DNA of 64,000 bases from Frigoribacterium sp. PhB24. Lineage in GTDB: Bacteria; Actinomycetota; Actinomycetes; Actinomycetales; Microbacteriaceae. The stretch spans positions 124,001 to 188,000 of the forward strand of contig NZ_RKIC01000009.1 in the NCBI RefSeq assembly GCF_003755185.1, read 5' to 3'. Positions 1 through 64,000 of this stretch are shown here, piece after piece. Below the pieces are notes generated by a model. It saw only the letters and a list, made by a program, of their open reading frames with translations, did not search any database and was not told where the DNA came from. Made by a program: the position numbers and the translations under genes. The stretch's first letter is position 1. Every line of letters starts with the position of its first letter.

Positions 1-535
1 CCGCGCGGTCGGGATCGACCCCGGAGCGCAACCGGCCCCGCGCCTCCAGGGCTCGCAAGGCGTCACCGTACTCGACCCGCAGGTTCTCGAAGCGCTCGCG
101 GACGTACCCGCTGCCGGGGTTGTCGGCGGTGACCGCTTCGCCGGCCAACACGGCGTACAGCGCGATGAGCCCGGGCACCGACTCGTTGTGCCGCGCCTGT
201 CCGAGGACCGTCTCGACCAGACCCCCGCAGTCCGGAGGTGCGGCGGAGCGATCCGAGACCGCGTCACGTCGCTCGAGGACGGCGAGCAGCAGCGCGCTCT
301 TCGACGGGAAATAGTGCAACAAGCTCGTCTGGCTCATGCCGACGACCTCTGCCACGTCGCGGAGCGACCCGCCGACGTAGCCCTTCGTCGAGAACACCTC
401 GAAGGCCGCGTCGATGATCGACACGCGCCGTTCGGCCGACTTCGCGTACGGCCCGCGACGCGCCGGACGACCGGGAGCGGCAGAGTCCGCAGGCCCTCGG
501 TCGGGGTCGCTCGTCGTCGAGTCGGTCGTCGTCAT
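1..535 (-). CDS. TetR/AcrR-family regulator (partial, C-terminus off window)
   Basis: Probable repressor of the TetR type; the gene runs off the left edge, so about 178 N-terminal residues are visible. From the ATG at 535 a Thr/Ser-rich tail and a basic stretch (RRGPYAKSAERR) lead into a helix-turn-helix of about residues 38-80, whose recognition part reads MSQTSLLHYFPSKSALL, the usual TetR pattern. The gene is divergent from the sugar-uptake/beta-galactosidase operon beginning 104 bp away, so control of that operon and of itself is inferred. LacI regulators are more usual at such operons. The ligand cannot be told. Confidence 0.85.
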   Translation of the reverse strand, partial: MTTTDSTTSDPDRGPADSAAPGRPARRGPYAKSAERRVSIIDAAFEVFSTKGYVGGSLRDVAEVVGMSQTSLLHYFPSKSALLLAVLERRDAVSDRSAAPPDCGGLVETVLGQARHNESVPGLIALYAVLAGEAVTADNPGSGYVRERFENLRVEYGDALRALEARGRLRSGVDPDRA

Positions 536-574
536 GATCGGTCACTCTACGACCTCCCGGACACCCCGGCGGTG

Positions 575-598
575 AAAATCGAACGACCACTCGAATTT
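575..598. promoter_or_regulatory. Candidate TetR operator
   Basis: AAAATCGA (575-582) and TCGAATTT (591-598) form an inverted repeat with one mismatch per 8-base arm and an 8-base spacer. It lies in the 104-bp gap between the divergent TetR gene and the ABC/beta-galactosidase operon. A TAGCGT box at 604-609 just downstream could be the -10 of the operon. The assignment is inferred from symmetry and position. Confidence 0.4.
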
Positions 599-639
599 GT
601 GTTAGCGTCACTCACGCCACGGCCCCACGACGAAGTGAG

Positions 640-1979
640 ATGAACATGAGCCCGATGTCCCGACGGCAGTTGCTCGGCCTGGGGGTGACCGCCGGCGCCA
701 CCGCGATGCTCGCCGGCTGCGCCACACCCGGGACGGCCTCGGTCAACACCCTGCCGACCATCCCTCCGGCCGACGGCCCCGTCAAGCTCCAGTACTGGGC
801 CTGGCTCAAGGGCCTCGACCAGGTCACCGCCCTCTACAACAAGACCCAGTCCCGCGTACAGGTCGAGACGGTCTTCATCCCCGGCGGCAACGCGGGCGGC
901 TACCAGAAGCTGTACTCGGCGCTCGCCGCGGGGGCCGGGCCCGACATCGCCCAGGTCGAGCTGCGCTCGCTGCCCGAGTTCCTGCTGGCCAACGGCGTCG
1001 TCGACCTCAAGCGCTACGGCGCCGAGCAGTACGCCGACCTCTACGACCCCACGCTCTGGAACCAGGTCAGCTACACCGACGGCATCTACGCGATCCCCCA
1101 GGACAGCGGCCCGATGGGCATGTTCTACCAGCCCGCCGTCTTCGACACGGTCGGCGCCGCCGTCCCCACCACCTGGGACGAGTGGGCCGCCGTCGGCGCC
1201 GAGCTGAAGGGGGCCGGCGTGTTGATGGACTCGTTCCCGCTCGCCGACGCCTCGCTCTTCGCCGCCTACGCCACCCAGGCCGGCGCCTCGTGGCTGCGTG
1301 CCGAGGACGACGGCTGGGTCATCGACATGACCGACGAGGCGACCCTCACGGTCGCCCGCTTCTTCGACAAGGCGATCGACGACGGCATCGTGACGACCGC
1401 CTACGGCGCCTACACGCCGGCCTGGTTCTCGGCCGCCAGCGCGGGCACGATCGCCTCCGTCGCGACCGGCTCGTGGGGTGACGCCCTGATCGAGGGCGTC
1501 AGCGGCGCCGAGGGCAAGTGGAAGTGCGCGCCGTTGCCGACCTGGCAGACCGGCTACGCCTCGAGCTTCCTCGGCGGTTCGACCGCGGCCATCCTCGCGA
1601 ACAGCCAGCACCCGAAGGAGGCGCTCGACTTCGCCGTCTGGATGACCACGACGCCCGAGGGCATCAACGCCCTGATCGAGTTCTGCGGCATCGGCTGGTC
1701 GCCGGCCCGCGACGTCGTCGGCACGTTGCGCGAGCAGCCCAGCCCGTTCTTCAGCGGCCAGAACTACAACCAGGAGGTCTTCGTGCCCGCGACGAAGGAG
1801 TCCTCGCAGAACCAGGACTGGAGCTGGTGGCCCATCACCCAGCAGTCCTTCAACATCTTGAGCGACGGCTTCCGCGGCAAAGCGTCGGGCGGCACGCTCG
1901 TCGACGCCGTGGCCCAGGCCGAGAAGGACATCATGGCCGTCTTCCAGAACAAGGGCCTCACGATCCGGAAGGCGAACGC

Positions 1980-1983
<4 letters not shown>
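640..1983 (+). CDS. ABC sugar transporter substrate-binding lipoprotein
   Basis: Extracellular solute-binding protein (family 1 type) that captures an oligosaccharide and hands it to the two permeases downstream. The N-terminus carries a twin-arginine-like motif (SRRQLLGL, residues 7-14) and a lipobox LAGC with Cys27 as the lipidated residue, so it is probably a Tat-exported lipoprotein. The length of 447 residues is normal for the family. The stop codon overlaps the ATG of the next gene. A second in-frame ATG at 646 is possible. With a beta-galactosidase in the same operon, a beta-galactoside is the likely substrate, but this is inferred. Confidence 0.93.
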
Positions 1984-7074
<5,091 letters not shown>

Positions 7075-7090
7075 TCGGTTCGTCGCCGAG

Positions 7091-7152
7091 AACGGGCGGG
7101 TCCGTGTCGGACGGGCGTCTTCGGACGCCCGGTCCGGCCGGACCCGCCCGTT
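7091..7152. terminator. Long hairpin between convergent genes
   Basis: An outer perfect 14-bp stem (7091-7104 with 7139-7152) encloses an inner imperfect stem closed by a TTCG loop near 7120-7123. It lies between lacZ and the convergent methyltransferase gene and probably terminates transcription from both sides. The left half (ACGGGCGGGTCCGTG and following) resembles the degenerate hairpin at 36581-36639. Confidence 0.75.
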
Positions 7153-7195
7153 CTGCGTGCCGCCTGCTCTGCTCTCAGCCGGCGCGGCGACGTGC

Positions 7196-7870
7196 TCAGC
7201 CGGCGCGGCGGGTGGCGCGGACGATCACGTCGGCCACGTGCCAGACGTCACCGTCGGGGCCCGTCATGTCGCGTGGCCGCACCTCGGCCACCTCGACCTG
7301 CCAGGCGTCGGCGGAGAGCCGGCCGACCACCTCGTCGACCGTGAAGAGCATCCCCGGGTCACCGTGCCTGCCGGCTCCGCCCGGCAGGGCGTCGGCGTCG
7401 TGGCCGACGATGAGCAGGGTGCCGTCCGGTGCCACGCCGTCCGCCAGTGCCGGGAACAGCCGCTCGCGGTCGGCGAGCGGCAGGTGCATGAAGTGCGCCG
7501 TGACGAGATCGAAGGAGGAGCGGGTCGGGCTCCACGCCGTCAGATCCGCCTGCTGCCAGGTGAGCCGATCGTGGTCGACGTCCTCCCGCTCGCGGGCGAG
7601 GGCGGCCGCCTTGTCGAGGGCGTTCTGCGAGATGTCGACGCCCGTGACCTGCCAGCCCCGCGAGGCGAGCCAGAGGGCGTCGCCGCCTTCTCCGCTGCCG
7701 ACGTCGAGGGCATGACCGGGGCTCAGGGGAGTGGCCTCGGCGACGAGGGCGGCGTTGGGGCGGCCGCTCCAGGCACGGCCGGGCTGCCCGTAGCGGTCCT
7801 CCCAGTAGTCGCGGTCGTAGACGGGGTGGCGGTGCCCGTCGTGCTGGTGCTGCTGCTCCGACTCGCTCAT
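7196..7870 (-). CDS. Class I SAM-dependent methyltransferase
   Basis: Predicted small-molecule or metalloid methyltransferase, 224 residues. Motif I is clear (ALDVGSGEGGDALWLA, about residues 54-69), followed by the acidic residue of motif II in VTGVDIS. The N-terminus is rich in His and Gln (SEQQHQHDGHRHP). Its ATG overlaps the stop of the flavin-dependent oxidoreductase gene by 4 nt (ATGA at 7867-7870), so the two are co-translated and divergent from the XRE-cupin regulator. The substrate cannot be told; TehB-like detoxification is one possibility. Confidence 0.85.
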   Translation of the reverse strand: MSESEQQHQHDGHRHPVYDRDYWEDRYGQPGRAWSGRPNAALVAEATPLSPGHALDVGSGEGGDALWLASRGWQVTGVDISQNALDKAAALAREREDVDHDRLTWQQADLTAWSPTRSSFDLVTAHFMHLPLADRERLFPALADGVAPDGTLLIVGHDADALPGGAGRHGDPGMLFTVDEVVGRLSADAWQVEVAEVRPRDMTGPDGDVWHVADVIVRATRRAG

Positions 7871-8874
7871 GGGTCGACCCTCCCTCCGGCGCGGAGGGCT
7901 GCGACGGACGCCGCGACCTCGGCCGTGATCAGGTCCATGTTGATCGCCGCGCCCGCCATCGTGCCCGCGGCGGCTGCGGCGACGACCTGCGCCATCGGCT
8001 CGGTGACGTTGCCGGCGAGCCAGACACCGGGGACGGCCGACCGACCGGTGAACGGCTCGACGGTGCCGAGGTGCGTGCCGACACCGGCCGGGTGCTCGGC
8101 GGCCTCGAGCCCGAGGTCGGCCAGGAAACCGGCTCGCGAGCGCACGCGGGCCATCACGGCCAGGGCGCCGACGTCGACGGTCCGGCCGTCAGCGAGCGTC
8201 ACCCCGGTCAGGGCGTCGTCCTCCACCCGGAGGCGGGCCACCGGTCCGTCGACCACCGTGACGCCTCGCGCGCGGAGCTGCTCGGCCTGCTCGTCGTCGG
8301 GGGCGAACGAGTCGTTCGTGAACAGGACGATCTCGCGGCTCCACTGCCCGAAGAGCAGGGCCTGGTGCATCGCGAAGGGGCTGGTGGCCAGCACGCCGAT
8401 CACGCGGTCCTGCACCTCCCACCCGTGGCAGTAGGGGCAGTGCACGACGTCGCGGCCCCAGCGCTCGGCGAGCCCGTCGACGGCGGGCAGCTCGTCGACG
8501 AGTCCCGAGGTCACGAGGAGGCGCCGGGCACGGACCTCGCGGTCGTCGGCGCCCGGGGCGGTGACCGTGACGACGAACGGCGCGTCGGGGGTGTCGTCGC
8601 GCCGGACGCCGGTCACGGTGCCTGACGCCACGGCGCCTCCGTAGCCCTCGACCTCGGCCCTGCCGAGCCGCGTGAGCTCGCGGGGCGCGACGCCGTCGCG
8701 GGTGAGGAACGCGTGGACGCCCTCGGCGGGTGCGTTGCGGGGCCGGTCGTCGTCGACGACGAGCACGTCGCGTCGGGCGCGGGCGAGCGACAGGGCGCCG
8801 CTGAGCCCGGCGGCGCCGCCGCCGATCACGACGACGTCGTGGACGGTGTCGACCGGCTGGGTGTTCTGGTTCAT
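7867..8874 (-). CDS. FAD-dependent thioredoxin reductase-like oxidoreductase
   Basis: NAD(P)/FAD-dependent disulfide reductase of the thioredoxin-reductase fold, 335 residues. The FAD-binding Rossmann motif is VVVIGGGAAGLSGALSLA (about residues 14-31). A redox CPYC pair is present at Cys146/Cys149 (HCPYCHGWE), and a second dinucleotide region follows (VIGVLAT). The end GVWLAGNV matches the C-terminal FAD motif. It is the first gene of a two-gene operon with the methyltransferase and is divergent from the XRE-cupin regulator, which probably controls it. True thioredoxin reductase in this organism is likely elsewhere. Confidence 0.85.
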   Translation of the reverse strand: MNQNTQPVDTVHDVVVIGGGAAGLSGALSLARARRDVLVVDDDRPRNAPAEGVHAFLTRDGVAPRELTRLGRAEVEGYGGAVASGTVTGVRRDDTPDAPFVVTVTAPGADDREVRARRLLVTSGLVDELPAVDGLAERWGRDVVHCPYCHGWEVQDRVIGVLATSPFAMHQALLFGQWSREIVLFTNDSFAPDDEQAEQLRARGVTVVDGPVARLRVEDDALTGVTLADGRTVDVGALAVMARVRSRAGFLADLGLEAAEHPAGVGTHLGTVEPFTGRSAVPGVWLAGNVTEPMAQVVAAAAAGTMAGAAINMDLITAEVAASVAALRAGGRVDP

Positions 8875-8918
8875 GGTGTGACCTCCTGACTCGATCCTCC
8901 GACGTGGAGCGTCACTCT

Positions 8919-8945
8919 GGCAATCTTCCTTGCCGAAGTGGCAAG
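8919..8945. promoter_or_regulatory. Triple half-site operator upstream of the XRE-cupin gene
   Basis: Three alternating half-sites are visible: GGCAA (8919-8923), CTTGCC (8929-8934) and GGCAAG (8940-8945). They form two overlapping inverted repeats, the second with 6-base arms and a 5-base spacer, ending immediately before the ATG at 8946. The position between divergent genes suggests autoregulation and control of the flavoprotein/methyltransferase operon. Confidence 0.5.
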
Positions 8946-9572
8946 ATGACGGGCATGAGCCACCCCACGAACACCCCCGGTGCCGACGCCGCGGGCACCG
9001 ACGACGTCCTCGCCGCGGTCGGCCCGCGCCTCCGGGCCCTGCGGACGCGCCGAGGCGTGACCCTCGCCGAGCTGGGGGAGCGCACCGGCATCTCGGTCAG
9101 CACCCTCTCGCGGCTCGAGTCGGGCCACCGTCGACCGACCCTCGAGCAGCTGCTGCCGCTCGCCCGCGAGCACGGGGTGCCCCTCGACGACCTCGTCGGG
9201 GCACCCGAGACCGGCGACCCGCGCGTGCACCTCAAGCCACGGCAGCAGCACGGCATGACCGTCGTGCCGCTCTCGCGCGGCGGGGGCGCGATCCAGGCGT
9301 TCAAGATGGTCATCCCGGCCGACTCGCCCCGGACGGAGCCCGTGCTCCGCACGCACGAGGGCTACGACTGGCTGTACGTGCTGCGCGGGCGCGTCCGACT
9401 CGTGCTGGGCGACCTCGACCTCGTTCTGCCGGCAGGCGAGGCGGCCGAGTTCGACACGCGCACGCCGCACTGGTTCGGCCGCGCCGACGAGCACGCCGTC
9501 GAGGTGCTCAGCCTGTTCGGCCGCCAGGGGGAGCGGCTGCACCTGCGCACCGCGCCGGGCTCGCCCGGGTGA
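8946..9572 (+). CDS. XRE-family regulator with C-terminal cupin domain
   Basis: DNA-binding regulator with a small-molecule sensor, 208 residues. An HTH_3 domain spans about residues 22-77 (TLAELGERTGISVSTLSRLESGHRRPTLEQLL without the full stretch being conserved), and a cupin barrel covers about 105-195 (THEGYDWLYVLRGRVRLVL; AGEAAEFDTRTPHWF). The start could be the ATG at 8946 or the ATG at 8955. A triple half-site operator abuts the first. It is divergent from the oxidoreductase/methyltransferase pair, its likely target. Family members often sense amino acids, polyamines or redox compounds; the ligand here is unknown. Confidence 0.87.
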   Translation: MTGMSHPTNTPGADAAGTDDVLAAVGPRLRALRTRRGVTLAELGERTGISVSTLSRLESGHRRPTLEQLLPLAREHGVPLDDLVGAPETGDPRVHLKPRQQHGMTVVPLSRGGGAIQAFKMVIPADSPRTEPVLRTHEGYDWLYVLRGRVRLVLGDLDLVLPAGEAAEFDTRTPHWFGRADEHAVEVLSLFGRQGERLHLRTAPGSPG

Positions 9573-9648
9573 GGCGTCCCGGGGTGTCGGTGGCGCCTCC
9601 TAGGCTCGGGGCGGGCGTCCAGGCCGCGTCCCGACAGAAGGAGTCCGT

Positions 9649-12600
9649 GTGTACCTCGACGACGACCGGGTGGTCACCAGCCCGTCCGACCTGACGACCT
9701 GGGCCGCGTGCGAGTGGTCGTTCCTGCGACGCCTCGACGCGAAGCTCGGCCGTGTCGCGGCCGTCGCCGACGCCTCCGACGACATGCTCGACCGCACGGC
9801 CCGGCTCGGCGACGCCCACGAACTGCGCTACCTCGAAGAGCTGCGCGCGACCCGCCAGGTGGTCGAGTTCGAGCGGCCGGTGCCGTCGGGCTACGCGGCG
9901 GCCGCCGAGGAGGCACGGCTCGCCATGGCCTCCGGGGCCGACGTGCTCTTCCAGGCGACCTTCTTCGACGGATCGTTCATCGGCTTCAGCGACTTCGTGG
10001 TGCGCACCGACGCCGGCGCGTACGAGGTCTACGACACCAAGCTCGCCCGCCACGCCAAGATCCCGGCCCTGCTGCAGGTGGCGGCCTACACCGACCAGAT
10101 CCGCGCACTCGGCCTGCCGTCGGCCGACACCGTGCGACTCGTGCTCGGCGACGGCAGCGAGAGCGTCCACGACGTCGCCGACGTCCTGCCGGTCTACCGC
10201 GTCCAGCGCGACCGGCTGCGCGCCGCCCTCGCCGAGCGGGTCGCCGCCGACGCGCCGCTCGCCTGGGGCGACCCGACCGTCACGGCCTGCGGCCGGTGCG
10301 CGGCGTGCCAGGCGCAGGTCGACGAGCACCGCGACCTCGTGCTCGTCGCCGGCCTCCGCGGCGAGCAGCGCCAGCGGCTGCACCGGGCCGGGGTCGGCAC
10401 CATCGACGACCTCGCGGCGTCGTCCGGTCCCGTCGCCGGCATCGGTGCGACGGCCCTCGCCCGGCTGCGGGGCCAGGCCCGGGTGCAGCTCGCAACCGAG
10501 CGGGACCACACGGGTGCCCCGGCCGTCGAGGTCGTCGACGCCGACGCCCTGCGGACGATCCCGCGGCCCGACGCCGGCGACGTGTTCTTCGACTTCGAGG
10601 GCGACCCGCTCCACACCGAGGGCGACGGGCGGGCCTGGGGTCTCGACTACCTCTTCGGGCTGGTCGAGGCCGACGGCGCCTTCCGCGCGTTCTGGGCGCA
10701 CGACTTCGCGGGCGAGCGGCAGGCGCTCATCGACTTCCTCGACTACCTCGCCGAGCGACGGCGGCGCTTCCCCGACCTGCACGTGTACCACTACGCCGCC
10801 TACGAGCGGAGCCACCTGCTCTCGCTCGCCGCCCGGCACGGTGTCGGCGAGGACGCCGTCGACGACCTGCTGCGCGACGGCGTGCTCGTCGACCTGTACC
10901 CGGTCGTGCGGCAGGCGCTGCTCGTCGGGTCGCACAGCTACTCGCTCAAGAAGCTCGAGCCGCTCTACATGGGCGACGACCTGCGGCAGAGCGACGTCAA
11001 GACCGCGACCGCGAGCATCACGATGTACGTCGACGCCATCGCCGAACGCACCACGGGCGACCCCGACCGCGGTGACCGCATGCTCGACGAGGTCCGCGAC
11101 TACAACGAGTACGACTGCCGGTCGACCCTCCGGCTGCGCGACTGGCTGCTCGAGCTCGCCGGCCGGCACGGCATCCGGGCCGACGACCCCGACGGCCCGA
11201 CCGCGCCCGATCCGCTCGAACTCGCGCGGGTGCCGCGCGAACCCGACCCTGTCGCCGTCGGTCTCGCCGCATACGTGGCCGACGTCGACCCACTCGAGCG
11301 CACCGCCGACCAGACGGCGATCGCCCTCGCGGCGTCGGCCATCGACTACCACCGTCGCGAGGCGAAGACGTTCTGGCAAGAGCACTTCGACCGGCTGCGC
11401 AACCCGGTCGACGACTGGGCCGACACCCGCGACGTGTTCGTCGTCGAGACGGCGTCCGTCGAGCGCGAGTGGCAGAAGCTGCCCCGGGCCCGCAAGCTCA
11501 GCCGTGAGGTGCGACTGCGCGGTCGACTCGCGCCGGGCAGTCGTCTCGGCGAAGGAGGCGCGCCCTACGCCGTCTACGACGCCCCCGTTCCGGCCGGGGT
11601 CGCCTCGCTCGGCCCGGGGCTCCGCGGTGCCGTCGGGTCGACCGTGGTCGAGGCCGGCACGAACGGCGACCGGTACGAGGTCGTGCTGCTCGAACGGGTC
11701 GCGGGTGACGACGACCGGCACGACTCGTTCCCGGTCGCGCTCACGCCCGCCGCGCCTCCCCGGGCCACGCCGCAGCCCGAGGCCATCGCCGAGTGGGGCG
11801 GGCGCGTGCTCGACGCCCTACCCGAGATGCTGCCCGATCCGGCGTTCGACCTGCTGCGGCGTCAGCCCCCTCGGCTCCGGTCGGGCGGTGGGCCCGCACC
11901 CGTGGCCGGGCACGACACCGTCTCGGCCGTCGTCGAGACCCTGCTCGACCTCGACCGGTCGTACCTCGCCGTGCAGGGCCCGCCCGGCACGGGCAAGACC
12001 TACGTCGGCTCGCGGGTCATCGCGCGACTGGTGCGTGAGCACGGCTGGCGGGTCGGCGTCGTCGGGCAGTCGCACGCCGTCGTCGAGAACGTCCTGCGCG
12101 CGGCGATCTCCGCCGGGGTCGATCCCGAACGGGTGGGCAAGGTGCCGAAGTCGGGCACCACGGCCGACCAGGCCGACGAGCAGCCCTGGCGCACCCTGAC
12201 GTCGGGCGAAGAGGCCGCGTTCCTCGCCGAGGCCGACGGTGGGGCGGGCGGTGCCGGGGCCGACGGTGGCGGGCAGGCCGTCGGGGCCGTGTTCGGGGCG
12301 ACCGCCTGGGGGTTCGCGAACGCCGACAAGGTGGCCCGCGCCTCCCTCGACCTGCTCGTCGTCGACGAGGCCGGCCAGTTCTCGCTCGCGTCGACCGTGG
12401 CGGCCTCGGTCGCGGCAACGCGGTTGCTGTTGCTCGGCGACCCGCAGCAGCTGCCCCAGGTCAGCCAGGGCAGCCACCCCGAGCCGGTCGACGAATCGGC
12501 GCTCGGCTGGCTGGCCGACGGCCACGACGTGCTGCCGGCCGAGTTCGGCTACTTCCTCGCCACCACCTGGCGCATGCACCCGGCGCTCTGCGCCCCGGTC

Positions 12601-13164
12601 AGCGAGCTGTCGTACGCCGGGGCGCTGACGGCCCACGCGTCCGACCGCCGCCTCGACGGGGTGACGCCCGGCCTGCACGTCGAACCCGTGACGCACGTCG
12701 GCAACACGACCTCGTCGGCCGAAGAGGCCCGGGTGGTGGTCGAGATCGTGCGCTCCGTCGTCGGTCTCGCCTGGTCGGACGACGACGGCACCCGACCGCT
12801 GACCCCGGCCGACGTCATCGTCGTCGCCCCCTACAACGCCCACGGGGCCGTGTTGCGCGAGCACCTCGACGCCGCCGGCTTCGACGAGACGCCCGTCGGC
12901 ACGGTCGACCTGTTCCAGGGGCAAGAGGCGGTCGTGGCCGTCGTGTCGCTCGCGGCGTCGAGTGCGGCGGACATCCCGCGTGGGCTGGACTTCCTGCTGA
13001 TGCCCAACCGGCTCAACGTCGCGTTGTCGCGGGCGAAGTGGGCGGCATTCCTGGTGCACTCCCCGCTGCTCGCCACGGGGTTGCCGACCTCGATCCCGGG
13101 TCTCGGCCTGCTCAGCGGTTTCCTGCGGCTGACCGGGCAGGGCCAGCCGGCCGTCGAGGTCTGA
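9649..13164 (+). CDS. TM0106-family RecB-like Fe-S nuclease fused to SF1 helicase
   Basis: Large DNA/RNA-processing protein of 1171 residues. Residues 1-220 form a RecB-type nuclease (YEVYDTKLA core) with four cysteines, Cys21 and Cys214/217/220, spaced like the 4Fe-4S clamp of Cas4 and AddB. About 300-500 is an RNase H-like exonuclease region (DVFFDFEGDP, YNEYDCRSTLRLRDWL). From about 750 a DNA2/NAM7-type SF1 helicase follows: GPPGTGKT (Lys783), VVDEAGQ, LLGDPQQLP, TTWRMHP, VDLFQGQE and RLNVALSRAKW. The GTG at 9649 has AGAAGGAG upstream and a TAGGCT box at 9600. A role in DNA repair or defence is possible, but no function is established for this architecture. Confidence 0.9.
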   Translation: MYLDDDRVVTSPSDLTTWAACEWSFLRRLDAKLGRVAAVADASDDMLDRTARLGDAHELRYLEELRATRQVVEFERPVPSGYAAAAEEARLAMASGADVLFQATFFDGSFIGFSDFVVRTDAGAYEVYDTKLARHAKIPALLQVAAYTDQIRALGLPSADTVRLVLGDGSESVHDVADVLPVYRVQRDRLRAALAERVAADAPLAWGDPTVTACGRCAACQAQVDEHRDLVLVAGLRGEQRQRLHRAGVGTIDDLAASSGPVAGIGATALARLRGQARVQLATERDHTGAPAVEVVDADALRTIPRPDAGDVFFDFEGDPLHTEGDGRAWGLDYLFGLVEADGAFRAFWAHDFAGERQALIDFLDYLAERRRRFPDLHVYHYAAYERSHLLSLAARHGVGEDAVDDLLRDGVLVDLYPVVRQALLVGSHSYSLKKLEPLYMGDDLRQSDVKTATASITMYVDAIAERTTGDPDRGDRMLDEVRDYNEYDCRSTLRLRDWLLELAGRHGIRADDPDGPTAPDPLELARVPREPDPVAVGLAAYVADVDPLERTADQTAIALAASAIDYHRREAKTFWQEHFDRLRNPVDDWADTRDVFVVETASVEREWQKLPRARKLSREVRLRGRLAPGSRLGEGGAPYAVYDAPVPAGVASLGPGLRGAVGSTVVEAGTNGDRYEVVLLERVAGDDDRHDSFPVALTPAAPPRATPQPEAIAEWGGRVLDALPEMLPDPAFDLLRRQPPRLRSGGGPAPVAGHDTVSAVVETLLDLDRSYLAVQGPPGTGKTYVGSRVIARLVREHGWRVGVVGQSHAVVENVLRAAISAGVDPERVGKVPKSGTTADQADEQPWRTLTSGEEAAFLAEADGGAGGAGADGGGQAVGAVFGATAWGFANADKVARASLDLLVVDEAGQFSLASTVAASVAATRLLLLGDPQQLPQVSQGSHPEPVDESALGWLADGHDVLPAEFGYFLATTWRMHPALCAPVSELSYAGALTAHASDRRLDGVTPGLHVEPVTHVGNTTSSAEEARVVVEIVRSVVGLAWSDDDGTRPLTPADVIVVAPYNAHGAVLREHLDAAGFDETPVGTVDLFQGQEAVVAVVSLAASSAADIPRGLDFLLMPNRLNVALSRAKWAAFLVHSPLLATGLPTSIPGLGLLSGFLRLTGQGQPAVEV

Positions 13165-13212
13165 CAGGCGCCGCACCCTGCCCGGCCCCGCTCTCAGCCC
13201 CTGAGGTCCTGC

Positions 13213-13270
13213 CGAGATGGCACGACGTGCCGCTCACGTCTGAAGGTGAGCGGCACGTCGTGACATCTCG
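13213..13270. repeat. Intergenic long hairpin, family copy 1
   Basis: Arms 13213-13237 and 13246-13270 pair at 24 of 25 positions around an 8-base loop. It lies between the convergent nuclease-helicase and map genes. The outer segment CGAGATG and inner segment CCGCTCAC are shared with copies at 14447, 33087 and 41080. It probably acts as a bidirectional terminator. Confidence 0.8.
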
Positions 13271-13286
13271 TGCCCCCGGGCCCGGC

Positions 13287-14063
13287 TCAGCGGCCGCGTC
13301 GCTGCGTCAGCACCTCGGCGCCGTCCTCGGTGATGGCGATCGTGTGCTCGCTGTGCGCGGTGCGGCAGCCGGTCACGCTGCGCAGCGTCCAGCCGTCTGA
13401 GTCCGTGACGAGTTCGTCGGTGTCGGTCATCACCCACGGCTCGAGCGCGAGCAAGAGCCCGGGCCGCAGTCGGTAGCCCCGCCCCGGGCGCCCGGTGTTC
13501 GACACGTGAGGGTCCTGGTGCATGGTCGAGCCGATGCCGTGGCCGCCGAACTCGACGTTGATCGGGTAGCCCGCCTCCGACAGCACGCTGCCGATCGCGT
13601 GCGAGAGGTCGCCGATGCGCGCCCCGGGGCCGGCGGCCGCGATGCCGGCCTCGAGCGCCCGCTCGGTGGTCTCGATCAGTCGGACGCTCTCGGCCGGACG
13701 GGAGTCGCCCACGACGAAACTCACCGCCGAGTCGGCTGCCACCCCGTCGAGTACGACGGCGAGGTCGAGGGTCAGCAGATCGCCGTCGACGAGTCGCCGG
13801 TCGTGCGGCAGCCCGTGCAGCACGGCGTCGTTCACGGCCGTGCAGACGTAGTGCCCGAAGGGGCCCCGCCCGAACGAGGGCGCGTAGTCGACGTAGCACG
13901 AGACCGCTCCGGCTTCGTCGATCATCGTCTTGGTCCACGAGTCGATGTCGAGCAGGTTCGTGCCGACGGTCACCCGGTCGCGCAGCGTCTGCAAGATGGT
14001 GCCGACGAGCGCGCCCGTCGCCCGGGCCCGCTCGATCTCGGAGGGGTTCAAGATCTCGATCAT
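13287..14063 (-). CDS. map: Methionine aminopeptidase, type I
   Basis: Removes the initiator methionine from nascent proteins, acting after peptide deformylase. The protein has 258 residues. The metal ligands are seen in order: Asp in LLTLDLAVVLDG, Asp in AADSAVSF, His in GGHGIGSTMHQDP, Glu in LALEPWVM and Glu in SEHTIAI. The ATG at 14063 gives the usual start (MIEILNPSEI). It stands alone, convergent with the nuclease-helicase and divergent from a small XRE regulator. Actinobacteria often carry two map genes; which one this is cannot be told. Confidence 0.93.
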   Translation of the reverse strand: MIEILNPSEIERARATGALVGTILQTLRDRVTVGTNLLDIDSWTKTMIDEAGAVSCYVDYAPSFGRGPFGHYVCTAVNDAVLHGLPHDRRLVDGDLLTLDLAVVLDGVAADSAVSFVVGDSRPAESVRLIETTERALEAGIAAAGPGARIGDLSHAIGSVLSEAGYPINVEFGGHGIGSTMHQDPHVSNTGRPGRGYRLRPGLLLALEPWVMTDTDELVTDSDGWTLRSVTGCRTAHSEHTIAITEDGAEVLTQRRGR

Positions 14064-14143
14064 GGGTGTCCTGCCGTTCTCGTGCCGAAGATCATCCCGG
14101 TAAAGGTATCCCACTCGGTGCTCGTGCGCACTACGCTCGGGGC

Positions 14144-14440
14144 ATGGTCCGACTGCCGCTCACCCCCGCCGAGATCGAGCGCGGCCGTCGTCTCGGAACC
14201 CTGCTGCGGCTCGCCCGAGGCCCCCGGCCCATGCTGCAGGTCGCGCTCGACGCCGGGCTCTCGCCCGAGACCCTGCGCAAGATCGAGACCGGGCGCGTGG
14301 CGACCCCGGCCTTCTCGACCATCGCCGCGATCGCCGGCGTGGTCGGCCTGTCGCTCGACGACGTCTGGACCGAGATCACCCGCGACGGGGGCGGGGCCGC
14401 CGACGTGCCGTCCTCGCTCGACGCGGCCCGCGCCTCCTGA
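14144..14440 (+). CDS. Small XRE-family transcriptional regulator
   Basis: A 98-residue protein that is essentially one HTH domain (residues 12-75; LQVALDAGLSPETLRKIETG recognition region) with a short Ala-rich tail. It probably binds DNA as a dimer; its target is unknown. A TACGCT box lies 8 bases before the ATG with no Shine-Dalgarno sequence, so the mRNA is probably leaderless. The gene ends within the genome-wide 9-mer CGCGCCTCC, which directly precedes the TGA stop. It is divergent from map. Confidence 0.85.
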   Translation: MVRLPLTPAEIERGRRLGTLLRLARGPRPMLQVALDAGLSPETLRKIETGRVATPAFSTIAAIAGVVGLSLDDVWTEITRDGGGAADVPSSLDAARAS

Positions 14441-14446
14441 CCCGGC

Positions 14447-14504
14447 CGAGATGTCACGACGTGCCGCTCACGTCCAGAGCTGAGCGGCAGGCCGTGACAT
14501 CTCG
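14447..14504. repeat. Intergenic long hairpin, family copy 2
   Basis: Arms 14447-14470 and 14481-14504 pair at 22 of 24 positions around a 10-base loop. It separates the convergent XRE gene and tmk and shares its sequence with the copy 1.2 kb to the left. A bidirectional terminator function is inferred. Confidence 0.8.
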
Positions 14505-14525
14505 CGAGCCCGAGGAGGCGCGGTG

Positions 14526-15182
14526 TCAGCCCCGCGGACGGGCCAGCGACCCGAGGTCGAGCCGGGTCGAGACCTCGTGCCAGACGGCGTCGGCGAGCTC
14601 GTCGGTCGCGCGGTCGGCATCGACCGTGACGACGACCTCGGCGGCTGCGGCGATCGCCTCGGCGTAGCGCTCGCGCGCGGCCCTCAGACGTTCGTCGACC
14701 TCGAACCGATCGGTCGTCGTGCGTCCGCTCGCGAGGCGCTCGAGGGCGACCTCGGGCGAGACGTCGAGGTAGACGGTGAGGTCGGGCAGCATCAGCGAGG
14801 TGCTGATCGAGTTCGACGACGCGATCCAGTCGCTGCCGACGTCGGAGGCCTGGTAGGCCCGTGACGACAGGTGGTAGCGGTCGCAGACGACCGTCGTGCC
14901 GCGCTCGACGATGCCGAGCATGCCGTCGTGGGCGTTCGTGATGTGGTCGAGCCGGTCGGCGACGAAGAGCGACGCGATGACCCGGTCGTCGAGGTCGACC
15001 CGGCGGTTGAAGCCGTTGCGGATCAGCGTGCCGACCGGGCCGTTGGTCGGCTCGGCCGTCTGGTGCACGGGCACGCCCGCGTCGCCGAGGCGGGCCGCGA
15101 GCAGCCGGGCCTGGGTCGACTTGCCCGACCCGTCGATGCCTTCGAACACGATGAACGCCCCACGGGCTGCCTGATCGGTCAC
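14526..15182 (-). CDS. tmk: Thymidylate kinase
   Basis: Phosphorylates dTMP to dTDP in the dTTP pathway; cytoplasmic, 218 residues. The P-loop is FEGIDGSGKSTQARLLA (about residues 12-28), and the DR(Y/H) motif is VVCDRYHLSSRAYQ with the LID region later (RTTTDRFEVDERLRAA). In many actinobacteria tmk precedes a DNA polymerase III delta-prime gene; that gene is not here, since the next gene downstream is a convergent regulator. The stop codon is followed after 3 bases by the 9-mer CGCGCCTCC read on the same strand. Confidence 0.95.
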   Translation of the reverse strand: MTDQAARGAFIVFEGIDGSGKSTQARLLAARLGDAGVPVHQTAEPTNGPVGTLIRNGFNRRVDLDDRVIASLFVADRLDHITNAHDGMLGIVERGTTVVCDRYHLSSRAYQASDVGSDWIASSNSISTSLMLPDLTVYLDVSPEVALERLASGRTTTDRFEVDERLRAARERYAEAIAAAAEVVVTVDADRATDELADAVWHEVSTRLDLGSLARPRG

Positions 15183-15473
15183 CCGACGAGCCTACCGAGG
15201 GTCGGGCCCGACGCAGGACCCACCGTGACGCGCGAGCGCGACGGCGGCGACGATGCGAGGAGGCGCGGTGAGGTCCCCGATCCCGCCCTCGACGTCTCCG
15301 GTCAGCACACGGTGGTGAACAGTGCAGGGTGCGCGGTCACCGGTGATCGGTGCGGGGCTGAGTGGTGACGACGTTAGTCGTGGCGCTGCCCTCCGCGCCT
15401 GCAGGGTGACCGGGATGACCGCCGGTCTCGGTTCGTGCTCGCCCCGGTGACGTCTACCGACTCACCGCGCTGG
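15183..15473. other. Intergenic region without a recognisable gene
   Basis: About 290 bases between the tmk start and the DIP1984-family stop. It contains one GGAGGCGCG copy at 15259 and likely the tmk promoter. No convincing coding frame, RNA or hairpin was seen. It is the last GGAGGCGCG copy before the foreign island. Confidence 0.4.
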
Positions 15474-15938
15474 TCAGTTCTGCAGGTCGGCCTCCCAGTT
15501 GGTCTTCTGGATCTCGACGTCGAGTTCGCGGAGGTCCTTGGCGAGCGCGTCGGCGCGGTCCCGCAGCTCGGCGACGGGCAGGGCCGAGAACATGCGCAGC
15601 TCGCTGCGCAGCTGTCGGTAGCCGCCCGAGGCGCCGCGGGCCGCGTCCGACGCGGCCACGAGCAGGGCGTGGGTGCTGCGCAGGGTCTCGCGTCGAGCGA
15701 GGGCGGCGGTCATGGTGCTTCCGTCGCCGAGGATCGTGCGGGCGTTGGTGAGGTTGATGCGGACGACGAGCGACTCGAGCACGTCGAGGGTGTCCACTGC
15801 CTGGCGCAGCAGCTCGGCGGCGTCCTCGGTGGGCTCCTCGCCTTCTTGGTAGCGCGCGTTCGCGGTGACGCGGTCGCGCAGCTGGTCGACCCGGCGCTGG
15901 GCGTCGGATCGCTGCAGGAGGGCTTCGGCGAGCTTCAT
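15474..15938 (-). CDS. DIP1984-family conserved protein
   Basis: Uncharacterised actinobacterial protein of 154 residues, mostly alpha-helical and probably coiled-coil: heptad-like stretches rich in Leu, Arg, Glu and Ala run through most of its length. The signature is MKLAEALLQRSDAQRRVDQL at the start and VRINLTNARTILGDG in the middle. The ATG at 15938 is chosen because it gives the family's conserved N-terminus; an upstream in-frame ATG at 15971 adds a non-conserved leader. It marks the left shoulder of the foreign island, whose first repeats begin about 95 bp upstream of its start. Confidence 0.85.
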   Translation of the reverse strand: MKLAEALLQRSDAQRRVDQLRDRVTANARYQEGEEPTEDAAELLRQAVDTLDVLESLVVRINLTNARTILGDGSTMTAALARRETLRSTHALLVAASDAARGASGGYRQLRSELRMFSALPVAELRDRADALAKDLRELDVEIQKTNWEADLQN

Positions 15939-16031
15939 GGTGAGCGATCCTACGCAGGTCGGGTGCGTCACGTGTCGTGCGTGTCACCGGCGCCTGTTCG
16001 CCGGTCATTCATTGGGACACCTGCCCGGGTC

Positions 16032-16096
16032 GTTCTTGGCCGGCGGAAGCCGATTAGTTCCTGGCCTGCGGAGGCCAATTAGTTCCTGGCCTGCGG
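16032..16096. repeat. 25-bp tandem direct repeats at the island's left edge
   Basis: Two full 25-base units (16032-16056, 16057-16081) and a third partial unit (16082-16096) follow head to tail. The common part is GTTCCTGGCCTGCGG followed by AGGCCAATTA or a variant. Each unit holds a short inverted repeat (GGCCT/AGGCC). Placement just upstream of a serine resolvase gene suggests a res site or the multi-repeat end of a transposable element. Confidence 0.7.
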
Positions 16097-16160
16097 ATTC
16101 GCGTTTTCCTGTCCCGCAAAAAGGCCTGGTGATGCGGGGTCTAAAAGCTACAGGCATCTG

Positions 16161-16732
16161 ATGCTCATCGGATACGCGCGGGTGTCGACCTCGGGACAAG
16201 ATCTCGCAGCACAACGTGACGGTCTCGCAGCTCTGGTTGTTGACGATCAATACGTGCATGTTAACCACGGGCTCTCGGGCACGGCTCGAGCGCGACCCGG
16301 CCTCCGCGAAGCGTTGGCCGCATGCCGTGCCGGTGACGTAGTAGTCGTCACGAAGCTTGAGCGCCTCGCCCGATCACTCCGCGAGGCCACCAACTTTGCG
16401 GACGAGCTCACGAAGAAGGGTGTCTCACTAAACCTCGGGGGAGCGGTCTACGACCCCAACGATCCCGTTGGGCGGCTCCTTTCCAACGCCCTCGGCATGG
16501 TGGCCGAGTTCTAAGCCGACCTCATCCGTGCCCGGACGGAGAGGGCATGGCGATCGCCAAGGCCGCCGGCAAGCTCCGAGGCCGGAAGCCCAAGCTCACC
16601 CCCTTGCAGGAGAAGCACCTCGTGCAGCTGCTTCGTGCTGGCGAACACACGAGTAGCGAGATCGCCGACCTCTTCGGCGTCGCCGGGTCCACGGTCTATC
16701 GGGCTATGAAGAGGGCCACTCGAGAGCCGTGA
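16161..16732 (+). pseudogene. Serine recombinase (Tn3-type resolvase), disrupted
   Basis: Site-specific recombinase that would resolve cointegrates or move its element. Residues 1-117 carry the catalytic domain: Ser9 in IGYARVSTSGQD, then LVVTKLERLARS-like and the NALGMVAEF helix. An in-frame TAA at 16512 replaces the Glu codon expected after EF. Downstream, the DNA-binding helix-turn-helix (EIADLFGVAGSTVYRAM) is intact but in a different frame, entered near 16541. The two lesions mean the protein is probably inactive and the island fixed in place. Confidence 0.85.
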
Positions 16733-16799
16733 GTTGCTTCGGGCTCATGTGCACTTGCTCGGTCGCAGGTAAGGGGATGCCTGAGTCGCGCGCAGCGGC

Positions 16800-16805
16800 T
16801 ATAAA
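16800..16805 (+). promoter_or_regulatory. AT-rich -10-like box before the NACHT gene
   Basis: TATAAA stands out in an AT-rich patch (TATAAAATG) 51 bases before the TTG start of the NACHT NTPase. No clear -35 hexamer is visible. The assignment rests on composition and position. Confidence 0.4.
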
Positions 16806-16855
16806 ATGTTCCTACCTGGTCCAACTTGGACTCGGTTTAGCCAGGGGGTCATACG

Positions 16856-19135
16856 TTGACTACGCCGTTCGAATCTGGGCCGGATTTTGAACTCAGGGGC
16901 TTGGCCCTAGCTCGCGCACTTCATGACCCTCTGGGTGTCCAGGGGGCTGTCATGTTTCGCGCCCGGGAGCGAGACGGTCTGTTTGTCAATCATGAAGAAA
17001 TTCACGCCTACGAATTCACGACCCTGGGCCAGAAAGACAAGGCCGTCAAGGATGGTGAAAAGCTCGCAGAGCTTCTGGCCGCAGTTGGTGGACTCTCAGA
17101 CAATACGTTCAAATCTCGGACGGGTTGGTTCGTAACAAGGGACGAACCTACCGCCGATCAGCGATCAGCAGTGATGGCTATTGCCAAGGCACGAAGCGAG
17201 CGAATTCACGCAATTAGCATCGCTGTCCTTCATCAACGCATCTGCAACTCGGAGATGTACCTGCAAGCTCGGGGTAACGCCCCATTCGGAAGTATCAGCT
17301 ACAAGTCACGTCTGGACAGCGCGCCTCAGAACGTTCCTGTGCAGCTTGTAGGTCCTGGGGCGGCGGGCTTGCTCTCGTTGGAAGCCATGACCTCTCGTTT
17401 GCAACAAGGTGGGCGGGCACTTCTCGTCGGTAACTATGGAGTCGGTAAGAGCCACACGCTGCGTGAGCTGTACGGGCAGCTTCGCAAATCACACTTTAAG
17501 AGCGGGAAATTAACTCCCTTTCCTGTCCACATCAATCTGCGTGACTGCGCTGGCCTCCGGACGCCGGCAGAGATTCTGCGGCGCCATGCAGAAGAAGTCG
17601 GATTTGAGCATGCGGATGGTCTCATTTCTGCCTGGCGCGCCGGTTCGTGCGTGCTCCTTCTTGACGGCTTTGACGAAGTCGTCCCCAGTCGGTGGCTCGG
17701 AGGAGCTGTTGACCTCCGCACAGTTCGTTGGGAGGCGCTCAGCCCTATACGTCGACTCGTAAGCGAGACACCACCCCATGCGGGCATCATCGTCGCCGGA
17801 AGATCACACTATTTTTCGGGTCAATCGGAAATGGTTTCAGCTCTCGGGTTCTCCGCACTCGACCAATTCAGTGTCCCGGACTTCGACGAAGATCAACTTC
17901 GCGAGTTCTTCCGTCAGGCGGGTGTCGAATGGTCAGTTCCCGACTGGGTACCGATGCGCCCCTTGCTGCTCGGATACCTCATCGCAATCGACGCGAGCGA
18001 CGCTGAAAGTGTCGCCGGCTCCGTCTCCAGGTCGGAGGGCTGGCGACTCTTCATAGAGGCGATCTGCGAACGTGAAGCTCAGATGTTTTCTGCTGTGCGT
18101 CCCGAGACAATCAAAAATATTGTCTCGAGGGTGGCCACCCTTGCCCGTTCTCGTTCAGACGTCACCGGCCCTGTCGATATGGATCTACTGCGGTCGGCCT
18201 TTGTCGCAGTCAATGGTCGTCAGCCGGACGAAGAGGGAGTTCAGCTTCTAATGCGCTTGCCCGGCCTCGCAGTCGCTGATCCAAGCGACGAGGCTGAAGT
18301 TCGGCAGTTCGTTGATCGGGACCTGGCTGACACGGCTTATGGCCTAGATCTAGCTGCATACGCCGTGGATCCATTCGAGGAGCTACATCCTCTAGGGTCC
18401 GTTGCGTCTTGGGTCGCAGCTGCTAGCGATTTAGCCATTGAGGTGGCGGCCGGAGTTCTCCTCAACCTCCAACTTTCTGTGGGTACGACTCTTGCCGCTC
18501 TGTCGGCACGCGAGAAAGCAAGTCAGTTCGATGCGGTTATGGCCGATCTCATTCGTCTGGCAGTCGAGCTGCCCTGGGATGGACGAAAGCTAACCAAGTC
18601 CTACCTTGTCTCCGGTGTCTACTTCGAGCAGCTAGTCCTTAGCGACCACCCTCTCTTTCAAGTCAGCACCCTTCAGAACTGCGTTGTGGAGCGACTTGAC
18701 CTCAGCGGCCTGGACGAAGGCAGTTCAATTCCTCATTTCGAGAAGGCTCTCGTTGGGTTTATCGACGGAGTTGCGTCACTACCGGACTGGCTTGCGTCCC
18801 ACTTCGCCAGCTGCGAGATCGACCGCTTTAGTGTCGCAACACAGACGACCGCGGGAATTATGACTCTTGGCATTGATCGCGAGTCCCGAATTGCCCTCTC
18901 CATTCTGAAGAAGATATTCGGCCAGCGCGGCTCGGCTCGCAAAGAAGGTGCTTTGAGCCGAGGTCTCAGTCTTAGCGACCGCCCTGCTGTTCCAGCTGTC
19001 GTAGAAGAGCTTATTTCGCAGGGCTGGATCTTTAGAACGTCGTCGGGCCATGAGACTCTTTACGCAGGTGTCAAAGGTAGGCGGCGCGATGCTAATCGGG
19101 TTCTCGACTCTCCCGCCGATTTCAAGCTGCAGTAG
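16856..19135 (+). CDS. NACHT-type STAND NTPase, putative anti-phage protein
   Basis: Predicted signal-transduction NTPase of 759 residues. The Walker A is GNYGVGKS (residues 192-199) and the Walker B is VLLLDGFDEV (266-275), with the DGxDE form typical of NACHT. The N-terminal 170 residues contain Asp40, Glu53 (IHAYEFTT) and Lys60/62 in a spacing that may mark a PD-(D/E)xK-type nuclease; this is a guess. The C-terminus looks like a winged helix. The start is TTG at 16856 after AGGGGG. Codon use and GC are lower than in the flanking genes. Neighbours are a dead resolvase and an OLD nuclease. Bacterial NACHT proteins are known phage sensors; the role here is inferred. Confidence 0.75.
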   Translation: MTTPFESGPDFELRGLALARALHDPLGVQGAVMFRARERDGLFVNHEEIHAYEFTTLGQKDKAVKDGEKLAELLAAVGGLSDNTFKSRTGWFVTRDEPTADQRSAVMAIAKARSERIHAISIAVLHQRICNSEMYLQARGNAPFGSISYKSRLDSAPQNVPVQLVGPGAAGLLSLEAMTSRLQQGGRALLVGNYGVGKSHTLRELYGQLRKSHFKSGKLTPFPVHINLRDCAGLRTPAEILRRHAEEVGFEHADGLISAWRAGSCVLLLDGFDEVVPSRWLGGAVDLRTVRWEALSPIRRLVSETPPHAGIIVAGRSHYFSGQSEMVSALGFSALDQFSVPDFDEDQLREFFRQAGVEWSVPDWVPMRPLLLGYLIAIDASDAESVAGSVSRSEGWRLFIEAICEREAQMFSAVRPETIKNIVSRVATLARSRSDVTGPVDMDLLRSAFVAVNGRQPDEEGVQLLMRLPGLAVADPSDEAEVRQFVDRDLADTAYGLDLAAYAVDPFEELHPLGSVASWVAAASDLAIEVAAGVLLNLQLSVGTTLAALSAREKASQFDAVMADLIRLAVELPWDGRKLTKSYLVSGVYFEQLVLSDHPLFQVSTLQNCVVERLDLSGLDEGSSIPHFEKALVGFIDGVASLPDWLASHFASCEIDRFSVATQTTAGIMTLGIDRESRIALSILKKIFGQRGSARKEGALSRGLSLSDRPAVPAVVEELISQGWIFRTSSGHETLYAGVKGRRRDANRVLDSPADFKLQ

Positions 19136-19220
19136 CATCGGGGCCTTGCATTCGGTGCGCGTGCCCGCTTGGGGATCTGTCAGCGGGCAAGGACTTGCTG
19201 CAGACTTCTAGGCTCACAAG

Positions 19221-19688
19221 ATGACTGTTCGTGTTCGCCCGGTCGTCGCCCGTGACGAGTCGCAGTGGTCCGTGCTCTACGCCGGCTATCGCTCGTTCTA
19301 GAAGTTGCCTGAGGACGGCGACGCCGTCGCCGTAACCTGGCAGTGGGTAGTCACGGGCGCCAATGGACTGATCGGCCTCGTCGCGACCGATTCAGACGAC
19401 GCGCTGCTCGGCCTTGCCAATCTCAGGCGCTTCGCCCGGCCCTCGACCGCCACTGCCGGGCTCTACCTCGAAGACCTCTTCACCTCGCCAGCGTCGAGGG
19501 GAACAGGTGTTGCAACGGTACTCTTACGGGAGGCTGCAGCTGCCGCCTCCAGAGAGGGAGCGAGTGTCGTCCGGTGGATCACAGCGGCTGACAACGCACC
19601 AGCCCGGCGTGTAGACGACGGCGTTGCAACCGCAACTCCCTGGGTGACCTACGACATGAAGCCAGCGCTGCAGCCGGGGGCCCAGTAG
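19221..19688 (+). pseudogene. GNAT-family acetyltransferase, interrupted by a stop codon
   Basis: From the ATG at 19221 the frame reads MTVRVRPVVARDESQW and is stopped by TAG at 19299, where a Tyr codon is expected. The same frame then continues to 19688 with the acetyl-CoA region (YLEDLFTSPASRGTGVATVLLREAA) and a typical C-terminus. The rest of the frame is intact, so the damage is one recent nonsense change. A TTG at 19305 could restart a 127-residue fragment, but it would lack the first strand and helix. It lies within the island between the NACHT and OLD genes. Confidence 0.85.
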
Positions 19689-19934
19689 CCCAAGTAATTG
19701 CAACCCCGCTGCGTCCCGATAGACGATCGGCGGGCGGGCGGGCGTCGGCGGGGTCTGTCTTGATACTGACCTTCGTGGTCGCCGATGCCTCTGCGGTTGC
19801 GAGCCAGATTCGCGAGACGCTGCCGGCGTCGCATCGGTCTGGGAGTTAGCCAGCATGAGGAGGTGTTCCGCATCCCTAGGGTCGCGCGACTCCTTGCTAG
19901 AACATACGCCAGTGGGTGCGCTCGAGCCAGCTAC

Positions 19935-22355
19935 TCAGCTTGATTTCGTCGACGCCGTGTTTTTCTTTGGGGCCGGACTACTGGCCGTGCTCTCTACGGG
20001 TGCAGGTGTGACTGCGGCCGACGGGTCAACACGAGTGTCGTCCTGGTACTGCAACCGGTCCAATTGCCCGAGAGCGGCCACGGCATTTCGGAACTCGTCG
20101 AAACGAGGAACACGAGGGTGCGCACGATCTTCGAGCTCGAAATTACGCTCGATTTCCGCCAGCGCCAATCGGGCCTGATCGGAATGCGCGTCCTTGGGCA
20201 TAGCGAGACCGACCTGGCGGAGCACTCGTCCAGCGTCGTATTTCGTGATTCCGGTGCCGACCGGGTGGTCGCGGAGGAAGCCCTGGATATGGCGAGCAAG
20301 CTGATCGTTTGCGCGTTCGTCGAACTCGTCATCGGCTGCATCCTCGAGGCGCTCGGCGAGATCACGAAGAAGGAGAGAGAATCGGCGGCGCAACTCATCC
20401 GCCCCGTCGAGGTCAGCTGAGATGTCGAGCAGCTTGACGATTTCTCTCGCGAATCCGGCCTTCTCGACGTGTTCGTCGGGGAACACTTCCGCGACGCTGT
20501 CTTCGATTGCGTCCCACAGGCTGTCCTTCTGCTGAGCACGATTCTGAATGCTTTCCACCGAGAATTTCGCTCCGTCCTCCTCTGAAAGTTCGACGAACCG
20601 GGCGATGTTATTTAGAGCGGCCCGTCGAGCGATTGCGACAGGAACGAGATCCTCGATCTCGATTGGTGTGGTGTCCCAGTCCGTGTGAATGTCACGCCCC
20701 GAAGCCCAGGTGTCGATCCGGACAATGTAGGCGTCTTGCAGAATGCGTTGCTTGCGCATGTCTCCGCGCTTGAGGACACGTTCTGCTTGTTGGCCGGCAG
20801 TGTCTCCATCAAGAAGAGCAACGCACGCCGGTTTGACGGTGTCGCGTCCCCTGGCGAGGTACACCATGTACGGAACCCCGTCGGCGCCGCCGCTTCCAAC
20901 GATGGTTACTTTGTTTAGATCAAGGACCGAGGCTGTGCTCTGCTCACGATCGGAGATGTGTGAGGATAGCCCCGCAAGTAGGACTTGATCTCCGGCGCCT
21001 TCGACGAACAGGTTCTGCCCGCCGATGAACGCCGTTTCCGCTACGTAAGCGCCCAGCGACGATCGAAGGGGTTCGTAGCGGTTATTCGCCGCATCCTTCA
21101 CGACACGGGTGCCCTCTTCATCTGCGCCCTTGTCGAGGACACGAATGCGCTGGGGGGCGTTCTTATCGATCAGGAACGGCGAGTGGGTGACGTACACGAC
21201 CTGCCCGCCCTGGCCTCCGTCTTCGGGTTTTGAGTAGTCGTGCAAGATGCGCAGGAGGTCTTGCTGGCCCACGCTGGAGAGGTACGCGTCGGGCTCGTCG
21301 AGCAGCAGAATGTCCGATCCGTCGCCGGCGAGTCGGTGCGCGGTGAGCTGGACGAAGTAGCTGAGAAAGAACCGTAGGCCTTGGCTGCGTTCCTTGAATG
21401 AGTACGTCGACGCAGTCCGGTCCTGAATCGTGAGGGCGATCTCGTGTTCTCGGGCTTCGACGAGAAGGTCAAACTGCTTGTCCTGGGTCCACCAGCGCTG
21501 AATGTTGAGATTCTCTTTGATGGCCGCGTTCATGCGGCCAACGAGTCCTTCGACATAACCCTCTCGGCCGTCCGCCAGACCCAGTTGCAACTCAACGAAG
21601 GACGCAGGTGCGATTTTTGCGGCGTCAACGAGCAGCTTCCTCGCGAGCTCGAATTCAGCATCCTGACCAGCCCTGCTCAAGGTAGTGCCGGTTTCGGTGC
21701 CGAAGATCAAGCCCACGAGTAGGCGGCCGAGACTGGCTTCGCCTTTATCAGAGGCGTCAATCCCATCCAGCAGTTCAGCGCGTTGCGACCGTTGGAGCGC
21801 GCGGCGGTCTTGGCCGGTGAGGCGTCTAATCGAAACGCTGTCGGGGATCGCAAGGTCGGTCAACATTTCGAACACCCCTGGCAACCGGGCTTCGATAACG
21901 ACTAGATATTCCTGGGAAATCGAGACTCGCTGGCCATCAACAACCAGGAACGCAGGGCGGTTGCCGGGGCGGAAGAGGGCAAACCGAGACACGCCCTGCA
22001 ATGCGGCGAGGGCCACTGGGGCTTCGTCTGCTTCCAATTCAAGCCAGGCACCAAATTCCGGAAAGCGCAGCTGATCGACCTGAACCGAGTACTGCTCCGA
22101 GTAACGACAGAAGTCAGCTCGATCGATGGCGGCGACTCCGAGCGCGGACTTAATCGCCCCCAAAAGGTGGCTCTTCCCGGACTCATTTGCGCCGACGATC
22201 GCGGTCACATTCCCATCGATGGGAATGCGTACAAACGGATACCAGGGTCCCTCCTGATCTTCCCAAGCCTCGCGCTCCGCGTTGGGTCGAGCCTTCAGCT
22301 CGAAGTCGAAATTGAACGACTTGTAGAACCGGACATCTATGCGGGTCAACTTCAC
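19935..22355 (-). CDS. OLD-family ATP-dependent endonuclease (ATPase + TOPRIM)
   Basis: Predicted ATP-regulated nuclease of 806 residues. An ABC-type ATPase comes first: Walker A GANESGKS (residues 55-62), signature-like FKERSQGLRFF and Walker B ILLLDEPDAYLS. The TOPRIM domain follows: FVEGAGDQVLLAGL supplies the Glu and ALLDGDTAGQ the DxD. A roughly 250-residue C-terminal part is unassigned. The GTG at 22355 is preferred because GGAG lies 7 bases upstream; the frame is open back to a GTG at 22415. No GajB-like helicase is adjacent, so this is not a standard Gabija pair. It faces the NACHT gene across the island. Confidence 0.85.
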   Translation of the reverse strand: MKLTRIDVRFYKSFNFDFELKARPNAEREAWEDQEGPWYPFVRIPIDGNVTAIVGANESGKSHLLGAIKSALGVAAIDRADFCRYSEQYSVQVDQLRFPEFGAWLELEADEAPVALAALQGVSRFALFRPGNRPAFLVVDGQRVSISQEYLVVIEARLPGVFEMLTDLAIPDSVSIRRLTGQDRRALQRSQRAELLDGIDASDKGEASLGRLLVGLIFGTETGTTLSRAGQDAEFELARKLLVDAAKIAPASFVELQLGLADGREGYVEGLVGRMNAAIKENLNIQRWWTQDKQFDLLVEAREHEIALTIQDRTASTYSFKERSQGLRFFLSYFVQLTAHRLAGDGSDILLLDEPDAYLSSVGQQDLLRILHDYSKPEDGGQGGQVVYVTHSPFLIDKNAPQRIRVLDKGADEEGTRVVKDAANNRYEPLRSSLGAYVAETAFIGGQNLFVEGAGDQVLLAGLSSHISDREQSTASVLDLNKVTIVGSGGADGVPYMVYLARGRDTVKPACVALLDGDTAGQQAERVLKRGDMRKQRILQDAYIVRIDTWASGRDIHTDWDTTPIEIEDLVPVAIARRAALNNIARFVELSEEDGAKFSVESIQNRAQQKDSLWDAIEDSVAEVFPDEHVEKAGFAREIVKLLDISADLDGADELRRRFSLLLRDLAERLEDAADDEFDERANDQLARHIQGFLRDHPVGTGITKYDAGRVLRQVGLAMPKDAHSDQARLALAEIERNFELEDRAHPRVPRFDEFRNAVAALGQLDRLQYQDDTRVDPSAAVTPAPVESTASSPAPKKNTASTKSS

Positions 22356-22600
22356 TGTCGCACTCCATGAGTATCGTTCGGTATTTTGGAGAACCGTACC
22401 CGATAGCGCCGACACTCGACGAGCAGTTTGCGTGCCCGTTAGCCGATCGCTGATAGACCCCGTCTGAGACCTGCGGCTGCGGCTTCGGTGGAGGTCAGGA
22501 TGGGGACGAGGTGCCCCGAAGTGTTCTGTCGTGAAGGTGTCGGGTGCCTGTCGGGTCGGTGTCGTGGACCTCGGGGCTGGTCGTTCCTAGTGTGAGGTTC

Positions 22601-23098
22601 ATGAACGAGACACGGATCGTCGATCTCCGCACCCAGGTGGGTTGGACCCAGGAACGCCTCGCTGACGAGAGCGGCGTGACCGTCCGCACCGTCCAGAGGC
22701 TCGAGGCGGGCAACGAGGGGAGCCTCGACACGCTGTCTCGGGTGGCGACGGCGTTCGGTGTCCCGGTTCGTGATCTCTTCGTCACCGTCGCTGAGGACGG
22801 CTACGGCCGCTCGGTCACCGCCCTCGATGAGCGAACGAGTCGCCAGCAGGAACGGCGGGGCCGTGTCGAGGAGGGCTTCCGAGCCTTGTACTACGGGGTG
22901 GGCGTGCTCTTCACGATCGCCGTGGTCGTCGCAGTCGCCACCGACGTCGTGCCGAACGTGGCCATCTTCTTGATTCCCGCGTACTGGATTGCCGGGTGGC
23001 TGCTGTCGATGTTCCTGTTCCTCGTCGTCCTCAGCCCGCGCCTGGACCGCGCCTATCCCCTCTCCCGTGCCGCCCCGGACGAGGCGACGAGCGGGTAG
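22601..23098 (+). CDS. XRE-family regulator with two C-terminal membrane helices
   Basis: A 165-residue protein with an HTH domain at residues 4-62 (WTQERLADESGVTVRTVQRLE) and two hydrophobic segments at about 99-118 and 122-145, so it is a membrane-anchored DNA-binding protein. The ATG at 22601 with GAGG just upstream is chosen over a longer frame. It sits at the right shoulder of the island, where composition returns to the high-GC host pattern; whether it belongs to the insert is unclear. The target is unknown; membrane-anchored XRE proteins usually regulate their own neighbourhood. Confidence 0.85.
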   Translation: MNETRIVDLRTQVGWTQERLADESGVTVRTVQRLEAGNEGSLDTLSRVATAFGVPVRDLFVTVAEDGYGRSVTALDERTSRQQERRGRVEEGFRALYYGVGVLFTIAVVVAVATDVVPNVAIFLIPAYWIAGWLLSMFLFLVVLSPRLDRAYPLSRAAPDEATSG

Positions 23099-23151
23099 GC
23101 ACATCGTTTCGCCGGGATACGGGTGTCCTGTCGACCTGCGAAGCTCGGGTC

Positions 23152-23712
23152 ATGTCGTGGCCCCGGGCTGAAGCCCTCCGAACGGATCGTCTCTCTCTGG
23201 AGCCGCTCGCCGTGGAGCACGCGAGCGAGATGGTGGTCGCTCTGGCACCACAGGATCTGTACCGGTTCACGGATGGGGAGCCTCCGACGCTCGAGGAACT
23301 CGAAGCGCGCTACCGCCGTCAGTCGCGGGGTCAGTCCGAGGATGGACGTGCCGGGTGGTTGAACTGGATCATCCGATGTGCTGGGCGTGGGCGGGCCGTC
23401 GGATTCGTCCAAGCGACGCTCACCCGCGAGGGCGCTGACCTCGTCGCTGATGTCGCGTGGCTGGTCACGGCCTCGGAACAGGGTCGTGGTCTCGCTGTGG
23501 AGGCGGCGACAGCTGTCGTGACGTGGCTGACCTCGATGGGTGTCGGGCGTCCTCAGGCCTACGTCCACCCCGACCACGCGGCGTCAGCCCTGGTGGCCGA
23601 ACGGCTCGGGCTCGTACCCACGTCGACAGTCGTCGACGACGAGACCCTCTGGGAAGCCGTCATCGCTCCCAGGATGCAGCGGCACAAGGGCGTCCGTCAG
23701 CCGATCATCTAG
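23152..23712 (+). CDS. GNAT-family N-acetyltransferase (RimJ/RimL type)
   Basis: Predicted acetyl-CoA-dependent acetyltransferase of 186 residues. The N-terminus LRTDRLSLEPLAVEHASEM and the region VAWLVTASEQGRGLAVEAATAVVTWL (acetyl-CoA loop) match the RimJ/RimL group that modifies ribosomal proteins, amino acids or antibiotics. The substrate cannot be told. The ATG at 23152 gives this conserved start. Its TAG stop shares the bases CTAG with the stop of the convergent small membrane protein at 23709. Confidence 0.85.
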   Translation: MSWPRAEALRTDRLSLEPLAVEHASEMVVALAPQDLYRFTDGEPPTLEELEARYRRQSRGQSEDGRAGWLNWIIRCAGRGRAVGFVQATLTREGADLVADVAWLVTASEQGRGLAVEAATAVVTWLTSMGVGRPQAYVHPDHAASALVAERLGLVPTSTVVDDETLWEAVIAPRMQRHKGVRQPII

Positions 23713-23852
23713 CGGGGCCTCTCGGGCGGATCAGGAGCCAGTTGCTGCTCTTCCTCGAACGCCTTCAGCTTCCTAAGCTCGGCCCAGGGGTAGAAGCCGA
23801 TCCAGGCCACCGACGCGATGGCGGCCCCCATGATCATCGAGCTCGTGTCCAT
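23709..23852 (-). CDS. Small single-pass membrane protein
   Basis: A 47-residue protein with one membrane helix (about residues 5-22, SMIMGAAIASVAWIGFYPW) and a charged tail (ELRKLKAFEEEQQ...). The frame is open and has ATG and TAG, and the hydrophobic-then-charged layout is coding-like. The stop overlaps the GNAT stop in a shared CTAG. No known family was recognised, so the function is unknown; it could be a small regulatory or assembly peptide. Confidence 0.5.
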   Translation of the reverse strand: MDTSSMIMGAAIASVAWIGFYPWAELRKLKAFEEEQQLAPDPPERPR

Positions 23853-24014
23853 CCTTCGACGGTGCGTGCGATACGTGCGGTTCGTCGGTCGGGGATCAGC
23901 CTCGTGGTGGAGTCGGGGCTCGTCCGGCCATCGCGATCGGTCGCCGGACGGCAGTGCCGTGCGTGCTCGGGCCACCCGGTGCGGCGTCCCAGCCCTGCGG
24001 CGCATCATGGGCTC

Positions 24015-24539
24015 ATGCCCGCCTTCCGTCGCCCGCCCCGCCCCGCCCACCCCGTCCGTGTCGAGCCCGGGCCGGGCCAGGAATCCGTCTGGGACTACCC
24101 GCGACCCCCGCGGGTCGAGCCCCGGAACGAGCGCGTCGTCGTCCGCCTCGGTGGCGTCGTGGTGGCCGACACGACGGCCGCGATCCGCGTGCTCGAGACG
24201 AGCCACCCGCCCGTCTACTACCTGCCGCGCGCCGACTTCGCCCCGGGGGCTCTGTCGCGCGCCGAGGGCCGCAGCCTGTGCGAGTTCAAAGGCCAGGCCG
24301 GCTATGTCGACGTCTCCGGCGGCGGCGTCACCGCCCGGCGCTCCGGCTGGTTCTACGCGGAGCCCTGGCCCGGTTACGAGTCGCTGGTCGACCACGTCGC
24401 GATCTACCCCGGCGCGATGGACTCGTGCGAGATCGACGGCGAGGTCGTCCAGGCGCAGGAGGGCGACTTCTACGGCGGCTGGATCACCGCGAACCTCGTC
24501 GGCCCGTTCAAGGGCGCGCCCGGCACGATGGGCTGGTGA
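24015..24539 (+). CDS. DUF427 domain protein
   Basis: Conserved protein of 174 residues with the DUF427 fold: VVVRLGGVVVADTTAAIRVLETSHPPVYYLP, then LCEFKGQAGYVDV and VAIYPGAMDSCEIDGE, all hallmark segments. The function is not established. The ATG at 24015 gives a Pro-rich leader before the domain. A DoxX-like membrane protein follows 33 bases later on the same strand, suggesting co-transcription. Confidence 0.9.
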   Translation: MPAFRRPPRPAHPVRVEPGPGQESVWDYPRPPRVEPRNERVVVRLGGVVVADTTAAIRVLETSHPPVYYLPRADFAPGALSRAEGRSLCEFKGQAGYVDVSGGGVTARRSGWFYAEPWPGYESLVDHVAIYPGAMDSCEIDGEVVQAQEGDFYGGWITANLVGPFKGAPGTMGW

Positions 24540-24572
24540 CGGCCGGGCCCCGGACAGGAGCAGACTGGCCGG

Positions 24573-25013
24573 ATGCCGAAACGTCCCCGCCCCCGTCCCA
24601 CGTCCCTCGCCCGCACCCTGGGCCGCGTCGCCCTCGGCGGTGCCCTGATCTTCGCCGGGACGAGCCACCTGACCTTCGCCCGCGAGCCCTTCCAGGCGCA
24701 GGTTCCCGAGTGGCTGCCGCTGGACGACGACTTCGTCGTGCTCGCGTCCGGTGTGGTCGAGATCGGCATCGGAACGGCCCTGGTCGTCGCCCCCAAGCAC
24801 CGCGTGACGGTCGGCTGGGTCGCCGCGGCGTTCTTCACCGCGATCTTCCCCGGCAACATCTCGCAGCTCGTCACCCACACCGACGCGTTCGGCCTCGACA
24901 CCGACGGCAAACGTGCTTTCCGCCTGATCTTCCAGCCGCTGCTCGTCCTGCTGTCGCTCTGGTCGACGGGCGCCTGGCGCGACCGCCGCAGCATCGGTCG
25001 CCGCGCGAAGTAG
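24573..25013 (+). CDS. DoxX-like membrane protein
   Basis: Membrane protein of 146 residues with about four hydrophobic segments (VALGGALIFAGTSHL; FVVLASGVVEIGIGTALVV; VGWVAAAFFTAIFPGNIS; LIFQPLLVLLSLW). The pattern GxxLIFAGxxHL and FPGNISQ is shared with the protein at 39074 (LGGSGLLHLAKP; FPANVSMAL), so the window has two paralogs. DoxX-type proteins are linked with redox stress or sulfur metabolism; the role here is unknown. Confidence 0.8.
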   Translation: MPKRPRPRPTSLARTLGRVALGGALIFAGTSHLTFAREPFQAQVPEWLPLDDDFVVLASGVVEIGIGTALVVAPKHRVTVGWVAAAFFTAIFPGNISQLVTHTDAFGLDTDGKRAFRLIFQPLLVLLSLWSTGAWRDRRSIGRRAK

Positions 25014-25046
25014 CCGCGACTGGTTCCCGACCCCGGGAGGCGCGGC

Positions 25047-25637
25047 TCAGCCCGAGAGGGCGGCCACGACCACCTCGGCGTCGGGGAACCACCTCGTGTA
25101 GTGGTCGGGGTCGGCGTTGACCTGGACGGCGTGCGCGGCCTGGGTCGGCGTCAGGTCCTTCCAGCCCGGGATCGACACGAGCTTGGTGAAGAAGCTCGTC
25201 GCGGCGGTGTACGGGTCCATGCGCTGCTCGTAGGTGCCCCACAGGCCGTTGTCGCGCTGCTGGAACAGCCCGCGGCTGTCGGGCCCGACGGCGTCGCCGT
25301 AGTCGATGTTGCGCAAGCTCGACTCGCCCATCGCGGTCATCACGCCGATCGCCTGGGTGTGCTCGCCGATGCCTTGCGCCCGGGCCGCCAGCATGATGTA
25401 GGCGGCGTTGACCAGGCGGTCCTGGCAGTAGCCGGCGACGGGCCCCGCCGGCACCTCGATGTCACCGACCATCACCGGGTCGACCTCGGGGCACGCCGGG
25501 ACCGGCGTGGACGTGATCGCCGTGACGCTCTCGTCGCGAGGCGCCGTGAGGGCCGAGACGACCAGGGCGATCGCGACGACGAACGCGACGAGCCCGACGC
25601 CGAAGACGACGGAGACGACGATCAGCACGCGGCGCAC
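25047..25637 (-). CDS. Membrane-anchored lysozyme-like peptidoglycan hydrolase
   Basis: A 196-residue protein with an N-terminal membrane anchor (VLIVVSVVFGVGLVAFVVAIALVV) and an extracytoplasmic domain. The core MTAMGESSLRNIDYGDAVGPDSRGLFQQ matches the transglycosylase/lysozyme-like domain, with Glu in GESSLRN as the likely acid. The C-terminus (QAAHAVQVNADPDHYTRWF) matches the partial LysM protein at 63488, so the two are paralogs. A cell-wall turnover role is inferred. The stop codon is followed after two bases by CGCGCCTCC on the coding strand. Confidence 0.8.
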   Translation of the reverse strand: MRRVLIVVSVVFGVGLVAFVVAIALVVSALTAPRDESVTAITSTPVPACPEVDPVMVGDIEVPAGPVAGYCQDRLVNAAYIMLAARAQGIGEHTQAIGVMTAMGESSLRNIDYGDAVGPDSRGLFQQRDNGLWGTYEQRMDPYTAATSFFTKLVSIPGWKDLTPTQAAHAVQVNADPDHYTRWFPDAEVVVAALSG

Positions 25638-25923
25638 GGCAGGCCTCCTGATGGTCGGGTGGCGTGGCGATCAGGGGCGTCGACCGGCACGGAAGTCGTC
25701 GTCGAGGATAGGCGATCTCGTCGGCAGTTCCTCCCGCGTGGGCTGGGCGGCCGGTGGGACTCCCTCCGAATGCCCTGGCAATCCGCCGCCGAGATGCCGG
25801 TAACGTTGCCCGCCGTCGACCCGACCACTCGGGCCGCGGCAGCCGGGCACCGCCCCTCCGTGGCTCGATCGCCGAGGCGCCCGTCCGACCGGCCGGCGCC
25901 CGAGATCCAGAGGAACGTCGTTC

Positions 25924-27474
25924 ATGGGAACCCCACCCACCCCTGCCCGCGAGACCCGTCCCGACCGCCCGGCCCGCGCCTCCGGACGGCGGCGCCCGAG
26001 GCGCCTGCGCGTCGACGACGTCACGGTCGTCGACCCGGCGATGATGAAGCGCGCCATCGGCGGCACCGTCGTCGGCAACACCATGGAGTGGTACGACGTC
26101 GGCGTCTACGGCTACCTCGCCGTCACGATGGGCCGGGTCTTCCTGCCCGAGGCCGACCCGTCGCTGCAGATCCTGTTCAGTCTCGGCGTCTTCGCCTCGA
26201 CCTACGTCGCGCGTCCGCTCGGCGGGGTCGTCTTCGGACGTCTCGGCGACCGGGTCGGACGCCAGAAGGTGCTCGCGACCACCCTGATCCTCATGGCGGG
26301 CGCGACGTTCCTGATCGGCGTGCTGCCCGACTTCGCCGCCATCGGTGCCCTCGCCCCGATCGCCCTCGTCGTCCTCAAGCTGCTGCAGGGCTTCTCGACC
26401 GGCGGCGAGTACGCCGGGGCCACGACCTTCGTCAGCGAGTACGCGCCCGACAAGCGGCGCGGTTTCTTCGCGAGCATCCTCGACCTCGGCAGCTACCTGG
26501 GCTTCGCGCTCGGTGCCGCCGTCGTGTCGGTGCTGCAGCTGCTGACGACCGAGCAGCAGATGCTCGAGTGGGCCTGGCGCCTGCCGTTCCTGCTGGCCGG
26601 CGTGCTCGGTGTGGTCGCCATCTACTTCCGCCTGAAGATCGAGGAGTCGCCCGCGTTCCAGGCCACCCAGGACGCGCAAGAGAGCAAGGTCGGCGAGATC
26701 GCCGACGCGCAGGGCCGTCCGCGCAACACCCTGGCCCTCATCCGGCAGCACTGGCGCCCGATCGTCATCGCGATCGGTCTCGTCGCCGCCTCGAACACCG
26801 TCGGCTACGCGCTGACCAGCTACATGCCGACCTACCTGACCGACTCGCTCGGCTACGACCCGCTGCACGGCACGCTGCTGACGATCCCGGTGCTCGTGCT
26901 GCTGGCCCTGCTGCTGCCCGTGGCCGGACGCCTGAGCGACCGCATCGGTCGACGGCCGGTCATGTGGCTCGGCGCCGCGTCGGTGCTGCTGCTCGCCCTG
27001 CCCGCGTTTCTGCTGATCGGCCTCGGCAGCATCGGGACGACGCTCGCCGGTCTCTCACTGCTGGCCGTCAGCGTGGCGCTGTGGGTGTCGAGCCAGGCGT
27101 CGTCGCTGCCCGCGCTGTTCCCGACGGCGAGCCGTTACGGCGCGATGGGGGTGTCGTACAACGTCGCGATCGCCGTGTTCGGCGGCACCACCCCGCTGAT
27201 CATCCAGGCGCTGCTGCAGGCGACGGGCAACGAGCTCGTGCCCGCGTTCTTCCTCATGGCCACGTCGCTGGTCGGTGCGGTCGCGGTCTGGTTCATGAAG
27301 GAGTCCTCGCAACGCCCGCTGCCCGGCTCGATGCCGAGCGTGGCCACCGAGGCCGAGGCGCACGAGCTCGTCGAGACGCAGGACGCCAACCCGAACATCG
27401 ACCTCGGCGACCTGCCCTTCGTCGACGCCGAGCCCGCCGTCACCGCCGACCCCGCGCAGAGGACCGAGCGCTAG
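25924..27474 (+). CDS. MFS transporter, metabolite:H+ symporter (ProP-like)
   Basis: Inner-membrane symporter of the MHS group, 516 residues, related to proline/betaine transporter ProP and other dicarboxylate carriers. Twelve hydrophobic segments follow a charged tail of about 40 residues; hallmarks are NTMEWYDVGVYGYLA, GRLGDRVGRQKVL and GGEYAGATTFVSEYAPDKRRGF. The substrate is uncertain: proline, betaine or an organic acid. The ATG at 25924 follows AGAGGAAC. The stop shares CTAG with the convergent gene at 27471. The 286-base upstream gap holds a TAACGT box (25801-25806) but no gene. Confidence 0.88.
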   Translation: MGTPPTPARETRPDRPARASGRRRPRRLRVDDVTVVDPAMMKRAIGGTVVGNTMEWYDVGVYGYLAVTMGRVFLPEADPSLQILFSLGVFASTYVARPLGGVVFGRLGDRVGRQKVLATTLILMAGATFLIGVLPDFAAIGALAPIALVVLKLLQGFSTGGEYAGATTFVSEYAPDKRRGFFASILDLGSYLGFALGAAVVSVLQLLTTEQQMLEWAWRLPFLLAGVLGVVAIYFRLKIEESPAFQATQDAQESKVGEIADAQGRPRNTLALIRQHWRPIVIAIGLVAASNTVGYALTSYMPTYLTDSLGYDPLHGTLLTIPVLVLLALLLPVAGRLSDRIGRRPVMWLGAASVLLLALPAFLLIGLGSIGTTLAGLSLLAVSVALWVSSQASSLPALFPTASRYGAMGVSYNVAIAVFGGTTPLIIQALLQATGNELVPAFFLMATSLVGAVAVWFMKESSQRPLPGSMPSVATEAEAHELVETQDANPNIDLGDLPFVDAEPAVTADPAQRTER

Positions 27475-28013
27475 AGCAGCTCGGCCCGGTCGGCGAGGTA
27501 CGCGGCGAGGTCGCGGACCTCGTCGGCCGCCGTGCCCCAGCGCACGAGGGCACGCCGGTCGCGGACGAGGAGGCGCTGCTCGCCGCCCTGCAACGCCCCG
27601 GTCGACAGGTCCACCGGTTCGTAGCCGTAGTTGACGACCTCGCCCTCGGCGAAGTGGCCGCGCACGGCCGCCCGGCGCTCGGCCTTACGCTGCTCGACCT
27701 GGGCGGACAGGTGCTGGGACCGGGTCGGCGTGACCGCCCTCGTGATGCGCCCGGTCTCGAAGACCCGGCCGTCGGCGGCGAGCAGCAGGACACCGAGGCG
27801 CCAGGCCCGCCCGGCGGGTTCGAGGGACTCCGCCGTCTTCACCACGACGATGCGTCGGGCCGGCTTGTAACGGGCGAGGGCCTCCGTCCGGGCGTCACGG
27901 GCCGCGAGGTCGGCGGCCGCGTGCTCGACGAGGCGGCGCAGCGACGCGGCAGCCTCGTCGTCGGACGGGGTCTCGGGGGCCGGCACCGCGCCTCCTGCGG
28001 TCGGGACGCTCAC
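27471..28013 (-). CDS. Conserved hypothetical actinobacterial protein
   Basis: Cytoplasmic protein of 180 residues with no recognised catalytic motif. The Ala/Glu/Arg-rich N-terminus is helical, followed by a beta-rich segment (ARRIVVVKTAESLEPAGRAWRLGVLLLAADGRVFETG) and a further domain (VVNYGYEPVDL). Codon pattern is typical of the host. Its stop overlaps the transporter stop within CTAG. It lies 19 bases after the UPF0303 gene on the same strand and could be co-transcribed. The function is unknown. Confidence 0.6.
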   Translation of the reverse strand: MSVPTAGGAVPAPETPSDDEAAASLRRLVEHAAADLAARDARTEALARYKPARRIVVVKTAESLEPAGRAWRLGVLLLAADGRVFETGRITRAVTPTRSQHLSAQVEQRKAERRAAVRGHFAEGEVVNYGYEPVDLSTGALQGGEQRLLVRDRRALVRWGTAADEVRDLAAYLADRAELL

Positions 28014-28032
28014 GGGATCGTCGGCGGTCGGG

Positions 28033-28512
28033 TCAGGCGTCGTAGCCGTGGTCGAGGAAGTCCTCGATCACGTCGACGACGAACGCGTGGTCGTCGGCCT
28101 GCGGCAGGCCCGACACACCGGCCGAGCCGACGACGCCGACACCCGGGACCCGCACGGGGAAGAGCCCGCCGTGCGCGGCGTAGAGACCGGTGTCGAGCCG
28201 GGACTTCTCGTCGAAGCTGGCGCCCTGCACCCGGAACGACTCGCCCACCCGGTACGAGCTCTGCCCGTAGCGCTCGACGACGCGGGCCTTGCGGTCGAGC
28301 CACTCGTCGTTGTCCAGGCTGCTGCCGGGGAGGGCCGCGTGGAACGCGCGCTGTCGGCCGTGTCGCACGGTGACCGCGACGGCCAGGTCGCGGCGTCGGG
28401 CCTCGGCCAGCAGGTGGGCACCCAGGTCGAGCGCGACGTCGAGCGTGAACCGCCGGAAGACCAGACGCTCTTCTTGCCGGATGAGGGTCTGCAGCAGGGT
28501 GTCGTCGGTCAT
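28033..28512 (-). CDS. UPF0303 family, heme-degrading-domain-like protein
   Basis: A 159-residue protein of the UPF0303/HbpS-like fold. Characteristic segments are EERLVFRRFTLDVALDLGAHLL, AFHAALPGSSLDNDEWLDRKARVVER and FPVRVPGVGVVGSAGVSGLPQADDH. Related proteins bind heme or act as extracellular sensors, but this one has no signal peptide. The ATG at 28512 is used because upstream sequence is Pro/Ser-rich and not conserved. The physiological role is uncertain. Confidence 0.85.
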   Translation of the reverse strand: MTDDTLLQTLIRQEERLVFRRFTLDVALDLGAHLLAEARRRDLAVAVTVRHGRQRAFHAALPGSSLDNDEWLDRKARVVERYGQSSYRVGESFRVQGASFDEKSRLDTGLYAAHGGLFPVRVPGVGVVGSAGVSGLPQADDHAFVVDVIEDFLDHGYDA

Positions 28513-28645
28513 CGGTGGTCTCCTGGAGGAAATGGGCGGACTGCACGGGGGAGCACCGGCGCCTCGGCGCGGCACGGTGCGAGCCTAGGCCCGGCCCCCG
28601 TCAACGGGCTGGTGGCGGCCCGGCCGCGCGACGGACCGCGGGGCG

Positions 28646-29869
28646 TCAGGCCGACGCGGCGACGCAGGGCGAGCCCTGCCGGGCCAGCAGACCGCAGTAC
28701 ACGCCCACGAGGTCGGTGGCCGAGCGCGACCACGGGTGGTCGAGCGCGTGGGACCGGGAGGCGCGCGACAGCCGGTCGCGCAGCCCCTCGTCCGCGAGCA
28801 CCTGGGTGAGGGCGCGGGCCCAGGTCCGCGGATCGCGGCTCGGGAGGACGATGCCCGTGACGCCGTCGACCACCGACTCGCGGAGGCCGCCCGACGCCGC
28901 GGCGATCACCGGGACCCCGCTCGCCGCGGCCTCGAGGGCGATGAGCCCGTAGGTCTCGGAGTGCGAGGGCACGAGCACGAGCGCGGCGTCCCGCAGCAGC
29001 GCGGCGAGGCCCGATCGCGAGCGCGGGCCGAGGAAGTGCACGGTGAGGTCGAGCTCGTCGCTCAGGGCGCTCAGCTCGGCCTCGTAACCGGCGAACTCGG
29101 TCGAGGCGCCGCCGGCGATGACGAGTTCGGGGCGCACCTCGGCGGGCACGGTGGCCACGGCGCGGATCGCCAGGTCGGGGGCCTTGAGGGGTTCGAGCCG
29201 GCCGGCCACGACGACGTACGGGCGCACGGGCGTGGGGTGGTCGGCCGCCGCGGGGTGGAACAGCTCGCCGTCGACGCCCGGAAGGACGACGTGGACCCGG
29301 TCGGCCCGGCCACCGAGACGGGACGTGACGGTCTCGGCCTCGGCGTGACTGATGGCCACGACGGCGTCCGACTCGCGGGCCAGCAGCTCTTCGCCGGCGA
29401 TGCGGCCGGGCGACTCGGCGCGTTCGCCGTGCGAGAGGGGCGTCGAGTCGTGGGCGGCGATCGAGTGGAAGCTCTGCAGGTGGGGCACGCCGAGGGCGCG
29501 GGCCACGGGCAGGGCCGCCATGCCCGAGAACCAGTGGTGCGAGTGCACGACGTCCCAGGGCCCGAGGTCGGCCAGGCGGTCGCGGAACTCGTCGACGAAC
29601 AGCTCGTTGCGCCCCTTCGTGACCGGCTCGGCCGGGCCCGCGTCGACGAACCTCAGCGTGACACCGGGCGCGAGCGGGTGGCTCGCCGGCTCGTCGGGGG
29701 ACGACCGTCGGGTCAGGATCTCGACCTCGTGCCCTGCGGCCCCGAGCGCCTCGGCCTGGTTGCGCACGACGACGTTCATGCCGCCGACGTCACCCGACCC
29801 GGGCTCGGCACCGGGGGACGTGTGCAACGACACGAGGGCGATGCGGAGCGTGGGGGAGGCGGTGGTCAC
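28646..29869 (-). CDS. Glycosyltransferase family 4, MshA-like
   Basis: Retaining GT-B glycosyltransferase of 407 residues. The N-terminal GDVGGMNVVVRNQAEAL and C-terminal ETYGLIALEAAASGVPVIAAASGGL (EX7E motif) match MshA, which transfers GlcNAc to inositol phosphate in mycothiol synthesis. Other actinobacterial GT4 enzymes share these features, so sucrose-phosphate synthase-like or glycolipid roles are not excluded. A short hairpin (29892-29919) lies upstream, after the patatin gene's stop codon. Confidence 0.75.
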   Translation of the reverse strand: MTTASPTLRIALVSLHTSPGAEPGSGDVGGMNVVVRNQAEALGAAGHEVEILTRRSSPDEPASHPLAPGVTLRFVDAGPAEPVTKGRNELFVDEFRDRLADLGPWDVVHSHHWFSGMAALPVARALGVPHLQSFHSIAAHDSTPLSHGERAESPGRIAGEELLARESDAVVAISHAEAETVTSRLGGRADRVHVVLPGVDGELFHPAAADHPTPVRPYVVVAGRLEPLKAPDLAIRAVATVPAEVRPELVIAGGASTEFAGYEAELSALSDELDLTVHFLGPRSRSGLAALLRDAALVLVPSHSETYGLIALEAAASGVPVIAAASGGLRESVVDGVTGIVLPSRDPRTWARALTQVLADEGLRDRLSRASRSHALDHPWSRSATDLVGVYCGLLARQGSPCVAASA

Positions 29870-29927
29870 CAGCCGAGGCTACCTGCCCGGTGGACCCACG
29901 GCCTGCCCGTGGGCGGTCCGGCGGCGC

Positions 29928-30809
29928 TCAGTCGGCGACTCCCGACCAGAAGGCGCGGACGTCGTCGAGGACGGCCTCGGCCTGTCGGCGACCGGCCTCG
30001 GCGGCCGGACGGCGGGTGTTCGTGGCGAGCACGTCGGTGCCGAACGCCCGCAGCGATTCGGCGTCGGCCTCGACCACGAAGACCTCGTGCCCGGCGGCGC
30101 GTCGGGCGGCGACGACCTGCGGCAGCGACGGGCCGAGCGGCGAGACGTCGAGCTCGGGGCCGCACGACAGCACCAGCACGCGGGCGTAGGCGTCGGCGAG
30201 GTCGGCGTTGGTGCCCGAGCGCACGCCGCCGTCCATCGTCGGCCGACCGTCGACCTCGACGGTCGGCCAGACGACCGGCACCGAGCAGCTCGCGGCCACG
30301 GCGCGGTACAGGTCGACGCCCGAGCCGGCGTCCAGCGGTCGGAACGTGCCGTCCGTGGCGTCCACGGTGCAGACGGTGAGTGCGGCGTCGGGCCAGGCCG
30401 CGCCTCCGAAGCGGTCGCGCATGGCCGTGACGAGCTCGGGCTCGTCGGCGACCACGGGCGTCTCGCGGGCCAACGCGCCGATCCGAGCACGCGCCTCCTG
30501 GTGGGTGGTCGCCCCCGCGAGCGCCTGACCGAGGGTCTGCTGGAACACCTCGGGGTCGATCGAACCCGACGGCAGGTCGTCGACGTCCTCGAACTGTTCG
30601 CGCAGGCCCTCGTCGACGCGGCCGAGTCGCACCATCGTCCCGACGACCGACCCGGCCGAGGTGCCGACGACGAGGTCGGCGTCGCCCACGGGCACGCCCG
30701 CCTCGAGCAGCCTCGACAGCACGCCGAGCTCCCACGCGATGCCGGTGATGCCGCCGCCGCCCAGGACGAGGGCGGTGCGGGTGGGGGTCGTGGTCGTGGT
30801 CGTGCTCAT
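29928..30809 (-). CDS. Patatin-like phospholipase
   Basis: Serine acyl hydrolase of 293 residues. The oxyanion loop is GGGGITGIAWE (about residues 18-28), the nucleophile elbow is GTSAGS, and the catalytic Asp is in TMDGGVRSG, all in the usual patatin order. It is cytoplasmic, with no signal peptide. The ATG at 30809 gives a Thr-rich N-terminus; the frame is open further upstream but lacks conserved sequence. A GGAGGCGCG copy (30842) lies 33 bases before the start. Confidence 0.88.
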   Translation of the reverse strand: MSTTTTTTPTRTALVLGGGGITGIAWELGVLSRLLEAGVPVGDADLVVGTSAGSVVGTMVRLGRVDEGLREQFEDVDDLPSGSIDPEVFQQTLGQALAGATTHQEARARIGALARETPVVADEPELVTAMRDRFGGAAWPDAALTVCTVDATDGTFRPLDAGSGVDLYRAVAASCSVPVVWPTVEVDGRPTMDGGVRSGTNADLADAYARVLVLSCGPELDVSPLGPSLPQVVAARRAAGHEVFVVEADAESLRAFGTDVLATNTRRPAAEAGRRQAEAVLDDVRAFWSGVAD

Positions 30810-30913
30810 GTCTCTCCTCGGTCGTGGTGGCGGCCCGGGCAGGAGGCGCGGTGCGTCCCCCGGGGCCGCGCCCGAGAGTAGGCCCGTCGACTCGCGACGT
30901 CCTCGGGCAGGTG

Positions 30914-31963
30914 TCAGGCGCCTCGCAGTTCGTCGGCTCGTCCGAGCGCCTGGACATGCCACTCGGTCTGCGCCAGGGCCGAGCCGAGCCGGTAGCCGTG
31001 CAGCGACGAGATGCCGCCGCTCCACGACATGCGCTCGGCGACCTGCCACACCGTCGGTCGGTCGAGGGCGTCGAGGGCGGCCGCCGCGTCGCGGCTGCGG
31101 TCGGCCCGGTGGGCGATCAGCGCCTCGGCCCGCTCGCGCAGGCCGGTGAACCGGTACTCGTGGCCCGGGCAGACCTCGAGGGCGTCGGGCCCGGCGACGT
31201 CGAGCGTCACCATGCGGTCGAGCGAGGCCAGGTAGTCGGTCAGCGGGTTCGTGCCGGTCCGACCGCCGAGGCCGATGCCGGGGTTGATCCGGGGCAGTAC
31301 GTGATCGCCCGTGAAGACGAGGCGTTGCTCGGGTTCGACGAAGGAGAGGTGACCGCCGGTGTGGCCCGGGGTGTGGAGGGCGCGCAGCAGCCGTCCCGCG
31401 ACCGGCAGTACGTCGCCGTCGCCGAGCAGCAGGTCGGCGGTGACCGCGGGCAGGTGGCGACCCGACCCCCAGGACGCGACCAGCGCCTCCTGGTCGTGCC
31501 CGGGTGCGCCCCAGCGGGCGATGTCGGCGTCGGCGGCCGTGGCATCGGACGTCCGCTCGCCGAGGGCGCGCTGCTCGGCGGCGTGCAGGGCGATCCGGGC
31601 CCCCGAGGCCCGCCGCAGTGCCTCCGCCCCGCCGAGGTGGTCGGCGTGCAGGTGCGTGACGGCGATCAGGTCGACGTCGGCGAGCGAGTGGTCGACGTCG
31701 GCGAGGGCGGCCTCGAGCCGGTCGAGGTTGGCGTCGACTCCCCAGCCGGGGTCGATGACGGTCAGTGCGCCGTCCGAGCCCTCGACGACGTACCCCAGCG
31801 AGTGGTCGTCGATGCCGTCGCCGAACTCGAACGCGACCGACCAGACGCCGTGCCGGACCTCCTCGACGGGCGGCAGGCCGCCACGCCGGACGGTGTCGGC
31901 CTGCACGCGGCTGAGCGGGACGGGAGGCGGGGGAGGCGCGGGTCGGCTGGCGGCGTCGGTCAC
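30914..31963 (-). CDS. MBL-fold metallo-hydrolase
   Basis: Metallo-beta-lactamase-fold hydrolase of 349 residues. The metal site reads THLHADHLGG (about residues 104-113), with later His residues in HTPGHTGGHLSF and GDHVLPRIN. A Pro-rich N-terminus (RPAPPPPPVPL) precedes it, and an extra helical domain follows the fold, as in glyoxalase II-like or LACTB2-like members. The substrate is not known. A GGAGGCGCG copy lies inside the gene at 31932. Confidence 0.85.
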   Translation of the reverse strand: MTDAASRPAPPPPPVPLSRVQADTVRRGGLPPVEEVRHGVWSVAFEFGDGIDDHSLGYVVEGSDGALTVIDPGWGVDANLDRLEAALADVDHSLADVDLIAVTHLHADHLGGAEALRRASGARIALHAAEQRALGERTSDATAADADIARWGAPGHDQEALVASWGSGRHLPAVTADLLLGDGDVLPVAGRLLRALHTPGHTGGHLSFVEPEQRLVFTGDHVLPRINPGIGLGGRTGTNPLTDYLASLDRMVTLDVAGPDALEVCPGHEYRFTGLRERAEALIAHRADRSRDAAAALDALDRPTVWQVAERMSWSGGISSLHGYRLGSALAQTEWHVQALGRADELRGA

Positions 31964-32006
31964 CCCGCGAGCCTAGCCAGCGCCGCCCGCGACCCGGGCC
32001 CGTCCG

Positions 32007-33038
32007 TCACTCGGCGGAGACCTCGATCAGCACCTTGCCGACGACGTCGCCCTCGACGGCTTCGTGGGCGGCGGCCGTCTCGGCGAGGGGGAAGGTGTGA
32101 AGCGGCAGGCCTGCGGCCTCGCCGACCGGCAGGACCCCGTCGCGCAGGGCCGCGGTGACGTCCTCGACGGCCGCCTGCAGCGCCTCCTCGCCCACGGTGT
32201 AGAGCAGGACGAACTGGAACCGGGTGTTGGTGATCATGTTCGCGCGGATCGGGATGGTCGTCGTGTCGCCGCCGTTGTCGGCGTAGATCGCCACGGAGGC
32301 GCGGTGCGCGACGACCTCGGAGAGCAGGTCCGCGTTCTGCGAGATCGCGACCTCCACGACGACGTCGACGCCGTCGGGAGCGATCTCGCGGATCTCGGCG
32401 GCGGCGTCGCCCGTGCGGTAGTTGACGACGTGGTGAGCGCCGGCGGCCGTGGCGAGGGCGGCCTTCTCGTCGCTGCTGATCGTCGTGATGACGGTGGCAC
32501 CCGCCCAGCGCGCGAGCTGGATGGCGGCGTGACCGACCGCGCCCGCGCCTCCCGCGACGAGGACGACGGCGCCGTCGAGGCTGCCGGGGGTCAGGCGGTT
32601 CGGGCCGTCCTCCCACACGGTCAGCGCACGGTGGGCGGTCATGGCCGGGACGCCGAGGCTCGCGCCGACGTCGAGGCCGACGCCCTCGGGCAGTGGCACG
32701 ACGCGCGAGGCGGGCAGGACGGTGAACTCCTGCGCGGTGCCGGTCGGGCGCTGGTGGGCCGAGAGGTAGGTCCAGACGCGGTCGCCGACCGACAGGCCGG
32801 TGACGCCCTCGCCGACGGCGTCGACGATGCCCGAGCCGTCCTGGTTCGGCGTGACCTCGGCGAACGGCAGCGGTTCGCCGGGGCCGCCGCCCGCACGGGA
32901 CTTCCAGTCGGTGGGGTTGACGCCCGAGAACACGACGCGCACCCGCACCTCGCCGGCGGCGGGTTCGGGTAGGTCGCGGTCCACGAGCTGCAGCACGGTG
33001 GGGGCGGGTCCGGTCTCGGAGTACACGATCGACTTCAT
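32007..33038 (-). CDS. NADPH:quinone reductase-like medium-chain dehydrogenase
   Basis: Zinc-independent MDR enzyme of 343 residues. The GroES-like half (VRVVFSGVNPTDWKSR) is followed by the Rossmann half with VLVAGGAGAVGHAAIQLARWAG as the NADPH motif. The usual zinc-binding Cys/His set is missing, typical of quinone oxidoreductases. The ATG at 33038 (MKSIVYSETG) is preferred to an upstream TTG at 33050. A family hairpin at 33087-33144 separates it from the esterase gene upstream, so it likely has its own promoter. Confidence 0.87.
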   Translation of the reverse strand: MKSIVYSETGPAPTVLQLVDRDLPEPAAGEVRVRVVFSGVNPTDWKSRAGGGPGEPLPFAEVTPNQDGSGIVDAVGEGVTGLSVGDRVWTYLSAHQRPTGTAQEFTVLPASRVVPLPEGVGLDVGASLGVPAMTAHRALTVWEDGPNRLTPGSLDGAVVLVAGGAGAVGHAAIQLARWAGATVITTISSDEKAALATAAGAHHVVNYRTGDAAAEIREIAPDGVDVVVEVAISQNADLLSEVVAHRASVAIYADNGGDTTTIPIRANMITNTRFQFVLLYTVGEEALQAAVEDVTAALRDGVLPVGEAAGLPLHTFPLAETAAAHEAVEGDVVGKVLIEVSAE

Positions 33039-33086
33039 GCCCGGAGCCAACCAGACCCGGCCCCGTCGTGTTCCTGCCGGCTGCGC

Positions 33087-33144
33087 CGAGATGTCACGAC
33101 TGGCCGCTCACCTTCAGAGATGAGCGGCCAGTCGTGACATCTCG
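33087..33144. repeat. Intergenic long hairpin, family copy 3
   Basis: Arms 33087-33110 and 33121-33144 are a perfect 24-bp inverted repeat around a 10-base loop. Unlike the other three copies, it sits between two genes on the same (minus) strand, downstream of the acetylxylan esterase gene. The variable dinucleotide in the arm is TG here, with the matching CA in the other arm. Confidence 0.85.
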
Positions 33145-33160
33145 GCGAGCCGACCAGGGC

Positions 33161-34123
33161 TCAGGCCCCGGCGCCGCGGAACAGGGCCAGCGCCAGCAGG
33201 TCGTCCTCGAACCCGCCGCCCTCGTGCCCGTTGTACGGCCAGACCGTGATGTCGGCCGCTCCGGCGTACGCGTTGAACGCGCCGAACACCGTCGACGGCG
33301 GGCAGGTCGGGTCCATCAACGCCGTCGTGAAGAGGGCGGATGCCGACGCCCGCCGGGCGAAGTTGACGCCGTCGAAGTACGCGAGGACGTCGTGCACCGA
33401 GGAGGCGCGGTGCCGGTGGACCGCCAGGTAACGTCCGATCTCCTTGTACGGGTCGGCGTCGGTGATGACGGTCGCCCGGCGGAAGTCGCAGAGGAACGGC
33501 ACGTACGCCGCGACGGCGGCGAGGTCGGGGACGAGTCCGGCGACGGCGAGGGCGATGCCGCCGCCCTGGCTGCCGCCGACGACGGACACCCGGGTCGCGT
33601 CGACGACGTCGAACCCCCGAGCGGCCTCCACGGCCCGGACGGCGTCCGCGAACACCCGCCGGTAGTAGTAGGTCTCACGCGAGTCGATGCCCCGCGTCAT
33701 GACGCCGGGATGCGCGGGGCCCGAGCCGTCCGGGTCGGGGGTGGCGCCGAGGCTCCACCCCGAGCCCTGACCGCGGGTGTCCATCTGCAGGTGGGCGAAC
33801 CCGGCGGACGACCAGAACAGGTTCTCGACCGCCGCGCCCCGCCCTCCGCCGTAGCCGACGAACTGCACGACCGCCGGCAACGGTCCCTCCGCTCCGGCGG
33901 GCACGCGCAGCCAGGCCCGCACGGGTTGGCCCGCCCAGCCGGCGAAGGTCACGTCGTACACGTCGACCGTCGTCAGCCCCGTGTCGACCCGTTCGACCCG
34001 CAGGTCGAGCGGGTGCGCCCGTGTCTCGGCGAGCGTCGTCGCCCAGAACTCGTCGAAGTCGTCGGGATCGGTCTGGGTGCTGCGGTACTCCCGCAGCGCG
34101 GGTTCCGGCAGGTCGGTGAACAT
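33161..34123 (-). CDS. Acetylxylan esterase / cephalosporin-C deacetylase family
   Basis: Alpha/beta hydrolase of the AXE1 family, 320 residues, removing acetyl groups from xylo-oligosaccharides or related esters. The nucleophile elbow is VVGGSQGGGIAL, and the catalytic His is in YNGHEGGG near the C-terminus. Hallmark segments include VVQFVGYGGGRG and DTRGQGSGWS. It has no signal peptide, so it acts on imported substrates. It sits 60 bases downstream of the LLM oxidoreductase gene on the same strand. Confidence 0.92.
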   Translation of the reverse strand: MFTDLPEPALREYRSTQTDPDDFDEFWATTLAETRAHPLDLRVERVDTGLTTVDVYDVTFAGWAGQPVRAWLRVPAGAEGPLPAVVQFVGYGGGRGAAVENLFWSSAGFAHLQMDTRGQGSGWSLGATPDPDGSGPAHPGVMTRGIDSRETYYYRRVFADAVRAVEAARGFDVVDATRVSVVGGSQGGGIALAVAGLVPDLAAVAAYVPFLCDFRRATVITDADPYKEIGRYLAVHRHRASSVHDVLAYFDGVNFARRASASALFTTALMDPTCPPSTVFGAFNAYAGAADITVWPYNGHEGGGFEDDLLALALFRGAGA

Positions 34124-34158
34124 GCCCCTTGTCTACCGCAGCCCGCGACGGCCGCCGA

Positions 34159-34181
34159 GGAGGCGCGGTGCAGGAGGCGCG
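34159..34181. repeat. Tandem pair of the dispersed GGAGGCGCG motif
   Basis: Two copies of GGAGGCGCG (34159-34167, 34173-34181) lie 14 bases apart just after the stop codon of the LLM gene. This 9-mer recurs 37 times in the window. Plus-strand starts: 4645, 11554, 14514, 15259, 25036, 28757, 30842, 31932, 32295, 33401, 34159, 34173, 35717, 39051, 42565, 44273, 49622, 49903, 50250, 52738, 55813. Minus-strand copies start at 39, 2028, 6160, 11751, 12337, 14429, 25975, 27987, 30399, 30490, 32544, 35342, 39467, 41193, 48106 and 48888. About 14 are intergenic. Confidence 0.8.
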
Positions 34182-34183
34182 GC

Positions 34184-35227
34184 TCAGCTCGCGCGAGCCA
34201 GGTTCGGCACCCAGCCGAACGCCGGGGCGACGTGGTCGGCCACCGTCTGCAGCAGGCGCGCGTTGTAGGCGACCCCGAGCTGGTTCGGCACCGTCAGCAG
34301 GATCGTGTCGGCGTCCCGCACCGCGGCATCGGCCGCCAACTGCTTGGCGATGACGTCGGGTTCGCCCACGTAGCTCTTGCCGAAGCGGGACTGCACGCCG
34401 TCGAGCAGCCCGACCTGGTCCTGCGAGTCGGCCTGGGCACGGACGCCGAAGTACCGACGGTCCTCGTCGGTCGTGATCGGGATCACGCTCCGGCTCACCG
34501 ACACCCGGGGCTCGCGCGTGTGACCGGCGGCGCGGTAGGCCTCGCGGTACAGCGCGATCTGCTCGGCCTGCAGCTCGTCGAACGGCACCCCGGTGTCCTC
34601 GGTCAGCAGGGTGCTGCTCATCAGGTTCATGCCCTGCTCACCGGTCCAGACGGCCGTCGAGCGGCTGCCGGAACCCCACCAGATGCGCTCGCCGAGGCCG
34701 GGGGAGCGGGGTTCGACCGAGAGCCCGTGCGACCAGCCGGTCATCGTCGGGTCGGACTCCGCCACGTCGGCGCCGTCGATCGCGGCCCGGAAGACCTCGG
34801 TGTGCCGGCGGGCCAGGTCGGCGTCGCTCTCGCCGTCGCGCGGGACGTGGCCGAAGGCCTCCCACCCGCGCAGGGCGGGTTCGGGTGACCCGCGACTCAC
34901 GCCGAGCTGCAACCGGCCCGCGCTGATCAGGTCGGCGGCCGCGGCCTGCTCGGCCATCGAGAGCGGGTTCTCGTAGCGCATGTCGATCACGCCGGTGCCG
35001 AGTTCGATGCGGCTCGTCCGGGCGGCCATCGCGGCCAGCAGGGGGAAGGGGGTGGCGGCCTGGCGCACGAAGTGGTGCACGCGCACCGCGGCGACGTCGA
35101 TGCCGATCTCCTCCGCGGCCTCGGCCAGCTCGATCGACTGGACCAGCGCCTCCCGGGCGGTCGGTGTCGCCGAGCCGCGCACGTCCTGGTAGTGACCGAA
35201 CGACAGGAACCCGATGCGCTTCTTCAT
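34184..35227 (-). CDS. LLM-class flavin-dependent oxidoreductase
   Basis: Luciferase-like monooxygenase of 347 residues using reduced FMN or F420. The N-terminus KKRIGFLSFGHYQDVRG, the segment RTSRIELGTGVIDMRYENP and AGRLQLGVSRGSPEP are typical of the fold. The substrate is unknown. The ATG at 35227 is clear, preceded by a divergent promoter region shared with the gene at 35294. Its stop is followed by CGCGCCTCC on the coding strand. Confidence 0.87.
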   Translation of the reverse strand: MKKRIGFLSFGHYQDVRGSATPTAREALVQSIELAEAAEEIGIDVAAVRVHHFVRQAATPFPLLAAMAARTSRIELGTGVIDMRYENPLSMAEQAAAADLISAGRLQLGVSRGSPEPALRGWEAFGHVPRDGESDADLARRHTEVFRAAIDGADVAESDPTMTGWSHGLSVEPRSPGLGERIWWGSGSRSTAVWTGEQGMNLMSSTLLTEDTGVPFDELQAEQIALYREAYRAAGHTREPRVSVSRSVIPITTDEDRRYFGVRAQADSQDQVGLLDGVQSRFGKSYVGEPDVIAKQLAADAAVRDADTILLTVPNQLGVAYNARLLQTVADHVAPAFGWVPNLARAS

Positions 35228-35293
35228 GACCGGGCGAACCCCGGACCCGGTCCGGCCATTCCGCCCGGGGCCCGTGCTGGGTAGCGTGGTGCC

Positions 35294-35695
35294 GTGGAGA
35301 ACCGCTTTCGCCTCGACGGTGACGACCTCGGAGTCGACCTGCGCGCCTCCTCGGTCACCCTCGACGACGACGGCGTCGTGGACGCCCGCATCGTCGCGGC
35401 CCGGGTGCCCGAGGTGGCCGACTGGTCGGACGAGCCGCCGTCGCTGACCTTCCGTGACGTGCCGATGAGGTTCGACGGCGCCGCCTTCGGCGCCACGGTC
35501 GACGACGAGCTGCTCGACGAGCACGAGATCGTCTTCCGGCTCGGCGAGAACCTCGACGTGCACGGGGTGCTCAGCCTCGGCGCCGGTGACCGGTTGCGCT
35601 TCGTGGGCACGACCCACCTCTCGGGCGAGCCGAAGGCGTGGCGCCTCGACGTCTCGATCGGCTTCGGCGGCTCGGGGCGACGCGCCGCGATCTGA
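35294..35695 (+). CDS. Conserved hypothetical protein
   Basis: A 133-residue acidic protein without recognised motifs, predicted to be mostly beta-strand (alternating hydrophobic residues in FRLDGDDLGVDLRASSVTLD and LRFVGTTHLSG). It starts at GTG 35294 with a TAGCGT box 9 bases before and no ribosome-binding site, so its mRNA is probably leaderless. It is divergent from the LLM gene. A 13-bp hairpin follows at 35768-35818. The function is unknown. Confidence 0.65.
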   Translation: MENRFRLDGDDLGVDLRASSVTLDDDGVVDARIVAARVPEVADWSDEPPSLTFRDVPMRFDGAAFGATVDDELLDEHEIVFRLGENLDVHGVLSLGAGDRLRFVGTTHLSGEPKAWRLDVSIGFGGSGRRAAI

Positions 35696-35767
35696 CGCTG
35701 GTCGCGGTCGACACCAGGAGGCGCGGGTCGAGCCCCGGGGACGACCCCGGGCGACGAGTGGGGTGCG

Positions 35768-35818
35768 GGGTGCGCGACCGGCCTGACGACCTGGTGAGGG
35801 TCGGACGGTCGCGCACCC
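35768..35818. terminator. Hairpin downstream of the hypothetical gene
   Basis: GGGTGCGCGACCG (35768-35780) pairs perfectly with CGGTCGCGCACCC (35806-35818), with a 25-base loop. It lies 72 bases after the stop of the gene at 35294 and before the TetR promoter. No U-run follows, as is usual in high-GC genomes. Confidence 0.5.
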
Positions 35819-35906
35819 GCGCGGTCTCCTGATGATTCGGGTCCACCAGGCGATCACGATGCTAGCGCCTCGATACCGGTGGGTATGCGCCTCGGGCGGG
35901 GGCGTG

Positions 35907-35932
35907 GCGGGTGACTTCTGAGGATCACCCGC
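35907..35932. promoter_or_regulatory. Candidate TetR autoregulatory operator
   Basis: GCGGGTGA (35907-35914) and TCACCCGC (35925-35932) are perfect inverted arms with a 10-base spacer, ending just before a TAGGGT box (35939-35944) and the TetR ATG at 35951. A second small palindrome, ATACC/GGTAT, lies at 35873-35886. The location over the promoter suggests self-repression. Confidence 0.5.
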
Positions 35933-35950
35933 ACCCGTTAGGGTCGCAGC

Positions 35951-36568
35951 ATGGCCACCACCGCCGGGGCTCCCGTTCCCCGCATCCCTCGAGCCGAGGT
36001 CAAGCAGCGACTCCTCGACGCGGCGGCCGACCTGTTCTCACGGCGCGGGGTGCACGCGACCACGCTGGACGACGTCGCGCGGGCGGCCGGTTTCAGCAAG
36101 GGTGCCGTCTACTCGAACTTCTCCTCGAAGGACGACCTGGTCCGCAGCCTCATGCGTCGCGAGACCGACGGTGCGCTGGGTGCCCTGCAGGGCATGTTCT
36201 TCCCGGGCACCTCGCTCGACCAGTTGCCCGAGAAGATCGGCACGGCGTTCGCGCCCTACGGCCCCGGCCAGGTCGAGGACTTCGCGTTGATGAGCGAGTT
36301 CCGGGCCCACGCCCTCTCCCACCCCGAGGTGATGGCCGACTTCGTCCGTCAGCGCCGCGAGGTGCTCGACGCCCTGCACGGTCTCGTCGAGGAGGTCTTC
36401 CAGGGGCAGGCCGTCCAGGTGACCGGGCTCGAGCCGCGGACCTTGGCCCGTGTGCTCATCTGCATCACGCTGGGCGTCGCCTTCGACTGGCCCGCCACGG
36501 GTGAGCAGGCGGCCGGCGAGCTCATGGGCGACGTCGTCGCCGCCCTCACCCGCGGCCTGACGGCCTGA
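35951..36568 (+). CDS. TetR/AcrR-family transcriptional regulator
   Basis: Repressor of 205 residues. The HTH spans about residues 17-62 (ATTLDDVARAAGFSKGAVYSNFSSKDDLV), and the C-terminal ligand domain includes a TetR_C-like helix bundle. A TAGGGT box lies 7 bases before the ATG without a ribosome-binding site, indicating a leaderless transcript. A palindrome sits at the promoter. The convergent MFS gene is separated by a degenerate hairpin; drug-efflux regulation is possible but unproven. Confidence 0.9.
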   Translation: MATTAGAPVPRIPRAEVKQRLLDAAADLFSRRGVHATTLDDVARAAGFSKGAVYSNFSSKDDLVRSLMRRETDGALGALQGMFFPGTSLDQLPEKIGTAFAPYGPGQVEDFALMSEFRAHALSHPEVMADFVRQRREVLDALHGLVEEVFQGQAVQVTGLEPRTLARVLICITLGVAFDWPATGEQAAGELMGDVVAALTRGLTA

Positions 36569-36580
36569 CGCCCGCCAAAC

Positions 36581-36639
36581 ACGGGCGAGTCCGTGCCGGA
36601 CGGGCGCTCGCGCACGACCGGGACCGACGAACTAGCCCG
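36581..36639. terminator. Degenerate hairpin between TetR and MFS genes
   Basis: Arms near 36582-36594 and 36627-36639 pair imperfectly, with an inner GC-rich segment. Its left part (ACGGGCGAGTCCGTGCCGG) matches the left arm of the hairpin at 7091, so both derive from one repeat family, this copy having decayed. It lies between convergent genes. Confidence 0.45.
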
Positions 36640-36667
36640 CTTAGGCGACCCGGCGCGCCGTCCGTGC

Positions 36668-37990
36668 CTAGCGCTGCTCGATGGTGACGACCGGGACGTG
36701 CCACCGGGTGCGCACCTGCAGCGTCAGCTGTCCGCGACGAGCGAGCACGAGGGCCGTCACGGCGGCAGCGACCGCCGGCACGCCGCCCGAGACGATCATG
36801 CCGACGTGCGTGCCGAAGGTCTCGACGATCACGCCCATCAGCGGCCCCCCGATCGCCTGGCCGCCGAGCAGCACGAGGATGTACAGCGACATCACCCGCC
36901 CGCGGATCGCGATGTTGCTCGACATCTGCACCAGCTGGTTCGCCGCCGTCAAGAACAGCAGCGACGCGAGCCCGACGCCGACGAGCACGACGGCGAACGG
37001 CACGAGCGACGGCATCGACCCGGCCACGGCCTGCAGCACGCCCGTCACGAGCACGCCCGACACGATGGTGCGCAGCCGGATCGTCGCGCGTCGCGTCGAC
37101 AACAGGGCACCGGTCAGGGCTCCGACGGCGATCATCGAGTTGAAGAGTCCGTAGCCGCCCGGGCCGACGTCGTAGACGTCCGCCGCGAAGGACGCGAGCA
37201 GCACGGGCATCGTGAGGCCGAACACGGCGTAGACGCCGACGAGCAGCACGGGTACGACGATCGTCGGTTTCGAACGCGCATAGGCGAGGCCCTGCCTGAG
37301 CTGACCTCGTCCTCGGGCGGACGAGGCGACGCGCGTCATCTGCGCCGTCCGCAGCATCGTCAGCATCACGACCACCACCAGGCAGGCGACGCCGTTGACG
37401 ACGAACGCCCAGCCCGCCCCGACGGCCAGCAGCAGCACGCCGGCGATCGCGGGGCCGACCATCCCGCCGAGCTGGAACACGCTCGAGTTGACGCTGATGG
37501 CGTTGCGCAGGTGGGTGTGGCCGACGAGTTCGGTGACGATCACCTGGCGGGCCGGGTTGTCGACGACCGTCACGAGGCCCGTGGCGAAGGCGATGGCGAA
37601 GACGTGCCAGGCCTCGACGACGCCCGCGAGCGTCAGGGCGGCGAGCCCCAGGCTGAGCATCGCGAAGACGCTCTGGGTGACGAGCATGAGGGCGCGCTTC
37701 GAGAAGCGGTCGACGATCACCCCGCCGAGCAGGCCGAAGAAGAGCATGGGGGCGAACTGCATGGCCACGGTGATGCCGACGGCGGTCGCGCTGCCGGTCA
37801 GCTCGAGAACGAGCCAGTCCTGGGCGATGCGCTGCATCCAGCCGGCGGTCATCGCGACGACGTTGCCCGCCGTCCAGAGGCGGAAGTTCGGCACGCTCAA
37901 GGCGATGAAGGTGTGCCGCCACGGCGGACGGGTCGTGCTGATCGGAAGGGGAGCGGTCGGGGGGAAGTCGGTGCGGGGCGGGGCGGACAT
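36668..37990 (-). CDS. MFS transporter (EntS-like exporter family)
   Basis: Inner-membrane transporter of 440 residues with about 12 hydrophobic segments. The N-terminal FRLWTAGNVVAMTAGWMQRIAQDW and GLLGGVIVDRFSKRALM (conserved loop 2-3) place it in the MFS_3 group with EntS-like siderophore or drug exporters. The ATG at 37990 with AGGAAC upstream is preferred to a longer frame back to 38053. It is divergent from a LysR regulator, which may control it. The substrate is unknown. Confidence 0.88.
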   Translation of the reverse strand: MSAPPRTDFPPTAPLPISTTRPPWRHTFIALSVPNFRLWTAGNVVAMTAGWMQRIAQDWLVLELTGSATAVGITVAMQFAPMLFFGLLGGVIVDRFSKRALMLVTQSVFAMLSLGLAALTLAGVVEAWHVFAIAFATGLVTVVDNPARQVIVTELVGHTHLRNAISVNSSVFQLGGMVGPAIAGVLLLAVGAGWAFVVNGVACLVVVVMLTMLRTAQMTRVASSARGRGQLRQGLAYARSKPTIVVPVLLVGVYAVFGLTMPVLLASFAADVYDVGPGGYGLFNSMIAVGALTGALLSTRRATIRLRTIVSGVLVTGVLQAVAGSMPSLVPFAVVLVGVGLASLLFLTAANQLVQMSSNIAIRGRVMSLYILVLLGGQAIGGPLMGVIVETFGTHVGMIVSGGVPAVAAAVTALVLARRGQLTLQVRTRWHVPVVTIEQR

Positions 37991-38100
37991 CACTGTTCCT
38001 GCGCTGGTGGTTCGGTTCACGGTCTGCATCAACGGTAGGGCCGACCTGGTCATTCGGACCCCGGTGGGAGATGATGGGTCGCATTGGCTTCGTGAATGAC

Positions 38101-38133
38101 GGCGCCTCCGGCCCGCTCGACGAAGGAGGCGCC
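38101..38133 (+). promoter_or_regulatory. Hairpin that would hide the LysR ribosome-binding site
   Basis: GGCGCCTCC (38101-38109) is the perfect inverse of GGAGGCGCC (38125-38133), which includes the Shine-Dalgarno sequence GGAGG and directly precedes the GTG start at 38134. In the mRNA the 9-bp stem with a 15-base loop would sequester the ribosome-binding site. The second arm is a one-base variant of the dispersed 9-mer. Confidence 0.55.
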
Positions 38134-38991
38134 GTGTACGACCCCACGCTGCTCACGACGTTCCTGGTCGTCGCCGAGACCCGCAGCTTCACCCGGGCCG
38201 CGCAGCGCCTCGGCATCAGCCAACCGACGGTCAGCCAGCAGGTCGGCAGGCTCGAGAAGGCCGCCGGACGCACCCTCGTCGCCCGCGACACCCGCGACGT
38301 GCGCCTGACCGACAACGGCGACGCCATGGCCGGCTTCGCCCGGACGATCCTCGCCGCCCACGCCGCGGCCGAGAGCTACTTCAGCGGCTCGGCCATGCGG
38401 GGCCGGCTCCGCTTCGGCGCGGCCGACGACCTCGCCATCACCCAGCTGCCCCGCATCCTGCGCCACTTCCGCCAGCTCTACCCGCAGATCAACCTCGAAC
38501 TCACCGTCAACCAGTCCGCCCCTCTGCGCCGCCGGCTCGCGGCCGGTCACCTCGACCTCATCTTCGTCAAGCAGACGGCCGGCGAGTCCGACGAGGGCAC
38601 CCGCGTGGCCGGCGACGCCATGGTCTGGATCGGCCAGGAGAAGCTCGTCGTCGAGCCCGGCCAGCCCGTGCCGCTCATCGCGTACCAGGCGCCCAGCCTC
38701 AGCCGTCAGATGGCCATCGACGCCCTCGAGCGAGCCGGTCGTACCTGGCGCATCACCTGCAACACCCGAGACGTCAACGGCGTCCTCGCCGCCGTCCGGG
38801 CGGGGATGGGTGTCGCCGTGTTCCCGTTCTCACTGATCCCCACCGACCTCGTCAAGGTGAGCGACCGGTTCACGCTGCCCACCCTCGGCGACGTCGACTA
38901 CGTGCTCGTCGCCAACCCGGGCGCCGCTCGCGAGCCCGTCGACGCCCTCATGTCGGCGATCACCAGCCGAGGTGTCAGCAGGGCCGTCTGA
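38134..38991 (+). CDS. LysR-family transcriptional regulator
   Basis: DNA-binding regulator of 285 residues. The winged HTH is at residues 1-60 (LLTTFLVVAETRSFTRAAQRLGISQPTVSQQVGRLE), followed by the two-lobed effector domain. The GTG at 38134 is chosen because the LysR domain normally begins within a few residues of the start and GGAGG lies 5 bases before it; an upstream ATG at 38071 would add 21 unrelated residues. It is divergent from the MFS transporter gene, a likely target. The inducer is unknown. Confidence 0.93.
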   Translation: MYDPTLLTTFLVVAETRSFTRAAQRLGISQPTVSQQVGRLEKAAGRTLVARDTRDVRLTDNGDAMAGFARTILAAHAAAESYFSGSAMRGRLRFGAADDLAITQLPRILRHFRQLYPQINLELTVNQSAPLRRRLAAGHLDLIFVKQTAGESDEGTRVAGDAMVWIGQEKLVVEPGQPVPLIAYQAPSLSRQMAIDALERAGRTWRITCNTRDVNGVLAAVRAGMGVAVFPFSLIPTDLVKVSDRFTLPTLGDVDYVLVANPGAAREPVDALMSAITSRGVSRAV

Positions 38992-39073
38992 GCCGGGCCG
39001 AGCCCACGAACGGTCCGAGCCTTCCGGCGCGCCGCCCACACCCCGCCCCGGGAGGCGCGCGCAAGATGGTCGC

Positions 39074-39478
39074 ATGAGTCACCGCCCCACACGCCGCCAG
39101 AAGTCCGCCGCCCGTCGGGACGCGCGCGTCCTCGCCGCGATCCTGGGCGGCTCCGGCCTCCTGCATCTCGCGAAGCCCGCCGCGTACGACGCCGTCGTCC
39201 CCCGGAGCGTCCCGGGTCCGGCCCGGTTCTGGACGATCAGCTCGGGTCTCGCCGAGGTCGGCATCGCCGCCGCCCTCCTCGCCCCGAGGACGCGTCCGGC
39301 CGGCGGCCTCGCCGCCGCCGTGCTCTTCGTGGCCGTCTTCCCGGCCAACGTCTCGATGGCCCTGCGAGCTCTGAAGAGCGAGCGGGCCACGACTGGTCGC
39401 ACGGCCGTCACCCTCGTCCGGCTGCCGTTGCAGGTGCCCCTCGTGACGCGCGCGCTCGGCGTGCACCGCGCCTCCTAG
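39074..39478 (+). CDS. DoxX-like membrane protein, paralog
   Basis: A 134-residue protein with three or four membrane helices (VLAAILGGSGLLHLAKP; FWTISSGLAEVGIAAALLA; GGLAAAVLFVAVFPANVSMAL). It resembles the protein at 24573 in helix order and in the FP(A/G)N(V/I)S motif. The ATG at 39074 is preferred over a longer Pro-rich frame. It ends in the 9-mer CGCGCCTCC directly followed by TAG. The function is unknown. Confidence 0.8.
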   Translation: MSHRPTRRQKSAARRDARVLAAILGGSGLLHLAKPAAYDAVVPRSVPGPARFWTISSGLAEVGIAAALLAPRTRPAGGLAAAVLFVAVFPANVSMALRALKSERATTGRTAVTLVRLPLQVPLVTRALGVHRAS

Positions 39479-39590
39479 GCGGCCGATCGCGTCGGCGGTC
39501 ACGGGGCGGGGTCGTTGCAGGGTGCACCTGCGCACGCCCTATCCTGTTCTCTTCCCCCTCGACATCCGATCTCACCGGAGACGCATCGCC

Positions 39591-41060
39591 ATGGCCACGA
39601 ACGCTCCCGCCACCACGCCGCCGAGACCCCGAGGCGCGGGCGCCCTCGACCGGTTCTTCGAGATCAGCCAGCGCGGCTCGACCTGGGCCCGCGAGATCCG
39701 GGGCGGCGTCGTCACGTTCGTCACGATGGCCTACATCGTCATCCTCAACCCGCTCATCCTCGGTGGGTTCAGTGCCGACCAGGCCGCGAAGGACGTGGCC
39801 GGGAACTGGTTGCAGAACGGCCAGGTGGGCGCGGTCACGGCCCTCACCGCCGGGGTCATGACGATCCTCTTCGGCACCGTCGCGCGCCTCCCGTTCGCGT
39901 TCGCCGCCGGCCTCGGCATCAACTCGTTCCTCGCCGTCAACGTCGTGCAGGACGTCACCTGGCCCGAGGCCATGGGTCTCGTGGTGATCAACGGCCTCGT
40001 CATCACGATCCTGGCCGTCACCGGCCTGCGCAGCATGATCTTCACCGCCGTGCCGGCCGCCCTCAAGACGGCGATCACGGTCGGCATCGGCCTGTTCATC
40101 GCGTTCATCGGCCTGGTCGACTCGGGCTTCGTCCGCACCAGCGGCACGTCGTCGCCCCCCGTGCAGCTCGGCGACGCCGGGTCGGTGGCGACCCTGCCGA
40201 CGATCACCTTCGTCATCGGGCTGCTCGTCATCGGCGTGCTGATGGCCCGCAAGGTGCGCGGGGCGATCTTCATCGGCATCGTCGCAACGACGGTCGTCGC
40301 CATCGCCCTGCAGGCGATCTTCCAGGTGCCGCCGTCGAACGGGCAGAACCTCGACGACTGGAACCTCAACGCCCCGGTGCTGCCCACCCAGATCGTGGCG
40401 TTGCCCGACCTCTCGCTGGTCGGCGAGTTTAGCTTCGGAGCCTTCGCCCGCATCGGCGTGCTCTCGGCCGTCATGCTCGTCTTCACGCTCGTCTTCACGA
40501 ACTTCTTCGACGCCATGGGCACGATGACCGGCCTCGCGAAGGCGGGCGACGTCGCCGACGCGGACGGCACCTTCCCCCGCCTGCGCTCGGCCCTGATCGT
40601 CGAGGGCGTCGGCGCGGTCGCCGGCGGAGCGACCAGCTCGTCGTCGAACACGGTGTTCGTCGAGTCGGCCTCCGGCATCGGCGAGGGTGCCCGGACGGGC
40701 TTCGCCTCCGTGGTGACGGGCGGGCTCTTCCTCCTCGCGATGTTCTTCACGCCGTTGACCCAGGTCGTGCCGCTCGAGGTCGCGGCCTCGGCCCTGGTGA
40801 TCGTCGGCGCGCTGATGGTGTCGCAGATCAGCCAGATCGACTGGACCGACTTCTCGGTCGCGCTCCCGGTGTTCCTCACCGTCATCACGATGCCCCTGAC
40901 GTACTCGATCGCGAACGGCATCGGCGTCGGCTTCGTCAGCTGGGTCGTCGTGGGGGCGTTCGCGGGCAAGGCCCGCACGATCAGCCCCCTGCTGTGGATC
41001 GTCGCCGCCGGCTTCCTGGTCTACTTCGTCCGCGGTCCGATCGAGGCCCTGCTGGGCTGA
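39591..41060 (+). CDS. NCS2-family purine/xanthine-uracil permease (AzgA-like)
   Basis: Proton-coupled nucleobase transporter of 489 residues. The N-terminus FFEISQRGSTWAREIRGGVVTFVTMAYIVILNP is the hallmark of the AzgA/GhxP adenine-guanine-hypoxanthine group, and GLAKAGDVADADGTFPRLRSALIVEGVGAVAGGATSSSS is the conserved later segment. About 12-14 membrane helices. The ATG at 39591 follows a Shine-Dalgarno-like GGAGA at 39575-39579; a TATCCT box is at 39540-39545. A purine riboswitch was not seen. Confidence 0.93.
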   Translation: MATNAPATTPPRPRGAGALDRFFEISQRGSTWAREIRGGVVTFVTMAYIVILNPLILGGFSADQAAKDVAGNWLQNGQVGAVTALTAGVMTILFGTVARLPFAFAAGLGINSFLAVNVVQDVTWPEAMGLVVINGLVITILAVTGLRSMIFTAVPAALKTAITVGIGLFIAFIGLVDSGFVRTSGTSSPPVQLGDAGSVATLPTITFVIGLLVIGVLMARKVRGAIFIGIVATTVVAIALQAIFQVPPSNGQNLDDWNLNAPVLPTQIVALPDLSLVGEFSFGAFARIGVLSAVMLVFTLVFTNFFDAMGTMTGLAKAGDVADADGTFPRLRSALIVEGVGAVAGGATSSSSNTVFVESASGIGEGARTGFASVVTGGLFLLAMFFTPLTQVVPLEVAASALVIVGALMVSQISQIDWTDFSVALPVFLTVITMPLTYSIANGIGVGFVSWVVVGAFAGKARTISPLLWIVAAGFLVYFVRGPIEALLG

Positions 41061-41079
41061 CCCCACCGGCTCGCCTCCC

Positions 41080-41137
41080 CGAGAGGTCACGACATGCCGC
41101 TCACCTTCGAAGGTGAGCGGCATGTCGTGACTCCTCG
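41080..41137. repeat. Intergenic long hairpin, family copy 4
   Basis: Arms 41080-41107 and 41110-41137 pair at 26 of 28 positions and meet at a TTCGAA centre. It separates the convergent NCS2 permease and ManD genes. The variable dinucleotide is AT with matching AT in the other arm, compared with GT/AC and TG/CA in copies 1 and 3. Confidence 0.85.
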
Positions 41138-41232
41138 ACCTCGACGCCCGGCGCGGCTGCCGACGAGGGGCGACTGACGCGTTCGCCCGCGCCGCGCCTC
41201 CGGGTCTCGCGACGCCGGCCCGGCCCTGACGA

Positions 41233-42471
41233 CTACCAGTCGTGGACGGTCCCGTCGGCCAGCCGGTTGTAGGGCAGGTAGGCCTGCGCGTACGGGTACG
41301 CCGCGGCGGCGCGTTCGTCCAGTTCGACGCCGATGCCGGGCTGCTCGCCGGGGTGCAACATGCCGCCTTCGAAGGTGAAGCTCTGCTCGAAGACCTCGTC
41401 GGTCCTCGCGCCGTGCTTCATGTACTCCTGGATGCCGAAGTTGTGGATCGCGAGCCCGAGGTGCATCGCGGCCGCCATGCCGACGGGAGAGATGTCGGTC
41501 GGGCCGTGCATGCCCGACTTGATCTGGTACTGCGAGGCGTAGTCGAGCACCTTCTTGAGATGGGTGATGCCGCCCGTGTGCGTGACGGCGCTCCGTACGT
41601 AGTCGATCAGCTGCTCGCGGATGATCTGCTGGTAGTCCCAGACGGTGTTGAAGATCTCGCCGATGGCCAGCGGGGTCGTCGTGTGCCGGCGGACGAGCCG
41701 GAGGGCCTCGGGGTTCTCGGCCGGGGTGACGTCCTCGAGCCAGAACAGGTCGTACGGCTCGAGGCTCTTGCCGAGCCGCGCCGCCTGGATCGGCGTCATG
41801 CGGTGGTGCCCGTCGTGCAGCAGGGGGATCTCGGGTCCGAACTCGGCCCGCACCGCCTCGAAGACGGTCGGCACGTGCCGGAGGTACGAGCGGGTGTCCC
41901 AGTCCTCCTCGTTCGGCAGGGCGCCGCGCTGCGCGGGTTCGTGGTCGTAGCGCACGCCGCTGTTGGCGTCGAAGGTGGCGTTCGAGGCGATGCCGTAGAT
42001 CGACTTCAGCCCCGGCACGCCGGTCTGGACCCGGATCGCCTGGTAGCCCTGCTCCTGGTGGTCGCGGACGCTGTCGAAGAGCTCTTCCAGGTCTTTCCCC
42101 GAGGCATGGCCGTAGGTCAGCAGCCCGGTGCGCGAGGCCCCGCCGAGCAGTTGGTAGAGGGGCATGCCGGCGACCTTGGCCTTGATGTCCCAGAGGGCGA
42201 CGTCGACGGCGGCGATGGCGGCCATCGTGACGGGCCCGCGTCGCCAGTAGGCGCTGCGGTAGAGGAACTGCCAGGTGTCCTCGATACGGGCCGGGTCGCG
42301 CCCGATCAACAGGGGCACGACGTGCTCGGTCAGGTAGGCGACGACGGCGAGTTCGCGCCCGTTCAGGGTGGCGTCGCCGAGCCCGGTGACGCCGTCGGAG
42401 GTCGTGATCTTCAGCGTCACGAAGTTGCGGTCGGGGCTGGTGACGATCACGTCGGCTCTGTCGATGATCAT
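41233..42471 (-). CDS. manD: D-mannonate dehydratase, enolase superfamily (ManD/RspA)
   Basis: Mg-dependent dehydratase of 412 residues converting D-mannonate or D-gluconate to 2-keto-3-deoxygluconate. The segment order matches Man[35 protein letters not shown] (Asp ligand and His), [10 protein letters not shown] (Glu ligand), AIGEIFNT (Glu ligand) and [10 protein letters not shown]. Members differ in activity, so a low-efficiency or starvation-sensing RspA-type role is possible. It starts at ATG 42471. It is followed by a family hairpin; the upstream aldo/keto reductase is on the same strand. Confidence 0.92.
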
Positions 42472-42575
42472 GCGGTGTCCTCTGGAGCTCGCGTCCGGGT
42501 GACGTCGATGTCACCCGGGCTGGTCCCACCACTCTGGCGCATGCGTGAGCACGAGGCGAGCCCGGGAGGCGCGGG

Positions 42576-43436
42576 TCAGCGCATCTCGAGCGGCACCGCG
42601 GTCGTCGGTGCGGGGAACGCGCGCTCGAGCTGCACGAACGCCTGGTCGTCGAGGTCGATCGCCAGCGCCGCCGCGTTCTCGAGGGTGTGCTCGGCCGAGC
42701 CCGCCTTGACGGCGACCATCAGGTCGGGCGCCAGGCGCAGCACCCAGGCCAGGGCGAGCTGGGCCGACGAGACCCCGAGGTCGGTCGCGACCTGCTCGAG
42801 CACGGGGTGCCCGAGCAGTTCACCGCCGTCGACGGGGGAGTACGAGGTCAGGGGCACGCCGTGCTCCCGCGCCCAGGGCAGCAGGTCGAACTCCGGTCCG
42901 CGACGGGCCAGGTTGTAGAGCACCTGGTTCGTCTGGACGTTCTGGCCGCCGGGAACCGAGAGCAGCTCGTGCAGGTCGTCGACGCCGAAGTTGCTGACGC
43001 CCCAGCCGCCGATCGCGCCTTCGGCGACCAGCGCCTCCAGGGCGTCGACGGTCTCGGTGAGGGGATGACGTCCCCGCCAGTGCAGCAGGTAGAGGTCGAG
43101 GCGGTCGGTGCCCAGCCGCTCGAGGCTGGCGTGACAGGCGTCGACGGTACCGTGCCGCGAGGCGTTGCCCGGCAGGACCTTGCTGACCAGGAAGACCTCG
43201 TCGCGCCGACCGGCGATCGCTTCGCCGACCAGTGATTCGGACCGCCCGCCGCCGTACATCTCGGCGGTGTCGATCATGGTGAGCCCGGCGTCGAGGCCCG
43301 CGCGCAGGGCGGCGATCTCGTCGTCGCGGCGGCTCGGGTCGTCGCCGACGTTCCAGGTGCCCTGGCCGAGGGCGGGGACGACGCGCCCGTCGGGCAGGGT
43401 GACGGCGGGGTTGGTCGGTGTGGCGGGGGTGGTCAT
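42576..43436 (-). CDS. Aldo/keto reductase (DkgA-like)
   Basis: NADPH-dependent carbonyl reductase with TIM-barrel fold, 286 residues. The catalytic Asp/Tyr are in MIDTAEMYGGG, Lys in FLVSKVLPGN and His in YLLHWRGRHP. Its ATG overlaps the stop of the upstream EI24 gene by 4 nt, so it is co-translated with it. It is the first of four AKR genes within 5.3 kb. Sugar or sugar-acid reduction next to ManD is plausible. Confidence 0.9.
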   Translation of the reverse strand: MTTPATPTNPAVTLPDGRVVPALGQGTWNVGDDPSRRDDEIAALRAGLDAGLTMIDTAEMYGGGRSESLVGEAIAGRRDEVFLVSKVLPGNASRHGTVDACHASLERLGTDRLDLYLLHWRGRHPLTETVDALEALVAEGAIGGWGVSNFGVDDLHELLSVPGGQNVQTNQVLYNLARRGPEFDLLPWAREHGVPLTSYSPVDGGELLGHPVLEQVATDLGVSSAQLALAWVLRLAPDLMVAVKAGSAEHTLENAAALAIDLDDQAFVQLERAFPAPTTAVPLEMR

Positions 43437-44251
43437 GCCGGGGGATGGTAGTCGCCGGTCGGGCCGGCGGTCGGTCCGGTCGGTCCGACGGACGGCGCCG
43501 CGGTCGGCCCTGTCGTGACCTCGCGGGCGAGCAGGGTCGCTGCGGCGACGGCCGCCGGCATCACGAGCACCGCCCCGAGCGGCACGAAGAACAGCAGGTA
43601 GGTCGCGGTGCCCAGCCCCAGGGTGCGCGCCCGGTTGACGGCGAGCCCGCGGCGACGGTCGGCGAGCGACCGACCCCGCGCGTCGAAGGCGTAGCCGGTG
43701 AGCTCGACGGTCAGGAACCACCCGCCGGTGAGCGCGCCGAGCACCGGGACGACGGTCTGGCCGAGCACCGGCACGAATCCGCCGACGAACAGCAGCACAC
43801 CGACGCCGGCCGTGGCGAGCAGCAGTCTCAGCGAGTCTCCGGCGCTGCGGGCGAGTCCGCGCCAGAAGCCCCGGTCGAGGTCGGCGGGCGCGTCGCCGGC
43901 GCGTTGCTCGACGCGACGCCAGATGCGCTCGTAGAAGGGATCGCCGACGAGCAGCGTGACGGCGGTGAACGCCACGACCGCGAGCAGCACGGCCAGGGCC
44001 GCGACGGCCAGACCACCGCCGAGGCGGACGAGGCCGCGGGACCACTCGGGCCAGTCGTCCGCGAAGGGAGTCACGGCGCGGGCGACGTCGTCGGCGGCGA
44101 GACCCACGCCCACGAGCGCCGCGACGAACACCGCGCCCACGACGAGGGCCGGGACGGCGCCCAGCAGCATCAGCCGCGGAGACGTCGCCCACAGTCGAAG
44201 CCCCTGCCCCAGGAGGCCCACCCCACCGAATAACTCCCCGATCACCGCCAC
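43433..44251 (-). CDS. EI24/CysZ-like membrane protein
   Basis: Integral membrane protein of 272 residues with about six hydrophobic segments (LMLLGAVPALVVGAVFVAALVGVGL; GGLAVAALAVLLAVVAFTAVTLL; LGTATYLLFFVPLGAVLV). The motif FVPVLGQTVVPVLGALTGGWFL and GDPFYERIW mark the EI24/CysZ family, whose members include sulfate carriers and a p53-induced eukaryotic protein. The start at GTG 44251 is tentative. The C-terminus is a Gly/Pro/Thr-rich tail. Confidence 0.82.
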   Translation of the reverse strand: MAVIGELFGGVGLLGQGLRLWATSPRLMLLGAVPALVVGAVFVAALVGVGLAADDVARAVTPFADDWPEWSRGLVRLGGGLAVAALAVLLAVVAFTAVTLLVGDPFYERIWRRVEQRAGDAPADLDRGFWRGLARSAGDSLRLLLATAGVGVLLFVGGFVPVLGQTVVPVLGALTGGWFLTVELTGYAFDARGRSLADRRRGLAVNRARTLGLGTATYLLFFVPLGAVLVMPAAVAAATLLAREVTTGPTAAPSVGPTGPTAGPTGDYHPPA

Positions 44252-44367
44252 CGGGCGAGCGTAACCGGTGCAGGAGGCGCGGGTGCGGTCGGACGCCCCG
44301 TCGCGTCGTCGGCGCGTAGCGTCGACCGGGTGCCGCATCGACGCGGCACCACCGAGAAAGGTCGTCC

Positions 44368-45372
44368 ATGAAGTTCAGGTACCTCGGCAACAGCGGACTC
44401 AAGGTCAGCGAGCTCACCTACGGCAACTGGCTCACCCACGGTTCGCAGGTCGAGAACGACACGGCGACGCGCTGCGTCCGTGCCGCTCTCGACGTCGGCA
44501 TCAGCTCGTTCGACACGGCCGACGTCTACGCGAACACACAGGCCGAGACGGTCCTCGGCGAGGCGTTGAAGGGCGAGCGACGCGAGTCGCTCGAGATCTT
44601 CACGAAGGTCTACGGCCCCACCGGGCCCAAGGGGCACAACGACACCGGGCTCAGCCGGAAGCACATCACCGAGTCGATCGACGGCTCGCTGACGCGCTTG
44701 AAGACGGACTACGTCGACCTGTACCAGGCCCATCGATACGACGTCGAGACGCCCCTCGACGAGACGATGGAGACCTTCGCCGACCTGGTCCGCCAGGGCA
44801 AGGTGCTGTACATCGGCGTCTCGGAGTGGAACGCCGAGCAGCTCCGTGAGGCGCACGCCCTCGCCCGTGACCTCAAGATCCAACTCGTCTCCAACCAGCC
44901 CGAGTACTCGCTGCTCTGGCGTGTCATCGAGGACGAGGTCGTCCCGACCTCGTCCGAGCTCGGCATCTCGCAGATCGTCTGGTCGCCCGTGGCGCAGGGG
45001 GTGCTCACCGGCAAGTACACGGTGGGGGCCGAGTTGCCCGCGGGTAGTCGGGCGACCGACCAGAAGGGCGGCGCGGGCATGATCGAGCGCTGGCTGCGCG
45101 ACGACGTCCTCGACGCCGTGGCACAGCTGAAGCCGATCGCGGCCGACCTGGGCCTCACGCAGGCCCAGCTGTCGCTGGCATGGGTGCTGTCGAACGAGAA
45201 CGTGGCCTCGGCGATCATCGGTGCCTCGCGCCCCGAGCAGGTCGAGTCGAACGCGAAGGCGTCGGGCGTCACCCTCGAGGCCGACGTGCTGTCGCGCATC
45301 GAGGCGATCTTCGACGGACTCGCCGAGACCGACCCGCGCAAGACGCAGATGCCGAGCGGCCGCGAGGCCTGA
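44368..45372 (+). CDS. Aldo/keto reductase (YghZ/Kv-beta-like)
   Basis: NADPH-dependent reductase of 334 residues of the Kv-beta/YghZ branch. Catalytic residues are seen in FDTADVYAN (Asp, Tyr), EIFTKVYGP (Lys) and YQAHRYDVE (His). NADPH contacts are in the C-terminal AIIGASRPEQVESNA. The ATG at 44368 has GAAAGG upstream. It is divergent from the EI24 gene and ends before a perfect 18-bp hairpin. Substrate unknown; methylglyoxal or related aldehydes are typical for YghZ. Confidence 0.92.
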   Translation: MKFRYLGNSGLKVSELTYGNWLTHGSQVENDTATRCVRAALDVGISSFDTADVYANTQAETVLGEALKGERRESLEIFTKVYGPTGPKGHNDTGLSRKHITESIDGSLTRLKTDYVDLYQAHRYDVETPLDETMETFADLVRQGKVLYIGVSEWNAEQLREAHALARDLKIQLVSNQPEYSLLWRVIEDEVVPTSSELGISQIVWSPVAQGVLTGKYTVGAELPAGSRATDQKGGAGMIERWLRDDVLDAVAQLKPIAADLGLTQAQLSLAWVLSNENVASAIIGASRPEQVESNAKASGVTLEADVLSRIEAIFDGLAETDPRKTQMPSGREA

Positions 45373-45390
45373 TCGATCTGCCGGTCGACA

Positions 45391-45430
45391 CGACGACGCC
45401 CCGCCACGAGATCGTGGCGGGGCGTCGTCG
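45391..45430. terminator. Perfect 18-bp hairpin between convergent genes
   Basis: Arms 45391-45408 and 45413-45430 pair completely around an AGAT loop. It lies 18 bases after the AKR stop and 12 bases before the stop of the convergent PEBP gene, so it probably terminates both. Confidence 0.88.
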
Positions 45431-45442
45431 TCGCGTCCCAGG

Positions 45443-45991
45443 TCAGGCCGCGGGGACCTCGAACGTGGCCGAGATCACCGCGCGGGCCAGGGTGTGGAAG
45501 TGCAGGTTGAAGCCCAGGTATGCCGGGCTGGCCGTCTCGTCCACCCCGATCGTCTCGACGTCGAGGGCGTGCACCGCGACGAAGTAGGTGTGCGGTCCGT
45601 GACCTTCGGGCGGTGCCGCTCCGACGTAGCGCGCGAGCCCGCCGTCGTTCTTCAGCTGGATCGCGCCGTCGGGCAGACCCGAACCCCGGTCGTCTCCCGC
45701 GCCGGAGGGCAGCGTGGTCGTGTCGGCGGGCAGGTCCGCCACGGCCCAGTGCCAGAAGCCCGAACCCGTCGGGGCATAGGGGTCGTAGATCGTCACGGCG
45801 AAGCTCTTGGTGCCCTCGGGTGCTCCGGACCAGCTCAACTGCGGGCTGGCGTCGTCGCCACCGGGGCCCATGATGCCGCTCACCTGGGCGCGCTGCAGCT
45901 CGCCCCCGTCGGTGAGGTCCGTGCTCGTGAGCTCGAACTCGGGCACGATGCCGATGATGTCGTAGGGGCGGGTCAGGTTGGCGTCGGCCAT
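45443..45991 (-). CDS. YbhB/YbcL-type PEBP (Raf kinase inhibitor-like) protein
   Basis: Phosphatidylethanolamine-binding-protein fold, 182 residues. Hallmark segments are [38 protein letters not shown] and [19 protein letters not shown]. The bacterial function is unknown; ligand-binding is assumed. The ATG at 45991 is chosen because the frame upstream is Pro-rich and not conserved. It lies 70 bases downstream of the AKR gene at 46062 on the same strand and may be co-transcribed. Confidence 0.92.
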
Positions 45992-46061
45992 GGGGTCTCC
46001 TGTTCGTTCGGGTGGTCGTGACGGTGCGCCCGTCCCGTGGGGCGGGCGCACCGGTGTCGGA

Positions 46062-46925
46062 TCAGGCGGCGTCGAGCCGCTGGATCTCGTCGGCCGAGAG
46101 CTTGATCGACGTCGCCGTCGCCGAGTTCATGATCGTCTGCGGCCGGGTCGACCCCGGGATCGGGACGACCAGCTCGGACTTCGCCAGCTCCCAGGCGAGC
46201 GTCAGCACCTGGGGGGTGACCCGGCGGGCGTTGGCGATCTCGGCGAACACGGCGTGCTTCGCGCCGAGCTCGGCCGCGTTCGTGATCCCGCCGAGAGGGC
46301 TCCACGGCAAGAACGCGATCCCCATCTCGTCGCACAGCACGAGTTCCGCCTCACTCGACCTGAACGCGGGCGAGTACTGGTTCTGCACCGAGACCAGACG
46401 ATCGTCCAGGACGTCGTTGGCCTCACGGATCTGGTCGGGCGTGGCGTTCGAGATGCCCGCCATGCGGATGACGCCTTCGTCGAGCAGCTCGGCCAGCGCC
46501 CCGATCGAGTCGGCATAGGGCACCGCCGGGTCCGGTCGGTGGAACTGGTACAGCCCGATGGTCTCCACGCCGAGCCGTTTCGCCGAGGCCTTGGCGGCCT
46601 CCTTGAGATAAGACGGATCGCCGTTCTGTGCCCAGGCCCCGGCCTCGGGTCGAAGGTGACCGCCCTTGGTCGCGACGAGCACCTGGTCCGTGTCGGCGTG
46701 GTAGCTCTTCAGCGCCTTGGCGATGAGCGACTCGTTGTGGCCGACCTCGTCCTTGCCGGCCTGGTGGTAGGCATCGGCCGTGTCGATCAGGGTGATGCCC
46801 TGCTCGAGTGCGGCGTGGATCGTGGCGATGCCCTGTCTCTCGTCCGGTCGGCCCTCGATCGACAAGGGCATGCCGCCCAGGCCGATGGCACTGACCGTCA
46901 CGTCTCCGATGGTCCTGGTCTTCAT
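46062..46925 (-). CDS. Aldo/keto reductase
   Basis: AKR of 287 residues. Catalytic residues appear in [12 protein letters not shown] (Asp, Tyr), [14 protein letters not shown] (Lys) and [10 protein letters not shown] (His). The N-terminus [18 protein letters not shown] is typical. It lies 13 bases after the AKR gene at 46939 on the same strand, so the two are one operon, with the PEBP gene likely last. The substrate is unknown. Confidence 0.9.
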
Positions 46926-46938
46926 GTCGTCCTCCGGT

Positions 46939-47910
46939 TCACCACGCGTAGTCCTCGGGCGACGTCTGGTGCCCGGGGAAGATCTCGTCGAGCCGCGCCA
47001 GCGCGGCCTCGTCCAGCTCCACGTCGACGGCCGCGACGGCCGACTCCAGTTGCGCCATGGTCCGCGGGCCGGTGATCGGCCCGGTGACGCCCGGCTGGTG
47101 CAGCAACCAGGCGAGGGCCACCTCGCCCGGGGCGTGTCCGAGCTCGCGGGCGAAGGCCTCGTAGGCCTCGAGCTGGTCGCGGTGCTCGGCGACGTAGTCG
47201 GCGCTCCGGCCCTCGAGTCGGCGCGACCCCTCTTCGGTCTTCTCGATGACGCCTCCGAGCAGACCGCCGTTGAGCGGCGACCACGGGATCATCCCGAGGC
47301 CGTAGTGACGCGCGGCCGGCAACGTCTCGCGTTCGACGTCGCGGACGATCAGGTTGTAGATCGACTGCTCGCTCACGAGACCGGTGACGTGTCGCGTCTT
47401 CGCAGCCTCCTGGGCTTGCGCGATGTGCCAGCCGGCGAAGTTGCTGCTGCCGACGTAGAGGACCTTGCCCTGCTGGACCGCGACCTCCATCGCCTGCCAG
47501 ATCTCGTCCCACGGCGTCTCACGATCGACGTGGTGGAACTGGTAGAGGTCGATGTGGTCGGTCTGCAGACGCGTGAGGCTCGCGTCGAGCGCGCGCCTGA
47601 TGTTCAACGCGCTGAGCTTGCCGTCGTTGGGCCAGTCGCCCATGTCGCCGTAGAGCTTGGTGGCGAGGACGGTCTTCTCCCGTCGCCCGCCCCCACGGGC
47701 GAACCACCGCCCGATGATCTGCTCGGTGATGCCTTCGCCCTTCTCCCAGCCGTAGACGTTCGCCGTGTCGAAGAAGTTGACGCCGAGCTCGTGGGCCCGG
47801 TCCATGATCGCGTGGGAGTCGTCCTCCGTGGTCTGCGGCCCGAAGTTCATCGTGCCGAGCACGGCCCGTGAGACGGACAACCCTGTGCGTCCGAGGTGTG
47901 TGTAATCCAT
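46939..47910 (-). CDS. Aldo/keto reductase (AKR11/YrpG-like)
   Basis: AKR of 323 residues. Catalytic residues are in NFFDTANVYGWEKG (Asp, Tyr), VLATKLYGDMGDW (Lys) and YQFHHVDRETP (His), and the C-terminal cofactor segment is GPRTMAQLESAVAAV. The start MDYTHLGRTGLSVSRAVLG is the usual N-terminus. It heads a three-gene minus-strand operon with the AKR at 46062 and the PEBP gene. It is divergent from the PGPGW membrane-protein gene. Confidence 0.9.
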   Translation of the reverse strand: MDYTHLGRTGLSVSRAVLGTMNFGPQTTEDDSHAIMDRAHELGVNFFDTANVYGWEKGEGITEQIIGRWFARGGGRREKTVLATKLYGDMGDWPNDGKLSALNIRRALDASLTRLQTDHIDLYQFHHVDRETPWDEIWQAMEVAVQQGKVLYVGSSNFAGWHIAQAQEAAKTRHVTGLVSEQSIYNLIVRDVERETLPAARHYGLGMIPWSPLNGGLLGGVIEKTEEGSRRLEGRSADYVAEHRDQLEAYEAFARELGHAPGEVALAWLLHQPGVTGPITGPRTMAQLESAVAAVDVELDEAALARLDEIFPGHQTSPEDYAW

Positions 47911-47972
47911 GTTCCCTGGCTACCCCCTCGTGGGCCGTCCTGCTCACAGGAACGCCCCCTAACGTCGCCGTC

Positions 47973-48380
47973 ATGAGCCAGCAGCCCGAGACCCCGGACG
48001 GTGTGCCCCCGGCCGAGCCGCGAGAGGCCGGTCCGCGTCGCGGCGGCCGGCGCCGTGCCCTCCGCGACGCCCATGCCAGGATGCGTCTCCGGCTCGACGC
48101 GCACCCGCGCCTCCGATCGCTCTACAAGATCGGCGTCGGGGTGCTCGGGGCCGTGATCGTCGTCGTCGGGTTGATCCTCGTCCCGCTGCCCGGTCCCGGC
48201 TGGCTCGTCGTCTTCGTCGGCGTCGCCGTTCTGGGCACCGAGTTCCCCGCGGCCCACCGCATTACCCAGTGGGTGCGTCGACTGGCGCGACGCGCCCGTC
48301 TCCGGTGGCGCGCGTGGCGGGTCGCCCGGTCGGCGCGTCGTTCGTCGACCGTGGATGCGTCGGCCGTCCCGTCGCGGTGA
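47973..48380 (+). CDS. TIGR02611-family (PGPGW) membrane protein
   Basis: A 135-residue protein with a charged N-terminus, two hydrophobic segments (about 53-69 and 72-90) and the family motif VPLPGPGWLVVFVGVAVLG. The C-terminus is very Arg-rich. The function is unknown. A TAACGT box lies 7 bases before the ATG and no ribosome-binding site is present, so translation is probably leaderless. The J-domain gene at 48451 has a nearly identical start region. Confidence 0.88.
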   Translation: MSQQPETPDGVPPAEPREAGPRRGGRRRALRDAHARMRLRLDAHPRLRSLYKIGVGVLGAVIVVVGLILVPLPGPGWLVVFVGVAVLGTEFPAAHRITQWVRRLARRARLRWRAWRVARSARRSSTVDASAVPSR

Positions 48381-48450
48381 ACCACCGGGCCGACCGCTAT
48401 CGGGTGGTCGTCGACCGGACGCCCAGCGGACGTTCGGTAATGTCGCCGTC

Positions 48451-49398
48451 GTGACGCCCAGTCCCGCCTCCGCCACGCCTTACGAGGTGCTCGGCGTGCC
48501 GTCCACGGCGTCGACCGACGACCTGCGTCGCGCCTACCGGCGTCTCGCCCGTCAGACCCACCCCGACCTCGGCGGCACCGCGCAGGCGTTCCGCGACCTG
48601 CAGCAGGCGTGGCACCAGGTGGGCACCCCCGAGGCGCGCGCCGCCTACGACCGTGGGTCGGACTCACGGAGCACCAGCCCGTCGGGCAGTGCACGGTCCG
48701 CGGGTTCGAGTGCCCCGGGCTGGTCACCGCCGCCGCGTGAACCGGCGCGGACGGACTCCAAGCCCAAGGCTCGGGTGCACGGCCACCCGGGTGGTGCCAA
48801 TCGTGAGCGGTACCTCGGCCTGATGCGCGAGTGGGTCGGTCGCGGCGTCCCGCTCGACGATCCCTACGACGAGCGCCTCGTCCGCAGCGCGCCTCCCGAG
48901 ATCCGTCACGTCCTGGCCGACGCCATGGCCGAAGAGGCGACGGTCGCCGCCGTCACCGACCTCGGTATCGGCTTCACCGTCTGGAGCGACGTCGACGCAG
49001 GCCCCGAGGGCAAGCTCGACCACGTCGTGCTCGGTCCGTCGGGTCTCTTCGCGGTCCAGTCCTCCGACTGGGGCAGCGAGGTGCAGGTGTCGCGCGGCGA
49101 GCTCGTCGGTCGAGGCATCCCCGCCGACGAAGAACCGGTCCGCGATCTGACCCGCCAGGCCCGTGCGGTGCGTCGCGAGACGCGCGTGTCGTTCACGGCC
49201 CAGCTGATCGTGGTGCCCGACGACGACTTCGCGCCGGCCCTCGAGAAGGTCGGGCGCCGCGCCGGGGGCACCTGGGTCGTACGCCGCTCCGTCCTGCCGC
49301 AGGTGCTCCGTCACGGTCCCGAGCTCGGTGACCGCACCAGCATCTCGGACGTCTTCGAGGTGCGCGCTCGGCTGCAGCAGGCCATCCGCTTCGTCTGA
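48451..49398 (+). CDS. J-domain protein with C-terminal NERD-like domain
   Basis: Protein of 315 residues joining a J-domain (residues 9-64; RLARQTHPDLGG contains the HPD motif that stimulates DnaK ATPase) through a Ser/Pro-rich linker to a nuclease-related domain (KLDHVVLGPSGLFAVQSSDWGSEVQVSRGEL). It is not DnaJ itself, as the Gly/Phe and zinc regions are missing. A nuclease-like or substrate-binding role with DnaK is inferred. The GTG at 48451 has a TAATGT box 7 bases before it (leaderless). Confidence 0.85.
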   Translation: MTPSPASATPYEVLGVPSTASTDDLRRAYRRLARQTHPDLGGTAQAFRDLQQAWHQVGTPEARAAYDRGSDSRSTSPSGSARSAGSSAPGWSPPPREPARTDSKPKARVHGHPGGANRERYLGLMREWVGRGVPLDDPYDERLVRSAPPEIRHVLADAMAEEATVAAVTDLGIGFTVWSDVDAGPEGKLDHVVLGPSGLFAVQSSDWGSEVQVSRGELVGRGIPADEEPVRDLTRQARAVRRETRVSFTAQLIVVPDDDFAPALEKVGRRAGGTWVVRRSVLPQVLRHGPELGDRTSISDVFEVRARLQQAIRFV

Positions 49399-49486
49399 CC
49401 GGGGGCTGGCGCGTCGGGCGGGCAGGGTCCACGCTGGGCGCGACGTCGGCGTCCGTCGGACGTCCCACCCGAGAAAGGGGACACCC

Positions 49487-49873
49487 GTGTTCCGTCCGCA
49501 GTCCGGCTACTCCGGCTTCAGCGTCGACGACGTGTCGACCGCCATGTCCTTCTACCGTGACGTGCTCGGTCTCGAGACCGAGGTCGTCGTCGAGGGTCAG
49601 ATGTTCCGCCTCCGCCTCCCGGGAGGCGCGGCGTGGGTCCTCGTCTACGGCAAGCCCGACCACGTGCCGGCGTCGTTCACGGTGGTGAACTTCGTGGTCG
49701 ACGACGTCGACGTCGCCCTCGACGACCTGGCCGATCTCGGCCTCGAGCCCGAGCGCTTCGGCGGCCACTCCGACGCTCGCGGCGTCCTGCGTGGCCGCAG
49801 CGTCGACAGGGGCCCCGACATCGCCTGGTTCACCGATCCCGCCGGCAACGTCTTCTCCGTCCAGCAACCCTGA
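49487..49873 (+). CDS. VOC-family (glyoxalase/bleomycin-resistance fold) protein
   Basis: A 128-residue protein with one VOC module set: FSVDDVSTAMSFYRDVLGLETEV begins it and PDIAWFTDPAGNVFSVQQP ends it, the usual edge of the metal site. A glyoxalase, dioxygenase or resistance activity cannot be separated from sequence. The GTG at 49487 has GAAAGGGG upstream. A GGAGGCGCG copy lies within the gene at 49622. Confidence 0.9.
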   Translation: MFRPQSGYSGFSVDDVSTAMSFYRDVLGLETEVVVEGQMFRLRLPGGAAWVLVYGKPDHVPASFTVVNFVVDDVDVALDDLADLGLEPERFGGHSDARGVLRGRSVDRGPDIAWFTDPAGNVFSVQQP

Positions 49874-50084
49874 GGGCCCTCGCGGCCCGGTCGGTGAACC
49901 GAGGAGGCGCGGTGCCGGAAGCCGGGGAGGGCTGGCCCGACATCGGGTTCCGGGCCAGCCCCAGGTGTTCCTTCGGAGCGGTCGCCGCGTCGGTTGGGTC
50001 GGCGACCCGCCGGTCGTCCCTTCGACGTGACGTCCGGCAGGCGGGGTGAGCACCGCCTCCTGGTCCCTGTGGCAAGCTCGACCC

Positions 50085-51077
50085 GTGAACACGCACGAAC
50101 CCGCGGACGGCTGGGTCGAAGCGCCCGACGGGCGTCGGTTCTGGGGTCGCGCCGGGGCCGCGGGCCTGCTCGTCGTCGACCCGGACGACCGGGTCCTGCT
50201 GCAGCACCGGGCCGACTGGAGCCACTTCGGCGGCACGTGGGGGCTCCCCGGAGGCGCGCGCCACCACGACGAGAGCGCCGTCGAGGGGGCGCTCCGCGAG
50301 AGCGGTGAGGAGGCCGCCGTGCCGGGCGACGCCCTGCGCCTGCTCTTCGCGTCCGAACTCGACCTCGGATTCTGGTCGTACACGACCGTCGTGGCCCGAG
50401 CGGTGCGCCCGTTCGAGCCGGTCGTCTCGGACGCCGAGAGCATCGCCCTGAGCTGGGTGCCGGCCGATGAAGTCGCCGATCTCCCATTGCACCCCGGGTT
50501 CGCCGCGTCGTGGCCGAGGCTCCGGGTCGAGATGGGTGCCGACGTGCACGTCGTGGTCGACGTCGCGAACGTCCTCGGCTCTCGGCCCGACGGCTGGTGG
50601 CGTGACCGGGCCGGGGCCACGAACCGGTTCCTGGACGCCGTGTCGCGCGGAGTCGGGCACGGGGTGGCCGAGTCGCTCGTCGTGTCGGGCGGTGATCGGG
50701 GTCGGGCGGCCGTCGCGTCGCGTCGGTCGGCCGCGGACGCGTCCACGGCGGACTCCGGCGCCTTCGCGGACGCCTCCACCGCCGAGCCACCGGGGGCGCC
50801 CACCTGGCGGTGGCCGGGGATGACCGTCGTCGTCGAAGGCGACGCCCGCGCCGTGGGCGACACGTTCCCCGGCCTGACCGTCGTCCGGGCCGAGGCCGAC
50901 GGCGATTCGGCGATCGTGGCCAGGGTGCGCGAGCTGCGGGCCGTCTCGGGCAGTGCGTCTCGCGTCGTCGTCGTGACCGCCGACCGCGCTCTCGCCGATC
51001 GGGCGGTGGCCGCCGGCGCGACCGTCGTCGGGCCGGGCGTCTTCCGCCGGGCCGTCGGTCTCGACCCACACGGCTGA
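50085..51077 (+). CDS. NUDIX hydrolase fused to a NYN/PIN-like nuclease domain
   Basis: Two-domain protein of 330 residues. The NUDIX box is GGTWGLPGGARHHDESAVEGALRESGEEAAV (about residues 47-77) with the expected REx(S)GEE core, here RESGEE. A second domain starts with VHVVVDVANVLGSRPDGWWRDRAGAT and ends VVVVTADRALADRAVAAGATVVGPG, matching NYN/YacP-like RNases with acidic Asp residues. The start at GTG 50085 is preferred; a GTG at 50046 is also possible. The pairing suggests nucleotide or RNA-end processing, which is inferred. Confidence 0.85.
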   Translation: MNTHEPADGWVEAPDGRRFWGRAGAAGLLVVDPDDRVLLQHRADWSHFGGTWGLPGGARHHDESAVEGALRESGEEAAVPGDALRLLFASELDLGFWSYTTVVARAVRPFEPVVSDAESIALSWVPADEVADLPLHPGFAASWPRLRVEMGADVHVVVDVANVLGSRPDGWWRDRAGATNRFLDAVSRGVGHGVAESLVVSGGDRGRAAVASRRSAADASTADSGAFADASTAEPPGAPTWRWPGMTVVVEGDARAVGDTFPGLTVVRAEADGDSAIVARVRELRAVSGSASRVVVVTADRALADRAVAAGATVVGPGVFRRAVGLDPHG

Positions 51078-51110
51078 CGGCCCGCTCCACCGATCGGTGG
51101 GGCGGGCCGT
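51077..51110. terminator. Hairpin between NUDIX-NYN and HtrA genes
   Basis: Arms 51077-51093 and 51094-51110 form a palindrome with one mismatch in 17, starting at the last base of the NUDIX-NYN stop codon. It lies 19 bases before the convergent HtrA stop and probably serves both genes. Confidence 0.75.
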
Positions 51111-51129
51111 CGGCGAGCCGACTCGTGGG

Positions 51130-52635
51130 TCAGGCGGCGGGGCCGTCGCCCAGCGTGACGGTCGCGGTGTGCGACGTGCCGGCCGTGTCGGTCCAGGTGA
51201 CCGAGACCTGGTCGCCCGACTCGTGCGCCTGGATCGCGGCCGTCAGCGCGGTCGAGTCCGCGACGGCCGTCCCGGCGACGGCGGTGATCACGTCGCCGGC
51301 GACCAGACCGGCCGACGCCGCCGCGCTGCCCTCGACGGTGCCGGCGATCGTGACGCCGCCCGCGGTGCCGTCCGTCGTGCTCGAGATCTGCGCGCCGAGG
51401 AAGGCGGGCAGGCCGATCTGCACGGTCGAGCTCCCCGTGCCCGACTGGATCTGCTTCGCGATGGCCAGGGCGTGGTCGATCGGGATGGCGTACCCGGTGA
51501 TCGTCGACGAGCCCTGCGAGGCCGCCGTCACGATGCCGACGACGTCACCGTCGCTGTCCCGCAGCGGGCCGCCGGAGTCGCCCGAGACCACGTCCGCGTC
51601 GACCTCGATGAGGCCCGACAGCGATTCGGTGCCCGAGCCTGACTCGCTCTGCACCGTGATCGACTGGTCGGTGGCGAGGACCGTGCCCTCGGCGGTGACC
51701 AGGTCACCCGTGCCCTCGGCGTTGCCGGTCGAGTGGACGGCGTCGCCGGTGGCGACGTCGCCGGACGTGTCGAAGCCGACCGGGGTGAGGCCGGTCGCGT
51801 CCTGCAGCTTCAGCACGGCCACGTCGTTGGTGGCGTCGGTGCCCACGACCTCGGCCGTGTAGGTCTCGCCCGTCGACTCGACGGTCACCTGGATGCTGGT
51901 CGCGCCCTGCACCACGTGGTTGTTCGTCAGGATGAGCCCGCCCGAGGTGAGGATCATGCCCGTGCCCGCCGACTTGTACGACGCGTCGTAGTTCAATGTC
52001 GACACGATGGTGACGACGCCGGCCTTCTCCTCGTCGGTGGCCGCCGCGGCGCTGGTCTGGGTCGAGGTGCCCGGCTGCGACGAGTCATCCTGCGACGACC
52101 CACCCTGCGGGGTCGAGCCGCCGAAGGGGGACGTCGAGCCGCTCGATCCGCCGCCCGGCCGCGTGAGCTGGGGAAGCAGTTCGAGGGCCTGGCGTTCGCT
52201 CGCGGCCTGTGCCGCCGCGGTGCCGGCCGAGCGACCGGCGGCGTAGGCGCCGCCGCCCGCCGCACCCGCGACGATGACGACGGCCGCGGCCGCGCCGGTG
52301 AGGGCCAGCCACTTCCTCGAGCGGCGGGGACGGGGGGAGCCGTCGAAGGCCGGGGGCACCGCACCCTGTGTGCCGTCACCACCGGCCGCCGTCGAGGTGC
52401 CGGCCGTCGCGTCGTACGACTGGTGCGCCTCGTCGCCGGCCATCCAGGTCGGGGCCGCCGACACGTAGCGTGCATCGGACACGCCGGTGACGTGGGGGAG
52501 CGTGTGCGCCTCGGCGGGCTGCCCGACGACCTGCTCGACGTCCTCCCTGGCCTGCTGCTCGGTCGACGCGGAAGGCGTCACGGGCGTGGCCTCGTCCGGG
52601 GTGCCGGTCGTGATGTCGCCGTCTCGGTCGTTCAT
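51130..52635 (-). CDS. Membrane-anchored HtrA/DegP-like serine protease
   Basis: Extracytoplasmic quality-control protease of 501 residues. A disordered cytoplasmic region (1-105) leads to one membrane helix (about 109-133). The trypsin-like domain has its catalytic triad in LTNNHVVQG (His), TNDVAVLKL (Asp) and VVSGDSGGPL (Ser), and a PDZ domain is at the C-terminus (AAASAGLVAGDVITAVAGTAV). The active-site GDSGGP form rather than GNSGGP is less common in HtrA. It is convergent with the NUDIX-NYN gene. Confidence 0.92.
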   Translation of the reverse strand: MNDRDGDITTGTPDEATPVTPSASTEQQAREDVEQVVGQPAEAHTLPHVTGVSDARYVSAAPTWMAGDEAHQSYDATAGTSTAAGGDGTQGAVPPAFDGSPRPRRSRKWLALTGAAAAVVIVAGAAGGGAYAAGRSAGTAAAQAASERQALELLPQLTRPGGGSSGSTSPFGGSTPQGGSSQDDSSQPGTSTQTSAAAATDEEKAGVVTIVSTLNYDASYKSAGTGMILTSGGLILTNNHVVQGATSIQVTVESTGETYTAEVVGTDATNDVAVLKLQDATGLTPVGFDTSGDVATGDAVHSTGNAEGTGDLVTAEGTVLATDQSITVQSESGSGTESLSGLIEVDADVVSGDSGGPLRDSDGDVVGIVTAASQGSSTITGYAIPIDHALAIAKQIQSGTGSSTVQIGLPAFLGAQISSTTDGTAGGVTIAGTVEGSAAASAGLVAGDVITAVAGTAVADSTALTAAIQAHESGDQVSVTWTDTAGTSHTATVTLGDGPAA

Positions 52636-52867
52636 GGTGTGCCTCCTGTGGCGGTGGTGGTGACGATGGGTCCATGGAACGGTGCGATCCCAAGAGATCC
52701 CTATGACCAGACCCTGAGGCGGTGGGGAGTCGCATGAGGAGGCGCGGTGAACGGAGTCGAGACCGTCTCACCACCTCGCGTGCCCCTCCGCGCCGGGGCG
52801 GTCGACGAAATCGGTTCCCGACGAGGGTCGGAGTTCCGATACGCTGGGATGTCAAAGGAGGTCCACG

Positions 52868-53356
52868 ATGGCAGAGCCCGCCAACCCGGCACCCGGCGCG
52901 CAGGACCGCGCTCACGGCGCCCCTCGCGAGGTCGACACGACCCTCAGTTTCAACGAAGAGTTCCAGGCGCAACTGGCCGCTCTCGAGGGTGGCGTGTCTT
53001 CGGACGAGCGCGACGCCGTCGCGGCACTTCCCTCGGGCTCCGCGCTGCTCGTGGTCCGTCGAGGCCCCAACATCGGTGCCCGGTTCCTCCTCGACTCCGA
53101 CGTCACGGTCGCCGGGCGTCACCCCGATGCCGGCATCTTCCTCGACGACGTCACGGTCAGCCGCAAGCACGCGGAGTTCCGACGCGAGAGCACCAGCTTC
53201 AGCGTGCGTGATCTCGGGTCGCTCAACGGCACCTACTTCGACGGTGTCCGCATCGACGAGGCCCGGCTCTCCGACGGGGCCGAGGTCCAGGTCGGCAAGT
53301 TCCGCCTGACGTTCTACGCATCGCGGGTCGACCTCGCGAACCTAGCGATCACGTAG
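52868..53356 (+). CDS. garA: FHA-domain regulator of central metabolism (GarA/OdhI)
   Basis: Phosphoprotein of 162 residues that in relatives binds and inhibits 2-oxoglutarate dehydrogenase and glutamate dehydrogenase. The FHA domain (about 72-150) contains VAGRHPDAGIFLDDVTVSRKHAEF and LGSLNGTYFDG. The N-terminal phospho-acceptor motif EVDTTLSF (Thr24/Thr25) corresponds to ETTSVF of mycobacterial GarA, phosphorylated by PknB and PknG. A very strong Shine-Dalgarno AAAGGAGGT precedes the ATG. It leads an operon with two MerR genes. A PASTA kinase lies 8 kb away at 61442. Confidence 0.93.
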   Translation: MAEPANPAPGAQDRAHGAPREVDTTLSFNEEFQAQLAALEGGVSSDERDAVAALPSGSALLVVRRGPNIGARFLLDSDVTVAGRHPDAGIFLDDVTVSRKHAEFRRESTSFSVRDLGSLNGTYFDGVRIDEARLSDGAEVQVGKFRLTFYASRVDLANLAIT

Positions 53357-53358
53357 TC

Positions 53359-54057
53359 GTGCCCCGCACCGCCGCCGCCCGGTCGTCGCAGACCGGGCCG
53401 TCCGACCTGTTGACGATCGGGCAGGTCCTCTCACGGCTCAAGCCCGAGTTCCCCGATCTCTCGAACAGCAAGTTGCGCTTCCTCGAAGAGCGCGAGCTGG
53501 TCACCCCGGTGCGCACCCCCTCGGGCTACCGCAAGTTCTCGCCCGCCGACGTCGAGCGTCTCCGCTTCATCCTCGGGCTCCAGCGCGACCACTACCTCCC
53601 GCTCAAGGTCATCCGTCAGCATCTCGCCGACCTCGACGCCGGTCGTCCGGCGACGCTCCCGTCAGGGGCGGCGCCCGTCTCCATCCTGACGCACGGTCGT
53701 CGGCTCGGTCGCGATGAGCTGCTCCGCGAGACCGGCGCATCGTCCGCCCTCCTCGACGAGGCCGTCTCGGCTTCGCTTCTGCCCGCAGCGGGTCGGTACG
53801 GCGACGAATCCGTCTCGGTGCTGTCGGCCCTGGTCGAGCTGGGCAAGTCGGGCATCGGCCCCCGCCACCTGCGGACGGTTCGCGCCTCGGTCGATCGCGA
53901 ACTGAGCCTCATCGAGACGGCCCTCGCACCGCTGGCCCGCAAACACGATGCGGCTTCCCGGGCCCGGGTCGCCGAACTCTCCCGCGAGCTCTCGGCGCAG
54001 GTCGACGTCGTCCGCGCCGGGCTCGTCCGCTCTGCTCTGGGGCGCCTCGACGCCTAG
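53359..54057 (+). CDS. ftsR: MerR-family regulator FtsR
   Basis: DNA-binding protein of 232 residues with a MerR-type N-terminus (LTIGQVLSRLKPEFPDLSNSKLRFLEERELVTPVRTPSGYRKFSPADVERLRFIL) and a helical C-terminal half. In Corynebacterium the gene next to odhI encodes FtsR, an activator of ftsZ; the mycobacterial equivalent is Rv1828. It starts at GTG 53359, two bases after the garA stop. The ligand, if any, is unknown. Confidence 0.88.
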   Translation: MPRTAAARSSQTGPSDLLTIGQVLSRLKPEFPDLSNSKLRFLEERELVTPVRTPSGYRKFSPADVERLRFILGLQRDHYLPLKVIRQHLADLDAGRPATLPSGAAPVSILTHGRRLGRDELLRETGASSALLDEAVSASLLPAAGRYGDESVSVLSALVELGKSGIGPRHLRTVRASVDRELSLIETALAPLARKHDAASRARVAELSRELSAQVDVVRAGLVRSALGRLDA

Positions 54058-54211
54058 ACGTCGGCCCTCCCGGCGAATATCCTCGACACGCCGACCCGTC
54101 GGAGCGAATGTCGCCCAGGCAGCTCCCCGATGTGGGTACCGTGAGTCCTGTACAACCATCAACCCGATGTTGAACGTTGAGCTCCGGAAGAAGAACGTGG
54201 AAGGCAACAGC

Positions 54212-54760
54212 ATGAGTGAGTCAGGTTCCCCCGAGGAATCCCGCTACGAGCTGGGTCTGCTCTTCACCGACGGCCTCCCCGAACACGACGCCGACAGCGG
54301 CTACCGCGGCACGGTGGCGGCGAAGGCGGCCGGCATCAGCTACCGCCAGCTCGACTACTGGGCTCGCACGCAACTCGTCGAGCCGACCATCCGCGGTGCG
54401 GCAGGCTCGGGTTCGCAACGCCTCTACGGCTTCCGCGACATCCTCGTCCTCAAGCTCGTCAAGCGCCTCCTCGACACGGGCATCTCGTTGCAGCAGATCC
54501 GCACGGCCGTGAACCAACTGCGCGAAGCCGGCGTGAACGACCTCGCCCAGACGACCCTGATGAGCGACGGAGCCAGCGTCTACCTGTGCACGTCGGACGA
54601 CGAGGTCATCGACCTCGTCAGTCGCGGTCAGGGCGTGTTCGGCATCGCCGTGGGCAAGGTTCTCCGTGAGGTCGAGTCGAGTCTCGTCGAGATCGACAGC
54701 ACCCCTGCCGCCGACCCGTCCGACGAGCTCGCAGCCCGCCGCAGCACGCGCGCGAGCTGA
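54212..54760 (+). CDS. Second MerR-family regulator (Rv1830-like)
   Basis: MerR-type regulator of 182 residues. After an acidic leader, the HTH reads AAGISYRQLDYWARTQLVEPTIRGAAGSGSQRLYGFRDILVLKLVKRLLDTGISLQQI. The gene order garA-ftsR-merR mirrors mycobacterial Rv1827-Rv1828-Rv1830, but the bifunctional nuclease gene that normally sits between the two MerR genes is missing. The ATG at 54212 has GGAAGG upstream. A TCAAC/GTTGA palindrome precedes it (54159-54173). The target is unknown. Confidence 0.85.
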   Translation: MSESGSPEESRYELGLLFTDGLPEHDADSGYRGTVAAKAAGISYRQLDYWARTQLVEPTIRGAAGSGSQRLYGFRDILVLKLVKRLLDTGISLQQIRTAVNQLREAGVNDLAQTTLMSDGASVYLCTSDDEVIDLVSRGQGVFGIAVGKVLREVESSLVEIDSTPAADPSDELAARRSTRAS

Positions 54761-54796
54761 GACGTCCTATACCCGCACGGCGACACGCGCTCGTCG

Positions 54797-54838
54797 ACGA
54801 CGAAGGCCCCGCACGTTATCGTGTGGGGCCTTCGTCGT
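54797..54838. terminator. Hairpin between merR and parA
   Basis: ACGACGAAGGCCCC (54797-54810) pairs with GGGGCCTTCGTCGT (54825-54838), extended inward by GCACG/CGTGT with one G-U or mismatch, loop TTAT. It separates the convergent merR and parA genes and is a strong bidirectional terminator candidate. Confidence 0.88.
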
Positions 54839-54852
54839 GCCGTCTGCTCCGG

Positions 54853-55665
54853 TCAGCGGGCAGCAGGCTCGGCGTAGTCGCCGATCTTCGCGGTCCGCAT
54901 GATGCGCTCGAGCAACTGATCGAAGTTGCGGGCCATCTCTTGAGCGCTCTCACCGGGCCAGGCGTGCAGAGGCTTCGCCGCGCCCTGCGCCTGCTGGAGG
55001 GACGTACGCTCGGGCAGTTGGGGGGACAGGACGAGGGGACCGAACATGTCGCGTAGCTCCTTGATGCGGAACTGGTGCTCGAGTGACTGCACACGAGCAC
55101 GGTTGACGATGATGCCGAGGGGCTGGAGGCGCGGCGAGAGGCCTCGGCGGATCTCTTCGATCGCCCGGAGGGCCCGGTCGGCGGCGGCCACGCTGAAGAG
55201 GCCCGGTTCGGTGACGACCGTCACGCGGTCGGACGCGGCCCAGGCGGTTCGAGTGAGGGCGTTCAGTGACGGGGCGCAGTCGATCAGGACGAGGTCGTAG
55301 TCGGCCTCGACGTTGGCGAGTGCTTCCTCGAGCTTCCAGATGTCGCGGATCGAGGGGTGCGGACCGTCGAAGTTGATGGCCGAGGGGCTGCCGATCATCA
55401 CGTCGACCTTGCCCTGGCGACCCTTGGTCCAACCGCTCGGAGCGATGGCCGCCCTGACCGTCTTCTCTTTCGGGGAGGCGAGGACGTCGGCGACGTTGAG
55501 ATGGCCCGAGACCGTGATGTCGAGGCCGGTCGAGACGTCGGACTGGGGATCGAGGTCGACGACGAGGGTCCTGAGACCTTTGGCGAAGGCGGCCGACGTG
55601 AGTCCGAGCGTCACCGTCGTCTTGCCGACGCCGCCTTTGAGGGAGCTGACGCTGAGTACATGCAC
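54853..55665 (-). CDS. ParA-family ATPase
   Basis: Deviant Walker-type ATPase of 270 residues. The P-loop is SLKGGVGKTTVTLGL (about residues 8-22), the Walker A' and B regions are VVDLDPQSDVS and VLIDCAPSLN. No ParB gene is adjacent, so this may be a solitary MinD/ParA-like protein for protein or plasmid positioning rather than the chromosomal ParA. A TGTTG/CAACA palindrome lies upstream (55688-55704) at the probable promoter. It is convergent with the garA operon and divergent from def. Confidence 0.92.
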   Translation of the reverse strand: MHVLSVSSLKGGVGKTTVTLGLTSAAFAKGLRTLVVDLDPQSDVSTGLDITVSGHLNVADVLASPKEKTVRAAIAPSGWTKGRQGKVDVMIGSPSAINFDGPHPSIRDIWKLEEALANVEADYDLVLIDCAPSLNALTRTAWAASDRVTVVTEPGLFSVAAADRALRAIEEIRRGLSPRLQPLGIIVNRARVQSLEHQFRIKELRDMFGPLVLSPQLPERTSLQQAQGAAKPLHAWPGESAQEMARNFDQLLERIMRTAKIGDYAEPAAR

Positions 55666-55823
55666 GACACAGACGATACCTTCACTACTGTTGAATCACC
55701 CAACAGCCACGTCGATCCGGCGTGCGTCCGCTTCCGCGAAGCGACCGCGCCTGTCCACCCGTCGTCGGCACGGTGTCGTGACGCGTCGTCCGCACCGCCC
55801 CCAGACCCCCCAGGAGGCGCGCC

Positions 55824-56321
55824 GTGAGCGTGAGACCCATCCGCCTGTTCGGCGACCCCGTCCTTCGGTCGGCGTCCGACCCCGTGACGATCGGCGACCC
55901 GCGACTCGCCTCCCTGGTCGAGGATCTCCTCGACACCGTTCGCGAGCCGGGGCGTGCCGGGGTCGCCGCGGCTCAGATCGGCGTGTCGCTCCGTGCCTTC
56001 AGCTACAACGTCGACGGTCAGGTCGGATACGTCCTGAACCCCGTCGTCGTCGAGGTCTCGGGTGAGAAGACACTCGTCGACGAGGGGTGCCTCTCGGTGC
56101 CCGGGTTCTGGTTCCCGACCCCGCGTTACGATTACGCCCGGGTCGAGGGGGTCGACCTCGACGGGGCGAAGGTCGTGCTCGAGGGCACCGGGCTCATGGC
56201 CCAGGCCCTCCAGCACGAAACGGATCACCTCGACGGCATCCTGTACGTGCTCACCCTGGACCCCGAGACGAAACGCGACGCCATGCGGCAGATCCGGACC
56301 GCCGACTGGTGGCGAGCCTGA
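55824..56321 (+). CDS. def: Peptide deformylase
   Basis: Metal-dependent enzyme that removes the formyl group from nascent chains; 165 residues. Motif 1 is GVAAAQIGV (usually GLAAPQIG), motif 2 is EGCLSVPG (Cys ligand) and motif 3 is QHETDHLDG (His ligands and catalytic Glu). The GTG at 55824 follows the genome-wide 9-mer at 55813-55821, whose GGAGG serves as ribosome-binding site 7 bases before the start. Its TGA is directly followed by TCA, the stop of fadD. Confidence 0.95.
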
Positions 56322-58160
56322 TCAGCGTCCGCGTTCGGTGACCGTGCGGACCGACTCGGTGTCGGGGTGGGCCGTGTAGATGTCGGTGATCTGCTGGGCG
56401 AAGTCGTTCACGACGACGGCACGCTTGACGCTCATCTTCGGAGTCAGGTGGCCGCCGGCCTCGGTGAACTCCACCGGCAGGATCTCGAACTTGCGGATGG
56501 ACTCGGCGCGCGAGACGGACGTGTTCGCGCCGTCGACGGCACGCTGGATCTCGGCGCGGACCTTCGGGTGCCGGGCGGCCTCGGCCAGCGGCATGTCGGC
56601 TGCCTCTCCGGCGTCGTTGAGCCACACGGGCAACATCTCCGTGTCGAGGGTCACGAGGGCCGCGACGAACGGGCGCTGGTCGCCCACCACGACGACCTGA
56701 CCGACCAGGGGGTTCGCCCTGATCGGGTCCTCGAGGGCCGCGGGCGAGACGTTCTTGCCGCCGGCGGTGACGATGATCTCCTTCTTCCGGCCCGTGATGG
56801 TGAGGTAGCCGTCGGCATCGAGCGACCCGAGGTCGCCGGTGCGGAACCACCCGTCGTCCATGACCTCGGCCGTGGCCTCGTCGGCCTTCCAGTACCCCGC
56901 GAAGACGTTGACACCCTTGACGAGGACTTCACCGTCGTCGGCGATCCTGATGCCGACCCCGGGCAGGGCCGGTCCCACGGTCCCGATCTTGAACTTCGAC
57001 ACGAGGTTGACGGCCGCTGGTGCCGTGGTCTCGGTCAGCCCGTATCCCTCGAGGATGCGGATGTCCAGACTCCGGAAGAAATGGCCCAGTCGCGTACCGA
57101 GCGGGGCCGAGCCCGAGACGGCGTAGCGGATGTTGCCGCCCATGGCCTTCTTGAGCTTGCCGTACACCAGGCGGTCGAACAGCGTGAAGCGGAGCTTGAG
57201 ACCCAGGGGCACGGTGCCCTCGTCGAGCGCCCTGCTGTGAGCGATGGCGACGGCGACGGCCTGGCGGAAGATGCCGCCCTTGCCCCCGGCTTCGGCCTTC
57301 TGCTCGGCCGAGTTGTAGACCTTCTCGAAGACCCGGGGGACCGCCAGCAGGAAGCTCGGCTTGAACGAGGCGAGCGACGGGAGCAGTTGCTTGGTGTCGG
57401 CCTGGTGGCCGACCTTCACCCCGGCGTGCACCGACATCACGGCGATGAAGCGGGCGAAGACGTGGGCGGTCGTCACGAAGAGCAGGGTGGACGAGCCCGG
57501 GGCCACGACATCGCTCATGGCGACGGCGGCGTTGCGGCTCGTCTCGACGAAGTTGGCATGGGTGAGGACGCAGCCCTTGGGGCGGCCCGTGGTGCCCGAG
57601 GTGTAGATGATCGTCGCCACGTCGTCGGCGACGGCCGCGCTGCGGCGGCGCTCGAGTTCGTCGTCGGACACGTCGACGCCCGACACGGCGAGCTTGTCGA
57701 GATCACCCAGGTCCACCTGCCACACACGCGTGACGGCGGGGAGCTCGGGGTGCACCTCGTCGAAGCGCGAGAAGTGGTCCGCGGTCTCGACGATGACGGC
57801 GACGGCCTCGGAGTCGCTGAGGTTCCAGTGGACCTGTGCGGGCGAGGACGTCTCGTAGACGGGGACGAGCAGGGCACCCGCGAACCACGTCGCGAAGTCG
57901 ATGAGCGTCCATTCGTACCGCGTGCGGCACATCAGGCCGATCTTGTCGCCGGGTTCGACGCCCGCCGCGATCAAGCCCTTCGCGAGGGCGCGCACCTGGG
58001 TGAGGAACTGGGCGGCCGTGACGTCGCGCCATCCGCCCGTGCCGTCCGGGACGGAGAAGAGCGGTTCGTCGGGCGTGGCCGCGGCCCGGATGAGCAGCAG
58101 GTCGGTCGCGTTGGCGGACGGGTCGGCGGGGACGACGGGTGGGACGGTGTGTTCGTTCAC
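56322..58160 (-). CDS. Long-chain acyl-CoA synthetase (FadD15-like)
   Basis: AMP-forming acyl-CoA ligase of 612 residues. The P-loop-like motif is YTSGTTGRPKG (about 187-197), with later GYGLTETTA and GWFRTGDLG motifs and the C-terminal GRKKEIIVTAGGKNVSP. It activates fatty acids for lipid synthesis or degradation at the membrane surface. The GTG at 58160 has AAGGAG upstream; the open frame back to 58271 is not conserved. It is convergent with def and divergent from glk. Confidence 0.93.
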   Translation of the reverse strand: MNEHTVPPVVPADPSANATDLLLIRAAATPDEPLFSVPDGTGGWRDVTAAQFLTQVRALAKGLIAAGVEPGDKIGLMCRTRYEWTLIDFATWFAGALLVPVYETSSPAQVHWNLSDSEAVAVIVETADHFSRFDEVHPELPAVTRVWQVDLGDLDKLAVSGVDVSDDELERRRSAAVADDVATIIYTSGTTGRPKGCVLTHANFVETSRNAAVAMSDVVAPGSSTLLFVTTAHVFARFIAVMSVHAGVKVGHQADTKQLLPSLASFKPSFLLAVPRVFEKVYNSAEQKAEAGGKGGIFRQAVAVAIAHSRALDEGTVPLGLKLRFTLFDRLVYGKLKKAMGGNIRYAVSGSAPLGTRLGHFFRSLDIRILEGYGLTETTAPAAVNLVSKFKIGTVGPALPGVGIRIADDGEVLVKGVNVFAGYWKADEATAEVMDDGWFRTGDLGSLDADGYLTITGRKKEIIVTAGGKNVSPAALEDPIRANPLVGQVVVVGDQRPFVAALVTLDTEMLPVWLNDAGEAADMPLAEAARHPKVRAEIQRAVDGANTSVSRAESIRKFEILPVEFTEAGGHLTPKMSVKRAVVVNDFAQQITDIYTAHPDTESVRTVTERGR

Positions 58161-58261
58161 GGCAGCTCCTTCGGTACCGAACGATGGTTCCACAACCCTA
58201 ACGTGACCTCGCCGGAGACGGTGCTGAGGGTGAACGGCCGTCGAGGTTAGACTCGGTCCTC

Positions 58262-59212
58262 GTGCAGGCAATCGGAATCGACATCGGTGGGACGAAGATC
58301 GCGGGCGGGGTGGTCACCGAGTTCGGCGAGATCGTCGACGAAGAGCGCGTCGCGACGCCGGCGGGCGACGCCGGGGCGATCGTCGACGCCGTCGTCGACA
58401 TGATCACCTCGTTGCAGGCACGCCACCCCGGCGTCGTCGCCGCGGGGGTGGCCGCCCCAGGGTTCATCGACGCCGCCCAGTCGACCGTCTATTACACCCC
58501 CAACATCGCGTGGCGCAACGAACCCTTGCGGGCGCGGTTGTCCGAACGGCTCGACCTGCACATCACGATCGACAACGACGCGAACGCCGCCGGTTGGGCC
58601 GAGTTCCGTTTCGGGGCCGGCCGCCTCGCGAGCGACATGACCATGCTCACCATCGGCACGGGGGTGGGTGGTGCCATCGTGGCGCAGGACCGTCTCCTGC
58701 GTGGAGGTTTCGGCACGGGTGGCGAGCTCGGCCACATGAGGATCGTGCCCGACGGCCTGCCGTGCGGCTGCGGGGCCCGGGGCTGCATCGAGCAGTACGG
58801 TTCGGGCCGTGCCCTGCTCCGGATCGCGGGCGAGGTGGCCGACGAGGGCGGCGTCGGTCGCGCTCTCGCCCAGCTCCGTGACGAAAGCGGCGAGCTCTCG
58901 GGCCACGACGTCAGCACGTTGCTCCAGTCCGGAGACCCCGGCGCCGTCGAGGCCCTCCGCCGTCTCGGCACCTGGCTCGGTCAGGCCGCCGCGTCCTTGA
59001 GCGCGATCCTCGACCCTCAGGTGTTCGTCTTCGGTGGCGGCGTGGCGCAGTCCGGCGAGTTGCTCCTTGCACCCGTGCGGGCCGCCTACCTCGAACACCT
59101 GCCTGCTCGCGGCTACCACCCCGAGCCCGAATTCGTCATCGCCGAGCTCGTGAACGACGCGGGGGTCGTCGGTGCCGCCGACCTCGCACGCCTCCACGCG
59201 ACCGACCGCTAG
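58262..59212 (+). CDS. glk: ROK-family glucokinase
   Basis: ATP-dependent glucose kinase of 316 residues. The phosphate-binding motif is IDIGGTKIAGGV near the N-terminus, the sugar site is GGELGHMRI and the ROK zinc motif is CGCGARGCIEQYGSG. The N-terminal region is enzymatic, not an HTH, so this is a kinase rather than a ROK repressor. The GTG at 58262 follows a TAGACT box by 8 bases without a ribosome-binding site, so it is probably leaderless. plsC follows 30 bases later. Confidence 0.93.
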   Translation: MQAIGIDIGGTKIAGGVVTEFGEIVDEERVATPAGDAGAIVDAVVDMITSLQARHPGVVAAGVAAPGFIDAAQSTVYYTPNIAWRNEPLRARLSERLDLHITIDNDANAAGWAEFRFGAGRLASDMTMLTIGTGVGGAIVAQDRLLRGGFGTGGELGHMRIVPDGLPCGCGARGCIEQYGSGRALLRIAGEVADEGGVGRALAQLRDESGELSGHDVSTLLQSGDPGAVEALRRLGTWLGQAAASLSAILDPQVFVFGGGVAQSGELLLAPVRAAYLEHLPARGYHPEPEFVIAELVNDAGVVGAADLARLHATDR

Positions 59213-59242
59213 ACTCCCGACGCCCCGCTGAGAGGAGCACCG

Positions 59243-59932
59243 ATGCTCTACTGGTTCCTGAAGACGATGGTCGCGAGTCCGCTCGTGCTGTCGATCTTCC
59301 GACCGTGGGTCAGCGGTCGCGAGCACGTCCCCGCCTCGGGTGCGGTCATCTTCGCGAGCAACCATCTCTCGTTCGTCGATTCGATCTTCTTGCCCCTCGT
59401 CCTCGACCGGCGCATCTCCTTCCTCGCCAAGAGCGACTACTTCACCGGGCGGGGCGTCAAGGGCTGGGCGATCCGTCTGTTCTTCACGGCCACGGGGCAA
59501 CTGTCCATCGACCGGTCCGGGGGCAAGGCCTCCGAGGCGTCCCTGGCGACGGGGCTCTCGGTCCTGCGTCGCGGGGAGCAACTCGGGATCTACCCCGAGG
59601 GCACCCGGAGCCCCGACGGCAAGCTCTACCGTGGCCGGACGGGGGTCGCGCGCATGATCCTCGAGGGCCACGTGCCCGTGATCCCGGTCGCCATGATCGG
59701 AACCGAGAAGGTGATGAAGACCGGCACGAAGATCCCCCGCCTCCACCGCGTCGGCATCGTCTTCGGCGAACCGCTCGACTTCAGCCGCTTCGAGGGCATG
59801 GAGGGCGATCGGTTCATCCTGCGGTCCATCACCGACGAGATCATGTACGAGTTGAACGCCCTCAGCGGTCAGCAGTACAGCGACGTCTACGCGACGAGCG
59901 TGAAAGAGAAGCGCTCGACCCTTTCACGGTAG
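59243..59932 (+). CDS. plsC: 1-acyl-sn-glycerol-3-phosphate acyltransferase
   Basis: Membrane-bound acyltransferase of 229 residues that forms phosphatidic acid. Motif I is SNHLSFVDS (the NHX4D catalytic pair), and YPEGTRSPDGKLYRG is motif III. A hydrophobic N-terminal segment would anchor it. The ATG at 59243 has GAGAGGAG upstream. It lies in the tight order glk-plsC-aroG, all on the plus strand. Confidence 0.94.
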   Translation: MLYWFLKTMVASPLVLSIFRPWVSGREHVPASGAVIFASNHLSFVDSIFLPLVLDRRISFLAKSDYFTGRGVKGWAIRLFFTATGQLSIDRSGGKASEASLATGLSVLRRGEQLGIYPEGTRSPDGKLYRGRTGVARMILEGHVPVIPVAMIGTEKVMKTGTKIPRLHRVGIVFGEPLDFSRFEGMEGDRFILRSITDEIMYELNALSGQQYSDVYATSVKEKRSTLSR

Positions 59933-59985
59933 GCTCGCCTGTCGAGGTCGTTCGGCCTCGAGACCGTCAACTGGCAAGGAAGACC

Positions 59986-61356
59986 GTGGCCCAGCTCAGC
60001 GAACCGTTCGTCGTCACCGATCCCGACGTGATCGACGGTCTCGACCATTGGCGCACACTCCCCATCAAGCAGCAGCCCACCTGGCACGACGGTGCGGCCG
60101 TCGAGGCTGCGTCGGCAGAGCTGTCCATCCTTCCGCCGCTGGTCTTCGCGGGCGAGGTCGACACCCTCCGTACACGACTCGCGTCGGCGGCCCGGGGCGA
60201 GGCGTTCCTCCTGCAGGGTGGTGACTGCGCCGAGACCTTCGCGGGCGCGACCGCCGACCAGATCCGTGACCGCGTCAAGACCATCCTGCAGATGGCCGTG
60301 GTCCTGACGTACGGCGCGTCCGTCCCCGTCATCAAGATGGGTCGCATGGCCGGCCAGTTCGCCAAGCCGCGCTCGAGCGACACCGAGACGCGCGACGGCG
60401 TCACGTTGCCGGCCTACCGGGGCGACATCGTGAACGGGTACGACTTCACGCCCGAGTCCCGGCGTGCGGATGCCTCGCGTCTGGTGAAGGGCTACCACAC
60501 CTCCGCCTCGACCATCAACCTGATCCGGGCCTTCACCCAGGGCGGGTTCGCAGACCTGCGACAGGTGCACAGCTGGAACAAGGGCTTCGCCAGCAATCCG
60601 GCGAACGCGCAGTACGAGCACCTCGCCCGCGAGATCGACAAGGCGATCCGCTTCATGGAGGCGGCCGGCGCGGACTTCGACGAGCTCAAGCGCGTCGAGT
60701 TCTACACGAGTCACGAGGGCCTGCTCATGGACTACGAGCGCCCGCTGACCCGCATCGACTCGCGGACGGGCACGCCCTACGTCCTCTCGTCCCACTTCGT
60801 CTGGATCGGTGAGCGCACACGCGACCTCGACGGTGCCCACGTCGACTTCCTCTCCCGGGTGCGCAATCCCATCGGCGTCAAGCTGGGCCCGACGACGACG
60901 GCCGACGACATGCTGCGCCTCATCGACAAGCTCGACCCCGAGCGCGAGCCCGGGCGCCTGACCTTCATCACCCGCATGGGCGCCGGCACCATCCGCGATG
61001 CCCTTCCGCCCCTCCTCGACGCCATCAAGAAGGCCGACGCCACCCCGCTGTGGGTCAGCGATCCGATGCACGGCAACGGGCTGACGACGCCCACCGGCTA
61101 CAAGACCCGGCGGTTCGAAGAGATCATGGACGAGGTCAAGGGGTTCTTCGAAGCACACCGTGCGGCCGGAACGCACCCGGGCGGAATCCACATCGAGCTG
61201 ACGGGTGACGACGTCACGGAGTGCCTGGGTGGGTCCGAGCACATCGACGAGGCCACGCTCGCGACCCGGTACGAGTCCCTCTGCGACCCGCGCCTGAACC
61301 ACATGCAGTCGCTCGAGCTGGCCTTCCTGGTGGCCGAAGAGCTCGCTGCCGACTGA
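59986..61356 (+). CDS. aroG: Class II DAHP synthase
   Basis: First enzyme of the shikimate pathway, condensing PEP and erythrose 4-phosphate; 456 residues, matching the plant-like class II enzymes of actinobacteria. Hallmarks are LLQGGDCAETF near residue 75-85, IKMGRMAGQFAKPRS, LKGYHTSASTINL-type segments and HIELTGDDVTECLGG. The start is GTG 59986, with AAGGAAG upstream, rather than the longer upstream frame. A perfect 16-bp hairpin follows the stop. Confidence 0.95.
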   Translation: MAQLSEPFVVTDPDVIDGLDHWRTLPIKQQPTWHDGAAVEAASAELSILPPLVFAGEVDTLRTRLASAARGEAFLLQGGDCAETFAGATADQIRDRVKTILQMAVVLTYGASVPVIKMGRMAGQFAKPRSSDTETRDGVTLPAYRGDIVNGYDFTPESRRADASRLVKGYHTSASTINLIRAFTQGGFADLRQVHSWNKGFASNPANAQYEHLAREIDKAIRFMEAAGADFDELKRVEFYTSHEGLLMDYERPLTRIDSRTGTPYVLSSHFVWIGERTRDLDGAHVDFLSRVRNPIGVKLGPTTTADDMLRLIDKLDPEREPGRLTFITRMGAGTIRDALPPLLDAIKKADATPLWVSDPMHGNGLTTPTGYKTRRFEEIMDEVKGFFEAHRAAGTHPGGIHIELTGDDVTECLGGSEHIDEATLATRYESLCDPRLNHMQSLELAFLVAEELAAD

Positions 61357-61370
61357 GATCGACGACACGA

Positions 61371-61405
61371 CGACGGCCCCGTGACCACCGGTCACGGGGC
61401 CGTCG
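61371..61405. terminator. Perfect 16-bp hairpin between aroG and pknB
   Basis: Arms 61371-61386 and 61390-61405 pair fully around an ACC loop. It follows aroG and precedes the stop codon of the convergent pknB gene, so it is a likely bidirectional terminator. Confidence 0.9.
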
Positions 61406-61441
61406 CTCTGTCGACGCGTCGACGACGGGGTTCGGCCCGCG

Positions 61442-63400
<1,959 letters not shown>

Positions 63401-63487
63401 CTTCGTGATTTTACGGACCGTGGGCCGTGCGGGTGTCTCAACTCACCGCACGGCGGCAAACCGCCCCGCGTGCAGGTCGCCGGCGGT

Positions 63488-64000
63488 TCAGCGGAGGGTC
63501 GCGAGCCAGGTGGTGGCCGGAGCCTCCCATTTGGCGTACGCGTCGGGGAATGCCGAGTACTGCACGGCTTGGGCCGCCTTCGTCAGGGGCATCGACTGCC
63601 ACCCCTTGACGTCGAGGAGGCCCCTCGTCTTGCCCGTGTTCGGGTTGGACGCGCCACCGAAGAACAGCTTGGTGGCGTGCACCGGGTCGCGCAGCTGCGC
63701 GGGAGTGCCCCACCCGGTGCTCGGGCGCTGCTGGAAGAGGCCGAGCGAGTCACGGTCGCCGTGGTCGAGGTTGCGCAGGCTGCTCTCCTGCGCGGCCGCG
63801 GCCAGGGCAATGACGATCGCGCGATCTCCGACACCGAGTTGGCGTCCCACCGAGATGATGATCCGGGCGTTCGCGGCCTGCTCCGCCGTCAACGTCGCAC
63901 TGACCCCGATCGGAGCGGCCGACGTCGACGCGACCACGGTCGTGGCGGTGGGGGCCGAGGCCCCGGGCAGGGTGAGAGTCTTGCCGGCGTAGATGGTGCT
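63488..64000 (-). CDS. LysM / lysozyme-like cell-wall protein (partial)
   Basis: The gene runs off the right edge; the last 170 residues are present. The first residues (STIYAGKTLTLPG) are the end of a LysM peptidoglycan-binding repeat. Then comes a lysozyme-like domain: AQESSLRNLDHGDRDSLGLFQQ, with Glu in QESSLRN as likely acid, and a C-terminus KAAQAVQYSAFPDAYAKWE matching the paralog at 25047. It lies 87 bases upstream of the kinase gene on the same strand. A cell-wall hydrolase or remodelling role near PknB is inferred. Confidence 0.85.
   Translation of the reverse strand, partial: STIYAGKTLTLPGASAPTATTVVASTSAAPIGVSATLTAEQAANARIIISVGRQLGVGDRAIVIALAAAAQESSLRNLDHGDRDSLGLFQQRPSTGWGTPAQLRDPVHATKLFFGGASNPNTGKTRGLLDVKGWQSMPLTKAAQAVQYSAFPDAYAKWEAPATTWLATLR

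Follow-up and report, generated by a model that had tools for sequence, protein, structure and literature searches.

Results

A foreign island in a variable slot

The window analysed here, a stretch of 64,000 nucleotides from Frigoribacterium sp. PhB24, contains a foreign island that carries an intact gene for a NACHT protein and an intact gene for an OLD-type ATPase-TOPRIM protein. Its features are the following (strand in brackets; a dot where strand does not apply).

15962..23984 (.): whole foreign island, with borders taken from sister genome G789, where the site is empty
16032..16097 (.): tandem repeat at the left island end, period 25 bp, 2.6 copies (Tandem Repeats Finder)
16161..16514 (+): broken serine resolvase, N-terminal part only (Pfam Resolvase, E 1.9e-28)
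16717..22455 (.): exchangeable cargo slot, differing from sister genome G790 at both edges and from G791 at the left edge
16856..19135 (+): NACHT protein, 759 aa, intact, TTG start (Pfam NACHT over cut-off)
16856..17290 (+): putative N-terminal Mrr-like PD-(D/E)xK domain, approximately residues 1-145 (column counts, Mrr_cat, profile comparison)
17420..17917 (+): NACHT domain, residues 189-354 (Pfam)
18500..19135 (+): C-terminal part, presumed sensor, limits approximate (weak Pentapeptide_4 and GntR matches)
~19221..19688 (+): GNAT acetyltransferase remnant with an in-frame stop at 19299-19301 (Acetyltransf_1, E 3.5e-10 for 19305-19685)
19935..22355 (-): OLD-type ABC ATPase with TOPRIM, 806 aa, intact (AAA_21, E 3.1e-11; AAA_15, E 1.6e-8)
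19938..20633 (-): C-terminal extension of the OLD protein, approximately residues 575-806, mostly common to all five aligned members
20802..21002 (-): TOPRIM core, E452 to D518 (E452, D456, D516 and D518 invariant in 5/5)
22544..23098 (+): HTH_3 regulator at the right island end, common to the G790 island (Pfam HTH_3, E 8.3e-12)
22996..23712 (+): GNAT acetyltransferase at the right island end, common to the G790 island (Acetyltransf_3, E 1.9e-17); its true start is probably further in

An earlier note on this DNA had placed the island at 16032..22400. Its existence stands, but the empty site moves the limits to 15962-23984: in G789, position 15961 joins 23985, giving a length of 8.0 kb. When the window was compared with L119 by blastn, 15256-15961 and 23985-29910 aligned to adjacent segments that overlap by 2 bp, at approximately 90-92% identity. 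From ~72%, the GC content of 1-kb bins drops to 57-63% over the interval 16-23 kb, and the cargo slot has 59.2% GC, compared with a mean of 71.8% and a minimum of 68.5% in 89 overlapping windows of the same size outside the island. The NACHT and OLD genes are the most atypical in codon usage of the window genes compared (codon distances 0.218 and 0.170; next gene 0.109; median 0.072), in a comparison of 32 rows in which OLD was entered twice, with two starts, and to which NACHT was added by hand after failing the GC3 filter of the gene picking. The most over-represented 9-mer that we found, GGAGGCGCG, has 41 copies in the window and none between 15259 and 25036.

The resolvase ends at a stop at 16512-16514 with its remainder outside that open frame, and longer open copies are present in sister genomes (189 aa in G791; an open stretch of 158 aa, start not settled, in G790). 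One similar copy of the tandem repeat is present in each of two sister loci inspected. The low GC, the atypical codons, the empty site and the broken resolvase all agree with the earlier note, which had called this DNA low in GC, codon-atypical and foreign on the strength of a broken resolvase, tandem repeats and a lacking host 9-mer; the repeats are indeed there, and the 9-mer, which the note did not give, may be GGAGGCGCG.

The left part of the island is common to G790 and G791 up to 16707/16716. Similarity to G790 resumes at 22456, and the right end (22456-23748) has 92.6% DNA identity to that genome. Among 13 genomes of the same genus examined, the slot is empty in six, and one other holds 36 kb there. 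The insertion slot is variable, and this island is one of its fillings. A degraded GNAT gene, absent from the earlier description, sits between NACHT and OLD, and a DNA match to the GNAT region in L116 begins at 19266, upstream of its in-frame stop.

The NACHT protein and its nuclease-like domain

The NACHT protein matches Pfam NACHT with E 3.1e-7 (30.8 bits vs a cut-off of 26.7), and its P-loop (G192 to K198-S199) and Walker B motif (DGFDE, 270-274) are found where they had first been read. GxGKS and DGFDE are invariant in 42/42 aligned rows, and a Pfam NACHT match at E up to 0.1 is present in 40 of the 42 relatives.

Ahead of the NTPase, the key residues E12, D40, E53-x-T55, K62, D66 and K69 outline what we read as an Mrr-like PD-(D/E)xK nuclease domain, of predicted activity and DNA target. 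D40 and E53 provide the metal-binding acidic pair D...(D/E). Conservation is high for D40 (42/42), E53 (36/42, missing in six members), K62 (41/42), D66 (39/42) and K69 (39/42), which places all five among the most conserved positions in residues 1-150. The lysine of the (D/E)xK motif is found in none of the 42 rows; position 55 is threonine or serine in 41 and alanine in one. A domain that lacks the canonical lysine in 42/42 members could be an inactive nuclease fold.

The Pfam scan gave no Mrr_cat match in the window's own NACHT protein, and a match in two of the 42 members, L065 over the cut-off and L034 below it; L065, the sole member over the cut-off, is also the longest branch of the tree. 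Compared with Mrr_cat as a profile, the N-terminal domain scores 26.3 over 104 columns, against 8.2-16.1 for six controls, at an hhalign probability of 22.7%. Other PD-(D/E)xK-fold families are known to have threonine in place of the motif lysine and to carry a lysine in the helix that follows (PMC1913061). Judged from the alignment, K62 or K69 of the helix may replace the motif lysine here, in a 'migrated lysine' form.

The same domain might instead have a nuclease fold that is catalytically dead and serves to bind a partner or nucleic acid, with the effector elsewhere or none at all, as could be argued from the replacement at position 55 and from the existence of a Pfam family named NA-iREase1, which we take to stand for NACHT-associated inactive restriction endonuclease. 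We consider this unlikely: a dead domain would not require the strong conservation of D40, E53, K62, D66 and K69, and a search of the window's genome for NA-iREase1 gave nothing at E 0.001.

Pentapeptide_4 and GntR each match the protein family in 4/42 members at E up to 0.1; the former, the one of the two that was localised, covers residues 552-611 in L018 and L057, below cut-off. There is also a weak hit to a pentapeptide-repeat structure, and our guess for the tail is a beta-solenoid-like stretch followed by a conserved, winged-helix-like end. Set against the tripartite effector-NACHT-sensor plan, the protein has an Mrr-like N-terminal domain and a weakly matched tail.

We sampled 76 loci with NACHT relatives, 41 with a full-length relative (26 of these with at least 5 kb on both sides) and about 29 with weak, partial NACHT matches. 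The closest relative (71%) is in G626. Relatives span Actinomycetota, Pseudomonadota, Bacillota, Bacteroidota, Chlorobiota, Planctomycetota and Myxococcota, and are also found on Pseudomonas phage Haddon, an Erwinia plasmid and a viral contig. The NACHT gene has the lowest GC of its locus in 45 of 49 loci, where 7.4 would be expected. No neighbour recurs among the 90 nearest neighbours in 49 loci, the commonest Pfam family appearing three times; some are of defence type (HerA, type I restriction and AriAB, among 25 of 72 families listed).

The OLD protein

The OLD open reading frame extends over 19935-22415 on the minus strand. We took the GTG at 22355 as its start because it corresponds to the first residue in three of the four relatives; for the fourth, L016, the start used in translation lies a few residues inward. 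Convergent to NACHT, the protein is the ATPase-TOPRIM protein with a long C-terminal extension that had been described: AAA_21 and AAA_15 are both over the Pfam cut-off, the Walker motifs read GANESGKS (A) and DEPDAYL (B) and are invariant in 5/5 aligned members, the PADLOC Old model matches the core with E 6.5e-14, and Pfam OLD-like_TOPRIM scores 13.0 bits, below its cut-off of 23.2. The extension of ~230 conserved residues matches no Pfam family over cut-off, and in the five-member alignment K632, G634, F635, A636 and E638 are invariant.

In nine OLD loci, the window's own and two near-copies on Rhodococcus plasmids included, the neighbours differ and no conserved partner was found, as judged by eye and annotation; the closest relative (73%) is in G556. 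From its context the protein is best read as Class 1, and its C-terminal end carries ~230 additional conserved residues.

As the earlier note had stated for GajB helicase, reverse transcriptase and methyltransferase, the Pfam scan of the island ORFs found no helicase, reverse transcriptase or methyltransferase. Class 2 OLD (Gabija) was rejected in the absence of a UvrD/PcrA/Rep-like helicase among these ORFs, and Class 3 OLD (retron) in the absence of a reverse transcriptase.

Two probably stand-alone genes in one slot

The best explanation, to which we give a probability of about 0.68, is that the variable slot was filled with two independent, stand-alone anti-phage genes acting by the mechanisms proposed below. 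Both genes are intact, their motifs are present and no conserved partner was found for either. That both families include known anti-phage members, as had been noted earlier, is correct, and we infer an anti-phage function for both genes here.

The NACHT protein would be a bacterial NLR-like receptor, whose C-terminal part would sense an infection signal, the nature of the trigger being presumed. The NTPase would then oligomerise, presumably bringing together the N-terminal Mrr-like PD-(D/E)xK domains, and these, once assembled, would cut DNA and so stop the infected cell. In each domain D40 and E53 would hold the metal, and with T55 at the usual place of the lysine, K62 or K69 would substitute for it. 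The OLD protein would be a Class 1 single-gene nuclease acting alone on nucleic acid during infection.

One or both genes could also be passengers, serving the maintenance of a mobile element or, for OLD, a role in repair or the cell cycle like that of archaeal Cran1. Some OLD-family proteins are reported to be non-defensive (PMC12796447), and relatives of both genes occur on mobile elements. We nevertheless find this quite improbable, because a patchy spread (of 398 genomes in the host's family, own genome included, six have NACHT and four have OLD) suits accessory defence better than housekeeping, and a prophage gene that excludes other phages would be anti-phage in itself.

The earlier note had also held a composite or two-component defence locus possible, and this did not hold up: homologs of the two genes co-occur in none of the samples examined. 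Neither the 76 NACHT loci nor L011, L017, L018 and L019 contain an OLD relative (E up to 1e-3), and the 8 OLD loci contain no NACHT relative. In the family survey, 3 other genomes carry OLD and 5 others NACHT, and both occur in the window's genome only; with a chance expectation of 0.04 shared genomes, the survey opposes an obligate pair and is blind to a weak tendency. The looser class 'NACHT near ATPase-TOPRIM' was met once more, in one of the 49 loci with nearest neighbours scanned, where an AriAB-type protein would be the ATPase-TOPRIM near the NACHT of L045. A two-component locus in which one protein senses and the other cuts is therefore very improbable: the genes do adjoin within the island, no further intact large gene separating them, and L045 appears to offer a parallel, but the pair is absent from all three samples, the genes converge with the GNAT remnant between them, and their closest relatives (in G626 and G556) lie in genomes where the other gene was not found.

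What looks like a tempting two-gene defence system is most likely the result of two genes having come by chance to lie side by side in an exchangeable slot. The locus also brings to notice two stand-alone families not singled out by the 2023 PADLOC library, a longer Class 1 OLD and a candidate Mrr-NACHT receptor whose active site and tail are unusual and whose carriers range from a phage to Streptomyces. Being single genes, both are easy to test; the slot, which in sister genomes is empty or holds other DNA, would be worth searching for more such genes in the host's bacterial family. In the literature searched we found no description of a beta-solenoid plus winged-helix sensor for bacterial NACHT proteins. 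Tentatively, and at somewhat less than even odds, the NACHT relatives may be an undescribed, widely travelling NLR-like family that joins a migrated-lysine Mrr nuclease to such a sensor, as a weapon of temperate phages and plasmids against competitors.

Comparison with known systems

By the published descriptions, the closest parallels to the NACHT protein are bNACHT25 and bNACHT32 (clade 6, PMC12169576), which have an N-terminal PD-(D/E)XK-type domain, a central NACHT and a presumed C-terminal sensor in a single gene, a plan that the window protein appears to share; their PD-(D/E)XK effectors are required for defence, and DNA is degraded upon infection. Compared by description rather than sequence, the window protein differs in having threonine for the motif lysine. 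Clade 6 has an NCH1 C-terminal domain (PMC12169576), whereas the tail here gives weak pentapeptide-repeat and GntR matches; NCH1 is not among the 25 of 33 families listed, nor in 20 members scanned singly, in a library that may lack an NCH1 model. An Mrr-NACHT fusion is mentioned in PMC1913061. The Mrr domain (Pfam Mrr_cat) has the same order of core motifs as the window's N-terminal domain, but Q-x-K where the latter has E-x-T with the conserved helix lysines K62 and K69. DS-8, a metallophosphatase-NACHT system (PMC13092281), has the NACHT in common: NCBIfam DS8 matches 5/42 relatives (best E 1.1e-4), but its effector is the metallophosphatase, and in L036, the one member in which the match was localised, it covers the NTPase part only.

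GajA (Gabija, Class 2 OLD) shares the ATPase-TOPRIM layout, the best PADLOC GajA model matching the OLD core with E 2.7e-11, but no UvrD-type GajB helicase was seen beside OLD in the window or, by eye and annotation, beside eight relatives. For PARIS, AriA models reach E 8.3e-12 on the core, a weaker match than that of Old, and the AriAB model matches in part. Class 1 OLD proteins (P2 Old, TsOLD and YbjD; PMC10568477, PMC13261556) share the ABC ATPase, the TOPRIM acidic residues and the single gene; the window protein, at 806 aa, has ~230 conserved residues after the TOPRIM, compared with 552 aa for the whole of YbjD (PMC13261556) and 528 residues in the solved chain 6p74. Induced expression of YbjD gives anti-phage phenotypes, for which its TOPRIM is dispensable (PMC13261556), so the mechanism of the OLD protein need not be nuclease action.

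A variable slot in an 8.0-kb island

In a genome of the same genus (G789), window position 15961 is joined to 23985 with a 2-bp overlap, and the flanks of this empty site are approximately 90–92% identical to the window on both sides. The island, bounded by a DUF6847 gene and by the right flank at 24000, is thus 8.0 kb long and contains the following features:

15962-23984: island
16032-16097: 25-bp repeat
16717-22455: slot, the exchangeable cargo stretch
16856-19135, + strand: NACHT gene, 759 aa, with a Pfam NACHT match above the curated cut-off
19935-22355, - strand: OLD gene, 806 aa, with ABC ATPase and TOPRIM residues; its start was placed at GTG 22355 rather than 22415 by alignment to relatives

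The right flank was looked for in 13 same-genus genomes, counting the window's own, and the DUF6847 gene in relatives. The two adjoin in six of the 13 (G789, G558, G503, G650, G608 and G430), with the flank matches 12 to 344 bp apart. The DNA between the flanks spans 8 kb in the window's genome and 36 kb in G790, and in G791 the flanks lie on two contigs, each continuing into other DNA. Little information on the state of the slot came from G747, where the right flank and the DUF6847 match sit on two contigs, or from G720, G788 and G688, where a DUF6847 match was not found. The left end of the island is common to G790 and G791, up to 16707/16716, and the right end (22456-23748) is common to G790. 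Since both ends are present in G790, the only difference from that genome is the stretch with the NACHT gene, a GNAT acetyltransferase remnant and the OLD gene. The G790 slot itself (fetched as L118, L125 and L126) contains many metabolic-looking and regulatory ORFs, indicating that it holds more than defence genes; there is also one protein kinase-like ORF, and some ORFs resemble thiamine-salvage kinases as judged by eye.

In 1-kb bins, the GC content falls from approximately 72% to 57–63% between 16 and 23 kb of the window. The slot has 59.2% GC, compared with a minimum of 68.5% in 89 equally sized, overlapping windows outside the island, and the NACHT and OLD genes are the most codon-atypical among the window genes compared. 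The earlier note's description of low-GC, codon-atypical DNA is thereby borne out, as is its observation of a broken resolvase, which is interrupted in the window and has a longer open copy in both G790 and G791. The 25-bp repeat has expanded in the window, to 2.6 copies; two sister loci have a single similar copy each. GGAGGCGCG, which is similar to a ribosome-binding site, occurs in 41 copies on both strands of the window, 1.4 times more than expected from 8-mers, and is missing from 15259-25036.

The NACHT and OLD genes are not a conserved pair

The earlier note had proposed that the NACHT and OLD proteins might form a two-component or composite defence locus. The two genes are convergent and so do not share an operon. 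The GNAT remnant between them contains an early stop; the DNA match to the GNAT region of L116, a locus with an OLD relative, starts upstream of this stop. A four-member alignment of NACHT relatives, used to scan genome_contigs, picked up 76 loci, the last 29 of them mostly weak, partial matches. Full-length relatives (at least 700 aa) are present in 41 of the 76, and in 26 of these 41 the flanking sequence extends 5 kb or more to each side. Five OLD queries detected no OLD relative in the 76 NACHT loci, L011, L017, L018, L019 or L121-L124. The search that covered the 76 loci, L011, L017, L018 and L019 did recover every locus fetched for OLD. Conversely, the eight OLD loci searched with NACHT queries, among them a pair of near-copies, contained no NACHT relative.

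The survey of co-occurrence also went against the proposal. Of 398 genomes from the host's family, four had an OLD match (E up to 1e-30) and six a NACHT match (E up to 1e-20); the window's own genome is on both lists, and no other is. Genome handles are consistent with one common draw for the two surveys, and G618 and G690 of the NACHT survey belong to the same family as the window's genome. Only 0.04 shared carriers would be expected by chance, and this result therefore argues against obligate pairing, without speaking against a weak tendency. Across the phylum, 396 genomes yielded NACHT only in the window's own and OLD in eight at E 1e-15; three of the eight OLD matches, one being the window's, are nearly full-length. 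One observation leans towards pairing: the 90 genes nearest to a NACHT gene include one for an AriAB-type ATPase-TOPRIM protein. Judging by its motif, this AriAB (PARIS) match is probably the ATPase-TOPRIM protein at L045:770-2374, near a NACHT relative in one of 49 loci. The pair is not conserved, and we rejected the two-component reading on three grounds: the lack of co-occurrence in these samples, the orientation of the genes and the GNAT remnant.

At another locus (L015:5824-10247, from G347), an OLD relative is convergent with a KAP-type P-loop NTPase-like gene, followed by a large methylase-like gene, as judged by eye; this NTPase is of another kind than NACHT.

The NACHT family is low in GC and occurs on phage and plasmid DNA

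Among genes encoding at least 300 aa, the NACHT gene has the lowest GC content at 45 of 49 loci (7.4 expected). It lies at least 3 GC points under the surrounding DNA at 47 of the 49, with a median difference of 13.7 points; of the 314 other genes at these loci, 24 do so. Some of the 49 loci are closely related, and these counts are thus not fully independent. One relative, listed as a hypothetical protein of Pseudomonas phage Haddon (L017:13749-16049; 31% identical across 97% of the protein), is flanked by methylase/excisionase and endolysin genes. Further relatives are found on an Erwinia plasmid and on a viral contig, the latter behind ORFs that resemble phage tail genes by eye. In the tree, the window protein groups with other Microbacteriaceae (support 100/98 with L020), and relatives occur in Protaetiibacter mangrovi (L026) and a Glaciihabitans bin (L021), both of this family. 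There was no recurring neighbour, the commonest Pfam family appearing three times among the 90 nearest neighbours.

A putative nuclease domain precedes the NACHT domain

The window protein and its 41 full-length homologues align over their whole length. The first 145 residues contain the motif residues E12, D40, E53-x-T55, K62, D66 and K69, with D40 present in 42/42, K62 in 41/42, D66 and K69 each in 39/42, T55 in 37/42 and E53 in 36/42 proteins. E53 is replaced by alanine in one protein and by methionine in five (L041, L043, L044, L045 and L051; four Burkholderiales and one Methylomonas), in which the N-domain may thus be inactive. At E up to 0.1, the Mrr restriction-endonuclease family matched two of the 42 proteins, just above the cut-off in L065 (21.8 vs 21) and under it in L034; the Pfam scan gave no Mrr match for the window protein. 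When a profile of 30 N-domains was compared with one of 11 Mrr_cat domains, 104 columns aligned, with D40 matched to the Mrr aspartate and E53-x-T55 to Q-x-K. The score was 26.3, against 8.2–16.1 for six controls, with an hhalign probability of 22.7% and an E of 9e-4 for that single comparison.

The main doubt about a nuclease is the absence of the motif lysine. According to an excerpt of PMC1913061, which also mentions an Mrr-NACHT fusion, threonine replaces this lysine in some families, its role presumably passing to a lysine in the next helix; K62 and K69 of the predicted nuclease domain would be consistent with such a replacement.

Pentapeptide_4 and GntR each matched 4/42 proteins at E up to 0.1, Pentapeptide_4 towards the C-terminus, at 552-611 in L018 and L057, where it falls under the cut-off. 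A winged helix at the C-terminal end is a guess. Against solved structures, the alignment profile gave weak pentapeptide-repeat matches at positions 565-638 (E 0.012) and ABC transporters over the P-loop (best E 0.0043); a sequence search with the window protein alone gave no match. Its only PADLOC match, mad8 (E 0.013, 40 residues at the P-loop), was rejected as a class, as was DS-8; weak mad8 matches occur in 23 of the 42 proteins (best E 4.2e-4). The NCBIfam DS8 model matched five of the 42 (best E 1.1e-4), in L036 over the NTPase part alone, and the effector of DS-8 is a metallophosphatase.

The OLD protein

Five aligned OLD members, 37–42% identical to the window's, have the Walker A, Walker B and TOPRIM acidic residues in common, as well as most of the approximately 230 residues past the TOPRIM. 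Several PADLOC models match the core (mad3, 51.0 bits; Old, 49.6; AriA, 43.7; GajA, 40.7). As the earlier note had remarked, no partner of a described system stands beside the gene: assignment to Gabija or a retron was rejected, as the scanned ORFs included no partner gene. By context, the protein belongs to Class 1 as defined in an excerpt of PMC10568477.

The closest relative found (73% identity) is in G556, of the host's family. Relatives also occur on Rhodococcus and Deinococcus plasmids, the latter adjoining genes with the annotations DNA methylase and restriction S subunit, and a viral scan yielded 59 pattern matches, none of them confirmed as an OLD relative. The relative in G596 (L098/L116) has one internal TAG within the matched stretch, and the gene may thus be broken.

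Proposed modes of action and comparison with known systems

We infer both modes of action from domains and context. In bNACHT25/32, an excerpt of PMC12169576 reports, a PD-(D/E)XK domain is required for defence, and DNA is degraded once phage is sensed. By analogy, the tail of the NACHT protein would sense infection, and the protein would then most likely oligomerise, switching on its N-terminal nuclease. The OLD protein would most likely work alone, as an ATP-controlled nuclease. YbjD, a single-gene OLD, gives anti-phage phenotypes on induced expression, although its TOPRIM is dispensable, as stated in an excerpt of PMC13261556.
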